Source of the DNA: a virus
Virus record (IMG/VR): IMGVR_UViG_3300044679_000051
Span: 1 to 40,987 of that record
DNA length: 40,987 bases
Reading direction: 5' to 3' (one strand)
In this document: piece after piece, positions 1 through 40,987 of the stretch
Position numbering within the stretch: position 1 is the first letter of the stretch
Layout: every line of letters starts with the position of its first letter
Translations under genes and position numbers: made by a program
The notes under the pieces: generated by a model
Database searches by the model: none
What the model saw: only the letters and a program-made list of their open reading frames with translations
What the model was told of the DNA's origin: nothing

Positions 1-135
1 CGTGGCTCTAAATAGGTATGAATTAGTTTGAGGCTCAGGTTTCGTAAGTCTTGGTTGCCAAAACATACATTTATTAACGCCATCTTCAGCAGTGCGTGGA
101 TGGGCAAATAGATAGACATACGGGGAACGATCTTG
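1..135. repeat. Terminal direct repeat, left copy
   Basis: Bases 1-135 match 40853-40987. The first 126 bases are identical; differences occur only at 127, 129 and 130. The repeat lies inside one leftward coding sequence, and all three changes are synonymous: both copies read Q-D-R-S-P. This closes the contig into a circle of about 40,852 bp. It may be an assembly overlap of a circularly permuted genome or a physical terminal repeat. Confidence 0.95.
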
Positions 136-255
136 GTAAAATAGACTATCCGCATTCTTTTTAAGGCAATCCTCAGAGCCTTTGAATATGTTAATCTCCT
201 GATCTTTCTTAAAGTGTAAGAGTCTATCATGGGTTTCTAGTCTGTTAAGTTTCAT
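1..255 (-). CDS. Hypothetical protein, N-terminal part (continues across the join)
   Basis: This is the first 85 codons of a leftward gene whose remainder is at 40583-40987. Joined through the terminal repeat, the product is about 174 residues. The start ATG at 255 has an AAGGGAGA ribosome site upstream and a good leftward promoter at 276-304. The protein begins MKLNRLETHDRL and is soluble, with many charged and aromatic residues. I do not recognise a family. It ends next to the conserved small genes downstream of portal, convergent with them, so it belongs to the accessory island rather than the packaging operon. Confidence 0.85.
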   Translation of the reverse strand, partial: MKLNRLETHDRLLHFKKDQEINIFKGSEDCLKKNADSLFYQDRSPYVYLFAHPRTAEDGVNKCMFWQPRLTKPEPQTNSYLFRAT

Positions 256-267
256 AACATCTCCCTT

Positions 268-296
268 TTGTTGTAAATATCTCAGTATGATATATT
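268..296 (+). promoter_or_regulatory. Candidate rightward sigma70 promoter
   Basis: TTGTTG (268-273), 17 bp, TATATT (291-296), placed just before the gene at 317. It overlaps a leftward promoter on the opposite strand almost completely, so the two would compete for polymerase. Confidence 0.5.
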
Positions 297-304
297 TATG
301 TCAA
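276..304 (-). promoter_or_regulatory. Leftward sigma70 promoter
   Basis: On the minus strand this reads TTGACA (299-304), 17 bp, GATATT (276-281). The -35 is full consensus. It lies 20 bp upstream of the ATG at 255 and is the likely promoter for the gene that crosses the circle join. Confidence 0.65.
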
Positions 305-316
305 CAAGGAGTGTTT

Positions 317-607
317 ATGAATTTCATAGAAAAAGATGTAAGAAATTTAAGTGACGAAGAATTAGAAAATATATGTCAAGAATCACTTAGAAATATGCCA
401 AAAGAAGGCATTAGACCTGAAAAACCTTCCAATCAAATGAACGCGGAAGAAATACAATCCTATTGTGAAACACTTCCTGGATATGCAGTCTATAGAGAAC
501 AAGGTAGAAGGCATAGACAAAAATTAGCTGATGAAACAGGAATGACATATGATGAATATATGTTAGATTGTCACAATAAAATAAAAGAAATATGGTCTAA
601 AAGTTAG
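317..607 (+). CDS. Small hypothetical protein, 96 aa
   Basis: ATG at 317 is chosen over one at 287 because AAGGAG sits at 306-311 with normal spacing. The product is soluble and strongly charged, with predicted helices (for example EELENICQESLRNM and DEYMLDCHNKIKEIW). It is the only rightward gene in the otherwise leftward island. Its 3' end overlaps the convergent gene at 604 by four bases. No family is recognised; length and isolation suit a phage accessory protein. Confidence 0.75.
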   Translation: MNFIEKDVRNLSDEELENICQESLRNMPKEGIRPEKPSNQMNAEEIQSYCETLPGYAVYREQGRRHRQKLADETGMTYDEYMLDCHNKIKEIWSKS

Positions 608-840
608 ATTACTCGGCCGTAATTTTCATATTTACTTTCAATGCATTTAAGGAAGATGTCTTTTGAGTCTTGAATAGGAATATTTCTATGTAATGATATT
701 AGACTAAGAACAGTCGACAATGATTTTATAGCTATCTGAATATCTACTTGGGGTATTCCTTTATGATTATAAAAATCATCTATACATTTTGCGATTGAAA
801 AATTTAATGCAAAGAATTCTTTTTCTTTTTCTTCATCCAT
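604..840 (-). CDS. Small hypothetical protein, 78 aa
   Basis: Starts MDEEKEKEFF; AGAAGG lies upstream. It is predicted to be mostly alpha-helical. It overlaps the preceding gene (833-955) by eight bases, and both genes start from the same repeated sequence (ATAATTATGGATGA). This is the last gene of the leftward small-gene array. No function is recognised. Confidence 0.75.
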   Translation of the reverse strand: MDEEKEKEFFALNFSIAKCIDDFYNHKGIPQVDIQIAIKSLSTVLSLISLHRNIPIQDSKDIFLKCIESKYENYGRVI

Positions 841-962
841 AATTATGAGCCTTCTGACAATTGGTTATATGATTTTCTTCTAGAAGAATATGGAAATATT
901 TACCACAAGTTCCACAATAAAGGTACATTATATCATTAGATTTATCTTCATCCATAATTATG
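830..962. repeat. Pair of 18-bp direct repeats at two gene starts
   Basis: TCTTCATCCATAATTATG occurs at 830-847 and 945-962. Each copy contains the start codon and first codons (MDE-E/D) of a leftward gene. The genes are otherwise unlike, so the boundary sequence rather than the gene is duplicated. Confidence 0.85.
833..955 (-). CDS. Zinc-ribbon microprotein, 40 aa
   Basis: MDEDKSND, then CGTC and a later C-x3-H (NCQKAH), which would make a single C2CH zinc site. An upstream in-frame ATG exists at 1117, but GGAG before 955 and the match to the neighbour's start favour 955. The protein is small enough to be only a zinc knuckle. Its role is unknown; it could bind nucleic acid or a host protein. 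Confidence 0.65.
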   Translation of the reverse strand: MDEDKSNDIMYLYCGTCGKYFHILLEENHITNCQKAHNYG

Positions 963-977
963 CACTCTCCTTTTTTC

Positions 978-1277
978 TTAGAAGTGACTCGGACCAAGAT
1001 TGTATATTTTCTTATAAGCTTTTGGCTGAGGTGCCTTTGTAGCCCATCTAGCATTAAGCTTTCTTTCATATTCATTTGTTCTACATTGTTTCGAACAATA
1101 AGCTTGATCGCAGGCATACGCGTTATATTCTATATTGCATTCTTTGCATATTTTCATATTTTTCGGAGCTGGCTTATATCTCTTTTGCCTGCTGCAGGAA
1201 AGGCAAAACTTTTGTATCTGGCTCTTTCTTGGAGTAGGTTCCTTGCATCTTTCACAAATCATCGTTGGGTAATTCAT
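978..1277 (-). CDS. Double zinc-ribbon protein, 99 aa
   Basis: Two cysteine clusters are visible: CERC...CLSC near residues 8-28 and CKEC...CSKQC near residues 44-65. They resemble paired zinc ribbons like those in small phage HNH or transcription-related proteins, but no HNH histidines follow. The C-terminal third is basic. AGGA precedes the ATG. It belongs to the leftward island; function unknown, nucleic-acid binding plausible. Confidence 0.8.
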   Translation of the reverse strand: MNYPTMICERCKEPTPRKSQIQKFCLSCSRQKRYKPAPKNMKICKECNIEYNAYACDQAYCSKQCRTNEYERKLNARWATKAPQPKAYKKIYNLGPSHF

Positions 1278-1289
1278 AAATCCTATATA

Positions 1290-1535
1290 TTAAACATCGA
1301 ATCTCATTTTTTCAGAGTATTGAACCTCGACCACTTCATGTCCCAGCGATTCCATTGTTTCTTTGATCAATAGTGCTAATTCTTGAGGCGTTCTTTTACC
1401 TTCATCAGAATATCCCATTTCATAATCCTCTTGAAGATAGAATTTTTGAGAACCTAGATCCAGTTTTGACATGAAGTCATTAAGCATAATCATTTTTTCA
1501 TTAGCATAGGTTACTTTGAATATATAATATTTCAT
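1290..1535 (-). CDS. Small hypothetical protein, 81 aa
   Basis: Starts MKYYIFKVTYANEKMIM behind GAGGAAAAGAA. The pattern of an N-terminal beta strand, long helix (PQELALLIKETMESLG) and final strand (EVVEVQYSE) suggests a compact alpha/beta fold. Its ribosome site begins at the stop codon of the 51-residue frame at 1545-1700, which supports translation of that frame. No family recognised. Confidence 0.75.
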   Translation of the reverse strand: MKYYIFKVTYANEKMIMLNDFMSKLDLGSQKFYLQEDYEMGYSDEGKRTPQELALLIKETMESLGHEVVEVQYSEKMRFDV

Positions 1536-1544
1536 TTCTTTTCC

Positions 1545-1700
1545 TCAATCTTGAATACCTAGCATATATTCCAACATTTTATCGCGAATCTCCCATCCTT
1601 CTAAAACGGCAAGTTTCTTCCGAAGCATATATACTGGGTCTTTTTTGAGTGTTTTTAATCTTTGTTTTATATTCCTCTTCTTCAATTTTCTTCCGCTCAT
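1545..1700 (-). CDS. Overlapping 51-aa frame, or shifted C-terminus of the upstream gene
   Basis: This frame reads MSGRKLKKRNIKQRLK and continues with DPVYMLRKKLAVLEGWEIRD, looking far more protein-like than the end of the overlapping gene at 1579-1896. It may be translated from the ATG at 1700, which has GGAAG close upstream, or reached by a frame change at the A6 run shared by both frames. Its stop lies ten bases before the next gene's start, a normal operon spacing here. Confidence 0.5.
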   Translation of the reverse strand: MSGRKLKKRNIKQRLKTLKKDPVYMLRKKLAVLEGWEIRDKMLEYMLGIQD

Positions 1701-1896
1701 ATGCTTCCATAAATTTTATTTTTAATAAGTCGAATTCTTTTCTTTTACCTACATCTTGATGTCTAATTTTCTTTTTAGCCAAAGGTATGATGATATCTTG
1801 AACCCTTCTAAGCATTCCATAAAGCGGATCAAGCAAAAAAGGATCAAAGAACTGTTGGATTGGAGGAGGCAATGCTGCGTAGGTGGTAACAGTCAT
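1579..1896 (-). CDS. Hypothetical protein, 105 aa, possible frameshift near its end
   Basis: Strong GAGGAGAAGAA before the ATG; overlaps the preceding gene by ATGA. Residues 1-85 look natural, with a proline-rich N-terminus and a lysine/glutamate-rich helix. After the A6 run (codons CAA-AAA-AGA) the sequence becomes odd and stops at GDSR. Dropping one A would continue into the frame at 1545-1700 and give a well-formed C-terminus. This could be a real +1 shift, a mutation or a sequence error. Confidence 0.7.
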   Translation of the reverse strand: MTVTTYAALPPPIQQFFDPFLLDPLYGMLRRVQDIIIPLAKKKIRHQDVGKRKEFDLLKIKFMEAYERKKIEEEEYKTKIKNTQKRPSIYASEETCRFRRMGDSR

Positions 1897-2144
1897 TTCT
1901 TCTCCTCGTTCCTATTCGCCATAATCTCTCTCCGATTAATCCAGAACTTCTTAAAATCAATTTCAGTCCATTTCTGCTCAGTCATTCCAGGCCTCAAAAC
2001 TTTAGCTATGATCTGCACTTTCCCGTTTTGCAATGGCTCTATGCTCTCGATGTAATGTCCGTTGTATTGCAGCTCCATAATACGCTCACGCATCATTGTA
2101 GTTGTGGTTGTGGTTGTGATATCGAAAGAATCGAGATGGTTCAT
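1893..2144 (-). CDS. Small hypothetical protein with a poly-threonine tract, 83 aa
   Basis: MNHLDSFDI is followed by seven threonines encoded by a short trinucleotide-type repeat near 2101-2117, then a beta-rich part (YNGHYIESIEPL, GKVQIIAKVLRP). It is coupled by ATGA overlaps to genes on both sides. The threonine run may be a length-variable linker. No function recognised. Confidence 0.75.
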   Translation of the reverse strand: MNHLDSFDITTTTTTTMMRERIMELQYNGHYIESIEPLQNGKVQIIAKVLRPGMTEQKWTEIDFKKFWINRREIMANRNEEKK

Positions 2145-2320
2145 GCTTTACCTTTATTTTTTATGACATCATCTTTGTTCGTATGGGGTGTCAAGAATCG
2201 TTCAAGATCTTTTCTATAATATCTTCCGCATTTTTCGCATTCCCAATAAGGACCCATCATTTGACAATTTATATTTGTAAGAATAGTTTTACAGCCTCTT
2301 TTCTTACAAGTGGGGTTCAT
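2141..2320 (-). CDS. Zinc-ribbon protein, 59 aa
   Basis: MNPTCKKRGCKTIL opens with C-x4-C and later has CEKCGRYY, giving four zinc-ligand cysteines. AGGAG lies nine bases before the ATG, and the end overlaps the next start by ATGA. It is one of several tiny zinc proteins in this array. The fold is clear enough to call; the role is not. Confidence 0.8.
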   Translation of the reverse strand: MNPTCKKRGCKTILTNINCQMMGPYWECEKCGRYYRKDLERFLTPHTNKDDVIKNKGKA

Positions 2321-2493
2321 ACCGTAAATCTCCTCTCAGCCACAATTTTAACAGATTTATGTTTAGTATTGACCACTTTAACGATATGCCATCCTTGACC
2401 GATTATCTTGAGCTGCGTGCGCTCGCTATTGGCTTTTGTTGATCGCCATGTTCCGGTATTTCCTGGACACATCCAGAGGTGTTGTATGTTCAT
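2317..2493 (-). CDS. Small hypothetical protein, 58 aa
   Basis: Reads MNIQHLWMCPGNTGTW, then a basic beta-rich stretch (QLKIIGQGWHIVKVV). It is joined by ATGA overlaps to the genes before and after, which strongly supports coding. Size and charge suggest a single small beta barrel; no family recognised. Confidence 0.75.
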   Translation of the reverse strand: MNIQHLWMCPGNTGTWRSTKANSERTQLKIIGQGWHIVKVVNTKHKSVKIVAERRFTV

Positions 2494-2720
2494 TTTATTT
2501 TCTTTTTCCGTTTTTTCATTTTAGGAAGATTTTCTTCAAATAATTTTAAAGGCTGTCTTTTACTTTCTTCAAACTCATTTAAAGGACACAGAATCAATTC
2601 GCAGATTTCATAAAGCAAAGCCTGATGTCTTTTTTGAAATTCAATAGGATCGCATATGCCTCTTGCGTGATTATATTTGTCTCTGAATTTTCTCCGAAAT
2701 TCTAATGCTTTATCATTCAT
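2490..2720 (-). CDS. Small hypothetical helical protein, 76 aa
   Basis: ATG at 2720 is preferred over a longer frame because GAGGAAATATT precedes it and the longer form would run through the upstream gene. The product MNDKALEFRRKF is mostly helical and ends in a lysine-rich tail. Just before its ATG is a six-codon open frame (MTEEIL) whose start copies the start of the upstream gene. Confidence 0.75.
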   Translation of the reverse strand: MNDKALEFRRKFRDKYNHARGICDPIEFQKRHQALLYEICELILCPLNEFEESKRQPLKLFEENLPKMKKRKKKIK

Positions 2721-2729
2721 AATATTTCC

Positions 2730-2984
2730 TCTGTCATATATCCTCTGGCGGTTTTGGTAAGGGCATCCAGTGGGTAACCTCCCATAAATAAAAAGGATAA
2801 ACTTCATCCGAATATGTTGGTGAATCAGTTTCCAAGTTTAAAGCATCCCATTCATCCCCTTTCCATCTCCAAATATTTATGGAATGTGGTTCACCTGTTT
2901 CTTTTGGTAAATTCGTAACTAATACCCATTGCCATCGATCAGGCATTCTATCATTACATTTAATCCATTCTGTCATATATCCTC
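2730..2984. repeat. Pair of 16-bp boundary repeats
   Basis: TCTGTCATATATCCTC occurs at 2730-2745 and 2969-2984. On the minus strand it is GAGGATATATGACAGA, a ribosome site plus start codon. At the right copy it starts the DUF551-like gene (MTE). At the left copy the same bases give that gene's stop and begin a six-codon stub. Confidence 0.85.
2734..2976 (-). CDS. DUF551-like protein, 80 aa
   Basis: The opening MTEWIKCNDRMPDRWQWVLV and closing VTHWMPLPKPP are the hallmarks of DUF551 (PF04448) proteins, which are frequent in phage accessory regions and have no assigned activity. Length is typical. GAGGATAT gives a strong start. A second DUF551-like gene lies at 3925-4191. Confidence 0.85.
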   Translation of the reverse strand: MTEWIKCNDRMPDRWQWVLVTNLPKETGEPHSINIWRWKGDEWDALNLETDSPTYSDEVYPFYLWEVTHWMPLPKPPEDI

Positions 2985-3156
2985 AAAGCGGTTTGTTGGC
3001 GTCGGTAAGGCGTTCGGGCCAACATTTCGGACACCAATGGCATCCATGAAATTCATCAAATGGACTCTCACAACTATTAAAATTATATTTACACGTAATA
3101 CAAAAATATTCGCTAACTTTAAGTTTGCAATATTGACAGGCGCAATTGTCTTTCAT
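2983..3156 (-). CDS. Cysteine-rich zinc-finger microprotein, 57 aa
   Basis: Nine cysteines and two histidines in 57 residues, arranged as C-x-C-x2-C, C-x2-C and C-x2-C-x2-C-type pairs (CACQYC, CITC, CHWCPKC), enough for two zinc sites. It ends RLTDANKPL, a tail also seen in two unrelated neighbours. The start follows GGAAAAAG. Function unknown. Confidence 0.75.
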   Translation of the reverse strand: MKDNCACQYCKLKVSEYFCITCKYNFNSCESPFDEFHGCHWCPKCWPERLTDANKPL

Positions 3157-3157
3157 C

Positions 3158-3388
3158 TTAACTTTTTCCAGCGTCGGTAATGCGTTTAAAAGATAAATGA
3201 TTTATTTCTCCTAAAATCTCACATCTTTGACCAGATCTAACTGTTCGAATCGGTTGTATTGCTTTTACAAACATTTCAGGTTGTAATAGGATAAAATTGA
3301 AATCTCCGGATTCAACGAAAGAACCCACCCCATAAAAATCGCTTTTAGGAAGTTTAACTAAATACAACTGTGCTTCTGGATCGATCAT
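3158..3388 (-). CDS. Small hypothetical protein, 76 aa
   Basis: MIDPEAQLYLVKLPKSDF suggests a beta-rich protein with alternating hydrophobic residues. It overlaps the previous gene by ATGA and ends RITDAGKS, a version of the repeated TDA-x-K tail. No conserved family recognised. Confidence 0.7.
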   Translation of the reverse strand: MIDPEAQLYLVKLPKSDFYGVGSFVESGDFNFILLQPEMFVKAIQPIRTVRSGQRCEILGEINHLSFKRITDAGKS

Positions 3389-3570
3389 GATATTTCCATC
3401 CGATAAAATATACGCGGTTTCGCGGCGTCGGTAAGGTATTCATAATATTTGATTCCTTCGTATATCCTACCTCGCACAATTTTACCATCTGAATTGAATT
3501 CTGAAAAAGGCTGACCCAATAAGGTAATGTTGTAATATTTCTGAATTTCTGGACTCAGTTCTTGTTTCAT
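3385..3570 (-). CDS. Small hypothetical protein, 61 aa
   Basis: MKQELSPEIQKYYNITLLG; near the end it carries YLTDAAKP, the third version of the repeated boundary tail, followed by ten extra residues. The ribosome site is weak (GGATCC eleven bases upstream), so the start is less certain than for its neighbours. Confidence 0.6.
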   Translation of the reverse strand: MKQELSPEIQKYYNITLLGQPFSEFNSDGKIVRGRIYEGIKYYEYLTDAAKPRIFYRMEIS

Positions 3571-3600
3571 GTCTGATAGGATCCGTTATGTTAATTTTAT

Positions 3601-3626
3601 TTGCGCGCGCGCATTAAATCGCGCAA
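3601..3626. other. GC-rich inverted repeat in a gene gap
   Basis: TTGCGCG (3601-3607) pairs with CGCGCAA (3620-3626) around a 12-base loop, with alternating GC in an otherwise AT-rich gap between two leftward genes. No T-tract follows on the minus strand, so it is not a clear terminator. A five-codon open frame (MRARK) lies inside it. Confidence 0.5.
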
Positions 3627-3630
3627 TTCT

Positions 3631-3894
3631 TTGTCAATCCCCAATCTTTAATTTAATCTTTAAAGAAGAGTCACTATTGAACAATGCATTAGGTCTTAAA
3701 TAATATACTCCAGCATCTTTCACTTCTTGCAATTCATTTAATTTGTCCCAATCAAAATCTTGAGGCATATGAAAAAAACAAGGATTTTTTTTTATCATGA
3801 AAGTTTTGTGGTAATCTAGTTCATCCTTTATTTTATATTCATCCATCTTTCATATCTTGCAATCTCATTGTCAATCCCCAATCTTTAATTTAAT
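3631..3894. repeat. Pair of 27-bp direct repeats at gene ends
   Basis: The same 27 bases occur at 3631-3657 and 3868-3894, with a further near match just outside. On the minus strand each encodes KLKIGD followed by a stop. The left copy ends the 70-residue gene. The right copy ends a 16-codon open frame (3871-3921, MKIVMEIEEIKLKIGD), probably the remnant of a lost gene. Confidence 0.9.
3634..3846 (-). CDS. Small hypothetical protein, 70 aa
   Basis: MDEYKIKDELDYHKTFMIKK, then a middle part rich in aromatic residues (CFFHMPQDFDWDKL), ending KLKIGD in the repeated boundary sequence. The ribosome site is weak (GAAAG). No function recognised. Confidence 0.65.
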   Translation of the reverse strand: MDEYKIKDELDYHKTFMIKKNPCFFHMPQDFDWDKLNELQEVKDAGVYYLRPNALFNSDSSLKIKLKIGD

Positions 3895-3924
3895 TTCCTC
3901 AATCTCCATCACAATCTTCATAAA

Positions 3925-4191
3925 TCACTTGCTCTTCCCCCAATGCGTAACATTATATAAAGGCTCTTTGGTCTGTTTATCCCACCAATAGCTAGGCTCT
4001 CCTTTGAAATAAGTCATCATTGGACTACATTCATCCTGACAATAATATGCCAAGACTTCGTTTCCATTACTTAACCTAACCTTGAATATGCTTGCAGTTA
4101 TTTTCGGCATTTCGTCTTTAATATCAATCCATTCAACATCATTATTTTCTTCATTGCAAAAGAGATCTAAGACTTGGAATCGTTTAAACAT
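3925..4191 (-). CDS. DUF551-like protein, 88 aa
   Basis: After a 19-residue N-terminal extension comes VEWIDIKDEMPK and, at the end, YNVTHWG: the DUF551 framework with a longer, cysteine-containing middle. GGAAG precedes the ATG, which sits directly after the stop of the upstream 55-residue gene. It is a probable distant relative of the gene at 2734-2976, not a recent copy. Confidence 0.7.
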   Translation of the reverse strand: MFKRFQVLDLFCNEENNDVEWIDIKDEMPKITASIFKVRLSNGNEVLAYYCQDECSPMMTYFKGEPSYWWDKQTKEPLYNVTHWGKSK

Positions 4192-4359
4192 TTACTTCCA
4201 ATTCTCCTTATCCATCACATTCCTAAACACCATCGTAACACGATACTGATTCACCCACTTAATCGAATGTACCGTATATCCTTGCCATTTCAGGAATTGC
4301 GTTTGGCGATATACGTGTATGGGTTTACAGTGGATTGTTATTTCTTGAGGAAGCATCAT
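4192..4359 (-). CDS. Small hypothetical protein, 55 aa
   Basis: MMLPQEITIHCKPIHVYRQ..., basic and beta-rich, ending ENWK. The stop directly abuts the next gene's start and supplies its ribosome site (GGAGAATTGGAAG), which supports coding. Its own ribosome site is unclear, so the start (4359 or 4356) is uncertain. Confidence 0.6.
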   Translation of the reverse strand: MMLPQEITIHCKPIHVYRQTQFLKWQGYTVHSIKWVNQYRVTMVFRNVMDKENWK

Positions 4360-4377
4360 CAACCATATCAATTAAAG

Positions 4378-4396
4378 ATGTAAAGCCGCTTTACAT
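4378..4396. other. Eight-bp perfect hairpin at a gene end
   Basis: ATGTAAAG (4378-4385), loop CCG, CTTTACAT (4389-4396). It includes the stop codon of the leftward gene at 4391. Only CTTTAATT follows on the minus strand, so it is a weak terminator or an RNA-stabilising hairpin. Confidence 0.5.
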
Positions 4397-4576
4397 TGCC
4401 ATCTTTCGACACCATTCCCTAGCTTCCAAATGCTGTCTCATCCATACCTTGCAACATAGTTTAAATGCCATATCCCCATTAACCTGTAAAGTCCTCATTA
4501 GCAATGCAGGACTTATTCTTCGGTGTTTTTTGCTTATATCATAAGCTTTATTTTCAAGTTCGTCCATAATACCCAT
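4391..4576 (-). CDS. Small HTH-like protein, 61 aa
   Basis: MGIMDELENKAYDISKKH, then RISPALLMRTLQVNGDMAFK, which resembles the winged-helix pattern of the FtsK gamma domain (S-x2-L-L-x-R-x-L-x-[IV]-x-x-x-x-A). It is the first gene of the leftward island, the usual place for a regulator. The family match is by eye and weak. Confidence 0.55.
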   Translation of the reverse strand: MGIMDELENKAYDISKKHRRISPALLMRTLQVNGDMAFKLCCKVWMRQHLEAREWCRKMAM

Positions 4577-4585
4577 AATTTATAT

Positions 4586-4613
4586 TTGATTTTAATAACC
4601 AATTTAGTTTAAT
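4586..4613 (+). promoter_or_regulatory. Candidate promoter of the head-assembly operon
   Basis: TTGATT (4586-4591), 16 bp, TTTAAT (4608-4613), 49 bp before the scaffold-like gene and in the gap between divergent operons (4577-4661). I could not pick a convincing leftward promoter in the same gap. Confidence 0.4.
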
Positions 4614-4661
4614 GAACTTACATCCAACCGCCGCCCTGCGTAATGGGTAAAGGATTTATAA

Positions 4662-5315
4662 ATGACACCATCTACAAATAACCAAAACGAAGAAAAAATA
4701 ACACAACAAAATGCATCAAATGATAAGGAATTAAACTTTAGAGCATTGGAACAGAAATATGAGAAGAAACTTGCGGAAGAAAGAGCTGCAAGGCTTGAAG
4801 CAGAAAGAAAAGTTCAGCAGGTTCGTGATCAAGATGATGATCATGATGATGAGCCTTATGTGGATCATAAGAAGCTGGATAAGAAGCTAAATAAATTTAG
4901 TCAGAATACTCAATCTGAGATTCAACGTGCAATGGAACAGGCCAAGCATTCTGCAAAAGAAGAACTTAGACAGGAAGTCTGGTTGGAAAGCAATCCAGAT
5001 TTCTATGATGTTCTTCAAAATGTAGAAAAGTTTGCTAAAAGGGCTCCAAAACTTGCAGAAACAATATTAAGGATGCCAGAGGGTTTTGAACGACAGAAAT
5101 TAGTCTATCAAAACATTAAAGAGCTTGGCCTTGATAAACCAGAAAAAAAAGAATCTACAATTCAAGAAAAGATTGACGCGAATAGAAAGTCTCCATACTA
5201 TCAGCCGTCTGGAGTCGGAACAGCTCCATATTCACAGGTAGGGGACTTTAGTACTCAGGGTCAGAAACAGGCCTATGATAAATTACAGGAACTTAAAAAA
5301 AATCTGAGGATATGA
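4662..5315 (+). CDS. Scaffold-like head assembly protein, 217 aa
   Basis: Highly charged and helical: coiled coil at about residues 25-60 (EQKYEKKLAEERAARLEAER), acidic patch DDDHDDEP, more helices, and a basic C-terminal helix (KLQELKKNL). That architecture and its place upstream of the capsid gene are those of a phage scaffold, whose C-terminus usually binds coat protein. AAAGGA lies before the ATG. There is no sequence signature that proves it. No protease domain is visible. Confidence 0.7.
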   Translation: MTPSTNNQNEEKITQQNASNDKELNFRALEQKYEKKLAEERAARLEAERKVQQVRDQDDDHDDEPYVDHKKLDKKLNKFSQNTQSEIQRAMEQAKHSAKEELRQEVWLESNPDFYDVLQNVEKFAKRAPKLAETILRMPEGFERQKLVYQNIKELGLDKPEKKESTIQEKIDANRKSPYYQPSGVGTAPYSQVGDFSTQGQKQAYDKLQELKKNLRI

Positions 5316-5317
5316 TT

Positions 5318-5467
5318 ATGCCACTTGTTAAAGGTGCTGCTGCTAAGACTAAAAAAGGTTTCTCTGAAAATGTAAAAAGAGAAATGGAGGCTGGAAAGCC
5401 TCAAAAACAATCTGTAGCTATTGCGTATAGCGAGGCTAGAGGCAAAAAAAAGAAACCAAAAAAGTAA
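5318..5467 (+). CDS. Small basic conserved phage protein, 49 aa
   Basis: MPLVKGAAAK, then SENVKREMEAGKPQKQSVAI and AYSEARG, ending in a lysine run. This pattern (NV-x-x-E-M-x-x-GKP-x-KQ-x-[VL]AIAYS) is common in tiny phage head-region proteins of unknown role. ATG 5318 is preferred over 5312 because AGGA (5307-5310) is then seven bases away. It follows the scaffold-like gene immediately. Confidence 0.85.
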   Translation: MPLVKGAAAKTKKGFSENVKREMEAGKPQKQSVAIAYSEARGKKKKPKK

Positions 5468-5477
5468 GGAGAATTAC

Positions 5478-6101
5478 ATGAAGTTTTTCGCATTCTTAAC
5501 GCTAAGTGTTTTATCATTTACCTCTTTAATAGCACAAGACTATTTATTGGCTCCCGTCGTTCATATCCAAAATCCTCATCAATATTTCGGAATAATTGGC
5601 GGAACTAATCACTGTGAATTGACAAAAGAATCTAATCATGGCATGAAGGTAGGAGTTAATGCTGGAGTGAAATATGGTTATATTTTTGGCAATGGATTTA
5701 GAGTTGAAGGTGAAGTCGCCTATCGTCATAATTCCTTTAGTACTAAATATAACGTGGCCAATCTCGATATTTTAGAATCGAAAGAATATAACCACAAGCA
5801 TTCTTGGTCTTATATGGCTAATGGATTCTTTGACTTGGCTAATCTTCAAGTAGGTTCCATTATCCCTTATGTAGGGGCTGGAATTGGTTATTGCCAAAAT
5901 ACAGAGAAGAAGAAGATGAAGTTTGCTGATATTACAAATGAAGAAAAAACAAAAGATAATAGATTTGCGTATCAGGGGATTATAGGAGCTAAATATCAGA
6001 TTAATGCTGATTATTCGGCCGGCCTTGAATACCATTATTTTGTAGGAAAATCCCATGCAAAAGAGCATTCCGTAGGAATGATCATCGCAAGGAATTTCTA
6101 A
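5478..6101 (+). CDS. Outer-membrane beta-barrel protein, 207 aa
   Basis: Signal peptide MKFFAFLTLSVLSFTSLIA with likely cleavage before QDY, then amphipathic strands typical of eight-stranded OmpA/OmpW/Opa-type barrels (GMKVGVNAGVKYGYIF, YVGAGIGY, AYQGIIGAKYQ), ending in the sorting-type aromatic F. AAGGAG precedes ATG 5478. Such a protein would be exported to the host outer membrane. Known phage outer-membrane proteins block superinfection or change surface receptors. A barrel in the head operon, followed by its own terminator, is unusual and suggests acquisition from a bacterium. Confidence 0.85.
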   Translation: MKFFAFLTLSVLSFTSLIAQDYLLAPVVHIQNPHQYFGIIGGTNHCELTKESNHGMKVGVNAGVKYGYIFGNGFRVEGEVAYRHNSFSTKYNVANLDILESKEYNHKHSWSYMANGFFDLANLQVGSIIPYVGAGIGYCQNTEKKKMKFADITNEEKTKDNRFAYQGIIGAKYQINADYSAGLEYHYFVGKSHAKEHSVGMIIARNF

Positions 6102-6105
6102 GATA

Positions 6106-6133
6106 GTTCCTTTGTTCGTTGAAGGGGCTTTTT
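6106..6133 (+). terminator. Candidate intrinsic terminator after the barrel gene
   Basis: A nine-pair stem with several G-U pairs (GTTCCTTTG with TGAAGGGGC region, 6106-6128) followed by TTTTT (6129-6133), starting five bases after the stop codon. It could limit read-through from the barrel gene to the capsid gene. Confidence 0.55.
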
Positions 6134-6281
6134 GGAAGTTTTGGCCTAAAACTAAAACTTACCACTAACTTTTATGAATACAAGGTCCGATCAATTACTT
6201 TGCAGCTGTCCAATATGTTTGGTATGCAGATCTGAATGTATTGCCTATGCAGTTGCAAGAAAACTTGAAAGAGAGAATAAA

Positions 6282-6407
6282 ATGAAGATGGAAAAGAAAA
6301 TGGAAAAGAAAGAAATGGGCAAAATGCATACTAAAAAAGACATGAAACATAAAGACAGCAAGATGTCTGATTCTGAAAAGAAAGGTCACGTTAATAAGAA
6401 GAGGTAG
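6282..6407 (+). CDS. Lysine/methionine-rich small protein, 41 aa
   Basis: MKMEKKMEKKEMGKMHTKKD and onward: more than a third lysine, unstructured, likely DNA- or RNA-binding by charge. The frame is open from 6174, but the added N-terminus is unlike the rest, and AGAGAG lies before 6282. No known family; small basic proteins of this kind occur near phage capsid genes. Confidence 0.55.
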   Translation: MKMEKKMEKKEMGKMHTKKDMKHKDSKMSDSEKKGHVNKKR

Positions 6408-6411
6408 TCTT

Positions 6412-6636
6412 ATGAAAAAAGAAATGAAAATGCTAGATAATGGGAATTATGAATCAGTCATAAAGCCCATTCAGCATGAATGCCGATCTAATGGTTGGCA
6501 TTGTGTACAATATGCAAGAGATATGAATAACCTTTCTCTCGAATATGAAGAAGGTGATCCATATGAAGATGGAACCTATATAGAAACTAAAGTCAATTTT
6601 TGTCCTTTCTGCGGATATTCTCATGAATCAAAATAA
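6412..6636 (+). CDS. Zinc-binding small protein, 74 aa
   Basis: MKKEMKMLDNGNYESVIKP, later HECRSNGWHC and a C-terminal CPFCGYSH, which together offer four cysteines and histidines for one zinc. It starts five bases after the preceding stop. Position between scaffold and capsid genes suggests a head-region accessory role; unknown. Confidence 0.7.
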   Translation: MKKEMKMLDNGNYESVIKPIQHECRSNGWHCVQYARDMNNLSLEYEEGDPYEDGTYIETKVNFCPFCGYSHESK

Positions 6637-6807
6637 TCTTTGAAAATAATAGACTATTAGTGTAACTTGAAGAATCGCAGGCACTTGCGTCAATGTGCCA
6701 TTCGCGTTAGAAAGTTTCGCACCTTTCATCCGATATGATCGAGAACTGACGTAACTAGGCTCGTCTACCGATCATCATGTCAATAAAAACCTCTTTCTGA
6801 GGTTTAC
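6637..6807 (+). promoter_or_regulatory. Structured 5' leader of the capsid gene
   Basis: This 171-base gap holds no gene but several stems: GGCAC/GTGCC (6680-6684, 6695-6699); ATGATCG/CGATCAT (6735-6741, 6769-6775) with nested GACG/CGTC; and AAACCTC/GAGGTTT (6787-6793, 6799-6805). The last hides the capsid ribosome site GAGG. It could tune capsid synthesis. Only a weak promoter-like TTGAAA (6640) is visible. Confidence 0.55.
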
Positions 6808-7773
6808 ATGCAGATTGCAAATACTGGCAATTTAGGACCTATGATCTTGCAGTCGCTTGCGCCTGCGATGCTGTATGTTCCTACGCCAACTATGAATTAT
6901 ATTACAGTCTGCGACAAAGTCTCTATGCCTATGAATGGCGGGACTACATGTCGCTTTATGCGCCCACGCGCACTACAACCTCCAACTATTCAGTTGGGGA
7001 ACAGTGGAATCGATCCACCAGCACAAGTCCCACAGCGTGATATCATTGATGCCCAAATGGCATTTTTTGGTACAGGTTGTATTTTAAACGAACAAGTCAT
7101 TTTGCAAGACCAAGAGGGTGTACTCGCTTGGGTTTCTGAAAGACTTGCAGTTGCGATGCGTCAAGCAGAGGATTTAATCCTTCGAGATTACATCGTATCA
7201 GCCGCCAGCCAAATCAATGCTGGAGCTGGAGGAAATGGCGATAATCCTACAAATTTGGCAGTAGGTGATTTTAGTTTAGTTGCTACAACCCTCGATACCA
7301 ATAATGCCTATAAATTTATGACAGGCATCGAAGGTATGGATCGCTTTGGAGCGGGTCCCGTAAGAAGTTCCTATTTCATGCTTTCCTCTACAGAATTGCA
7401 GACAGATTTTGACAACCTTGTTGGTTGTGGATTCTTGTCTCAGTGGAACTATCCAACGAATGCCTCGGCACTTCCAAGCGAGTACGGTTCTGTTTATAAC
7501 ATCCGTATTTTAACTAGCTCAGAAGCACCTGTTGCAAGGGGCGCATCTGCCAACGGAGCTGATGTCTATTATAACACAGTTCTCGGTAAGCAGGCGATCA
7601 CTCATATTAATCAAGATGGCTATAGCATGAACTTGATTTATCGTGATCCTTACTATTCTGGATATTTGGCGCAAAACGCCACACTTGCCGTTAAGTTTGC
7701 TCAAGCGCAAGCGTTAACTCAAGATACAGCGATCAGAAACCTTACGTCGACTCGTTTGTCGACCTTACTATAG
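6808..7773 (+). CDS. Major capsid protein, N4-gp56-like, 321 aa
   Basis: HK97-fold coat protein by pattern: N-terminal region MNYITVCDKVSMPMNGG and CRFMRPRAL, the dimer-like YFMLSSTELQTDF, NIRILTSSEAPV and ADVYYNTVLGKQAITHI. These follow the order seen in N4-gp56 family coats (variable order of strand, helix, position-specific SSEAP). Length (321) fits without a fused scaffold. The ribosome site GAGG is five bases from the ATG and lies in a hairpin. Confidence 0.85.
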   Translation: MQIANTGNLGPMILQSLAPAMLYVPTPTMNYITVCDKVSMPMNGGTTCRFMRPRALQPPTIQLGNSGIDPPAQVPQRDIIDAQMAFFGTGCILNEQVILQDQEGVLAWVSERLAVAMRQAEDLILRDYIVSAASQINAGAGGNGDNPTNLAVGDFSLVATTLDTNNAYKFMTGIEGMDRFGAGPVRSSYFMLSSTELQTDFDNLVGCGFLSQWNYPTNASALPSEYGSVYNIRILTSSEAPVARGASANGADVYYNTVLGKQAITHINQDGYSMNLIYRDPYYSGYLAQNATLAVKFAQAQALTQDTAIRNLTSTRLSTLL

Positions 7774-7782
7774 GAGGTTTTT

Positions 7783-8994
7783 ATGGCTGAATATTCTAGA
7801 ATAGCGAAAGGTCACTATACAGCACCCGCTTCTGGTGCGACTGGACAGGTTGTTAATCTTCCTTTCCAACCAACTCGTGTAGAAATGCTCAACTACACAT
7901 TAGCCAATACAAATGCTACAGCTCAAAACATCATTAGGGCGTGGTGGGATGTATCAATGGGTCAGGGTGTGACAGTTGTTGAAGGATATAATGCAACTCC
8001 TGCTCTTATTTATGACGTGGTACCAACTAACGGCATTAGTACATTTGCAGCTGGTCAGTTGTTACAATATGGCCCTGTCTATGCTCACAATTCCGTAGCT
8101 TCTGCTGACTTTAGCATTTCTAATGCAAGTCCTGCGATTGTCACTACTGCAACTAATCACGGATTGGTTTCAGGTAATGTGATTATTTTCTCAAACTTGT
8201 ATCAGACAGCAACGACTGGGATGCAGCAAATGGCTGGCGTTCCTTTGACAGTGACTTATATAAGTGCGACTTCATTTTCCGTTAACTGGAATACTTCGTC
8301 TTCACCACCATATACGGCGTTTAATACTGCTACATCTACAGGCAATGTAGGCTCGTGGAAGCAAGTATTATATCCTTATTTGTATTGCCCAGAACAAACT
8401 GTCATTACAGGTATTAACCGTACATTGAATGAGCAGTTTACAGGTGCTGCAAATACAATTCAGACTGCTGCTGCCCACAACTTCCAAGTTGGTCAGGAAG
8501 TAGCATTTAGGATTCCAACTGCATGGGGTACAACGCAACTTAATTCGTTGCCTGATATTCCAATCCCAGGATCACCTATTTATTGGTATGTGATTGCAGT
8601 CACTCAGAATACATTTACTGTATCTCAGAGTTCAAACAATCCAAATGGAAGTTTATCTGGATTTACTGCTTTCAATCCTAATCAAACTTTTGCAAGTTTC
8701 CCTGGATTGAAAATGCCTCAGGTTGTACCTGCTGGAGATGTTAATACTGGAGGAGCGGTTATTACTGCTGGTTCTCCATTGTATCCATCACCACAAGTAT
8801 ACAGTGGCTTTACAAATTCGTTGGCTCCAACAATTAATGGACCAGCAATTCAAGGAGCATTCGTCAACAACACAAGCCAAGGATTTATCATTGGCCCAGG
8901 TGCTGGACGTGTTCTGACAGCTGCTTCATTAAGTGGTTTGAATAGCAACGTGATTTATTGGGTTGCCTACTTGGATGACCTAGTTATCAATTGA
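7783..8994 (+). CDS. Head decoration or tail-type protein with two FCCH-like modules, 403 aa
   Basis: Residues 1-100 form an alanine/threonine-rich beta domain. Two modules follow, at about 113-170 (TTATNHGLVSGNVIIF) and 223-283 (QTAAAHNFQVGQEVAF), matching the T-x3-H-x2-x2-G-[NQ]-x-V pattern that annotation pipelines label ubiquitin-activating E1 FCCH-like in phages. AGGAGG lies before the ATG and a strong terminator follows, so it is co-expressed with capsid. Likely a decoration protein; enzyme activity is not implied. Confidence 0.7.
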   Translation: MAEYSRIAKGHYTAPASGATGQVVNLPFQPTRVEMLNYTLANTNATAQNIIRAWWDVSMGQGVTVVEGYNATPALIYDVVPTNGISTFAAGQLLQYGPVYAHNSVASADFSISNASPAIVTTATNHGLVSGNVIIFSNLYQTATTGMQQMAGVPLTVTYISATSFSVNWNTSSSPPYTAFNTATSTGNVGSWKQVLYPYLYCPEQTVITGINRTLNEQFTGAANTIQTAAAHNFQVGQEVAFRIPTAWGTTQLNSLPDIPIPGSPIYWYVIAVTQNTFTVSQSSNNPNGSLSGFTAFNPNQTFASFPGLKMPQVVPAGDVNTGGAVITAGSPLYPSPQVYSGFTNSLAPTINGPAIQGAFVNNTSQGFIIGPGAGRVLTAASLSGLNSNVIYWVAYLDDLVIN

Positions 8995-9006
8995 TAAATT
9001 ATAAAT

Positions 9007-9032
9007 GGAGAAGGATTCGTCCTTCTCCTTTT
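9007..9032 (+). terminator. Intrinsic terminator after the capsid genes
   Basis: Perfect nine-bp stem GGAGAAGGA / TCCTTCTCC with a TTCG tetraloop, followed by TTTT. It lies 12 bases after the stop at 8994. The next gene's ribosome site starts directly behind, so the terminator probably sets the drop from capsid to tail gene expression. Confidence 0.92.
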
Positions 9033-9041
9033 GAGGTTTAA

Positions 9042-9503
9042 ATGAATTATTACACAGTCATTTCTGGACCCGTCCCCATCTATAGTAATGTCGCTATCAA
9101 TGCACAATATTATCAACCCAGTCTCTTTTTTATCGCAGCCATTACGATGGGACAAACTACGATTGTAACAACTACCGTTAATCACAATTACGTTATTGGA
9201 CAAGAAGTTAGATTACTGATTCCTGAGATATTTGCTTCACTTTTAAATGGAGTGTTATATCAGATTCCCACATGCACACAATTAGATCAACAACTGGCCT
9301 ATGTGATTGCAATTCCTGCGGCAAATCAGATCACGTTACAATTAGACTCTACAAATGCTAATTCCTTCGTCGTTTCGACACAACCCGCTCAACCACAAAT
9401 CGTTGCAACTGGAAATATAAATAGCGGCGCAATTAATACTTCTGGTAATGTGAGCAATATAGAGTATATCCCAGGTAGCTTTATAAATATTTCACCATTA
9501 TAG
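9042..9503 (+). CDS. Small virion protein with one FCCH-like module, 153 aa
   Basis: Residues 40-110 contain IVTTTVNHNYVIGQEVRLLI and end in AANQITLQLDST, matching the modules in the genes at 7783 and 11976. GAGGTTTAA gives a good start. All-beta, serine/asparagine-rich, no signal peptide. Probably part of the connector or tail; no specific family. Confidence 0.7.
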   Translation: MNYYTVISGPVPIYSNVAINAQYYQPSLFFIAAITMGQTTIVTTTVNHNYVIGQEVRLLIPEIFASLLNGVLYQIPTCTQLDQQLAYVIAIPAANQITLQLDSTNANSFVVSTQPAQPQIVATGNINSGAINTSGNVSNIEYIPGSFINISPL

Positions 9504-9510
9504 GTTTACA

Positions 9511-10095
9511 ATGACAGAACAAACAAAAGTGAAGCCAAAAATAGCCCCCACAGAAATGGACAAACTTGAAGATCAATTTGAGAACTTTGACAAGCAGGTA
9601 AAAGAGCTTACCCAAGACAGAATGAATGAAGCTCCAAAGCAAGAGTTAGAACCTCAAACAAAGATCGCACAATCAGATTTAGACAAACGTAAAGAGATCT
9701 ATTTAAAGCCTGTCAAAAGTATAGGCTGCCGCGAGAAATTCAATGAAAAGTTTAGAGAAGATTATAACTTCAAAAAAGAATATGTGCATTTTATTGCCGA
9801 GAATAAAGAAATCATTGGTGAAGAATTAGATCTTTGGACTCGTCCTTTTCCTGGTATGCCTGCTGAAGAATGGAAGGTTCCCGTCAATACTCCTGTTTGG
9901 GGACCAAGATATCTCGCAGAACAGATCAAAGGTTGCTCTTACCATCGCTTATCCATGAAAGAAAATGTGACCATTGGATCCGACGGCGGAGGAAAATATT
10001 ATGGACAAATGGTTTCTGATTCAATCATCCAAAGATTAGATGCACTTCCCGTCTCTAGTAAGAGATCTATTTTTATGGGAGCCAACGGCTTATAA
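9511..10095 (+). CDS. Conserved virion-region protein, 194 aa
   Basis: Charged helical N-terminus (residues 1-65) followed by a compact part with EKFREDYNFKKEYVHFIAEN, LWTRPFPGMPAEEWKVPVN and CSYHRLSMKE. I have the impression of similar proteins in related podovirus-like genomes, without assigned function. It sits between capsid-type and adaptor genes, so a head-completion role is likely. Confidence 0.65.
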   Translation: MTEQTKVKPKIAPTEMDKLEDQFENFDKQVKELTQDRMNEAPKQELEPQTKIAQSDLDKRKEIYLKPVKSIGCREKFNEKFREDYNFKKEYVHFIAENKEIIGEELDLWTRPFPGMPAEEWKVPVNTPVWGPRYLAEQIKGCSYHRLSMKENVTIGSDGGGKYYGQMVSDSIIQRLDALPVSSKRSIFMGANGL

Positions 10096-10107
10096 AGAGG
10101 TAATACC

Positions 10108-11313
10108 TTGAACCTTCTTCAAGATATTTTGATTTACATTCGGAGGATCTTAAAACTTCCTTCGAATACATCTATCAGCGATAATCTTCTAATCGATTAT
10201 ATCAATCGCTTCTGGATCATGGACGTTTCTGCAAGATTGCAATTATTCGATCTAAAAACTAAATATCAGTTTCAGACAGTTCCTGGCTTTGATCAATATA
10301 ATATGCCATTATATGACCTTCAGTTTGAACCTGGCGGTCAACAAATTGGCATGTATCCCGTTTATCAGAATTTTGTGGATTCGGCTTATATCGGCGGAGT
10401 TAGATGCCAATTAGAGACTCAAAAGCAAAACTTCTACGGCAATTGGGACAACTTCGTGCAAAGTTTCACTCAAGTCGCCACTGGAGACGGAACTAATGCA
10501 AATTATACCTTTACCATTCCTTTCTTATCTGGAGTTCCTCAAGTCCCTCTTAACCCTCCCATCCAAGGCATATTAAGAGGTCACGTGGACATGGCAGGCA
10601 TCATTGCCACAGGAAATAATGTAGATCCTCCTCTTGCCGAACCCTTTCCCTTGACAGTTTTAAATACAAATATTCCAAGCACAAGCATCTATCCGGCGGT
10701 TTATATCACGGCAACTGCTGAAGATGGATCAAATCTTGTTGTTCAGGACAGCGGTCAATTCATATCCGGAAACTTGAATTATGGTCTATTAATGGTTCCA
10801 GGAACTGCTCCATTTGGATATTCACCATGCCCTGGAGCCTATTCAACGACGGAGAATACCATTAATTATTTAACTGGAGAAGTTAACGTTACATTCCCAG
10901 GGATTGTGCCTGCCGGTGCTCAAATCAATTTTCAATGTTATTTCTTTACTACAGGCCTTCCAAGATCGGTCTTATTCTATAACAATACAATTACGCTGCG
11001 AAGTCCTCCTGATCGTCAATATCTTGTCGAACTAGACGCTTTCCTCACGCCAGCAGCCTTTTTAAACACATCTCAAGCCATTCCATTTGGATATATGGCA
11101 GAATATATCGCTAGGGGAGCTGCCAGAAAGATCCTTTCAGATACAGGTGATTGGGAACAGTTTGATCGTTATGAGCCTTTATTTATGGAACAGGAAAATC
11201 TCGTTCATATTAGAAGTCAAAGGCAATGGACGGCAACCAGAGTACAAACTATTTATAGCGGTGGCTATGGACAAGGTAATAGCAATAACTATACAGGGAA
11301 TGGTTACTTATGA
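10108..11313 (+). CDS. Head-to-tail adaptor, P22 gp4-like, 401 aa
   Basis: Starts with TTG behind GAGG. The N-terminal helices (LLIDYINRFWIMDVSARLQL) and C-terminal helices (EYIARGAARKILSDTGDW, ending in RQWTATRVQTIY) are those of podovirus head-tail adaptors that bind under the portal. A beta domain is inserted at about residues 120-300; it contains INYLTGEVNVTF, a motif also in the nozzle protein at 11976. Longer than P22 gp4 because of this insertion. Confidence 0.65.
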   Translation: MNLLQDILIYIRRILKLPSNTSISDNLLIDYINRFWIMDVSARLQLFDLKTKYQFQTVPGFDQYNMPLYDLQFEPGGQQIGMYPVYQNFVDSAYIGGVRCQLETQKQNFYGNWDNFVQSFTQVATGDGTNANYTFTIPFLSGVPQVPLNPPIQGILRGHVDMAGIIATGNNVDPPLAEPFPLTVLNTNIPSTSIYPAVYITATAEDGSNLVVQDSGQFISGNLNYGLLMVPGTAPFGYSPCPGAYSTTENTINYLTGEVNVTFPGIVPAGAQINFQCYFFTTGLPRSVLFYNNTITLRSPPDRQYLVELDAFLTPAAFLNTSQAIPFGYMAEYIARGAARKILSDTGDWEQFDRYEPLFMEQENLVHIRSQRQWTATRVQTIYSGGYGQGNSNNYTGNGYL

Positions 11314-11975
11314 ATCTATCTTATTATGGTGATGTTCCAGCAACTCCAAATAATCCATCCAATGATCAACCAAAGATGAAGATCAACACAAATTCGATTG
11401 CATCTTGGGTAAAGCAAGATCATTTTGGATTTGGCGATGCTAACGGTGGCTATCATACAATCATTCACCAATGCGCTGGAGAAGCACCTGCACCTATTAT
11501 AAGCCGTTCAGGTGTAGGCGCATTATTAAATAATTTTCCAGCCACTATCGCAGGCTTTAATCAATTATTCGTGGCTAATTATACCGCAGATGCTGCAGGT
11601 GCTGCTACAGATACTCAATTATTTAGTGTAACAGGAAATGGAGGAGTTAATCAACTTACTGGGTCTGTTCCTTTATCAGAAGGTTATGTTTGGTTGGGAG
11701 GAGTTATGATGCAATGGGGACAAATTGCTTTTCAAGGAGTTGATTTTCCCAAGCAACAAGGACAAGTAACATTCAAAGATTCTGTAAATAGGCCTGGATG
11801 TCCACCTTTTCCAAATGGTATTTTTGTTGTTATATTAACACTTCATTCTGAGGGTGGTTCCACATCAAATACTCAAACGATTAGTTATTTCCTTTTAGAT
11901 AAAGGTTCATTTTATTGGAATTATTCAGGAAGCAGTGCCTACGATCGTGCAGATTGGGTAGCAATAGGATATTAA
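11310..11975 (+). CDS. Tail-tip or short fibre protein with gp53-like C-terminus, 221 aa
   Basis: Start overlaps the adaptor stop by ATGA. The end is a classic fibre-knob pattern: GYVWLGGVMMQWGQIAF, then FVVILTLHSEG and the terminal ADWVAIGY, as in gp53-like fibre C-terminal domains. N-terminal residues 30-60 may anchor it to the tail. The position, between adaptor and nozzle genes, is unusual for a receptor-binding protein. Confidence 0.65.
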   Translation: MNLSYYGDVPATPNNPSNDQPKMKINTNSIASWVKQDHFGFGDANGGYHTIIHQCAGEAPAPIISRSGVGALLNNFPATIAGFNQLFVANYTADAAGAATDTQLFSVTGNGGVNQLTGSVPLSEGYVWLGGVMMQWGQIAFQGVDFPKQQGQVTFKDSVNRPGCPPFPNGIFVVILTLHSEGGSTSNTQTISYFLLDKGSFYWNYSGSSAYDRADWVAIGY

Positions 11976-14900
11976 ATGGCTCAAAAGTTAGTCGTTGGCC
12001 CTTTACCTCGCGGTCTAAGAAACGATGTCACGCCATTCAACGTCGATAATACCTCTTTCCCAACATTAATCAATGCCTATCAATGGCGCGGTCGCGTTAA
12101 AAGAAAGCGCGGAACAGAGACGCTTGGAAGGCTTACATTTCTGTTTAATTCTCTTATTCCTTCTCAGAATCCTACATCAAATCAAACAGATATTGGTGTT
12201 AATGGAGGTACAGGAATAGCTCAACTTCTTTCTGGCAATTATGCTATTGCAACTTTTTATCCCAATGCTTCGATCGTTCCAGGGACTGTTTCCTTAACTG
12301 ATGTATCATCTACAGAGGTTTATACAGATCTGCATGAAGATGGAACGCTGCAAGGAAATCTTAATCTTGGGCATGTGGGAACAATAAATTACGCAACCGG
12401 AGAAGTTGTACTTCTTAGTTCAAAAGGCCATAGTTTAACATCAATCTTTCAATTCTATCCTGATCTTCCTGTGATGGGAATTGAAGATCTTGCTTTAACT
12501 TCTACTCAATTTCCAGGCACTTTAGCTTTTGACACAGTCTTTTCATATAACATCAACACAGCATTTCCATTCAACATTTACAATGTCAGTTTCTATGCGA
12601 ATCCTCAGACAGGATTTCCCGGATATACAGATTATGTTCAAAAAACAATTTTAACACCGACGACATGGAATGGACAGGATTATCAGCAATTCTGGACATT
12701 CAATTATCAAGGTGCCTTGTGGGCTACTAACGGTATAAATGTTCCGTTCAATGTTTCCAATATTGGAATGCAATATGCATTTATTAGCGCAGTTGCAATT
12801 AATTCTGCAAGTGGACCTGCAGTTGCGACAATTACCACAACAGTAAATAACCCACTTGTGATTGGAGATTTTGTTTTCATTAATGAAATCGTAGGAATGA
12901 CAGGAATAAATTGGCAAACAGGATATATCACAGCAAAGCCCGCAGCTAATCAAATTACAGTTACATTCCCTAATGCAATAATCGCAGGTGCTTATGCATC
13001 AGGTGGAATTGTTCAATATCTGACTAATAGATCTGATACAACAGTCGATAATATTAGATGGTACGATGGAGATCCAACAGATGGAACAGGAGTTCTTCCA
13101 ACTCCTCCTACAGGTTTAGGATGGGTAAACTTTATGCCTCCTTTATCTGAAGCTACTTATATTATTGCAGATCTTCCTGCTGCTATTTATTATCTCGTAG
13201 GAGCAAGGATGATCATTCCTTTTAAGGATAGACTTCTTTTCTTGGGACCTGTTGTTCAATCATCTGTTGCAGGAAGCCAAGTTTATCTTCAAGATACAAT
13301 CATCTACAGCCAGAACGGAACGCCATATTATACAGCTTCTTATAAAAACTTTACGAATGCAGCGGTAGACAATCCCGTCGATCCAAAAAATCAATACAAT
13401 GCAATCTTAGTTCCAGCCAATCAAACAGCTGCACCTAATGCTTATTTTGAAGATTCAACAGGATTTGGCGGATTCAAATCCGCTGGGATTTCACAGCCTA
13501 TTTTGACTTGCTCTTCCAATGAAGATGCTCTAATTATCGGCTTTTCTAATTGTCAGACAAAACTTATTTATAATGGAAATGACATCGATCCTTTCGAATT
13601 CTTCTACGTTAATACTGAATATGGATCAGGAAGCACCTTCTCTGCCGTTAATTTCGATAGGGCTGTCATGACGAGGGGTCAGAAGGGATATATCAATACA
13701 AGTCAAACAGATTGCGGTAGATTCGATTTAGAAATCCTGGATGAAGTATTTGAGATGGGATTGGAGAATAATGGAAATGAAAGAGTCACCGCACAAAGAG
13801 ATTTCATAAGCGAATGGGTATACTTCACATATCCAAATGATGAGGATCAGGACACATATAAATTCCCTAATCAGACTTTGCAGTTCAACTATAGAGATAA
13901 CTCATGGGCAATCTTCCTTGAATCCTATACAACATATGGATCTTTTAGAAAGAGTTCTGGTCTTACATGGGGAACAGTCGGCTCAATTTATCCAACATGG
14001 GCTGATTGGAATGTTCCCTGGAATGCAAGTTTAAGCAATGCTGAACAGCCATTAGTGATTGGCGGCAATCAACAGGGATTTATCTTATTTAGAAATATAG
14101 GAACGGGTGAGGGCACTTCTCTTTATATTCAAAATGTCACTGGAAGTACAAGTACGCTTACAGTTCCTGACCATACATTGAATGAAGGCGATTATATTCA
14201 GATTAGCGGTGTGATTGGAACTTACAGTTCTCAGTTAAATGGTCAGATATTTTCAGTTTCAACTATTGTTGATAGCAATAATTTCACAATCAATCCTTCG
14301 ATTGTTGGAGTAGATGGCAGTGGAAACCCTTTAACTTATTTAGGACTTGGACTTATCACCAGAATGTACGTTCCATTCATTCAGACGAGGCAATTCCCTC
14401 TTGGTTGGGATGTGGGCAAGAAAACAAGGATTGGAGTTCAGAGGTATCTTTTAACAGCAACGCCAAATTCACAGATTCAACTTCAAATTTATCTTAGCCA
14501 AGATTCTGCTAATCCATATAATACAGGCCCTATTTATCCTTCAAACAATGTCGATAATGATGCTTTAGTTTATAGTACAGTCCTTTTCACTTGTCCTGAA
14601 AGCACTAATTTAGGTCTTTCTCCATACAATACCAATCTGAATATGCCGACAGCCATTACTCAGGATCAGATCTGGCATAGAAATAGCACATCCTTAATTG
14701 GAGATACAGTTCAATTAGGATTTACCATGTCAGATGAGCAAATGAGAGCCATGACAGCAAATGGAACTCCTGTAACAATTACAGGTGCATCTCAATCTAA
14801 TCCGTGCGTTCTTCTATGCTCGAGCACATTCTTACCTGATCAAGTGATTGAGATAGATGGTATTGTAGGAATGACACAATTGAATCAGAATTATTATATT

Positions 14901-15068
14901 GTGGTTTCAGTAACTACGACGACTGTGACAATCAATGTAGATTCAACGACATTCACAACCTATATTTCTGGAGGAACGGCGACTCCCATTGCTCCAAATA
15001 ATCAGTTTGCTGAAATAGAACTTCATGGTTTTATCATAGATGTCTCGCCTTCAATGGACTTGTGCTAA
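11976..15068 (+). CDS. Tail nozzle / DNA stabilisation protein, P22 gp10-like, 1030 aa
   Basis: The opening MAQKLVVGPLPRGLRNDVTP, then LINAYQWRGRVKRKRGTETL, is typical of the large nozzle proteins that close the podovirus portal channel (P22 gp10-like). The body is beta-rich. Three FCCH-like modules sit at about residues 282-340, 723-785 and 934-1000, and INYATGEV at 136-144. At 1030 residues it is about twice P22 gp10; the modules account for part of the gain. The start follows the previous stop directly. Confidence 0.75.
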   Translation: MAQKLVVGPLPRGLRNDVTPFNVDNTSFPTLINAYQWRGRVKRKRGTETLGRLTFLFNSLIPSQNPTSNQTDIGVNGGTGIAQLLSGNYAIATFYPNASIVPGTVSLTDVSSTEVYTDLHEDGTLQGNLNLGHVGTINYATGEVVLLSSKGHSLTSIFQFYPDLPVMGIEDLALTSTQFPGTLAFDTVFSYNINTAFPFNIYNVSFYANPQTGFPGYTDYVQKTILTPTTWNGQDYQQFWTFNYQGALWATNGINVPFNVSNIGMQYAFISAVAINSASGPAVATITTTVNNPLVIGDFVFINEIVGMTGINWQTGYITAKPAANQITVTFPNAIIAGAYASGGIVQYLTNRSDTTVDNIRWYDGDPTDGTGVLPTPPTGLGWVNFMPPLSEATYIIADLPAAIYYLVGARMIIPFKDRLLFLGPVVQSSVAGSQVYLQDTIIYSQNGTPYYTASYKNFTNAAVDNPVDPKNQYNAILVPANQTAAPNAYFEDSTGFGGFKSAGISQPILTCSSNEDALIIGFSNCQTKLIYNGNDIDPFEFFYVNTEYGSGSTFSAVNFDRAVMTRGQKGYINTSQTDCGRFDLEILDEVFEMGLENNGNERVTAQRDFISEWVYFTYPNDEDQDTYKFPNQTLQFNYRDNSWAIFLESYTTYGSFRKSSGLTWGTVGSIYPTWADWNVPWNASLSNAEQPLVIGGNQQGFILFRNIGTGEGTSLYIQNVTGSTSTLTVPDHTLNEGDYIQISGVIGTYSSQLNGQIFSVSTIVDSNNFTINPSIVGVDGSGNPLTYLGLGLITRMYVPFIQTRQFPLGWDVGKKTRIGVQRYLLTATPNSQIQLQIYLSQDSANPYNTGPIYPSNNVDNDALVYSTVLFTCPESTNLGLSPYNTNLNMPTAITQDQIWHRNSTSLIGDTVQLGFTMSDEQMRAMTANGTPVTITGASQSNPCVLLCSSTFLPDQVIEIDGIVGMTQLNQNYYIVVSVTTTTVTINVDSTTFTTYISGGTATPIAPNNQFAEIELHGFIIDVSPSMDLC

Positions 15069-15069
15069 T

Positions 15070-15564
15070 ATGACATCAAATGTAGTAAATCAAACTCCCT
15101 ATCTTAGAACTTCAGTCAGATTTCCTGAAGAGTCTAAAGAGATGATTAGGGAATTAAGCAAGACCTATATTGATATTGCAGGCGCTGTTAATGCCAGGAC
15201 AATAGGAATATTCCCTAGCAATAATCCTGCGATCACAGGAAATGTTTGGTATTTCAGTGGGTTAAAATATCAGACGTTAAGAAAGATTTTTCCTTTTGGG
15301 GCCATCGCACCAGGAACAGCTTTAAACATTCCTTTAGGATTCGATAATTTTCAAACAATAGTAAACATCTATGGAACAATTCAGACACAGACGACTTATC
15401 GACCCCTTCCTTACATTGATCCCAGTTCTCTATCAAACGGGATGGCCATACTTGTTCAACCTATTGGGCCAAATGCAATTTTGAATGTTACAGTAAAATT
15501 AGGTTCAACAGCTCCTGCAGTCGTTTCAGGATTCGCAGTGATTGAATTTTTATCTGCTGTTTGA
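15070..15564 (+). CDS. Tail-region protein, 164 aa
   Basis: MTSNVVNQTPYLRTSVRFPE; N-terminal helix, then a beta domain (NVWYFSGLKYQTLRKIFPFG, ILVQPIGPNAILNVTVKL). ATG 15070 lies two bases after the nozzle stop; the ribosome site is poor, so translation may be coupled. Similar in size to small gp14/plug-type proteins near ejection genes, but no family is certain. Confidence 0.65.
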   Translation: MTSNVVNQTPYLRTSVRFPEESKEMIRELSKTYIDIAGAVNARTIGIFPSNNPAITGNVWYFSGLKYQTLRKIFPFGAIAPGTALNIPLGFDNFQTIVNIYGTIQTQTTYRPLPYIDPSSLSNGMAILVQPIGPNAILNVTVKLGSTAPAVVSGFAVIEFLSAV

Positions 15565-15588
15565 GTAAATCATTAATAGTGCTATGTT
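15561..15588 (+). promoter_or_regulatory. Candidate promoter of ejection-protein genes
   Basis: TTGAGT (15561-15566), 16 bp, TATGTT (15583-15588), 20 bp before the ATG at 15609. The same -10 hexamer occurs in the candidate portal promoter at 37696-37724. Confidence 0.4.
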
Positions 15589-15608
15589 TAGAAAAAAAGA
15601 GGTGAGTT

Positions 15609-16307
15609 ATGCCAGACATTAGAGCGCCAGGCGGCCAACGCGGAGATATTATTCCAAAGGGTTATAAAGCAGGTCAGCTTGCTCAGTATACACCTCAACA
15701 GATGCAACTTCATAAGCAAGGATTTGAACATGTTTCTCCAGAAAGTTATTTGGGCAGACTTTCACGCGGTGATGAAGGAATCTTTAACGAAATCGAAGCT
15801 CCTGCCTTAAGAGATTTCTCAGCTCTGCAAGGAAACATTGCTTCTAGATTTAGCGGGGGGGGGGCTGGTTCATTAGGTTCAAGACGTAGTAGTGGTTTTC
15901 AAAATACAATGAGCAAAGCAAGCCAAGATTTTGCAGGGGACTTAGCTTCAAGAAGACAACAACTACAAAGACAAGCTCTACAAGATTTAATGGGATTTAG
16001 TGATCAACTTCTCAATCAAAGACCCTATGAAAGATTTATGATGGAGAAACCTCCAAAGAAAGAAGGCTTCAACTGGCAGGGATTAGCAGGCGGTGCAGTA
16101 GGAGCTGCAGGAGGGTTTTTTGCAGGAGGACCTATGGGAGCAGTAACTGGAGCAAAAGCTGGATATGATATAGGAACAGGATTCCATTCAGGTGATTTCA
16201 GTAGTTCGATAGGATCTTTAGGAAAAGCTGGCTTATCAGCTTATGGAAATCAAAGGGCTGATCCTTCTGCTGGTTGGAAAGGCGCATTTCAAACTAATCC
16301 AGGATAA
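15609..16307 (+). CDS. Putative DNA ejection (internal virion) protein, 232 aa
   Basis: Arginine/glutamine-rich helical middle (ASRRQQLQRQALQDLM) followed by a glycine/alanine hydrophobic stretch at about 155-190 (GGAVGAAGGFFAGGPMGAV), the membrane-active pattern of small ejection proteins. GAGGTGAG gives a strong start. Ten consecutive G bases at codons 83-86 could slip during replication. First of three such genes in a row. Confidence 0.6.
   Translation: MPDIRAPGGQRGDIIPKGYKAGQLAQYTPQQMQLHKQGFEHVSPESYLGRLSRGDEGIFNEIEAPALRDFSALQGNIASRFSGGGAGSLGSRRSSGFQNTMSKASQDFAGDLASRRQQLQRQALQDLMGFSDQLLNQRPYERFMMEKPPKKEGFNWQGLAGGAVGAAGGFFAGGPMGAVTGAKAGYDIGTGFHSGDFSSSIGSLGKAGLSAYGNQRADPSAGWKGAFQTNPG
15855..15864. 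repeat. G10 homopolymer inside the first ejection gene
   Basis: AGC is followed by ten G in an AT-rich gene, encoding S-G-G-G-A. A change of one G would truncate or alter the protein, so the tract may vary between genomes or be a sequence-error site. Confidence 0.95.
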
Positions 16308-16310
16308 TTT

Positions 16311-17492
16311 ATGGCTATTCAAGTTTTTCAAGAAAAAAGAGAACCCACCTATTCAGAGAAGCTCAATGCTGGGATGCGGAAGGGAAGGGAATTGATTGAT
16401 CAATTCGAAAGAGAATCTCAGGAAAATCAGGCTTTGAAACAAAACTATGGAATCGATTTAGCCGGAATAAAAGATCCTAAGACTCGTGAACAGTTAATTT
16501 CTGGAGAATATGGATTAAGAAAACAGAATGCACAAAATCAACCCGATCCTCAAGAATTGATTGCCCATAAGAAGGCTAGAGATACAATTGAAAAACAATA
16601 CGGACCGGAAGCAGCTCAGATATTTGATGCGGCTCCTCAAGGTGGGAAAACAGAGATAATCAAGCATTTTCTTAATTTAAGCGAAAGAGGAATGAAATAT
16701 TCCGATATGCTAAATCAAGGACAACCTAAAGTTGAATCTCCTCCAGAAGGACAAGAATCCACACAGGCAAGAATGGTTGATTTTGATAAAGGTTTAAATC
16801 CAGCAGAACGAGCGAGGAGACAGGAAGCTAGATATGCTAAAAATCTTCCTCTTTATCAACAAAATGACACAAAAATTCAATCATTGGAGCACGAAGCAGA
16901 TTCTCTCGCAGTTTTGGAAGAACTTTCCCCAAAGATTTCTGGAATAGAAAGATTAAACATAAATCCTTCTACTGGATCTCTAATCATTCCGGCCCTTGCA
17001 TCTCCAGAAGCACAAACATTCTCAAAAACTGTTAATGATTTTACTGTTAATGCAAAAGATTCATTTGGAGCCAGAGTTTCTAATTTTGAATTAGATCGAT
17101 TTATGCAACGTTTGCCAACTCTTGCTAACTCAGAAGAAGGTAGGAGAGAAATCATTCGTCAAATGCAGCTTGTGAACCAAATGAATATCTTAAGAAATAA
17201 AGCGATTCAAGATGTTGTCGAAGAATATGGAGGAGTTAGAAATATTGATTATGATCAAGCTCTGAGATTGGCAGATAAACGCATTAAAACACCGCTCGAA
17301 TCTCTTAAAAAAGAATATCGAAGAGTTGATAAAAACCTTGATAATCAATATGACAAGAAGGCTAAAGAAATAAAATCTAAAACTCCATCTGGAAGAGTTA
17401 CATTAGAAAAAGATGGTAAATTTTATCATATTCCAAAAAATCAGTTAAAAAAAGTCATTGAAAGCAATAAAGGATATAAACTCGTACAATGA
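16311..17492 (+). CDS. Putative internal virion / ejection protein, 393 aa
   Basis: Soluble, strongly helical; N-terminal charged coiled coil (residues 1-60), and a better conserved-looking core at about 225-290 (ALASPEAQTFSKTVNDF, NAKDSFGARVSNFELDRFMQ). I recall this SFGARVS-x-F-[DE]L type of core from phage proteins beside ejection genes. Overlaps the next gene by ATGA. No lytic transglycosylase motif seen. Confidence 0.6.
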   Translation: MAIQVFQEKREPTYSEKLNAGMRKGRELIDQFERESQENQALKQNYGIDLAGIKDPKTREQLISGEYGLRKQNAQNQPDPQELIAHKKARDTIEKQYGPEAAQIFDAAPQGGKTEIIKHFLNLSERGMKYSDMLNQGQPKVESPPEGQESTQARMVDFDKGLNPAERARRQEARYAKNLPLYQQNDTKIQSLEHEADSLAVLEELSPKISGIERLNINPSTGSLIIPALASPEAQTFSKTVNDFTVNAKDSFGARVSNFELDRFMQRLPTLANSEEGRREIIRQMQLVNQMNILRNKAIQDVVEEYGGVRNIDYDQALRLADKRIKTPLESLKKEYRRVDKNLDNQYDKKAKEIKSKTPSGRVTLEKDGKFYHIPKNQLKKVIESNKGYKLVQ

Positions 17493-18973
17493 ATCCTATA
17501 TCTATTGATGATGAATTCGACATTATTCCGTTTGATGAGGATAACACTCCTTATGAAAGTATAGATGAAGATTTTGATATTGTTCCTTTTGAACCTGAAC
17601 AAAAACAAAATCAAGAAGAACTTCTACCATTATTTTCAAGAGAAGGCGAAGGTCAAATAGAACTCACTAACTTCCCTGAACAAGAACAACAACCTGAATT
17701 TGAAGAAATGCAAATGAGACAGGTTCCTCAACAAGGAATGCCTCAAGAGCAGATTCAAGATCCAATTCAACAGGAACAACAAGGTGAATTTCCTTTAGAA
17801 GGAGAGAATGATCTTGAAAGAGAAATAGAAAGAAATATTGCTCAGCAAACTGCTAGGATGGGAGAAGCGGCTATAGGTCTTCCTGGAGATGTTTGGTCAT
17901 TTGCTAAATCACTATTAGGTTTCGATCCTGAAACTAATCTTCCAACATCTGAAAAGTTAAGAGAATTTACAGAACAAGCTTCACAAGGATATCTAGAACC
18001 GCAAAATGAATTCGAATCAAGAGTTGGAGAATTACAGCAAGACATCACATCAATGATGACTCCTGGATCTAATGTTTATAGTCTAGCGAGAAATATTGGC
18101 ATTCCTGTTGTAGCCAATTTAGTAAAAGAAGGTATTAATATTGCTGGTGGAGACAAGATCGGGACGGGAGCTAAAATCGGGACAATGATCATTTTAGATC
18201 TGATTTCTCAAAGACGTGGAGGAGCTAAAAAATACGCTTCAAAACTCTTTGAAGAAGGAGATAAATTAGTTCCTAAAGGTGAAAAAGCATTTCTTCCTCA
18301 TTTTGAAACTTATTTGAAAACACTTGAAAAAACAATGGAAAGCGGAGGATCCCGACCTTCTACTTCAGAACCATTAAAGAAAATTAGAGAGCTTCTTGAA
18401 AGAAGCAAGAATGGAGAAATTGAAGTTAGAGAATTGATGGATTTTAGGCAGGCCATAAACGAAATTAAAGATTCAATGGGAGGGTATAATGTTGAAGTCC
18501 CTCCTAAAATAAAAAGAAAGATCATATTTAATCTAGATCAAGTTAAAGGCGAAGTTATCAAAGGTCTTGATGAATATGGAAAATTGAAAAATCCTAAATT
18601 CAGAGAATTAAATAAGGCCGCTAATGAATCCTGGGCTGCCATTGAGCAATCAGATAAGATGGCAACTTTCATCAAAAAAACAGTTAAAGACAGCATTAAA
18701 AACCCTGGAGTGAAACATATTTTAGGATTAGGAGGAGCTGGTTATGGAATAGTAGCTCATGGAGCTACTATAGCTAAAGCTTCTGCCGTTGCAGCAATTC
18801 CATTGTATGCAGGATATCAAACTTATAAAGTTCTACATCAAATAATAAAAAGTCCTACTCTTAGAAGATATTATGGGAATGTTCTGAAGGGAGCAGCATC
18901 TGGAAATGCTTCTCAAGTATTGATAAATGCTAAGGCATTAGATAAAGAACTTGAAGAAGAAGATCAGCCCTGA
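17489..18973 (+). CDS. Putative large ejection protein, 494 aa
   Basis: N-terminus has tandem FDIIPF / FDIVPF motifs (residues 10-32), then a glutamine/glutamate-rich disordered part to about 110, two helical domains, and a glycine/alanine-rich membrane-like segment near 410-450 (GLGGAGYGIVAHGATIAK). This is the layout of podovirus ejection proteins that pass through the tail and insert in the host envelope. Ends ten bases into a convergent gene. Confidence 0.6.
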   Translation: MNPISIDDEFDIIPFDEDNTPYESIDEDFDIVPFEPEQKQNQEELLPLFSREGEGQIELTNFPEQEQQPEFEEMQMRQVPQQGMPQEQIQDPIQQEQQGEFPLEGENDLEREIERNIAQQTARMGEAAIGLPGDVWSFAKSLLGFDPETNLPTSEKLREFTEQASQGYLEPQNEFESRVGELQQDITSMMTPGSNVYSLARNIGIPVVANLVKEGINIAGGDKIGTGAKIGTMIILDLISQRRGGAKKYASKLFEEGDKLVPKGEKAFLPHFETYLKTLEKTMESGGSRPSTSEPLKKIRELLERSKNGEIEVRELMDFRQAINEIKDSMGGYNVEVPPKIKRKIIFNLDQVKGEVIKGLDEYGKLKNPKFRELNKAANESWAAIEQSDKMATFIKKTVKDSIKNPGVKHILGLGGAGYGIVAHGATIAKASAVAAIPLYAGYQTYKVLHQIIKSPTLRRYYGNVLKGAASGNASQVLINAKALDKELEEEDQP

Positions 18974-19170
18974 TAATTATCATATTCAAGAAATTCTCTC
19001 TCTCTTTTCTCTTCTCTTTTTTTCTTAAGTTCTTCATCACCCATCCAAATGAAAAGAGAAATGAATAATTCTTTTATAAAATCGAAAATCCCTTTGAAAA
19101 TGCAATATAACAAAGATCCTATTATCAATAGGACTAATGCGTGAAAGAGAAAATCAAAAATTTGAATCAT
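18964..19170 (-). CDS. Small membrane protein, 68 aa
   Basis: MIQIFDFLFHALVLLIIGSL: hydrophobic at residues 5-48, likely two membrane passes, then a charged tail (EELKKKREEKRERE). TTAGGATAAAAT precedes the ATG. It is the last of five membrane microproteins in a leftward operon. Holin-like by size and topology; unproven. Confidence 0.7.
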   Translation of the reverse strand: MIQIFDFLFHALVLLIIGSLLYCIFKGIFDFIKELFISLFIWMGDEELKKKREEKREREFLEYDNYQG

Positions 19171-19182
19171 ATTTTATCCTAA

Positions 19183-19317
19183 TTAAATTTCTCCAAAATC
19201 TTCATCTTCTTGATTTAATCCTGATAATCCATACCATGCGACAAAAATTAGAAATACCACAACATATGATGCTTTAAAAGATATTTCAGAAGAAGATATC
19301 GAAAAAATGTTTAGCAA
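19183..19317 (-). CDS. Membrane microprotein, 44 aa, TTG start
   Basis: The frame reads SYVVVFLIFVAWYGLSGL, one membrane pass, then an acidic tail (NQEDEDFGEI). The proposed TTG overlaps the stop of the preceding gene (TTGCTAA). No ATG exists in this frame, so the start is tentative. The stop lies 13 bases before the next ATG. Confidence 0.5.
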   Translation of the reverse strand: MLNIFSISSSEISFKASYVVVFLIFVAWYGLSGLNQEDEDFGEI

Positions 19318-19382
19318 TCCGAATGCATAAGATACATCGCGAAAGGTAAAAAAAACATAAAAGCTAAAAATCCCATATTCAT
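19311..19382 (-). CDS. Membrane micropeptide, 23 aa
   Basis: MNMGFLAFMFFLPFAMYLMH, almost entirely one membrane helix. Its ATG overlaps the upstream stop (ATGA), with AAGGG just upstream. Tiny, but placement and coupling support expression. Confidence 0.5.
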   Translation of the reverse strand: MNMGFLAFMFFLPFAMYLMHSDC

Positions 19383-19534
19383 CCCTTATTTTCTTTCAAT
19401 AAATCAATAAACATTTGATAAAGCTGATCTACTCTTTGATTCGATGCCCGTATATCCGCATCTAGTTTAGTAAAAAGCCAAAAAGTAAACGCTCCTAATG
19501 ATCCAATAATTGCAATCGCTTGTGTCCAGTCCAT
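19379..19534 (-). CDS. Small membrane protein, 51 aa
   Basis: MDWTQAIAIIGSLGAFTFWL: N-terminal membrane helix, then a charged amphipathic helix (DADIRASNQRVDQLYQMFID). N-out helix plus coiled tail resembles small holin or anti-holin and hemolysin XhlA-like proteins. Ends in an ATGA overlap with the 23-residue frame. Confidence 0.7.
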   Translation of the reverse strand: MDWTQAIAIIGSLGAFTFWLFTKLDADIRASNQRVDQLYQMFIDLLKENKG

Positions 19535-19536
19535 TT

Positions 19537-19782
19537 TTAACCCACATTTTTATTCGATTTATCATCCTTAAGCATGCAGCAATCTTTGGAATAGAAAGCC
19601 CCTTCCATTCGATTAAGGCCTGTTCTTATCTCTTTTATTTCCGATTCCATTTTATCAAATCTCGAATCGATTTTATCAAATCTGCTTTTCATATCAGATT
19701 TAAAATTTCTGACAATGGCATACAACAGAGAAATAAATCCTACAGCTGTGCCTATTATTGTGCATATTTCTGCGTTCATCAT
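19537..19782 (-). CDS. Membrane-anchored coiled-coil protein, 81 aa
   Basis: Membrane helix at residues 6-25 (CTIIGTAVGFISLLYAIV), then heptad repeats with a near-duplicated FDKIDSRFDKMESE, and two cysteines near the end. The repeat SRFDK recurs at seven-residue steps. Topology fits XhlA/holin-associated proteins. Starts right after the RHH-like gene stop with AAGGAATAA. Confidence 0.75.
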   Translation of the reverse strand: MMNAEICTIIGTAVGFISLLYAIVRNFKSDMKSRFDKIDSRFDKMESEIKEIRTGLNRMEGAFYSKDCCMLKDDKSNKNVG

Positions 19783-19968
19783 TTATTCCTTCCCTTTCAT
19801 CTTCTTCAGCTGTTTCATCAATTTCACATGTTCTTCCTGAACCTCAACAAAGTTCTCAATCAACTGTGCTGTCTGTTTAGGTATGGACAAATCCATTTCG
19901 ACACAAAGGATCTTATATCTTTTGTATAGATTATCAGGAATTAAGAACCGCATTTCTTTCTGTTTCAT
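19783..19968 (-). CDS. Ribbon-helix-helix-like regulator, 61 aa
   Basis: An N-terminal strand (MRFLIPDNLYKRYKI), then two helices (VEMDLSIPKQTAQLIENFV) follow the Arc/CopG order, with a lysine-rich tail. The ATG coincides with the expected transcription start of the promoter at 19975-20003, so the mRNA would be leaderless, as for lambda cI from pRM. It heads the membrane-protein operon and probably regulates it. Confidence 0.6.
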   Translation of the reverse strand: MKQKEMRFLIPDNLYKRYKILCVEMDLSIPKQTAQLIENFVEVQEEHVKLMKQLKKMKGKE

Positions 19969-19974
19969 GATTCT

Positions 19975-20003
19975 ATTATATGGAAATGGGGAATCTTCCG
20001 CAA
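19975..20003 (-). promoter_or_regulatory. Strong leftward promoter, leaderless product
   Basis: Minus strand: TTGCGG (19998-20003), 17 bp, TATAAT (19975-19980), then six bases and the ATG at 19968. The consensus -10 and exact spacing make this one of the best promoters in the window. Confidence 0.7.
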
Positions 20004-20078
20004 GTAATTTCTCACTTTTCCATCATATTTTGCCTTAGTCTATTACACTTAACAACTTATGCCGATCCACACCTTCAT

Positions 20079-20107
20079 TTATATCTGCATAAAGCATAGA
20101 TTATAAT
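20079..20107 (+). promoter_or_regulatory. Promoter of the tail-fibre operon
   Basis: TTATAT (20079-20084), 17 bp, TATAAT (20102-20107), 23 bp before the ATG at 20131. The 162-base gap 19969-20130 holds this promoter and the leftward one; nothing else is seen in it. Confidence 0.55.
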
Positions 20108-20130
20108 TTAACAAACAACTAGGAGGCATT

Positions 20131-22788
20131 ATGCCATTTCAGCCAGGGGCAGCCCTATATTCACAAGGATTTGGAACTGTTCCAGCAGGAGTTGCATTTC
20201 CTCATTTAGACGTAAGACCACCAGCCGTAACTGATGTTAATTATCCTATCGGGCAAAGATGGATCGATACAGTTGGTAATGCAGAATATACACTTACAAG
20301 CCAAACAAGTATCGGAGGTGTTCTTCAATCTCTTTGGGTTGAAGGAATTCCTAATGCGACAACCACATCAGCAGGTAAAGTCTTTCTTGCAACAACTGCT
20401 CAGACTGAAGCTGGAACAGCACCATCTGCTCTATATGTCGCTTCAGCCAACGATGTTTATGCATATGGACAGTCTTTAGTATTAGCCGGAGCAAACATTG
20501 CACAAACAACTGTAACCGGTATCGTTAACCTTGCCACGAATGCTCAAGCGGTTGCCGGTACTGCAACAGTTCCAGGAGTTACCGCATTAGCCGTTCAGCC
20601 ATCAAATTTAGCCGCAGTCTTTGCGGCAAGTCCAGCCATTGGATCAACTACTCCAGCCGCGGGAACGTTTACTAATTTAACAGCCGTCGGAACAGTTTCC
20701 CTGAATGCGTCAGGAACGGGAACAACCACAATCGGTGGATCTTCTGGAGCAATCACGATTGCAACAGGAGCAGGAAACTTTTCATTGACAGGCGGTGGTA
20801 ATACTGTAGGAATTGCCAATGATTCAGCTGCAAATTTAGTCACACTTGGTTCTTTGACAGGAGCTGCTTCTCTCGCACTGCAAACTGGTACAGGTAACTT
20901 TACTTTAAATGGAGTTGGAGCAACTACATACGCAATCGGAGCGGCAACAACAACTGGAACTATCACAATCGGTGGAACAGCCCAAACAGGACCTCTCACT
21001 TTAGGATCATCTTCAGGAACTAATACAGTTGCAATCTCAGCTGGAACGGGAACAAATACGGTAAATATCGCCAATGCTGCAAGCACAGCTAACATTGTAA
21101 ATATAGCAACTGGAGCTGCTCCTAATACTATTATAATCGGTTCACCAAATTCTACATCTTCTCTTACTCTGGCATTTGGATCTGGTAATTTATCAGTCGC
21201 GGGCGGTAATAATTCTACTCTTAACTTTGGTACTGCCGCCCAGGCTGGTACTACAACATTAATTTCCAGCACAGGCACTAATACAGTTATTATTCAAGGC
21301 GGAGTTGCAGCTGCTGCTCAGACCACAACCATTAATAACGGTGCTTCTATCACAGGTTCCAGCACAGTTAACTTGTTAAACGGTGCGACTCCTGGAGCCA
21401 GCCAGACCTTGAACATCATGTCAGGCATTGCATCTGCTGGTACGCAAGCAGTGAGTATCCTAGGCGGTGCAAATACAACAGGTTCTCAGAACTTTTCAAT
21501 ATTTAACGGAGCAATTGCTGGCGCAACCGATACCATCAATGAATTTAGTGGAACTATAGCTTCTGGTACTTGTACTTACAACTTATTCAATGGAAATGCT
21601 TCTGGAGGAACATTAGTTGCTAACATCTTCGGTTCTGTTGCGGCAACAACGGCAGGCACTATTAACCTTGGAACTGGAGCCGCTGCTCACGTATCCAATA
21701 TAGGGAGTGCGACTGGCGGAAATATTACTCTAAAAACCGGATCTACTGGAACAATCGGTATCAACCTTGGTGGTAATGCATCTGGTATAGTAACTATTGG
21801 CGCAACTGCACAAACAGGCCTTATTACTTTAGGCTCTTCTAGCGGTATTTCAACTATAGCAATTGCTTCAGGAGCTGGAACTAATACAGTTTCCATCAGC
21901 AATGCGGCGTCTAATTCAAACGCTAATGTTGTTAATATTATGAATGGTGCAACACCTGCTGCAAGCCAAACCTTAGCCGTGATGGCAGGCGTGGCTTCTG
22001 CTGGTACTCAATCTGTCCAATTCCTTGGAGGAGCAAATACTACCGGATCTCAGAACTTCCAATTGTTTAATGGAGCAATTGCAGGCGGTGCAGGAACAAT
22101 TAGTATCTTTAGCGGTGTAATCGCTTCCGGAACTGAAACGTTTAACTTGTTTAACGGTAATGCTTCTGGTGGAACACTTGCAGTAAATATCTTTGGTTCA
22201 GCGGCAGCAACGACCGCAGGCACTATTAATTTAGGCACAGGTGCAGCAGCTCACGTTCTTAACCTCGGTAATTCTGCTGCTGGCGCGATGGCAATTTCTT
22301 CAGGAACATCCATCACGTTAAACTACAGTTCTACGGCAACAGTCGTGGTTGGATCAACTGGTGGTAAATATCTTGGCAATGCTGCAAATACAGCTCCTGC
22401 TGCTGGTTTTATCGGTCAGCAAATTAGAGCCACAGTTGCATCAGGTTCTCCTGTTTCATTGACTACCGCAACTCCTGCTAACGTAACTTCTATCAGTTTA
22501 ACTGCTGGTATCTGGGATGTAAGTGGTATCGTTAGCATTACAGGAATGACCACAGGAACCATTCAATACGCATCAATTGATACAACTTCAGCAACGATTG
22601 GAACACAAGGCGATAACGCTGTATCTGCCGCATGGACATCAACAACAGCAGCAGATGTCTCTTTAATTATTCCTGCATATAGAATATCTTTGAATGTGAC
22701 CACAACAGTATACCTCGTCGGTCAAGCCTCATTCACAGTAGGATCGGCTGGGGCGTATGGTAGAATTTCAGCAACACGCGTCGCATAA
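20131..22788 (+). CDS. Large repetitive tail fibre protein, 885 aa
   Basis: AGGAGG start. N-terminal about 130 residues likely attach to the tail (DVNYPIGQRWIDTVGNAEYT). Residues 170-760 are glycine/threonine/alanine/asparagine repeats of beta-helix type. The C-terminal about 125 residues (SGSPVSLTTATPANVTSISL ... AYGRISATRV) form a compact beta knob common at fibre ends, probably for trimerisation or receptor contact. Two copies of a 104-residue segment lie 188 residues apart. First of the fibre operon. Confidence 0.8.
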   Translation: MPFQPGAALYSQGFGTVPAGVAFPHLDVRPPAVTDVNYPIGQRWIDTVGNAEYTLTSQTSIGGVLQSLWVEGIPNATTTSAGKVFLATTAQTEAGTAPSALYVASANDVYAYGQSLVLAGANIAQTTVTGIVNLATNAQAVAGTATVPGVTALAVQPSNLAAVFAASPAIGSTTPAAGTFTNLTAVGTVSLNASGTGTTTIGGSSGAITIATGAGNFSLTGGGNTVGIANDSAANLVTLGSLTGAASLALQTGTGNFTLNGVGATTYAIGAATTTGTITIGGTAQTGPLTLGSSSGTNTVAISAGTGTNTVNIANAASTANIVNIATGAAPNTIIIGSPNSTSSLTLAFGSGNLSVAGGNNSTLNFGTAAQAGTTTLISSTGTNTVIIQGGVAAAAQTTTINNGASITGSSTVNLLNGATPGASQTLNIMSGIASAGTQAVSILGGANTTGSQNFSIFNGAIAGATDTINEFSGTIASGTCTYNLFNGNASGGTLVANIFGSVAATTAGTINLGTGAAAHVSNIGSATGGNITLKTGSTGTIGINLGGNASGIVTIGATAQTGLITLGSSSGISTIAIASGAGTNTVSISNAASNSNANVVNIMNGATPAASQTLAVMAGVASAGTQSVQFLGGANTTGSQNFQLFNGAIAGGAGTISIFSGVIASGTETFNLFNGNASGGTLAVNIFGSAAATTAGTINLGTGAAAHVLNLGNSAAGAMAISSGTSITLNYSSTATVVVGSTGGKYLGNAANTAPAAGFIGQQIRATVASGSPVSLTTATPANVTSISLTAGIWDVSGIVSITGMTTGTIQYASIDTTSATIGTQGDNAVSAAWTSTTAADVSLIIPAYRISLNVTTTVYLVGQASFTVGSAGAYGRISATRVA
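21382..22256 (+). repeat. Duplicated segment in the tail fibre gene
   Basis: 21382-21692 and 21946-22256 match at an offset of exactly 564 bp (188 codons). Both encode SAGTQ, GGANTTGSQNF, FNGNASGGTL and AATTAGTINLGTGAAAHV, with many synonymous differences, so the duplication is old and kept in frame. Confidence 0.9.
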
Positions 22789-22797
22789 GGATTAAAT

Positions 22798-23025
22798 ATG
22801 CTAAAGAATAAATCAGTATTAGAACACGTAATTGAAAATAGAGTTTATCATTTCACATGCGACCCAGATTCAGATCTGAAGCATGTGAAGGATGCTCTTT
22901 TAAAGTTTTTACAATTTGTCGGTCATATCGAAGATCAAGTAGCAGCTCAACAAAAAGCTGCTCAAGAGACAGCTGATGCTGAGAAAGTATTAGCTCCAAT
23001 AGAAGAACCTCCTAAAGAGAGTTAA
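22798..23025 (+). CDS. Small fibre-operon protein, 75 aa
   Basis: MLKNKSVLEHVIENRVYHFT, then a helix (DLKHVKDALLKFLQFVG) and an alanine/glutamate/proline tail. AGGATTAAAT precedes the ATG. Small proteins of this form sit next to fibre genes in podovirus-like genomes and may be assembly helpers; unproven. Confidence 0.7.
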   Translation: MLKNKSVLEHVIENRVYHFTCDPDSDLKHVKDALLKFLQFVGHIEDQVAAQQKAAQETADAEKVLAPIEEPPKES

Positions 23026-23026
23026 C

Positions 23027-23374
23027 ATGTCATTTACAAATAGAATTACCTGGGAAACTCTTAGAAGTATTGATTCTGCCAATCTAAACGGCACTTATCA
23101 AGCATTAGGAGGTCCGCTTCTTCATCAAGGATATATCGTTAAGATGGTGAATAATGGCCCGTCCGTTGTCACTGTTTCGATTGACGGCGCAACTGATATA
23201 GATGTATGCCCTGGTAATTCTTTTTGGCTCTATGATGAAGGAAAGATGGGAAATCAAGCTGGATTCCCATCACTTCCTCAAGGTACACAATTCTATGTTA
23301 AAGGTGCGGCAAGCGGAACGACTCCTGGATTGTCACTTATCTATCTTGTGGTTCAATACTTAATTCTAAACTAG
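23027..23374 (+). CDS. Small tail-associated beta protein, 115 aa
   Basis: MSFTNRITWETLRSIDSANL, then LLHQGYIVKMVNNGPSVVTV and SIDGATDIDVCPGNSFWLYD. The all-beta sequence with a final VVQYLILN resembles small conserved tail/fibre adaptors in phages. GAGAG start, one base after the previous gene. Confidence 0.7.
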   Translation: MSFTNRITWETLRSIDSANLNGTYQALGGPLLHQGYIVKMVNNGPSVVTVSIDGATDIDVCPGNSFWLYDEGKMGNQAGFPSLPQGTQFYVKGAASGTTPGLSLIYLVVQYLILN

Positions 23375-23381
23375 GGATATT

Positions 23382-23978
23382 ATGTCACAAGCTGGAAGTA
23401 CAGGCGCAGGAGGAGGAGGCGGTGGCCCAACAGTTCCAACATCATTCCCAACAGATAAGGGAACGGCGACACCTTCAACTAATCAGTTAATTTTTCACGG
23501 AGTTGACGGAACAGATTTAATTGCTATTGGTGTGACTCCTATTTTCAGTTTATCCACTATTCAGGCATATGGCGGAGTTGCAGGAACGGCAACTGCCAAT
23601 AAAGTCGATCTAGTATTGCCTAATGCCTATCACGGAAGTGTGACAACAACCAACGGCACACAAACTATTCTTGTCAATGTTCCCTATGCTATCACTAATG
23701 GGACAATCAATTATCAATTTACAGTTACTTCTTATGATATAACTGACAATCTAGGTGCTACTCAAATTTGGAATATATCTATTCGTGTTACAGGGGGATC
23801 TGCAATTGCTCTTCCAGATAATGTGATAATCAAACATGAAGATCCAACATTTCCGGCTGCTGCAAATATAGACTTTAATCGAGCCGTGCCAGGAACTATA
23901 CAAATAAGAGTAACTGGAGTCTCAGCGACAACAATTGAATGGGCCTGCATAGGAACTCAAACACAGGTAGGAACATGA
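23382..23978 (+). CDS. Fibre-operon protein, 198 aa
   Basis: Glycine-rich linker at residues 5-15, then an all-beta body (SVTTTNGTQTILVNVPYAIT, GTIQIRVTGVSATTIEWACI). Likely a virion surface protein. AGGGATATT start; end overlaps the next gene by ATGA. No family recognised. Confidence 0.7.
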   Translation: MSQAGSTGAGGGGGGPTVPTSFPTDKGTATPSTNQLIFHGVDGTDLIAIGVTPIFSLSTIQAYGGVAGTATANKVDLVLPNAYHGSVTTTNGTQTILVNVPYAITNGTINYQFTVTSYDITDNLGATQIWNISIRVTGGSAIALPDNVIIKHEDPTFPAAANIDFNRAVPGTIQIRVTGVSATTIEWACIGTQTQVGT

Positions 23979-25216
23979 CTTGCATTACTAATATTGGATC
24001 TGACCAAGGATTTCTGACTTACCAAAATGCAGACTTTAGCAGAACTTCACCAGCCGGACAAACTGGAAACATTCTTAATCAAGACGGTCAATTATGGATT
24101 GGGAGAACGACTCCAACAGCTTGTGGAGCAACCATCGGAGTTGGTAATATTACCTCAACAGATGGCTCAATCAGTGTCATCAATGGCCCAGGCTCGATTG
24201 ATATTAGAGGACAAACAGCAGGCTTTCAGCCAAACGCTGCGCTTCAGGAATTCGATGATTTTATTGAGGGTGGTACAGGTAATAAACTTGTATGGACAGG
24301 TTTTGGGGGGTCTGCTCAAATATATAGTGCCGGCACTGTTAATAATCCTGGAATTTTATTGAGTCGTGTAGCAGGAATTAATGGCGGATTATACATAGGT
24401 GAGTCTAATAATTCCACTCAGGTCGGCCCTATAGCGTTAGGCGGAGGCGTTACAACAGTTAATTGGGTAGTGCAATTACCTTCATTATCTGCCGGAGGAA
24501 ATACATATAGATTTTCATGCGGATTAGCTGACGGAGTAAGTTTAAGTAATGGAGTAGATACATTCGTAAACGGTGTTTATTTCCAATATACGAATGCAGT
24601 AAATGGCGGTCAATGGACAATAAATTGCACTAATTCTTCAACAACGACGACTGTTAATACAAATGTTGCGGCTAACACATCATTTGTGACTTTATCAATT
24701 GTTGCCAACGCAGCTGCTTCATCTATCTCATTTTACATAAATAATATTGCTGTCGGAACAGCGATCACGACTAATATTCCTACAGCTTCGTTAGCTCCAT
24801 TTTTTTCTGCAGTAAATCTTTCTGGTACTACTCCAAATATTCTCGCAGATCTATTTTGGATAACAATAGCCCTCTCTAACCCACGCCCAGGCCCAACATC
24901 AACAGTAGCTCCTTTCTCAAATAGACAGATTCTTTCTTATACGCAAACAGCTACCAGTTATCAGGTATTGGGCACTGATGCGATTATTGGGGTGACGGAT
25001 AACTCTTCTGCTAGAACTATTACTATGCCTAATACAAACCTTGTCGCAGGTCAAGTATGGAACATCAAAGATGAAGCAGGTACAGCACAAAGCTCGCATA
25101 ACATTACGATTAGCGGAAATGGGGTAAATATCGACGGAGCCTCCACATTCGTTATAAATACGAATTATGGGGAAGCAGAAATCTATTATAACGGCGTAAA
25201 ATTCTTTATAAAATAA
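23975..25216 (+). CDS. Tail fibre protein, 413 aa
   Basis: N-terminal motif ILNQDGQLWIGRT and a central jelly-roll-like region (about 90-300). The C-terminal segment (NIKDEAGTAQSSHNITISGN, DGASTFVINTNYGEAEIYYN) is a common fibre end, repeated across unrelated phages. ATG 23975 is chosen for AGGTAGGAAC upstream and ATGA coupling; a longer open frame lacks a ribosome site. Confidence 0.75.
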   Translation: MTCITNIGSDQGFLTYQNADFSRTSPAGQTGNILNQDGQLWIGRTTPTACGATIGVGNITSTDGSISVINGPGSIDIRGQTAGFQPNAALQEFDDFIEGGTGNKLVWTGFGGSAQIYSAGTVNNPGILLSRVAGINGGLYIGESNNSTQVGPIALGGGVTTVNWVVQLPSLSAGGNTYRFSCGLADGVSLSNGVDTFVNGVYFQYTNAVNGGQWTINCTNSSTTTTVNTNVAANTSFVTLSIVANAAASSISFYINNIAVGTAITTNIPTASLAPFFSAVNLSGTTPNILADLFWITIALSNPRPGPTSTVAPFSNRQILSYTQTATSYQVLGTDAIIGVTDNSSARTITMPNTNLVAGQVWNIKDEAGTAQSSHNITISGNGVNIDGASTFVINTNYGEAEIYYNGVKFFIK

Positions 25217-25225
25217 TGAGGACTC

Positions 25226-25867
25226 ATGTCATATAAGCCAAAAGTCTTAGCAGTTATCGATGGGGGAACAGGCGCCAGCACATTTACTGCTGGACTTGTA
25301 GTAGCCAACGGAACAAATACCTTCACCACGCAAGCCAACAATGCCACAGGAAACCTGGTTTTTATCAATTCTGTAACGGTGACTTCTGGCGCTTCTGTAA
25401 CGCAGGTCTCTCTTACTTTAACGACTACTTATAATACTTATCAGCTAATAATGACGGGGGTTATTCCTGCCACAAACGCGGCTTTGCTGCGAATGCTTTT
25501 TACTGATGGATCAGGTCAAATATCTTCAGGATATGGAGGAGGTTTTAACGCAAACCTATATAATTCTACTACATTGTCAAATACAAATTCGGGGACATTT
25601 TTTCCTTTATCTACTGCCACAAGTTCAACTGCGACATATGGATATTCAGGGACTGCCTATTTATATAATATGAGTTTGATTGCTCCGGGAAGCCAACAGC
25701 AATACATAACAGGACAAGCGATGTACTTGAATTCGACTCCTGCTTATGAATATGGGACTATTTTTGGAGAGGTATCACCTAATGCAGTTATAACAAGCAT
25801 TCAATTGCTATATAGCTCAGGAAATATCAGTCAGGGAATATTCACTTTATTCGGAATTCTCGAATGA
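25226..25867 (+). CDS. Short tail fibre / receptor-binding protein, 213 aa
   Basis: Starts with a fibre attachment-like motif (VLAVIDGGTGASTFTAGLVV), then a beta-rich domain ending in SSGNISQGIFTLFGI, the usual last strand of short receptor-binding fibres. GAGGACTC before the ATG. It overlaps the glycosyltransferase start by ATGA. Confidence 0.7.
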   Translation: MSYKPKVLAVIDGGTGASTFTAGLVVANGTNTFTTQANNATGNLVFINSVTVTSGASVTQVSLTLTTTYNTYQLIMTGVIPATNAALLRMLFTDGSGQISSGYGGGFNANLYNSTTLSNTNSGTFFPLSTATSSTATYGYSGTAYLYNMSLIAPGSQQQYITGQAMYLNSTPAYEYGTIFGEVSPNAVITSIQLLYSSGNISQGIFTLFGILE

Positions 25868-26541
25868 CGAAAATTTACCTGGCCACTCCCTCTTATGACG
25901 GGAAAGTCACTATTCCTTATGCCCTCAGTCTTGGGCATACAGCTTGTCTAATGAATTCACTTGGAATCGCAGTCGAAGTACAAGTAAATTACGGATCAGC
26001 TCTTGTCGTGACTGAAAGAAATCGCATTATGATGAAATTTCTTGAATCTGATGCCACGCATTTGCTTTGTATCGATGCAGACATCGGATGGCCTGCGCAA
26101 GCTGTTAAAAACTTGTTAGATTGCGATTTAGATATTTGTGCAGGATTATATCCTTGCAGACAAAAAAAAGGATATATTTGTAAGCCGTCCTTAAATCCTG
26201 ATGGAAGCATGATAAAAAAAGACAATCTTTTCAAAATGGATTACATTCCTGCTGGATTTATGCTGATAAAAAGAAATGTTATCGAAAAACTAATCGAAAA
26301 TTACTCTCATCTATATTACGAAACTTTAGACGATAATCAAAAAAAACAAGGTTGCTATGCGATCTTCAATACAGAACTCTTCGAAGGCGATTTTTGGGGA
26401 GAAGATTATGTCTTTTCAAGACGCGTCAGAGAATGCGGTTATGAAATATGGATCGATCCATTTATCGAATTCGACCATAATGGAGTCAAAGGAGCCTTCA
26501 TTCAAGAGCTTCTGATGCCTCACAATGGTTCTTCCTCATAA
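25864..26541 (+). CDS. GT-A fold glycosyltransferase, 225 aa
   Basis: ATPSYDGKVTIPYALSL opens like family-2-type transferases found in phages. DAD (residues 71-73, in LLCIDADIGWPA) is the metal/nucleotide-sugar DXD motif. AGLYPCRQKKGY and EDYVFSRRVRECGYEIW complete the fold. Acting in the cytoplasm, it could glycosylate virion fibres or host surface sugars; position as last gene of the fibre operon favours one of these. Confidence 0.8.
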   Translation: MTKIYLATPSYDGKVTIPYALSLGHTACLMNSLGIAVEVQVNYGSALVVTERNRIMMKFLESDATHLLCIDADIGWPAQAVKNLLDCDLDICAGLYPCRQKKGYICKPSLNPDGSMIKKDNLFKMDYIPAGFMLIKRNVIEKLIENYSHLYYETLDDNQKKQGCYAIFNTELFEGDFWGEDYVFSRRVRECGYEIWIDPFIEFDHNGVKGAFIQELLMPHNGSSS

Positions 26542-26728
26542 TATTCCCAGCTTCTAGCAATCCCATTACCAAGCCATTCCTGTAAATTCGCATGTCAGGA
26601 GATTCGTAAAAATCAAAGTCCATTTCTTCACGGACAAAATAAATCTTTTCAAACAAATCTTGTATGCACTGTTCGCAGCTATTAGCAAAAATAGGCATCA
26701 ACGATAATAGGGCTATGTACTTTATCAT
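26498..26728 (-). CDS. Exported small protein, 76 aa
   Basis: Signal peptide MIKYIALLSLMPIFANS, then CEQC and helices; a third cysteine near the end (NHCEAS). Secretion to the periplasm is likely. Its ATG overlaps the stop of the 24-residue frame before it, and its end overlaps the glycosyltransferase by 44 bases, tail to tail. Possible lysis or exclusion role. Confidence 0.7.
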   Translation of the reverse strand: MIKYIALLSLMPIFANSCEQCIQDLFEKIYFVREEMDFDFYESPDMRIYRNGLVMGLLEAGNIMRKNHCEASEALE

Positions 26729-26799
26729 TTTACATCCTGATTTTTATTTTTATCCCAATTAATAACTGCAATCGTGAAAAAGATTATGAAAAATTCCAT
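26725..26799 (-). CDS. Membrane micropeptide, 24 aa
   Basis: MEFFIIFFTIAVINWDKNKN: one membrane helix and a short charged tail. AAGGGA precedes the ATG, and the end overlaps the next start by ATGA. Too short for homology claims, but the signals are good. Confidence 0.6.
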   Translation of the reverse strand: MEFFIIFFTIAVINWDKNKNQDVK

Positions 26800-26802
26800 G
26801 AA

Positions 26803-27009
26803 TTATCCCTTTCTGTTTCTATCTTCAATCACACATAATCTTGCATGAAAATCAGACATCTCTTTCTGAATGGCATTTACTGTTTGATGTATAGCATCTA
26901 TTTTTGAATCCGTATGCAAATATAAAGGAATAGTACTTCCTAAAATTGTGAATAATACAATCGAAAGTTCAATAATCGGCTGCCATTGGACTACTTGTTT
27001 GTTTTCCAT
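26803..27009 (-). CDS. Membrane-anchored coiled-coil protein, 68 aa
   Basis: MENKQVVQWQ, membrane helix at 12-30 (IELSIVLFTILGSTIPLYL), then a coiled coil (DSKIDAIHQTVNAIQKEMSD) and a basic end. Similar architecture, not sequence, to the protein at 19537-19782. Coupled to the upstream gene through TAATG. Inner-membrane spanin-like or holin-like topology. Confidence 0.7.
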   Translation of the reverse strand: MENKQVVQWQPIIELSIVLFTILGSTIPLYLHTDSKIDAIHQTVNAIQKEMSDFHARLCVIEDRNRKG

Positions 27010-27182
27010 TATTTTATCTCCTTTTTTAGAAAATCTTTTGGAATAACATCAGTGATAATCAAAACTGTGCGCATGGCCTCTAACTTCATTTCTAAATTTT
27101 TCATCCTTAAATCTAATGAACATGCAGCCACAGCTAAAAGTGCTAAAATTAGACTATAGGGTCCTATCCAATGATCTTTCAT
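27009..27182 (-). CDS. Small membrane or lipoprotein, 57 aa
   Basis: MKDHWIGPYSLILALLAVAA, then CSLDLRMKNLEMKLEAM: the hydrophobic stretch ends in VAAC, a possible lipobox, followed by a short coiled coil. It is bounded by an ATGA overlap upstream and a TAATG overlap downstream, with AAGGAAATTAA as ribosome site. Could be an outer-membrane spanin subunit if lipidated. Confidence 0.7.
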   Translation of the reverse strand: MKDHWIGPYSLILALLAVAACSLDLRMKNLEMKLEAMRTVLIITDVIPKDFLKKEIK

Positions 27183-27442
27183 TTAATTTCCTTTTTGATC
27201 ACCACTAGATTTTCAATCGCATTATCTAATCCATCCCCATTAAGATGATACACAAATTCATCACTATCAAGCTGCCTACCCAAATGCTCTTCCATGATTG
27301 CCCGATGCAATCGCATCTTTCTTCCATTTACAGTCTTGTAAGGATAGACAATCTTCTTGTTTACATCGTTAACCTTCCTCGGCAAATGTTCATTTTTAGA
27401 ATTTGATGCTCGTGTGCGAGTTCCTGATACATTTTTTTGCAT
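27179..27442 (-). CDS. HNH endonuclease-type protein, 87 aa
   Basis: The core RLHRAIMEEHLGRQLDSDEF, then VYHLNGDGLDNAIENLVV, is the HNH_3-type motif found in small phage homing-like nucleases. The usual HH pair is YH here, so the catalytic site may be altered. GGAGAG lies before ATG 27442, and the first 82 bases overlap the upstream gene in another frame. The basic N-terminus may contact DNA. Confidence 0.7.
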   Translation of the reverse strand: MQKNVSGTRTRASNSKNEHLPRKVNDVNKKIVYPYKTVNGRKMRLHRAIMEEHLGRQLDSDEFVYHLNGDGLDNAIENLVVIKKEIK

Positions 27443-27546
27443 TGGGCTATCTCTCCAAATAACGCTTTTCTTGTCTTAGACCATTCATTACGAATGGTTT
27501 CCATCTCATCTTGAGGGGGTACTTCAAACAATTCTAATTGTTTCAT
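27361..27546 (-). CDS. Small hypothetical helical protein, 61 aa
   Basis: MKQLELFEVPPQDEMETIRN, then helices. The opening MKQLELFE-x-P resembles a sliding-clamp-binding style peptide (Q-x-x-L-F), but this is only a pattern match. AAGGA sits before ATG 27546; a longer frame from 27588 would overlap the exonuclease gene. Lies between exonuclease and HNH genes. Confidence 0.6.
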   Translation of the reverse strand: MKQLELFEVPPQDEMETIRNEWSKTRKALFGEIAQCKKMYQELAHEHQILKMNICRGRLTM

Positions 27547-27548
27547 AA

Positions 27549-28115
27549 TTAGTCCTTTGGTGGTGTGCGCGACTGCACACAATGCCAAAACTCTAATTCT
27601 TTTTCAACCATAATCCTAATATAGTTAGGGTCAATGAGATATGGAATCAATATATTATTTTTCCCATCATACGAGAAATAATCTATGGATTCCAAACTTG
27701 TTATGTATGCTTGGTGATGTAACTGAGCCACATAATACTCGGGAATTTCGCCCTTCTTTGCTAAACGATGAGAACTGGCCCCGCATTTGATTTCTACGGC
27801 CTTCTTCATATCAAAGTCCATCCCATCCATCGAAGCGCTAAGGAAGGGGTGTTCTGATGATTCTAGAACGATTGGAAATACGGGAATTCCTGTCAATGCG
27901 ATGTAATTGAATCTAGCTTCAGATTCAAGGCGTGTGCCTTCGCGCATCTTTTCCGTACATTCTTGTTCCCACCCAAGAACTTTCTCTTCCCAGAGCATTT
28001 GTTTAGTTTTCCAAGGGTTGCATCCCATTATGATAGAAGCGTCAGACGCTCCTATATGCTGACGCCTGAATTCTGTCCATTCTTTTGTTCCTTGTTCGAT
28101 TGAAATAACTTTCAT
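27549..28115 (-). CDS. YqaJ-type phage recombination exonuclease, 188 aa
   Basis: GTKEWTEFRRQHIGASDASI is the family signature. Catalytic residues are visible as D97 (SMDGMD), E108 and K110 (VEIKC), and Q131/Q135 (AQLHHQ), the PD-(D/E)XK nuclease core that degrades one strand of duplex DNA to leave single-stranded ends. Pairs with the ERF annealing protein upstream. Length is near the family minimum. Confidence 0.9.
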   Translation of the reverse strand: MKVISIEQGTKEWTEFRRQHIGASDASIIMGCNPWKTKQMLWEEKVLGWEQECTEKMREGTRLESEARFNYIALTGIPVFPIVLESSEHPFLSASMDGMDFDMKKAVEIKCGASSHRLAKKGEIPEYYVAQLHHQAYITSLESIDYFSYDGKNNILIPYLIDPNYIRIMVEKELEFWHCVQSRTPPKD

Positions 28116-28135
28116 TGATGTCTCTCAGGTAAATT

Positions 28136-28357
28136 TTAAACATTATCATTGTCTTTGTATTCTTTGCTTAACTCCAAAAACTGTTTAGAAAGATCAAGAA
28201 AAAACCTTCTTCGGTTTTTCTTTGCAACATACCCATGAATCACGCAGTTAATGCAATGAAAAAGAGCCGTCAATACTCCACGTGAATCATATCCATGAAT
28301 GGATTTTATTATTTTATCGACTATTTCATTAGTAATTTTTTCTTGTTCATCATCCAT
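28136..28357 (-). CDS. Small hypothetical helical protein, 73 aa
   Basis: MDDEQEKITNEIVDKIIKSI, helical, with a central hydrophobic helix (VLTALFHCINCVIHGYVA) and a basic segment KKNRRR. It overlaps the ERF gene end by eight bases and lies between the two recombination genes. Function unknown; a helper of recombination is possible by position only. Confidence 0.65.
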   Translation of the reverse strand: MDDEQEKITNEIVDKIIKSIHGYDSRGVLTALFHCINCVIHGYVAKKNRRRFFLDLSKQFLELSKEYKDNDNV

Positions 28358-28991
28358 TCGTTTGTCCTTCTATTGTCTTCTGATAAGCTTCAGCATTCTT
28401 ATTCAATCCCTCGATGCATTTCTTATAATAAGACTGAGGCATTGTACTGAATGAACTGATATTATCTTTGGCAAGATAATCCATCAATGTTGTTACGTAA
28501 GCCGGATCGCATAATTCAGAGAGTTGAGAAAGAGTTCTTGACTGATTTTCAGTGATTAAAGGAGAGAGTTTAGGTTCTTCTTTAGGCCTCTTTTTCTCCT
28601 CTCTAGGCATAGCCGCTTGGCCATCATCATCATCCTGACTGATCCCGCACATCGCAGAAAGGCTATAGCGTCTTGCATAACTCAAGCCTGACCCAATCCC
28701 TTGGGCATCGAATTTTGCGGTCACTACGGGCATTGTAGAACGTATCCACTGGCCGGAAGTATGCAATAAGGTTGTGATCAATACCATTTTTTCATTTAAG
28801 GTATCTATAGTTTGCACAACGCAAAGCCCATTTTTGCTTAAGGGTTGACGACAAGCCGCCCATACAGCGTTAAGGTCTGCATACTTTGATTTAAAGTGGG
28901 GATTGGTAGAATCTTTAATTGCAGGTTCCATTTCACCCTGGCATTTAGCGAGTGCGCTCGCAAGTTTGTCGATCTGTTCAGATTGATTCAT
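28350..28991 (-). CDS. erf: ERF-family single-strand annealing protein, 213 aa
   Basis: NPHFKSKYADLNAVWAACRQ, PLSKNGLCVVQ, and GSGLSYARRYSLSAMCGISQ, then an acidic DDDDG, are the ERF (PF04404) hallmarks. It anneals complementary single strands made by the exonuclease during phage recombination or genome circularisation. The C-terminal part (about 145-213) is a small helical domain after a lysine-rich linker. GGAG start. Confidence 0.92.
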   Translation of the reverse strand: MNQSEQIDKLASALAKCQGEMEPAIKDSTNPHFKSKYADLNAVWAACRQPLSKNGLCVVQTIDTLNEKMVLITTLLHTSGQWIRSTMPVVTAKFDAQGIGSGLSYARRYSLSAMCGISQDDDDGQAAMPREEKKRPKEEPKLSPLITENQSRTLSQLSELCDPAYVTTLMDYLAKDNISSFSTMPQSYYKKCIEGLNKNAEAYQKTIEGQTNG

Positions 28992-28994
28992 GAT

Positions 28995-29183
28995 TTACTC
29001 CATATAAGCTTCAAGTTTAATAATCTCTTGCCGTTCTCTAAATCGGCACGTGAATTCCACAATATCGCCATACAATGCCGCTAGCTCGATAGGATCTAGC
29101 TTTGCTATGGTGTCTTCTCTGACTTGTTCCATGTAAGAATCTAACATAACTTTCTCGTGGTAAATTTCACAATCAGGATTCAT
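28995..29183 (-). CDS. Small hypothetical protein, 62 aa
   Basis: MNPDCEIYHEKVMLDSYMEQ, acidic and helical; middle IELAALYGDIVEFTCRF. It overlaps the gene before it by ATGA and precedes ERF by three bases. No family recognised. Confidence 0.7.
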   Translation of the reverse strand: MNPDCEIYHEKVMLDSYMEQVREDTIAKLDPIELAALYGDIVEFTCRFRERQEIIKLEAYME

Positions 29184-29365
29184 AAAGAATCCCCAACAAA
29201 ATTCTTTATCGCTCTCAAATCCTCAGCCTGTTTGCTGATCTCCCAAGAGACCTGCTCCATCATTGAGCAAATGCGCCAACCGAATTGAACTTCTTCGTTG
29301 GCCATATCCGATAGACGATTGCATAAAGCATCGGCTGTTTGAATTAATAGTTCTAAGTCTGTCAT
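29180..29365 (-). CDS. Small hypothetical protein, 61 aa, first gene of the recombination operon
   Basis: MTDLELLIQTADALCNRLSD, helical throughout. AAGGAGA seven bases before the ATG. It is the first gene after the promoter and leader at 29414-29491, a place where lambdoid phages carry antitermination or control proteins; nothing in the sequence identifies it as such. Confidence 0.7.
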   Translation of the reverse strand: MTDLELLIQTADALCNRLSDMANEEVQFGWRICSMMEQVSWEISKQAEDLRAIKNFVGDSL

Positions 29366-29413
29366 ATAAAAATCTCCTTTATGTTTAAATATCTTGGCTT
29401 GCGCTGCGATCTG

Positions 29414-29462
29414 CTGAGTTTGGCGGCTCAGTCACCAGAGAGCACTTGCTTTGATAAACACA
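29414..29462 (-). promoter_or_regulatory. Conserved transcribed leader with hairpin, copy A
   Basis: Minus strand, seven bases after the -10: ATCAAAGCAAG, then TG, CTCTCTGGTGACT, hairpin CTGAG / CTCAG (29427-29431, 29414-29418) with an eight-base loop, then CAG. Copy B at 35428-35474 conserves all but the hairpin pairs, which change together. Candidate antitermination RNA site (nut/put-like) or operator. Confidence 0.65.
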
Positions 29463-29491
29463 AATATATCAGATGCACTATTTAATTGCAA
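29463..29491 (-). promoter_or_regulatory. Leftward early promoter of the recombination operon
   Basis: Minus strand: TTGCAA (29486-29491), 17 bp, TATATT (29463-29468). The -35 is its own reverse complement and also serves the rightward promoter at 29486-29514. Confidence 0.7.
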
Positions 29492-29514
29492 TAAAAAGAA
29501 ACAGATGCTACATT
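29486..29514 (+). promoter_or_regulatory. Rightward early promoter of the Cro-like gene
   Basis: TTGCAA (29486-29491), 17 bp, TACATT (29509-29514), 27 bp before the ATG at 29541. Divergent early promoters with a shared -35 would be mutually exclusive. Confidence 0.55.
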
Positions 29515-29540
29515 ATTTTTATCAACAACAAGGAGGAATC

Positions 29541-29729
29541 ATGGAGTTGAGAGAATGGCTGTTTATCAATCGATTAACAGTCACAGATTTTGCAAAGAGA
29601 ATACAGACATCTAGAAACTATATGGAGATGATCAAAAATAAGAAAAAGATTCCTAGTTTACATTTATCGAAGGCGATAGAGAGTGAGACTGAGGGACAAG
29701 TAACTGTGAAAGATTTGAGGGGAAAATGA
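29541..29729 (+). CDS. Cro/CI-type helix-turn-helix regulator, 62 aa
   Basis: MELREWLFINRLTVTDFAKR, then IQTSRNYMEMIKNKKKIPSL: helix, turn, recognition helix as in small Cro/XRE proteins, ending VTVKDLRGK. AAGGAGGAATC gives a near-ideal start. Its place opposite the recombination operon matches the lambdoid switch. It is probably the repressor of one or both early promoters and of the second element at 35475-35503. No long repressor partner is present. Confidence 0.8.
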   Translation: MELREWLFINRLTVTDFAKRIQTSRNYMEMIKNKKKIPSLHLSKAIESETEGQVTVKDLRGK

Positions 29730-30007
29730 CAGAGGATATAGAGTCCGCAGAAGAGGTTAAATTTGTAGAGAATAATATCAGGAAATTTCTCAAGGAAAAG
29801 GATCTTTCTGCAATAGACGTTCTGACACTTACAATGGCAGCTTTTAAAGGTATCATGCATGTCATGAATCCAAATGACTTTATGGAAAAATTTAAAGAAA
29901 ATGGTTGGGATAAAGAGCAGGTTTTTTTAATACTGGAAGCACTAATTTTTTTAGGAAATATGGTTCACATATGCACTACAAGGGAGACCAAAGAAAATGC
30001 AAATTGA
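29726..30007 (+). CDS. Hypothetical protein, 93 aa, paralogue of the next gene
   Basis: Start overlaps the HTH stop by ATGA. IRKFLKEKDLSAIDVLTLTM aligns with IRKILKEEDIPCVQALYLSL in the gene at 29997, and both end KENAN. Helical, acidic then basic. A tandem duplication followed by divergence; function unknown. Confidence 0.75.
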   Translation: MTEDIESAEEVKFVENNIRKFLKEKDLSAIDVLTLTMAAFKGIMHVMNPNDFMEKFKENGWDKEQVFLILEALIFLGNMVHICTTRETKENAN

Positions 30008-30286
30008 AAAAGAATTGAATACAATTAGAAAAATCCTAAAAGAAGAAGATATACCTTGTGTTCAGGCTTTATATTTATCTTTGCTCTGCATTGAAACGAT
30101 GTGTGCTATATCCGATAAATTTCAAGAAGATTTTCACCAAGAAGGTAGACGTATTTTTCCTGAAACTTATTCAGAAAGATTGAAAACGTTAGCTATTTTA
30201 TGTAATTGGGTGTCGATAGTTCTTCATGAAGAAGACGTGCTAAAAAAATTTTTTAAAGAAGGAAAAAAAGAAAATGCAAATTGAAA
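29990..30286. repeat. Pair of 20-bp boundary repeats
   Basis: AAAGAAAATGCAAATTGAAA occurs at 29990-30009 and 30267-30286. Each copy is both the end of one gene (KENAN stop) and the start of the next (MQIE). Confidence 0.95.
29997..30284 (+). CDS. Hypothetical protein, 95 aa, paralogue of the previous gene
   Basis: MQIEKELNTIRKILKEEDIP, helical, with cysteines in ALYLSLLCIETMCA. Starts inside the end of the upstream paralogue and ends in a copy of the same 20-bp boundary. No known family. Confidence 0.75.
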   Translation: MQIEKELNTIRKILKEEDIPCVQALYLSLLCIETMCAISDKFQEDFHQEGRRIFPETYSERLKTLAILCNWVSIVLHEEDVLKKFFKEGKKENAN

Positions 30287-30633
30287 TTGTAGGATTTTAC
30301 GTTATTGAAAGAGATGACGCAAAAGAGAAGCTCACGGGTACTTTACACGTATATTTAGTCGAAGAAGGGATTGATATTCGAGGCTGTTATGTGGTTAGAA
30401 AAAAATCCGGTATTCTCATTTTTTTACCGTCTAAAATCGGTGTGGATGAAGATACCGGAAAGAAAGTCCAGTATCCAGTATTTCAATACATGGATACTGA
30501 AAAGAATAAGGAACTCTTGATTCAAATCAGATACAAAGGGATTTCGTATATTCTGGATGAGGTTCTGAAACTCAAAGATAAGCGCAAGAAGAATAAAAAA
30601 GAAACAATATTCCGCGCAAAGGCCAAGAAATGA
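30274..30633 (+). CDS. Hypothetical beta-rich protein with basic tail, 119 aa
   Basis: MQIEIVGFYVIERDDAKEKL, TGTLHVYLVEEGIDIRGCYV, then SGILIFLPSKIG and a lysine-rich tail (KDKRKKNKKET). The order of strands (G-x-L-x-V ... I-x-x-P-x-K) is like SpoVG-type small nucleic-acid-binding proteins and like the gene at 32132. The match is weak; DNA or RNA binding is plausible from the tail. Confidence 0.6.
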   Translation: MQIEIVGFYVIERDDAKEKLTGTLHVYLVEEGIDIRGCYVVRKKSGILIFLPSKIGVDEDTGKKVQYPVFQYMDTEKNKELLIQIRYKGISYILDEVLKLKDKRKKNKKETIFRAKAKK

Positions 30634-30692
30634 ATGGCTTATCCGTAATGTTAAGATTTTATTGGAATTAATTTGAAAGAAGTCTAGTCTAG

Positions 30693-30724
30693 AAAAAATA
30701 AAAGACCGCCTTGAAGGACGGTCT
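30693..30724 (-). terminator. Terminator against leftward transcription
   Basis: Stem AGACCG / CGGTCT (30703-30708, 30719-30724). On the minus strand it is followed by TTTTATTTTTTC, a good intrinsic terminator; on the plus strand no T-tract follows. No leftward gene lies nearby. Confidence 0.6.
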
Positions 30725-30778
30725 CTTAAGAAGTCAAAAACTTTGTTTGAATTACTTAAAACATAGCGACTTCTTAAG
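30725..30778. repeat. 11-bp inverted repeat before the replication gene
   Basis: CTTAAGAAGTC (30725-30735) and GACTTCTTAAG (30768-30778) are perfect inverted copies around 32 AT-rich bases. They end 30 bases before the ATG at 30808. Candidate operator pair, origin element or large RNA stem-loop. Confidence 0.8.
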
Positions 30779-30807
30779 TTTAAATCAACATAAACTATAG
30801 GATCGTT

Positions 30808-31584
30808 ATGACCTCTTCTTCTTCAGTCTCTTACAATCAATCTCATTCAATACATAGTTTCTCTCTTGAGGTTGCAACGGCTTTAAAAAGCGTCGATCAG
30901 GCCATTTTTTTACACCATATTTTTTATTGGCTTGAATATAACGAAAGGGCTGGTAAAAATTTTCAAGAAGGGCGCTATTGGTCCTATCAAACTCTTGAAG
31001 AACTTCAATACCATTTTCCATATTGGACTGTTCGCCAATTAAGGTTCATTATCGAAAAATTGATGAAAGCGGGGATACTTTTGAAGGGAAATTTCAATGA
31101 GAACAAATATGACCATACTACTTGGTATTCAATAGATTATGAAAAATATCGATCGATTTGCCAAATTTGTCAAAACGGTTCGACAGGAATGTCAGACCGA
31201 ACGGTTAGGAATGTCACTTCTAGTATTATAAATATAGATAAACATAATGAAAAACAACTACTACAAGAGGAGGTAGTCGTCGTTGTTGAGGATGAAATTG
31301 ACGAACAAGTGCAAAAGATGAGTTCATACCTAAAAAGATTTTCTCAAGTTCACGGCCCCGAATGGGATATTCCTATAGCTTTTCTTAAGAAGCTTATCTC
31401 TGTAAATGGTTTTAAATACGTAACGAATCAATTAAATTATATGGCTGAGCAGCAAGCAGAATCTTGGAAAGATGAAAAAGCGCCTTATAAAAAGAACAAA
31501 ACATCTAAAATTGAGAAGCCTAAGAAGTATTTAGAGAGAGCGTGTAAAGAAAATTGGGCTGATTCGGAACATAAAAAGGAGTGA
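30808..31584 (+). CDS. Replication initiator-like winged-helix protein, 258 aa
   Basis: Residues 15-115 form a winged helix seen in phage replication proteins: DQAIFLHHIFYWLEYNERAG, RYWSYQTLEELQYHFPYWTV, RQLRFIIEKLMKAGILLKGN, YDHTTWYSIDYEKY. A linker and an acidic stretch follow, then a C-terminal helical part (200-258) that could bind a host helicase loader. AGGA lies before the ATG. It is the likely lambda O-type initiator; no phage polymerase or helicase is present, so host enzymes would be used. Confidence 0.8.
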   Translation: MTSSSSVSYNQSHSIHSFSLEVATALKSVDQAIFLHHIFYWLEYNERAGKNFQEGRYWSYQTLEELQYHFPYWTVRQLRFIIEKLMKAGILLKGNFNENKYDHTTWYSIDYEKYRSICQICQNGSTGMSDRTVRNVTSSIINIDKHNEKQLLQEEVVVVVEDEIDEQVQKMSSYLKRFSQVHGPEWDIPIAFLKKLISVNGFKYVTNQLNYMAEQQAESWKDEKAPYKKNKTSKIEKPKKYLERACKENWADSEHKKE

Positions 31585-31586
31585 AT

Positions 31587-31832
31587 ATGACAATTTTAAG
31601 AGATAAATTTTCACCGGCCTCTGTTGTAGATGATGATGATTTATCATTAGCAGCGAAAGGATTAGCTTGGATGATTTTTTGCAGTCAGAAGTTAGATAGA
31701 GAAAAAGCTTTTTTAGATCATCGTTCTTTGATCACTGAAATAGAAAAATGTAGTTCCGATTCAGATTTTAATATTGAACATGCCTTAGAAGATTTGATGG
31801 ACGGGGGCATTATTTCTTTTGATGGAAAATAA
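31587..31832 (+). CDS. Small winged-helix protein, 81 aa
   Basis: SLAAKGLAWMIFCSQKL and IEHALEDLMDGGIISFDGK fit the N-terminal wing of DnaD-like replication proteins (LS-x-x-AKGL ... AL-x-x-L-x-x-x-G-[YI]I). ATG 31587 has GGAG five bases upstream, supplied by the end of the initiator gene. Probably works with the initiator. Confidence 0.65.
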   Translation: MTILRDKFSPASVVDDDDLSLAAKGLAWMIFCSQKLDREKAFLDHRSLITEIEKCSSDSDFNIEHALEDLMDGGIISFDGK

Positions 31833-31863
31833 AAAAGGCTGTAAGAACATTCGTCTTACAGCC
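31826..31863 (-). terminator. Terminator against leftward transcription
   Basis: Perfect 10-bp stem GGCTGTAAGA / TCTTACAGCC (31837-31846, 31854-31863) with loop ACATTCG. On the minus strand TTTTTTATTTT follows. On the plus strand only ACCCTTAAA follows. Confidence 0.7.
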
Positions 31864-31880
31864 ACCCTTAAACCAAATAT

Positions 31881-31913
31881 TTAGGAGGTGATCTTATGAA
31901 AAATCACTTATGA
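31881..31913 (+). promoter_or_regulatory. Full-length ribosome site with five-codon open frame
   Basis: TTAGGAGGTGATC (31881-31893) complements nearly the entire 3' end of bacterial 16S rRNA. It is followed by ATGAAAAATCACTTATGA, coding MKNHL. GTGAT and ATCAC can pair across the start. Possibly a translation enhancer, an attenuator or a ribosome trap upstream of the gene at 31951. Confidence 0.6.
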
Positions 31914-31950
31914 AAATTAATAACTTAAACTTTAAATTAGGACAAGAGAA

Positions 31951-32139
31951 ATGAAAGATGACTTAGAAAAGTTGATCGAGCAGCTGGAAGAATTATCAAA
32001 TCTTGAGAACAAAGATCATATTGAAATTGCAGATATTTTTGGGAAATTTGAATTCAATACTTATTCTGCAATGCATTTGCTTGCGACAGAAATTCGGGAC
32101 CTTAAAGACAGAAATTACTTAGAGGATTTAGATGATTGA
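31951..32139 (+). CDS. Small acidic protein, 62 aa
   Basis: MKDDLEKLIEQLEELSNLEN, coiled-coil-like, acidic throughout. Ends eight bases into the next gene. Function unknown; DNA mimicry is conceivable from charge but nothing further supports it. Confidence 0.65.
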   Translation: MKDDLEKLIEQLEELSNLENKDHIEIADIFGKFEFNTYSAMHLLATEIRDLKDRNYLEDLDD

Positions 32140-32401
32140 AATAAAAAACTTCGAACCAATGGAAAAAGGAACCTTTAAAGGACATCTTTCGATATGCGTT
32201 CCGAAATGGGGTGGATTCGTCATACATTCGCTTGCATTGATGCAAAAGGATGGTAAGCGATGGATATCATTCCCTAATAAGAAAGTCGCCGTGGAAGGGC
32301 AACCAGATCGTTGGGTGCCAATTATGCAGTTTGAGAAGGCTGAAACTCAGAAACAATTTACGGAAGCTGTCTTGAAAGCTTTTGATGAGCAATGGGGGTA
32401 A
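32132..32401 (+). CDS. Conserved phage protein, possibly SpoVG-like, 89 aa
   Basis: IEIKNFEPMEKGTFKGHLSI, CVPKWGGFVIHSLALMQKDG, then RWISFPNKKV and a C-terminal helix (TQKQFTEAVLKAFDEQW). This order is frequent in small phage proteins near replication genes and resembles the SpoVG fold (strand-rich core, FP-x-K, final helix). GAGGATTTAG start. Likely nucleic-acid binding. Confidence 0.7.
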   Translation: MIEIKNFEPMEKGTFKGHLSICVPKWGGFVIHSLALMQKDGKRWISFPNKKVAVEGQPDRWVPIMQFEKAETQKQFTEAVLKAFDEQWG

Positions 32402-32402
32402 T

Positions 32403-32633
32403 ATGCTGACACATAAAGGAAGAAAATGCGTATTTAAAGTTGAAAATGAATATCTAAATCCACCCGTTTATATTTATGAGGGAAATAATGCAATTGTGAA
32501 CGTCATTCTTCCTGGCAAATTTCTTATTATGGATGGATTTTGTAGCTATCCTTTTAAAATATCGATTGATGATTGGTATTATATGTGGGAAGGAAGCAAA
32601 AAAAAACATAAATTTTGTAATATTTTCAAATAA
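32403..32633 (+). CDS. Small hypothetical protein, 76 aa
   Basis: MLTHKGRKCVFKVENEYLNP, beta-rich with many aromatics (DDWYYMWEGSKKKH). ATG 32403 directly follows the previous stop behind GGGGGT. No family recognised. Confidence 0.65.
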   Translation: MLTHKGRKCVFKVENEYLNPPVYIYEGNNAIVNVILPGKFLIMDGFCSYPFKISIDDWYYMWEGSKKKHKFCNIFK

Positions 32634-32655
32634 ATAAGGGGGAAAATTCCCCCTT
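32625..32655 (-). terminator. Terminator against leftward transcription
   Basis: Stem AAGGGGG / CCCCCTT (32636-32642, 32649-32655), loop AAAATT, and a second small stem CCTTT/AAAGG beside it. On the minus strand TTATTTATTTG follows. The plus strand has no T-tract after it. Confidence 0.55.
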
Positions 32656-32724
32656 TCACGAAAGGATATTTCTATATGTAAAAAAAAGTATACATAATTT
32701 CGGCCATTTGATAAAGGTAATTCT

Positions 32725-33111
32725 ATGAACAAAATAGAAGCCTTTTACTTGCCTCTCAGGATCGAATCGGAAGGAAACAAGTCAGACCATTGGTGGTGGA
32801 AAAAAGAACGCAAGAAGGCCCAAAAGAATGCGATTAAGCCGGTATTGGCAACTTCAACCATCAGGCCTCCTTGTCATGTAGTAATAACTAGGGTTGCTCC
32901 TCGAATGCTAGATGAAGAAGATAATTTACCTTCGGCCCTTAAATGGTCAAAGGATTGTATAGCAGATATCCTAATCCCTGGACTAAAAGCTGGAAGGTCT
33001 GACGGATCAAAAGAAATAAGTTGGGAGTTTAAACAATCAAAAGGCAACGTACGCGAATACGGCCTTAAAATCGAGTTAATCAAGGAACTTAAACATGTTG
33101 AGCCGAAGTGA
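32725..33111 (+). CDS. RusA-like Holliday-junction resolvase, 128 aa
   Basis: The core PPCHVVITRVAPRMLDEEDN, LPSALKWSKDCIADILIPGL, then EISWEFKQ and YGLKIEL matches the RusA-type order, with acidic residues of the LDEEDN loop as probable metal ligands. The family cuts branched DNA during replication or packaging. AAAGGTAATTCT start. Sequence identity looks low, hence moderate confidence. Confidence 0.65.
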   Translation: MNKIEAFYLPLRIESEGNKSDHWWWKKERKKAQKNAIKPVLATSTIRPPCHVVITRVAPRMLDEEDNLPSALKWSKDCIADILIPGLKAGRSDGSKEISWEFKQSKGNVREYGLKIELIKELKHVEPK

Positions 33112-33292
33112 TACAAAAATATTAAAAAGAATGGAAGATACCTGGACGGCGTTTAAATTGTCAAGAAATTCTAGACCAAATTCCAATAATCTTCCTCAAC
33201 CCTGGCTTTCAATGCTGGAAAGAGAATCGTACATAGATGAACTATTCAGAATATTGAGACGCTCCAAAAAAACGATCGAAGTTTATGAATAA
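33095..33292 (+). CDS. Small basic hypothetical protein, 65 aa
   Basis: MLSRSDTKILKRMEDTWTAF, then LPQPWLSMLERESYIDELFR and ILRRSKKTIEVYE. Overlaps the resolvase gene by 17 bases and the next gene by eight. Charged helical protein; in this position lambdoid phages often carry late regulators, but no family is visible. Confidence 0.65.
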   Translation: MLSRSDTKILKRMEDTWTAFKLSRNSRPNSNNLPQPWLSMLERESYIDELFRILRRSKKTIEVYE

Positions 33293-33515
33293 TTTAGAGC
33301 TATCCGCAGATCAAGTTATTGACCTGATTTTCGAGAAAAAAATAAGTTTAAATGATACAAATATTTCTGTAAAACATTCATTCTTAAGTGTATTGTCTAA
33401 ATTAGAAGAAAGAATTTATAGAAGTAATAATTTTGATACGAGTGGCCTCACAATGATTGTGGAGGATGGCATAAAAAAGTCATCTAGAAACGGAAAGAAA
33501 TTATCTAGAATATAG
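33285..33515 (+). CDS. Small hypothetical protein, 76 aa
   Basis: MNNLELSADQVIDLIFEKKI, helical, with a basic end (SSRNGKKLSRI). No known family. Part of the closely packed run after the resolvase. Confidence 0.65.
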   Translation: MNNLELSADQVIDLIFEKKISLNDTNISVKHSFLSVLSKLEERIYRSNNFDTSGLTMIVEDGIKKSSRNGKKLSRI

Positions 33516-33523
33516 GGGGATTT

Positions 33524-33619
33524 ATGGAGTTTATATATTTAATATTAGTTTTAGCAGGCTTTTTTTTTGGGATGGGTGCGTCATGGCTGTGGAATACAAG
33601 AGACAATGGATGTCGATGA
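33524..33619 (+). CDS. Membrane micropeptide, 31 aa
   Basis: MEFIYLILVLAGFFFGMGAS: one membrane helix, then WLWNTRDNGCR. AGGGGGA three bases before the ATG supports translation. A run of nine T inside codes for the phenylalanines. It could be a lysis-related or host-interaction peptide. Confidence 0.6.
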   Translation: MEFIYLILVLAGFFFGMGASWLWNTRDNGCR

Positions 33620-33672
33620 TGAATATTAGTGGGCCGAATAGCTCATTTTCGTTAATTTAACCAGGAAATAAA

Positions 33673-33897
33673 ATGTTAGCAGATTTCATAAGAAGATTAA
33701 TTTACAAAAAAAAAGACACGAAGATATTAGTATCCACAACAAAAAAACATGAAGAGGAAGAAATGGATAAGAAAATAAAAGAATTGCAGAAGAGCACAAA
33801 GAAAGTAGTCAAGGAAGAGGCTTCTCTTCTCAAAGCTGACAAGAAAAATGATAAGGTTATAGACAAAGCAAAAAAGAAGATGAAAGGGAAATGCTAA
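33673..33897 (+). CDS. Small lysine-rich protein, 74 aa
   Basis: An N-terminal part (MLADFIRRLIYKKKDTKILV) may be amphipathic; the rest is lysine/glutamate coiled coil (MDKKIKELQKSTKKVVKEEA). AGGAAATAAA supports ATG 33673; a second good start exists at 33763 behind GAGGAAG. Possibly a DNA-binding or structural protein. Confidence 0.6.
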   Translation: MLADFIRRLIYKKKDTKILVSTTKKHEEEEMDKKIKELQKSTKKVVKEEASLLKADKKNDKVIDKAKKKMKGKC

Positions 33898-34349
33898 TGA
33901 AGATTCCATTGCAAAGTGAAATTTATTTAATAAATGAAAGAATTAAAGAAATTAGAGATCATCTAAAAGAGCTACTAAATGATTTAAATGAAAAAATAGT
34001 CGATTGTTACAATGAATTTAGATTAAGGCAAGATGATTGTTCCGCTAGGATAATTAATCTAGAAAAAAAAACGAAGAATCTTTCTCAAAGCAATGAAAAA
34101 GACACCGAGCCATGTATTACATCGCCTAAATGGAAAAAGTGGCAACGACAGCAAATAAATGGCCTTCCTGAGGATGATAAAACGTACCTTGTATCATGGA
34201 AAGATGCAGAGCAGAATTATGTAGGCCCATATAATGCATATTATCTTGAAGAAGAAAACAAATTCTTTCTTTGCGAATGTTTGTGCCCTGTGCCTGTTCA
34301 TGTAGATATCTTCATAGAAATACCCTTATTCCCTGGAAAAGATGAATAA
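33897..34349 (+). CDS. Hypothetical protein with coiled coil and DUF551-like end, 150 aa
   Basis: Residues 1-75 form a coiled coil (INERIKEIRDHLKELLND). Residues 90-148 (LPEDDKTYLVSWKDAEQNYV ... VDIFIEIPLFP) have the layout of a DUF551-type domain. ATG 33897 has AAAGGG eight bases upstream; 33891 is too close. A fusion-like architecture. Confidence 0.65.
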   Translation: MKIPLQSEIYLINERIKEIRDHLKELLNDLNEKIVDCYNEFRLRQDDCSARIINLEKKTKNLSQSNEKDTEPCITSPKWKKWQRQQINGLPEDDKTYLVSWKDAEQNYVGPYNAYYLEEENKFFLCECLCPVPVHVDIFIEIPLFPGKDE

Positions 34350-34539
34350 CACAGTAACCGAAATAACCGTGACTATCAAGGATGAGGAAAAAACTCTTAG
34401 GAGCAAGTACCTCACTTATGTAAAATATGCATTAGACTACGACGACCCGGTAATTAAAGACTGTGTGGCTCGGTCACTGAAAGATTTCAGCGGCGAGCCC
34501 ACAGACATTCGATTAAGAATTAATCTCACCATCCTCTGA
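34342..34539 (+). CDS. Small hypothetical protein, 65 aa
   Basis: MNNTVTEITVTIKDEEKTLR, beta-hairpin start, then helices. GGAAAAG before the ATG; overlaps the previous gene by eight bases and the convergent gene at 34513 by 27 bases. Last gene of the rightward early operon. Confidence 0.65.
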   Translation: MNNTVTEITVTIKDEEKTLRSKYLTYVKYALDYDDPVIKDCVARSLKDFSGEPTDIRLRINLTIL

Positions 34540-34923
34540 TTTAAGGATACCATATATAACTATCAAGGCTGCTGCTAAATCATAATGAGTAATAGGAGAT
34601 GTCATTGCATGTTTAGGCAAATTGTCATGGCTCTTGATCATCTCATCAAGCATGCTCATCATGGCGTGCCTACTTGGCTTTTCACTTATCGGACTTTCAT
34701 TATCTTTTGGTGGGTCTCCTTCTTTCTCGTCCTTTATAGTCACGACAATTTGGTTTCCCTCATCGTCTATTCTAAGAAGGTTATTATAATCCTTTGCAGA
34801 CACATAGTACTTAATATTACCCCCGCTTATGGCAATCTCGCCACATGAACAAGTAACATAATCTTCTAGATGATAGCTCTCTATTATGCTATTGCATAGC
34901 TTGCATTTTGCTCTATTTCTCAT
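34513..34923 (-). CDS. Zinc-ribbon protein, DUF7695-like, 136 aa
   Basis: The N-terminus NRAKCKLCNSIIESYHLEDY, then CSCGEIAISGG, is the zinc-ribbon of small phage proteins (C-x2-C ... C-x-C). The rest is linker and a helical C-terminus. AGGG before the ATG. It is the last gene of the leftward operon that starts at the element-B promoter. Confidence 0.75.
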   Translation of the reverse strand: MRNRAKCKLCNSIIESYHLEDYVTCSCGEIAISGGNIKYYVSAKDYNNLLRIDDEGNQIVVTIKDEKEGDPPKDNESPISEKPSRHAMMSMLDEMIKSHDNLPKHAMTSPITHYDLAAALIVIYGILKSEDGEINS

Positions 34924-34988
34924 AAAACCCTAATGTAAAGTAATTATTTGACTCACTCGTAAAAATGCGATTTTTGGGACGTAAAGTA

Positions 34989-35126
34989 TCAATCTTTTCC
35001 TAGTTCTGTATATATTTCATAATAGCAACGTTCACATAATTCTTTTCCGGTCATAGGGTGAGATTCATACCCTTCTAAGTCTGAATCTCTGTATATGTCG
35101 CACTCTTCGCATTTAAATATACTCAT
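34989..35126 (-). CDS. Zinc-finger microprotein, 45 aa
   Basis: MSIFKCEECDIYRDSDLEGY, then LCERCYYEIY: two CxxC pairs 25 residues apart, a single treble-clef or LIM-like zinc site. AAGGAGGGATAAC is one of the strongest ribosome sites in the window. Starts two bases after the upstream stop. Confidence 0.8.
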   Translation of the reverse strand: MSIFKCEECDIYRDSDLEGYESHPMTGKELCERCYYEIYTELGKD

Positions 35127-35127
35127 G

Positions 35128-35337
35128 TTATCCCTCCTTGCTTAATGCTAATAAAACAATCACTTCAAGACTTAATCCAGCTTTTTCCATAGCTTCTAAC
35201 TTAAATACAGATTCATCATCCGAATACTTGCTATCTATAAGATCAAATATTTCTTTTTTGCTCAATGGTCTTAAATATCTCTCTCTGGTTACATAATTTA
35301 ACATTAGCTCATGTGTGTAGTCTTGTGTTGTTATCAT
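35128..35337 (-). CDS. Small hypothetical helical protein, 69 aa
   Basis: MITTQDYTHELMLNYVTRER, helical, with YLRPLSKKEIFDLIDSKYSD. AGGGGAAT precedes the ATG. First gene behind the second leftward promoter/leader element. Function unknown. Confidence 0.7.
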   Translation of the reverse strand: MITTQDYTHELMLNYVTRERYLRPLSKKEIFDLIDSKYSDDESVFKLEAMEKAGLSLEVIVLLALSKEG

Positions 35338-35370
35338 ATATTCCCCTGATTAGTTTTTAATTTCTTAAAG

Positions 35371-35404
35371 TTACCTAAACCGCCCTACTGACGATTACCT
35401 AAAC
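35371..35404. repeat. Two 10-bp direct repeats in the leader region
   Basis: TTACCTAAAC at 35371-35380 and 35395-35404, 24 bp apart, in the untranslated leader of the leftward transcript. Possible protein-binding pair. Confidence 0.8.
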
Positions 35405-35427
35405 TTTTACCTCAGCCGCTCAACCTG

Positions 35428-35474
35428 CTAGTCTTGTTGAACTAGTCACCAGGGAGCTTGCTTCGATGCTAACT
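35428..35474 (-). promoter_or_regulatory. Conserved transcribed leader with hairpin, copy B
   Basis: Minus strand, seven bases after the -10: ATCGAAGCAAG, CTCCCTGGTGACT, hairpin CTAGT / ACTAG (35441-35445, 35428-35432) with an eight-base loop, then CAG. It matches copy A (29414-29462) except that both arms of the stem have changed in a pairing-preserving way. Confidence 0.65.
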
Positions 35475-35503
35475 AATATATCATGTGATCACATTTAATA
35501 CAA
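35475..35503 (-). promoter_or_regulatory. Second leftward promoter with operator-like palindrome
   Basis: Minus strand: TTGTAT (35498-35503), 17 bp, TATATT (35475-35480). The spacer contains the perfect 12-bp palindrome ATGTGATCACAT (35483-35494), a likely protein-binding site. Confidence 0.65.
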
Positions 35504-35522
35504 CAATAAAAGAAAAAAAAGA

Positions 35523-35563
35523 TTGCATTCGATGTAAGACATTGATTAGTATATGGTTATAAT
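35523..35563 (+). promoter_or_regulatory. Candidate rightward promoter of the terminase genes
   Basis: Two overlapping options: TTGCAT (35523-35528), 17 bp, TTAGTA; or the consensus -10 TATAAT (35558-35563) with a poor -35. Either starts just before the small terminase gene. The rest of the 35338-35579 gap holds the leftward element. Confidence 0.4.
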
Positions 35564-35579
35564 CAAAAGAGAGAAAATT

Positions 35580-36026
35580 ATGCCAGCTCCAATGGGTCAT
35601 GCTCCTTATGCAGGTTGCGAAACGGGAGGACGAGAAAAGATATATGATAAGGAATTCATAGAAAATGAGGCAGACGAATTCATGAAATGGATGGCTAAGC
35701 CTGATAGTTTATACTTCAAAAGATTTTGTTTTGATAGAGGTTATAGCCCTCAAAGATTTACGGAATGGGCGCAAGTTAATGAAAAGTTTTCGGACGTATA
35801 TGAGCAATCCAAGCATTGGCAAGAGCTAAGAATCAGTGAGGGAGCGCTTAATAATCAACTGAATGGAGGCTTTTCTAAGTTCTTCATGTCCAATGTTTGC
35901 GGTTGGAGTGAGAAGTCAGAAAATAAGATATCCGGTGATGCTGATAACCCTTTAAGTTTCTTAATAACTAATTTGAAAGATACAAGAGAGCTGGTTAATG
36001 ACTCGTGTTCTAGCTCCGCAACGTAA
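35580..36026 (+). CDS. Small terminase subunit, putative, 148 aa
   Basis: Residues 25-110 are helical with a helix-turn-helix order (FKRFCFDRGYSPQRFTEWAQ, then NEKFSDVYEQSKHWQELRI), and FSKFFMSNVCGWSEK is typical of small terminases. ATG 35580 is chosen for GAGAG upstream; the ATG at 35553 has none. It overlaps the large subunit by 29 bases. It would recognise phage DNA for packaging. Confidence 0.75.
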   Translation: MPAPMGHAPYAGCETGGREKIYDKEFIENEADEFMKWMAKPDSLYFKRFCFDRGYSPQRFTEWAQVNEKFSDVYEQSKHWQELRISEGALNNQLNGGFSKFFMSNVCGWSEKSENKISGDADNPLSFLITNLKDTRELVNDSCSSSAT

Positions 36027-37599
36027 GAAGCTCCTTGATCAAGCCCAAGCCAATCTAAACAATCCCTATTGGCGTCTCAATAATCTCTATTATATCATCA
36101 ATAAGCAGGGTCAAAAGGTTCAATTTAAACTAAATTGGGCTCAGCAAGAGCTTTATGAGAATATCTGGTATTTCAATGTCATTTTGAAAGCGCGACAGCT
36201 TGGAATGTCGACATTTATTTGCTTACTGCTGCTTGATCGCTCCCTATTCAATCCTAATGTATCTGCTGGTGTTATTGCTCACACCCTTGAAGATGGCCAG
36301 CAAATGTTTAGGCGCGTCAAGTTCGCTTACGATAGTTTGCCTGAGCAGCTCAAAAGCCTAATCAAAGCTGATAATGACACCTCTCAAATGCTGAGATTCA
36401 GCAATGGTAGCTCTTTACGTGTTGGAACTTCGCTTAGGAGTTCGACGTTTCAGTATCTTCATATAAGCGAATTTGGCAAAATTTGTGCCCACTATCCAGA
36501 CAAAGCACGCGAAATTATTACAGGGTCTCTTAATACCATCGAAGCAGGGCAATATTGTTTTATCGAATCTACCGCTGAGGGTCGTGAAGGCCATTTTTAT
36601 GATATGAGCAAGAAATCGCAAGCACTAAAAGACTCGAATAGTGTATTGTCAAAACTAGATTTTAGATTCCATTTCTTTCCATGGTGGCGGGACAAAAGCT
36701 ATCGCATAGGCTCAGTCCCGTCCATTTCTCAAGACTTACATGATTACTTTCTTCGCCTTAGAGCTCAAAATATTGTCTTAGATCAAGAGCAGATGAACTG
36801 GTATACGCTCAAGCTTGGCACTCAAGGCGAGGACATGAAGCGAGAGTTTCCTTCTACCCCTGATGAATGTTGGGAAGTCTCTAATCAAGGCACATATTAC
36901 GCTAAATATATCACACAAGCGAGGCTTGAAAAGCGGATCTGTCATATCCCTTATGATGATGCGTTGCCAGTTCACACAGCTTGGGACTTGGGATATAATG
37001 ACAGCACTTCAATAATCTATTTCCAAGTCTATGGAAAAGAAATACGCTTGATTGACTACGATGAAGGATCAGGCGAATCCCTTCAATACTGGCTAGGTAT
37101 CGTTAAGTCAAAGCCATATGTCTATGGAAAGCACTTAGCACCTCATGATATCATGGTGCATGAATATACTTCTGGCATGACAAGACAGGCCTCAGCGTTT
37201 AAAATGGGAATGACTCTATTGCCAGTCTCAAAGGTAGACATCATACCCGGTATAGACGCAGCTAGGAATATTCTTAATCGTTGCTGGTTTGATAAAAACA
37301 ATGCTGAAATATTAATCAAAGCCTTAGAAAACTACCGAAAAGAATGGGATGACAGACATGGATGTTGGAGATCTCGGCCTTTACATAACCAATATTCTCA
37401 TGGAGCTGATGCTTTCAGAACGCTTGCTACTGGTCTTCATTATATCACTGATCAACTATCTGATATTGAGAAAGATAGAATCCGATTAGAGCAATCAAAA
37501 GATCAAAGCGGTCTTTTACCGGGTCATTTCCTGTATAACGTCAACACTTTCGATACTGCACGCAATCCTTTTCGCAATCATCAAAAGACTCACTTCTAA
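35998..37599 (+). CDS. terL: Terminase large subunit, 533 aa
   Basis: ATPase: KARQLGMST (64-72, Walker A variant), LHISEFGK with E158 (Walker B), STAEG (191-195, coupling motif). Nuclease: D330 (TAWDLGYNDS), D384 (APHDIM) and D471 (HGADAF), the RNase-H-like acidic triad. All motifs are intact at normal spacing and length. It cuts concatemers and pumps DNA into the prohead through the portal encoded next. Confidence 0.95.
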   Translation: MTRVLAPQRKKLLDQAQANLNNPYWRLNNLYYIINKQGQKVQFKLNWAQQELYENIWYFNVILKARQLGMSTFICLLLLDRSLFNPNVSAGVIAHTLEDGQQMFRRVKFAYDSLPEQLKSLIKADNDTSQMLRFSNGSSLRVGTSLRSSTFQYLHISEFGKICAHYPDKAREIITGSLNTIEAGQYCFIESTAEGREGHFYDMSKKSQALKDSNSVLSKLDFRFHFFPWWRDKSYRIGSVPSISQDLHDYFLRLRAQNIVLDQEQMNWYTLKLGTQGEDMKREFPSTPDECWEVSNQGTYYAKYITQARLEKRICHIPYDDALPVHTAWDLGYNDSTSIIYFQVYGKEIRLIDYDEGSGESLQYWLGIVKSKPYVYGKHLAPHDIMVHEYTSGMTRQASAFKMGMTLLPVSKVDIIPGIDAARNILNRCWFDKNNAEILIKALENYRKEWDDRHGCWRSRPLHNQYSHGADAFRTLATGLHYITDQLSDIEKDRIRLEQSKDQSGLLPGHFLYNVNTFDTARNPFRNHQKTHF

Positions 37600-37640
37600 A
37601 ATAAAAAAGCCAATGAGACTGGTATAAACTCTCACTGGCT
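37599..37640 (-). terminator. Terminator against leftward transcription
   Basis: Stem AGCCA-x-TGAGA / TCTCA-x-TGGCT (37608-37618, 37630-37640), one mismatch. On the minus strand TTTTTTATTTT follows. It would stop leftward read-through from the gene ending at 40583. Confidence 0.65.
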
Positions 37641-37695
37641 CAAAAAATTGCAAAAAATATGTAATTACACTTTACAGAATTCATTCTTTCTTGTC

Positions 37696-37724
37696 TTGTC
37701 ACAATATAAACTTTGTTGTATGTT
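37696..37724 (+). promoter_or_regulatory. Portal gene promoter
   Basis: TTGTCA (37696-37701), 17 bp, TATGTT (37719-37724), with a leader of only about 18 bases to ATG 37749. No clear ribosome site is seen in that leader. Confidence 0.6.
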
Positions 37725-37748
37725 CTTATATTTAATGGACTTACGCCT

Positions 37749-39875
37749 ATGACCTTCTATTTTCCGCCGTGGGATAATGCATTAGAGCCTTCTCAAGGTA
37801 GTGTAAGGCAATGGTTAGACAATTTATATTCTAAATTCCAGCCCATAGAGCAAGCTAGATGGAATCAATCCAATATCGACACTCTATTCTATGCAGGCGC
37901 TCAAGACTTCACTAATCGATACACAAACTTAGGCTCTCAAGCCTCAAAATCAAACTGGCACTTTAACATTTGCCAGCAACCCGTCAACATGCTAACTGGT
38001 TATGAGAGACAACATAGAAAGAATTTCAATTTTATTGCAACAGAAGGGGCCGACCCGCAAACAGCTGATGAATATACAAGGCTAATCACTAACGTAGCAA
38101 ATAAAGGTTATATTCATGAGCAGAAGTCTAAGGCTAAGGAGCTATCTGCAATATCTGGAATGGTATTACTTCATCCCTATTTAGACTATTCAGGAGATGA
38201 TCAAGCACAAGGTGAGCTTAAAGTTAAGATTTGGGAATACAATTCTTTCTTAGTTGACCCATATTTTAGATGTCCGGCAATGACTGACGCTCAGTTCGTA
38301 TGGTGTCAAGAATACGTATCTAAGAAAGAAGCCGAAGATCGTTTCCCGGGAAAAATAAATAATATCACTCCTATGGCTGGAACTCCTCAAAGATATGGAA
38401 ACTTTTACTTTCTTCCTGAAAATTATAATATGGCTCGCAATGATCTTTTAGTCCTGTCATATGTATGGTACAAGTGGAAGCGTAAAAAGAAACGATTGTA
38501 CAGTAAAACACGAAATCAATTCTTTGACTTTGCCGGAGGGGAAGAAAACCTTGATCAGATTCTATATAATATCCCTGATATGGAAGTTGTTAATGTTGAA
38601 GTTCCTTGCTGGAAGCTTGCAACTGTGCTTAATGATCAGCTCATGTATCAAGGGGAAAACCCATTAGGATTCGATTCATGTCCATTTATTCCATACTTCT
38701 GGAACTATGAGCCGCATAACAACTACTATGATTTAAGAGTCCGTTCTCTTATTCGCACAATGAGAGACCCGCAGTTCCTTTTCAATACCAAGATTATAAA
38801 CAATAACGATATTGCAGCTGCAACAATTAACGCTGGATGGAAGCGCAAGATAGGAGCTGTAGCAAACGAAGATAATCTCAAGAAAACCGGTCAAGGTTGG
38901 GATATCATTATCAATCAGGGTTATGAAATGACTGATATTGAGAAGATCATTCCTAGCGCTGTTCCTGAGTCTGATTTAGCATTAGCCCAACAAATGTCAG
39001 ATCTTATCTTCCAAACATCAGGAATTAATCTTGAGAACTGGTCAGGCCAGAACGATAAGCAAGTTAGCTCTCTTACGATGTTGATGAAGTCTGCTGCAAA
39101 CCTTATGGTATTCCAGAAATATTTTGATCAATGGGATTTCTCAGACAGTCTATTGGGCGATGTCATGCTTAAGATCTGTCTTAACAATTGGAATGCGGAG
39201 AAAGTAAAGCTTTACATAGGGCAAGACCCAAGTCCTTATTTTTACTCACGCATATTCTCTAAGTATCAAGTCTTGGTTGAGGAATCAGACCTCACACCTA
39301 CTCAACAGAACCTGCAAGCTCAAAATATGTTAGACATAAATACTACATTCGGTAGAGAGGTATTCCCTCCTTCTATGATCATTCCAAAATTGAATATCAC
39401 AGGAAAAGGCGAGATTATCCCATTCTTACAACAACAAGAACAACAAGCTGCGGCCGTCGAATCAGAAGCTACAAATTTACAGCATACTGTTGAAGAAATG
39501 AAATTAAAAGAGATGATGGCTAAGATTCACAATCAGCTTTCACAAGCAAGAGAACGTGATTCTCGTTCTGAGTCTAACGTTGGTCTATTCGAGGAACGCA
39601 TGAGCATGATATCCAAAAATCATGCCTTAGCTGCAAAAGAGAAGATGGCTGCATTAGCTCAGCTTTTAGAGACTATTCAGAAGTTCGGCGAGGTTGAAAC
39701 TTTCTTACAATCTAATAATCTCGAATCGATCAAATATGATGAAGAAGAACAAGAAAAAGAATCTAGAAAGAAAGTAGAAGAAGATGAGGCTTCAAAACGC
39801 TTCATCAATCAGATTATGGGTAGTGCTCCACAAAAAAAACAGAGTCCTTCCCAAAATCCTATGAGTATGGTATAA
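37749..39875 (+). CDS. Portal protein, P22-like, 708 aa
   Basis: WHFNICQQPVNMLTGYERQH, RKNFNFIATEGAD, FLVDPYFRCPAMTDAQFVWC and WNYEPHNNYYDLRVRSLIRT are characteristic of P22-type portals. The C-terminal 170 residues are a glutamine/glutamate/lysine-rich coiled coil, the barrel-like extension of this group. Length is close to P22 gp1. ATG 37749 is preferred over an upstream TTG; neither has a good ribosome site. Twelve copies would form the packaging ring. Confidence 0.9.
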   Translation: MTFYFPPWDNALEPSQGSVRQWLDNLYSKFQPIEQARWNQSNIDTLFYAGAQDFTNRYTNLGSQASKSNWHFNICQQPVNMLTGYERQHRKNFNFIATEGADPQTADEYTRLITNVANKGYIHEQKSKAKELSAISGMVLLHPYLDYSGDDQAQGELKVKIWEYNSFLVDPYFRCPAMTDAQFVWCQEYVSKKEAEDRFPGKINNITPMAGTPQRYGNFYFLPENYNMARNDLLVLSYVWYKWKRKKKRLYSKTRNQFFDFAGGEENLDQILYNIPDMEVVNVEVPCWKLATVLNDQLMYQGENPLGFDSCPFIPYFWNYEPHNNYYDLRVRSLIRTMRDPQFLFNTKIINNNDIAAATINAGWKRKIGAVANEDNLKKTGQGWDIIINQGYEMTDIEKIIPSAVPESDLALAQQMSDLIFQTSGINLENWSGQNDKQVSSLTMLMKSAANLMVFQKYFDQWDFSDSLLGDVMLKICLNNWNAEKVKLYIGQDPSPYFYSRIFSKYQVLVEESDLTPTQQNLQAQNMLDINTTFGREVFPPSMIIPKLNITGKGEIIPFLQQQEQQAAAVESEATNLQHTVEEMKLKEMMAKIHNQLSQARERDSRSESNVGLFEERMSMISKNHALAAKEKMAALAQLLETIQKFGEVETFLQSNNLESIKYDEEEQEKESRKKVEEDEASKRFINQIMGSAPQKKQSPSQNPMSMV

Positions 39876-39910
39876 ATCATTTAAACCCAACAATTAACAA
39901 AGGTATATTT

Positions 39911-40129
39911 ATGAGCGGTCAAAAGATTGATGATCACAGCTTTTGGGCTGGTGGCAAGTCTAAGGGGTCAGTATTTCCCGAAGGCGTAAAAACAAAGAAT
40001 GAATCAACAGCTGAAGGCGCTGGTGGGTTATCTAAGTATGAAGATACAACCGAAGCAATTAAATCTGTTCAAGAGATGGGCGAGAAGAAAGTAAAATCTC
40101 ATCCATTAAAATCAGGTTATCGTAATTAA
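39911..40129 (+). CDS. Small conserved phage protein, 72 aa
   Basis: MSGQKIDDHSFWAGGKSKGS, then LSKYEDTTEAIKSVQEMGEK and a basic end. AAAGGTATATTT start. The pattern recurs behind portal genes in related genomes; no role known. Confidence 0.7.
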   Translation: MSGQKIDDHSFWAGGKSKGSVFPEGVKTKNESTAEGAGGLSKYEDTTEAIKSVQEMGEKKVKSHPLKSGYRN

Positions 40130-40136
40130 TATTAGG

Positions 40137-40160
40137 TTTTGGGTTGTTTCCTACCCAAAA
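40137..40160. other. Hairpin between two small genes
   Basis: TTTTGGGT (40137-40144) pairs with ACCCAAAA (40153-40160), loop of eight. Eight bases after a stop codon. No T-tract follows on the plus strand, so it may act on mRNA stability instead. Confidence 0.5.
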
Positions 40161-40181
40161 AAACACCCATTATGAGGCTTT

Positions 40182-40457
40182 ATGAGCAAAGAACGAATTA
40201 ATTGTAAATCCGGCTTTACAGACCCTATTCAGATCAAAACACAAAGGGAAGAAGATAAACCCGTCGATGGCAAGAATTCTCCGTGGGATTATCGATGTCC
40301 TCAATATGACCAAAGATCTAGTGTTTTTATCAATGCTGGAACTAATTATGGTGTTGGTCATACTCAGCCCGTTGGTCATGTTGGTAATCCTTCACAGAAC
40401 GCTTCTGTTCTTCCAAAAGGGCGTCCAACCACTATGAGGGTAGATGAAACTCAGTAG
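40182..40457 (+). CDS. Small conserved phage protein, 91 aa
   Basis: MSKERINCKSGFTDPIQIKT, then SPWDYRCPQYDQRSSVFINA and GTNYGVGHTQPVGHVGNP. Sequence style is that of small head-region proteins near portal in podovirus-like genomes. GAGGCTTT start. Confidence 0.75.
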   Translation: MSKERINCKSGFTDPIQIKTQREEDKPVDGKNSPWDYRCPQYDQRSSVFINAGTNYGVGHTQPVGHVGNPSQNASVLPKGRPTTMRVDETQ

Positions 40458-40611
40458 AATCAAAACAGCCCATACTTCTAATCAAAAGAAAGGGATGGGT
40501 GATTATTACGGAACTGGAATTAAGCAGAAATTAGCTATAAATAGAGATCTTAAAATAGCTAATTCTGTAAGTAAACCTAAACTTAAGAAACCGCCAAAAA
40601 GTCTTGCTTGA
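40444..40611 (+). CDS. Small basic conserved phage protein, 55 aa
   Basis: MKLSRIKTAHTSNQKKGMGD, YYGTGIKQKLA and a final KKPPKSLA: the GD/SYYG-x-GI ... PPKSLA pattern recurs in small phage proteins near portal. It overlaps the previous gene by 14 bases and the convergent leftward gene by 29. GAGGG before the ATG. Confidence 0.75.
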   Translation: MKLSRIKTAHTSNQKKGMGDYYGTGIKQKLAINRDLKIANSVSKPKLKKPPKSLA

Positions 40612-40987
40612 TACCAGATGCATTTAGACTCTTTTCCCATTTCACGAAATCAATCAGATCTTTAAGTATCTTTGCGGCTCTTTCTTCTGGAAGATCTTCT
40701 GGATGCTTTCTTCCAAGTTCAATTCTATTATTAATATATTGATCGACAGACCATATCACGAGCTGATTCTCTGTGACTTTTCCTTTACTGTATTGCGCCC
40801 ACAATTCTCTTGGAGGCAATAGCCAGCATACTTCAATAATATCTGTATGAGACGTGGCTCTAAATAGGTATGAATTAGTTTGAGGCTCAGGTTTCGTAAG
40901 TCTTGGTTGCCAAAACATACATTTATTAACGCCATCTTCAGCAGTGCGTGGATGGGCAAATAGATAGACATACGGGGATCTGTCTTG
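40583..40987 (-). CDS. Hypothetical protein, C-terminal part (continues at 255-1)
   Basis: The reading frame enters at 40987 and joins the frame at 1-255 through the 135-bp repeat. This part holds FWQPRLTKPEPQTNSYLFRA, the helical core ELWAQYSKGKVTENQLVIWS and a final amphipathic helix. No enzyme motif recognised. Convergent with the 55-residue gene. Confidence 0.85.
   Translation of the reverse strand, partial: QDRSPYVYLFAHPRTAEDGVNKCMFWQPRLTKPEPQTNSYLFRATSHTDIIEVCWLLPPRELWAQYSKGKVTENQLVIWSVDQYINNRIELGRKHPEDLPEERAAKILKDLIDFVKWEKSLNASGIKQDFLAVS
40853..40987. repeat. Terminal direct repeat, right copy
   Basis: Matches 1-135 with three synonymous differences near the contig end (40979, 40981, 40982). 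GAT-CGT in the left copy is GAC-AGA here, both coding D-R. Confidence 0.95.

What the first reader, a model, noticed from the sequence alone, without database searches (positions are those of the whole stretch)
29414..35503. Duplicated promoter-plus-leader element with a covarying hairpin
Two regions 6 kb apart (29414-29491 and 35428-35503) share a leftward promoter (17-bp spacer, -10 TATATT in both) and, seven bases later, a conserved leader: ATC-R-AAGCAAG, CTC-Y-CTGGTGACT, a five-bp hairpin with eight-base loop, then CAG. The stem bases differ (CTGAG/CTCAG versus CTAGT/ACTAG) but still pair, so selection is on RNA structure or on an inverted operator. Each heads a separate leftward operon. 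The arrangement recalls HK022 put RNA or lambda nut sites, which also sit at the start of early transcripts, but the sequence is not one I recognise. It could coordinate both operons through a phage protein or by direct RNA action on polymerase.
Basis: partly seen in the sequence, partly recalled or inferred. Interest (0 to 1): 0.8.

Follow-up and report, generated by a model that had tools for sequence, protein, structure and literature searches.

The report
New structured RNA at phage transcript starts
Two early transcripts of this uncultured phage begin with the same folded piece of RNA, which is conserved in dozens of distantly related phages but in no catalogued RNA family, so it is a real, apparently undescribed viral RNA element that probably acts on its own transcript with host factors.

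Summary
Two leftward promoters (29491-29463 and 35503-35475) each start an RNA with a shared ~60-nt leader. There is also an outer helix, (N)CUC-YCUG/CAGR-uY-G(Y)AG(N), separated from the inner one by a conserved 4-nt NUGA bulge. Covariance models found 37 members in IMG/VR phages whose portal proteins fall to about 22% identity. Ten of 13 pairs show changes on both sides that keep the pair; slid controls show almost none. The RNA starts 6-7 nt after a -10 box in 33 of 37, and its first bases pair with its end in 28 of 37 (shuffled 12). It is present in 13 of 34 portal-chosen relatives, on either or both of two leftward promoters. It has no Rfam match and no similarity to HK022 put. No phage gene tracks with it, arguing against an N/nut pair. 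Carriers show no excess of terminators in the left operon, so antitermination gains no support. Best reading: a 5'-terminal, self-closing leader acting in cis through host machinery, probably shielding the early mRNA 5' end (0.38); a put-like action on RNA polymerase is the main rival (0.30). Host and function are untested.

The parts
29463..29491 (-). Promoter of the Erf/RecE operon: -35 TTGCAA (29491-29486), 17-nt spacer, -10 TATATT (29468-29463)
   Evidence: sequence; consensus scan
29391..29455 (-). Leader RNA copy 1 (W1), from the predicted transcription start to the GAU that can pair with its first bases
   Evidence: covariance models: E=2.4e-16, 8.8e-16
29404..29442 (-). W1 outer helix: 5' arm CUCUCUG 29442-29436, 3' arm CAGAUCGCAG 29413-29404 (unpaired UC and bulged C)
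   Evidence: compensatory changes, helix 1
29432..29435 (-). W1 conserved bulge GUGA (family NUGA), on the 5' side only
   Evidence: column conservation U 0.85, G 0.94, A 0.86 over 37 members
29414..29431 (-). W1 inner hairpin CUGAG-CCGCCAAA-CUCAG
   Evidence: compensatory changes in all 5 pairs of helix 2
35475..35503 (-). Promoter of the second leftward operon: -35 TTGTAT, 17-nt spacer, -10 TATATT (35480-35475)
   Evidence: sequence
35409..35467 (-). Leader RNA copy 2 (W2); predicted to fold from its first base, AUC with GGU and AGC with GCU
   Evidence: covariance model E=3.7e-19; minimum-energy fold -20.3 kcal/mol matches the consensus
35418..35457 (-). W2 outer helix: 5' arm GCUCCCUG 35457-35450, 3' arm CAGGUUGAGC 35427-35418
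35446..35449 (-). W2 conserved bulge GUGA
35428..35445 (-). W2 inner hairpin CUAGU-UCAACAAG-ACUAG
26498..29365 (-). Operon led by W1: small gene 29180-29365, Erf-like annealing protein 28350-28991, RecE-like exonuclease 27549-28115, HNH protein 27179-27442
   Evidence: PHROGs; conserved layout in relatives
34513..35337 (-). Operon led by W2: small genes 35128-35337 and 34989-35126, DUF7695 protein 34513-34923
   Evidence: Pfam; conserved family
29541..29729 (+). Cro-like HTH gene divergent from W1
   Evidence: weak HTH matches; conserved neighbour of W1-type copies

Best explanation
SHOWN: a structured RNA family that forms the extreme 5' end of early phage transcripts. It is one interrupted hairpin: [AUC..AGC]-[CUC YCUG]-NUGA bulge-[CUNNN-loop-NNNAG]-[CAGR uY G(Y)AG]-[GCU..GAU]. 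It is a movable module on either or both of two leftward promoters. INFERRED: it acts in cis and needs no dedicated phage partner. It folds as soon as it emerges, closes over the transcript's own first nucleotides, and its conserved bulge and loop are read by, or kept away from, a host factor. The most likely main effect is protection of the early mRNA 5' end from 5'-end-dependent decay (pyrophosphate removal, then RNase E-type entry), raising expression of recombination and other early genes. My confidence that it is a conserved RNA leader is about 0.97; the number below is for the mechanism.
For: Structure: 10 of 13 pairs with changes on both sides, 65 such cells against 15.4 shuffled and 0-9 when slid; formerly invariant outer pairs vary with compensation in distant members. 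Position: 33 of 37 start 6-7 nt after a -10 hexamer, i.e. at about +1. 5'-end closure: at least 2 of the first 4 nt pair with the tail in 28 of 37 against 12.1 +/- 2.8 shuffled, maximum 20; mean duplex z -1.62 +/- 0.20; the predicted fold of W2 is closed from base 1. No phage gene tracks with it. Module-like: the leaders of most non-carriers that were read are short and plain. In E. coli, RNase E cleaves RNAs with an accessible 5' monophosphate more than tenfold faster than ones with a base-paired 5' end, and decapping RppH enzymes prefer unpaired 5' ends (PMC3997798).
Against: Simple 5' stabilisers do not need conserved bulge or loop bases, yet NUGA, AUCAAAGCAA and parts of the loop are strongly conserved, which points to specific recognition. 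In 9 of 37 members the first bases are not clearly paired. The AGC/GCU pairing rests mainly on conservation and complementarity, not covariation. The transcription start is inferred from the -10 box, and the host and its decay pathway are unknown.
Confidence: 0.38

Rival explanations
1. Put-like RNA: the nascent leader binds host RNA polymerase and makes it resistant to pauses or terminators, without a phage protein.
For: Same kind of place as HK022 putL (first nucleotides of the leftward early transcript); similar size; no partner gene; sequence-conserved bulge and loop. Single strong terminators lie inside some element-led operons (L141 11846-11875, L183 11759-11786, L186 10875-10907). Three strong terminators facing W2 lie 2.8-4.7 kb downstream of it.
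Against: Carriers have no more intrinsic terminators in the first 3 kb of the left operon than non-carriers (0.22 vs 0.53 per genome, p=0.12), while the scan finds known sites in lambda and HK022. Terminators facing W2 are as common without the element (2.2 vs 2.5 per 5 kb, 34 of 35 genomes). No sequence similarity to put; one hairpin, not two stem-loops. No copy was found on the rightward early operon.
Confidence: 0.3
2. Protein-binding leader: the bulge and loop bind a host RNA-binding or ribosomal protein, or a near-universal phage protein, to control translation or delivery of the early mRNA.
For: Conserved unpaired bases in a covarying frame, a common design of protein sites. The cognate protein could be host-encoded or one of the phage proteins present in all members.
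Against: No carrier-specific phage gene among 142 families. Ribosome-binding sites lie outside the element, mostly about 20-75 nt downstream. Strict +1 placement is not needed for such sites.
Confidence: 0.19
3. Ligand- or state-sensing riboswitch-like leader, for example with its CUCC segment able to pair with the downstream Shine-Dalgarno sequence.
For: The CUCC strand of the outer helix resembles an anti-Shine-Dalgarno sequence (seen in the sequence).
Against: No Rfam match; no consistent terminator or paired RBS just downstream; variable distance to the start codon.
Confidence: 0.07
4. Inverted-repeat DNA operator for the Cro-like protein or another regulator.
For: Sits immediately downstream of promoters divergent from an HTH gene.
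Against: Stem letters differ between copies in one genome and across genomes while pairing is kept; asymmetric one-sided bulge; one DNA-binding protein is unlikely to read several alternative arm sequences.
Confidence: 0.03
5. Chance resemblance or recent duplication without function.
For: Only two copies in the window; short element.
Against: 37 members in phages with portal identity down to about 22%; two same-strand copies also in G003 and G006.
Confidence: 0.01

Closest known systems
HK022 put RNA (putL/putR)
   Same: Structured RNA at the very start of a leftward early phage transcript, of similar length, with no phage partner protein found
   Different: Put is two stem-loops (cryo-EM, PMC9378689); this is one long hairpin with a one-sided NUGA bulge. 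No sequence similarity. putR sits about 270 nt from its start whereas this element is nearly always at +1, and no copy was found on the rightward operon. No excess of terminators in the operon.
Lambda nut sites (boxA/boxB) with N protein
   Same: RNA hairpin early in the left operon, upstream of recombination genes
   Different: No boxA/boxB arrangement; no gene tracks with the element as N would; strict +1 position, whereas nut lies further inside the transcript (own knowledge)
5'-terminal stabilising stem-loops (ompA, papA type)
   Same: Starts at +1 and pairs the transcript's first nucleotides
   Different: Those are individual leaders; this is a covarying family with conserved bulge and loop letters across distant phages (literature listed in PMC3997798)
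Rfam families
   Same: Compact covarying leader RNA
   Different: No significant or plausible match in Rfam 15 in three searches

Membership tests
HK022 put RNA | Sequence similarity to putL/putR | tested here: not met
   Local alignment scores 10-16 against 12.6 +/- 2 shuffled; putL-putR score 35
HK022 put RNA | Two adjacent stem-loops | tested here: not met
   Consensus is one interrupted hairpin
HK022 put RNA | Immediately downstream of an early promoter (putL) | tested here: met
   33 of 37 start 6-7 nt after the -10 box
HK022 put RNA | Acts without a phage protein | tested here: inconclusive
   No carrier-specific gene among 142 families, but activity not measured
HK022 put RNA | Terminators or pauses downstream that are suppressed | tested here: inconclusive
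   No enrichment of intrinsic terminators in carriers' left operon; Rho-dependent sites and activity not testable
HK022 put RNA | Binds the beta' zinc-binding domain of RNA polymerase | not testable with these tools
   needs biochemistry
Lambda nut/N | Cognate N-type antiterminator gene present with the element | tested here: not met
   No gene family tracks with the element; universal early genes in the first 12 carriers are only the RecE-like nuclease and, in 11, the HTH
Lambda nut/N | boxA followed by a boxB hairpin with GNRA-like loop | tested here: not met
   Consensus loop CCAACAAA, no conserved boxA (read from the alignment)
5'-terminal stabilising stem-loop | First nucleotides of the transcript base-paired | tested here: met
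   28 of 37 against 12.1 +/- 2.8 shuffled; 9 of 37 do not clearly meet it
5'-terminal stabilising stem-loop | Longer mRNA half-life | not testable with these tools
   needs decay measurements
Known Rfam family | Score above the gathering threshold | tested here: not met
DNA operator | Conserved arm sequence between copies | tested here: not met
   Arms differ, pairing kept

The most novel reading that the evidence does not exclude
A second, structurally unrelated class of protein-independent phage RNA that rides on or reprograms host RNA polymerase from the first nucleotides of the transcript, evolved independently of put and passed as a promoter-linked module among phages of uncultured bacteria.
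Probability: 0.27. Interest if true: 0.85.

Novelty: new variant of a known kind. Interest (0 to 1): 0.64.

Why it matters
Very few phage RNAs are known to act in cis at the start of early transcripts; HK022 put is the main example. This family has strong covariation support, spans deeply diverged phages, is gained and lost at the same promoter, and has no evident protein partner. It is short enough to test directly in a reporter or in a purified transcription or decay assay. Whether it acts on polymerase or on mRNA decay, it would show a host-directed RNA strategy used by an abundant, uncultured phage group.

Tried and rejected
Direct nucleotide search of 50,697 phage records with each 300-nt region: no match. 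Consensus search of the same records: only chance 21-nt matches in coding sequence. Strict pattern in about 85,000 species genomes: 0; relaxed pattern: 23 hits, none confirmed by the model. Many pattern hits in IMG/VR (L001, L002, L004, L006, L007, L009, L011, L012, L014, L017-L019, L025-L036) are coding or chance. TerL relatives (80 loci) carry no element. Rfam: no match. Four RecE relatives carry none. Window 8681-8736 (+) scores weakly but lies within the structural gene region and lacks the motif: rejected. Gene co-occurrence to find a partner protein: none. Terminator enrichment in carriers: none. Left-operon length: no difference, p=0.49. A put-type -10-like pause sequence: no match better than 4 of 6 in any of 37 elements, but the control putL scored only 3 of 6 by this test, so it is uninformative. 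Host assignment failed: the portal has no match in 50,697 phage records and relatives come from metagenomes.
Full report
CHECKING THE OBSERVATION. The shared pattern AAGCAAG-n-CYCTGGTGACT occurs twice in the window and in none of 100 shuffles. Each copy lies 7 nt after a TATATT -10 box with a 17-nt spacer to its -35 box. A 4-nt NUGA bulge on the 5' side separates the helices.

FINDING RELATIVES. Pattern scans of IMG/VR gave the first real members among many chance hits; with the two window copies that made ten distinct sequences. A covariance model from eight of them (R1) found further copies, including a second same-strand copy in G003 and in G006, 5.8 and 4.7 kb from the first, the same layout as in the window. 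A relaxed pattern plus R1 brought the family to 24. Portal proteins were then used to choose relatives without reference to the RNA: 13 of 34 near-complete records carry it. These include distant members in which formerly invariant outer pairs change with compensation, such as C-G to U-A, U-A to A-U, C-G to A-U, and C-G to G-C. A third model found no further convincing copies in 46 records. The same search gave nothing in 80 terminase relatives or HK022, nothing confirmed in about 85,000 bacterial and archaeal species genomes, and nothing in annotated phages.

COVARIATION. On 37 members, 92.8% of cells pair, 10 of 13 pairs have changes on both sides, and 65 cells carry such changes against 15.4 in shuffles. 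Sliding the partners by 1-3 columns leaves 0-9 such cells. Both helices contribute. The alignment is fitted to the structure and so leans towards it, but the slid controls and the first MAFFT alignment (A2, not fitted to any structure) agree. Portal identity among carriers falls to about 22-25%, so conservation of the RNA letters is not explained by recent ancestry alone.

POSITION AND 5' CLOSURE. In 33 of 37 members a -10 hexamer ends 6 or 7 nt before the element, so the element begins at the predicted transcription start. The first bases (AUC and AGC) are complementary to the tail just after the outer helix (GCU..GAU): at least two of the first four bases pair with the tail in 28 of 37, against 12.1 +/- 2.8 in shuffles with a maximum of 20 (energies). 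The RNA is therefore best seen as one hairpin that closes over the transcript's own 5' end. The predicted fold of W2 shows this from base 1.

CONTEXT. Most copies lead the leftward operon with an Erf-like or other annealing protein and a RecE-like exonuclease, divergent from a small HTH gene (PHROGs). A minority lead a second leftward promoter about 4-6 kb away, near the terminase, upstream of small genes. Three of 25 carriers have both. G004 has only the second kind; its left promoter has a short plain leader, as do most of the non-carriers that were read. The element therefore behaves as a module gained or lost between promoter and ribosome-binding site.

MECHANISM. No partner protein: of 142 gene families in 46 genomes none tracks with the element. 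The strongest association, the RecE-like nuclease (24 of 25 carriers, 12 of 21 non-carriers, p=0.0027), does not survive correction for 142 tests. This speaks against an N/nut pair and for host machinery. No local switch: no consistent terminator or ribosome-binding site lies within reach. Antitermination: carriers do not have more intrinsic terminators in the first 3 kb of the left operon (0.22 against 0.53 per genome), although the scan recovers known lambda and HK022 terminators, including one just after putL. Rho-dependent sites and pausing cannot be tested here. The strict +1 start and the paired first bases fit a leader that shields the 5' end: RNase E cleaves RNAs with an accessible 5' monophosphate more than tenfold faster than ones with a base-paired 5' end, and decapping enzymes prefer unpaired ends (PMC3997798). 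The conserved NUGA bulge and loop bases suggest more than passive shielding, so a put-like action on RNA polymerase remains a close second. Inferred, not shown: the exact start site, action in cis, the host factor, and any effect on decay or elongation.

COMPARISON. HK022 put is the nearest analogue in position and in lacking a partner (PMC9378689), but sequence and fold differ, so it is not a member of that family. It may still work like put. Rfam 15 has no significant match. The literature searches that were possible (open-access papers only) showed no description of it; subscription papers could not be searched.

Noticed in passing
window 30699-30728, 31834-31866, 32633-32656 (-): Three strong intrinsic terminators face leftward inside the rightward early operon. 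The same bias (2.2-2.5 per 5 kb against 0.4 in the operon's own direction) is seen in 34 of 35 related genomes with or without the RNA element: a group-wide feature that may guard the operon or promoter region from antisense transcription.
   Followed up: partly
window 34513-34923 (-): DUF7695 protein (Pfam E=4e-15) present in 41 of 46 related phages in a small leftward operon near the terminase; function unknown.
   Followed up: no
window 37713-39875 and records G000-G060: Large group of about 40-kb phages known only from metagenomes (at least 487 portal relatives in IMG/VR, no match to the portal in 50,697 phage records); host unknown.
   Followed up: partly
window 32132-32401 (+): SpoVG-like protein (Pfam E=3.7e-6, just below cut-off) in the rightward early operon, also in five related records.
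   Followed up: no
L139 4800-5260: In G004 the left early promoter has a short plain leader without the element, while the second leftward promoter carries it.
   Followed up: yes
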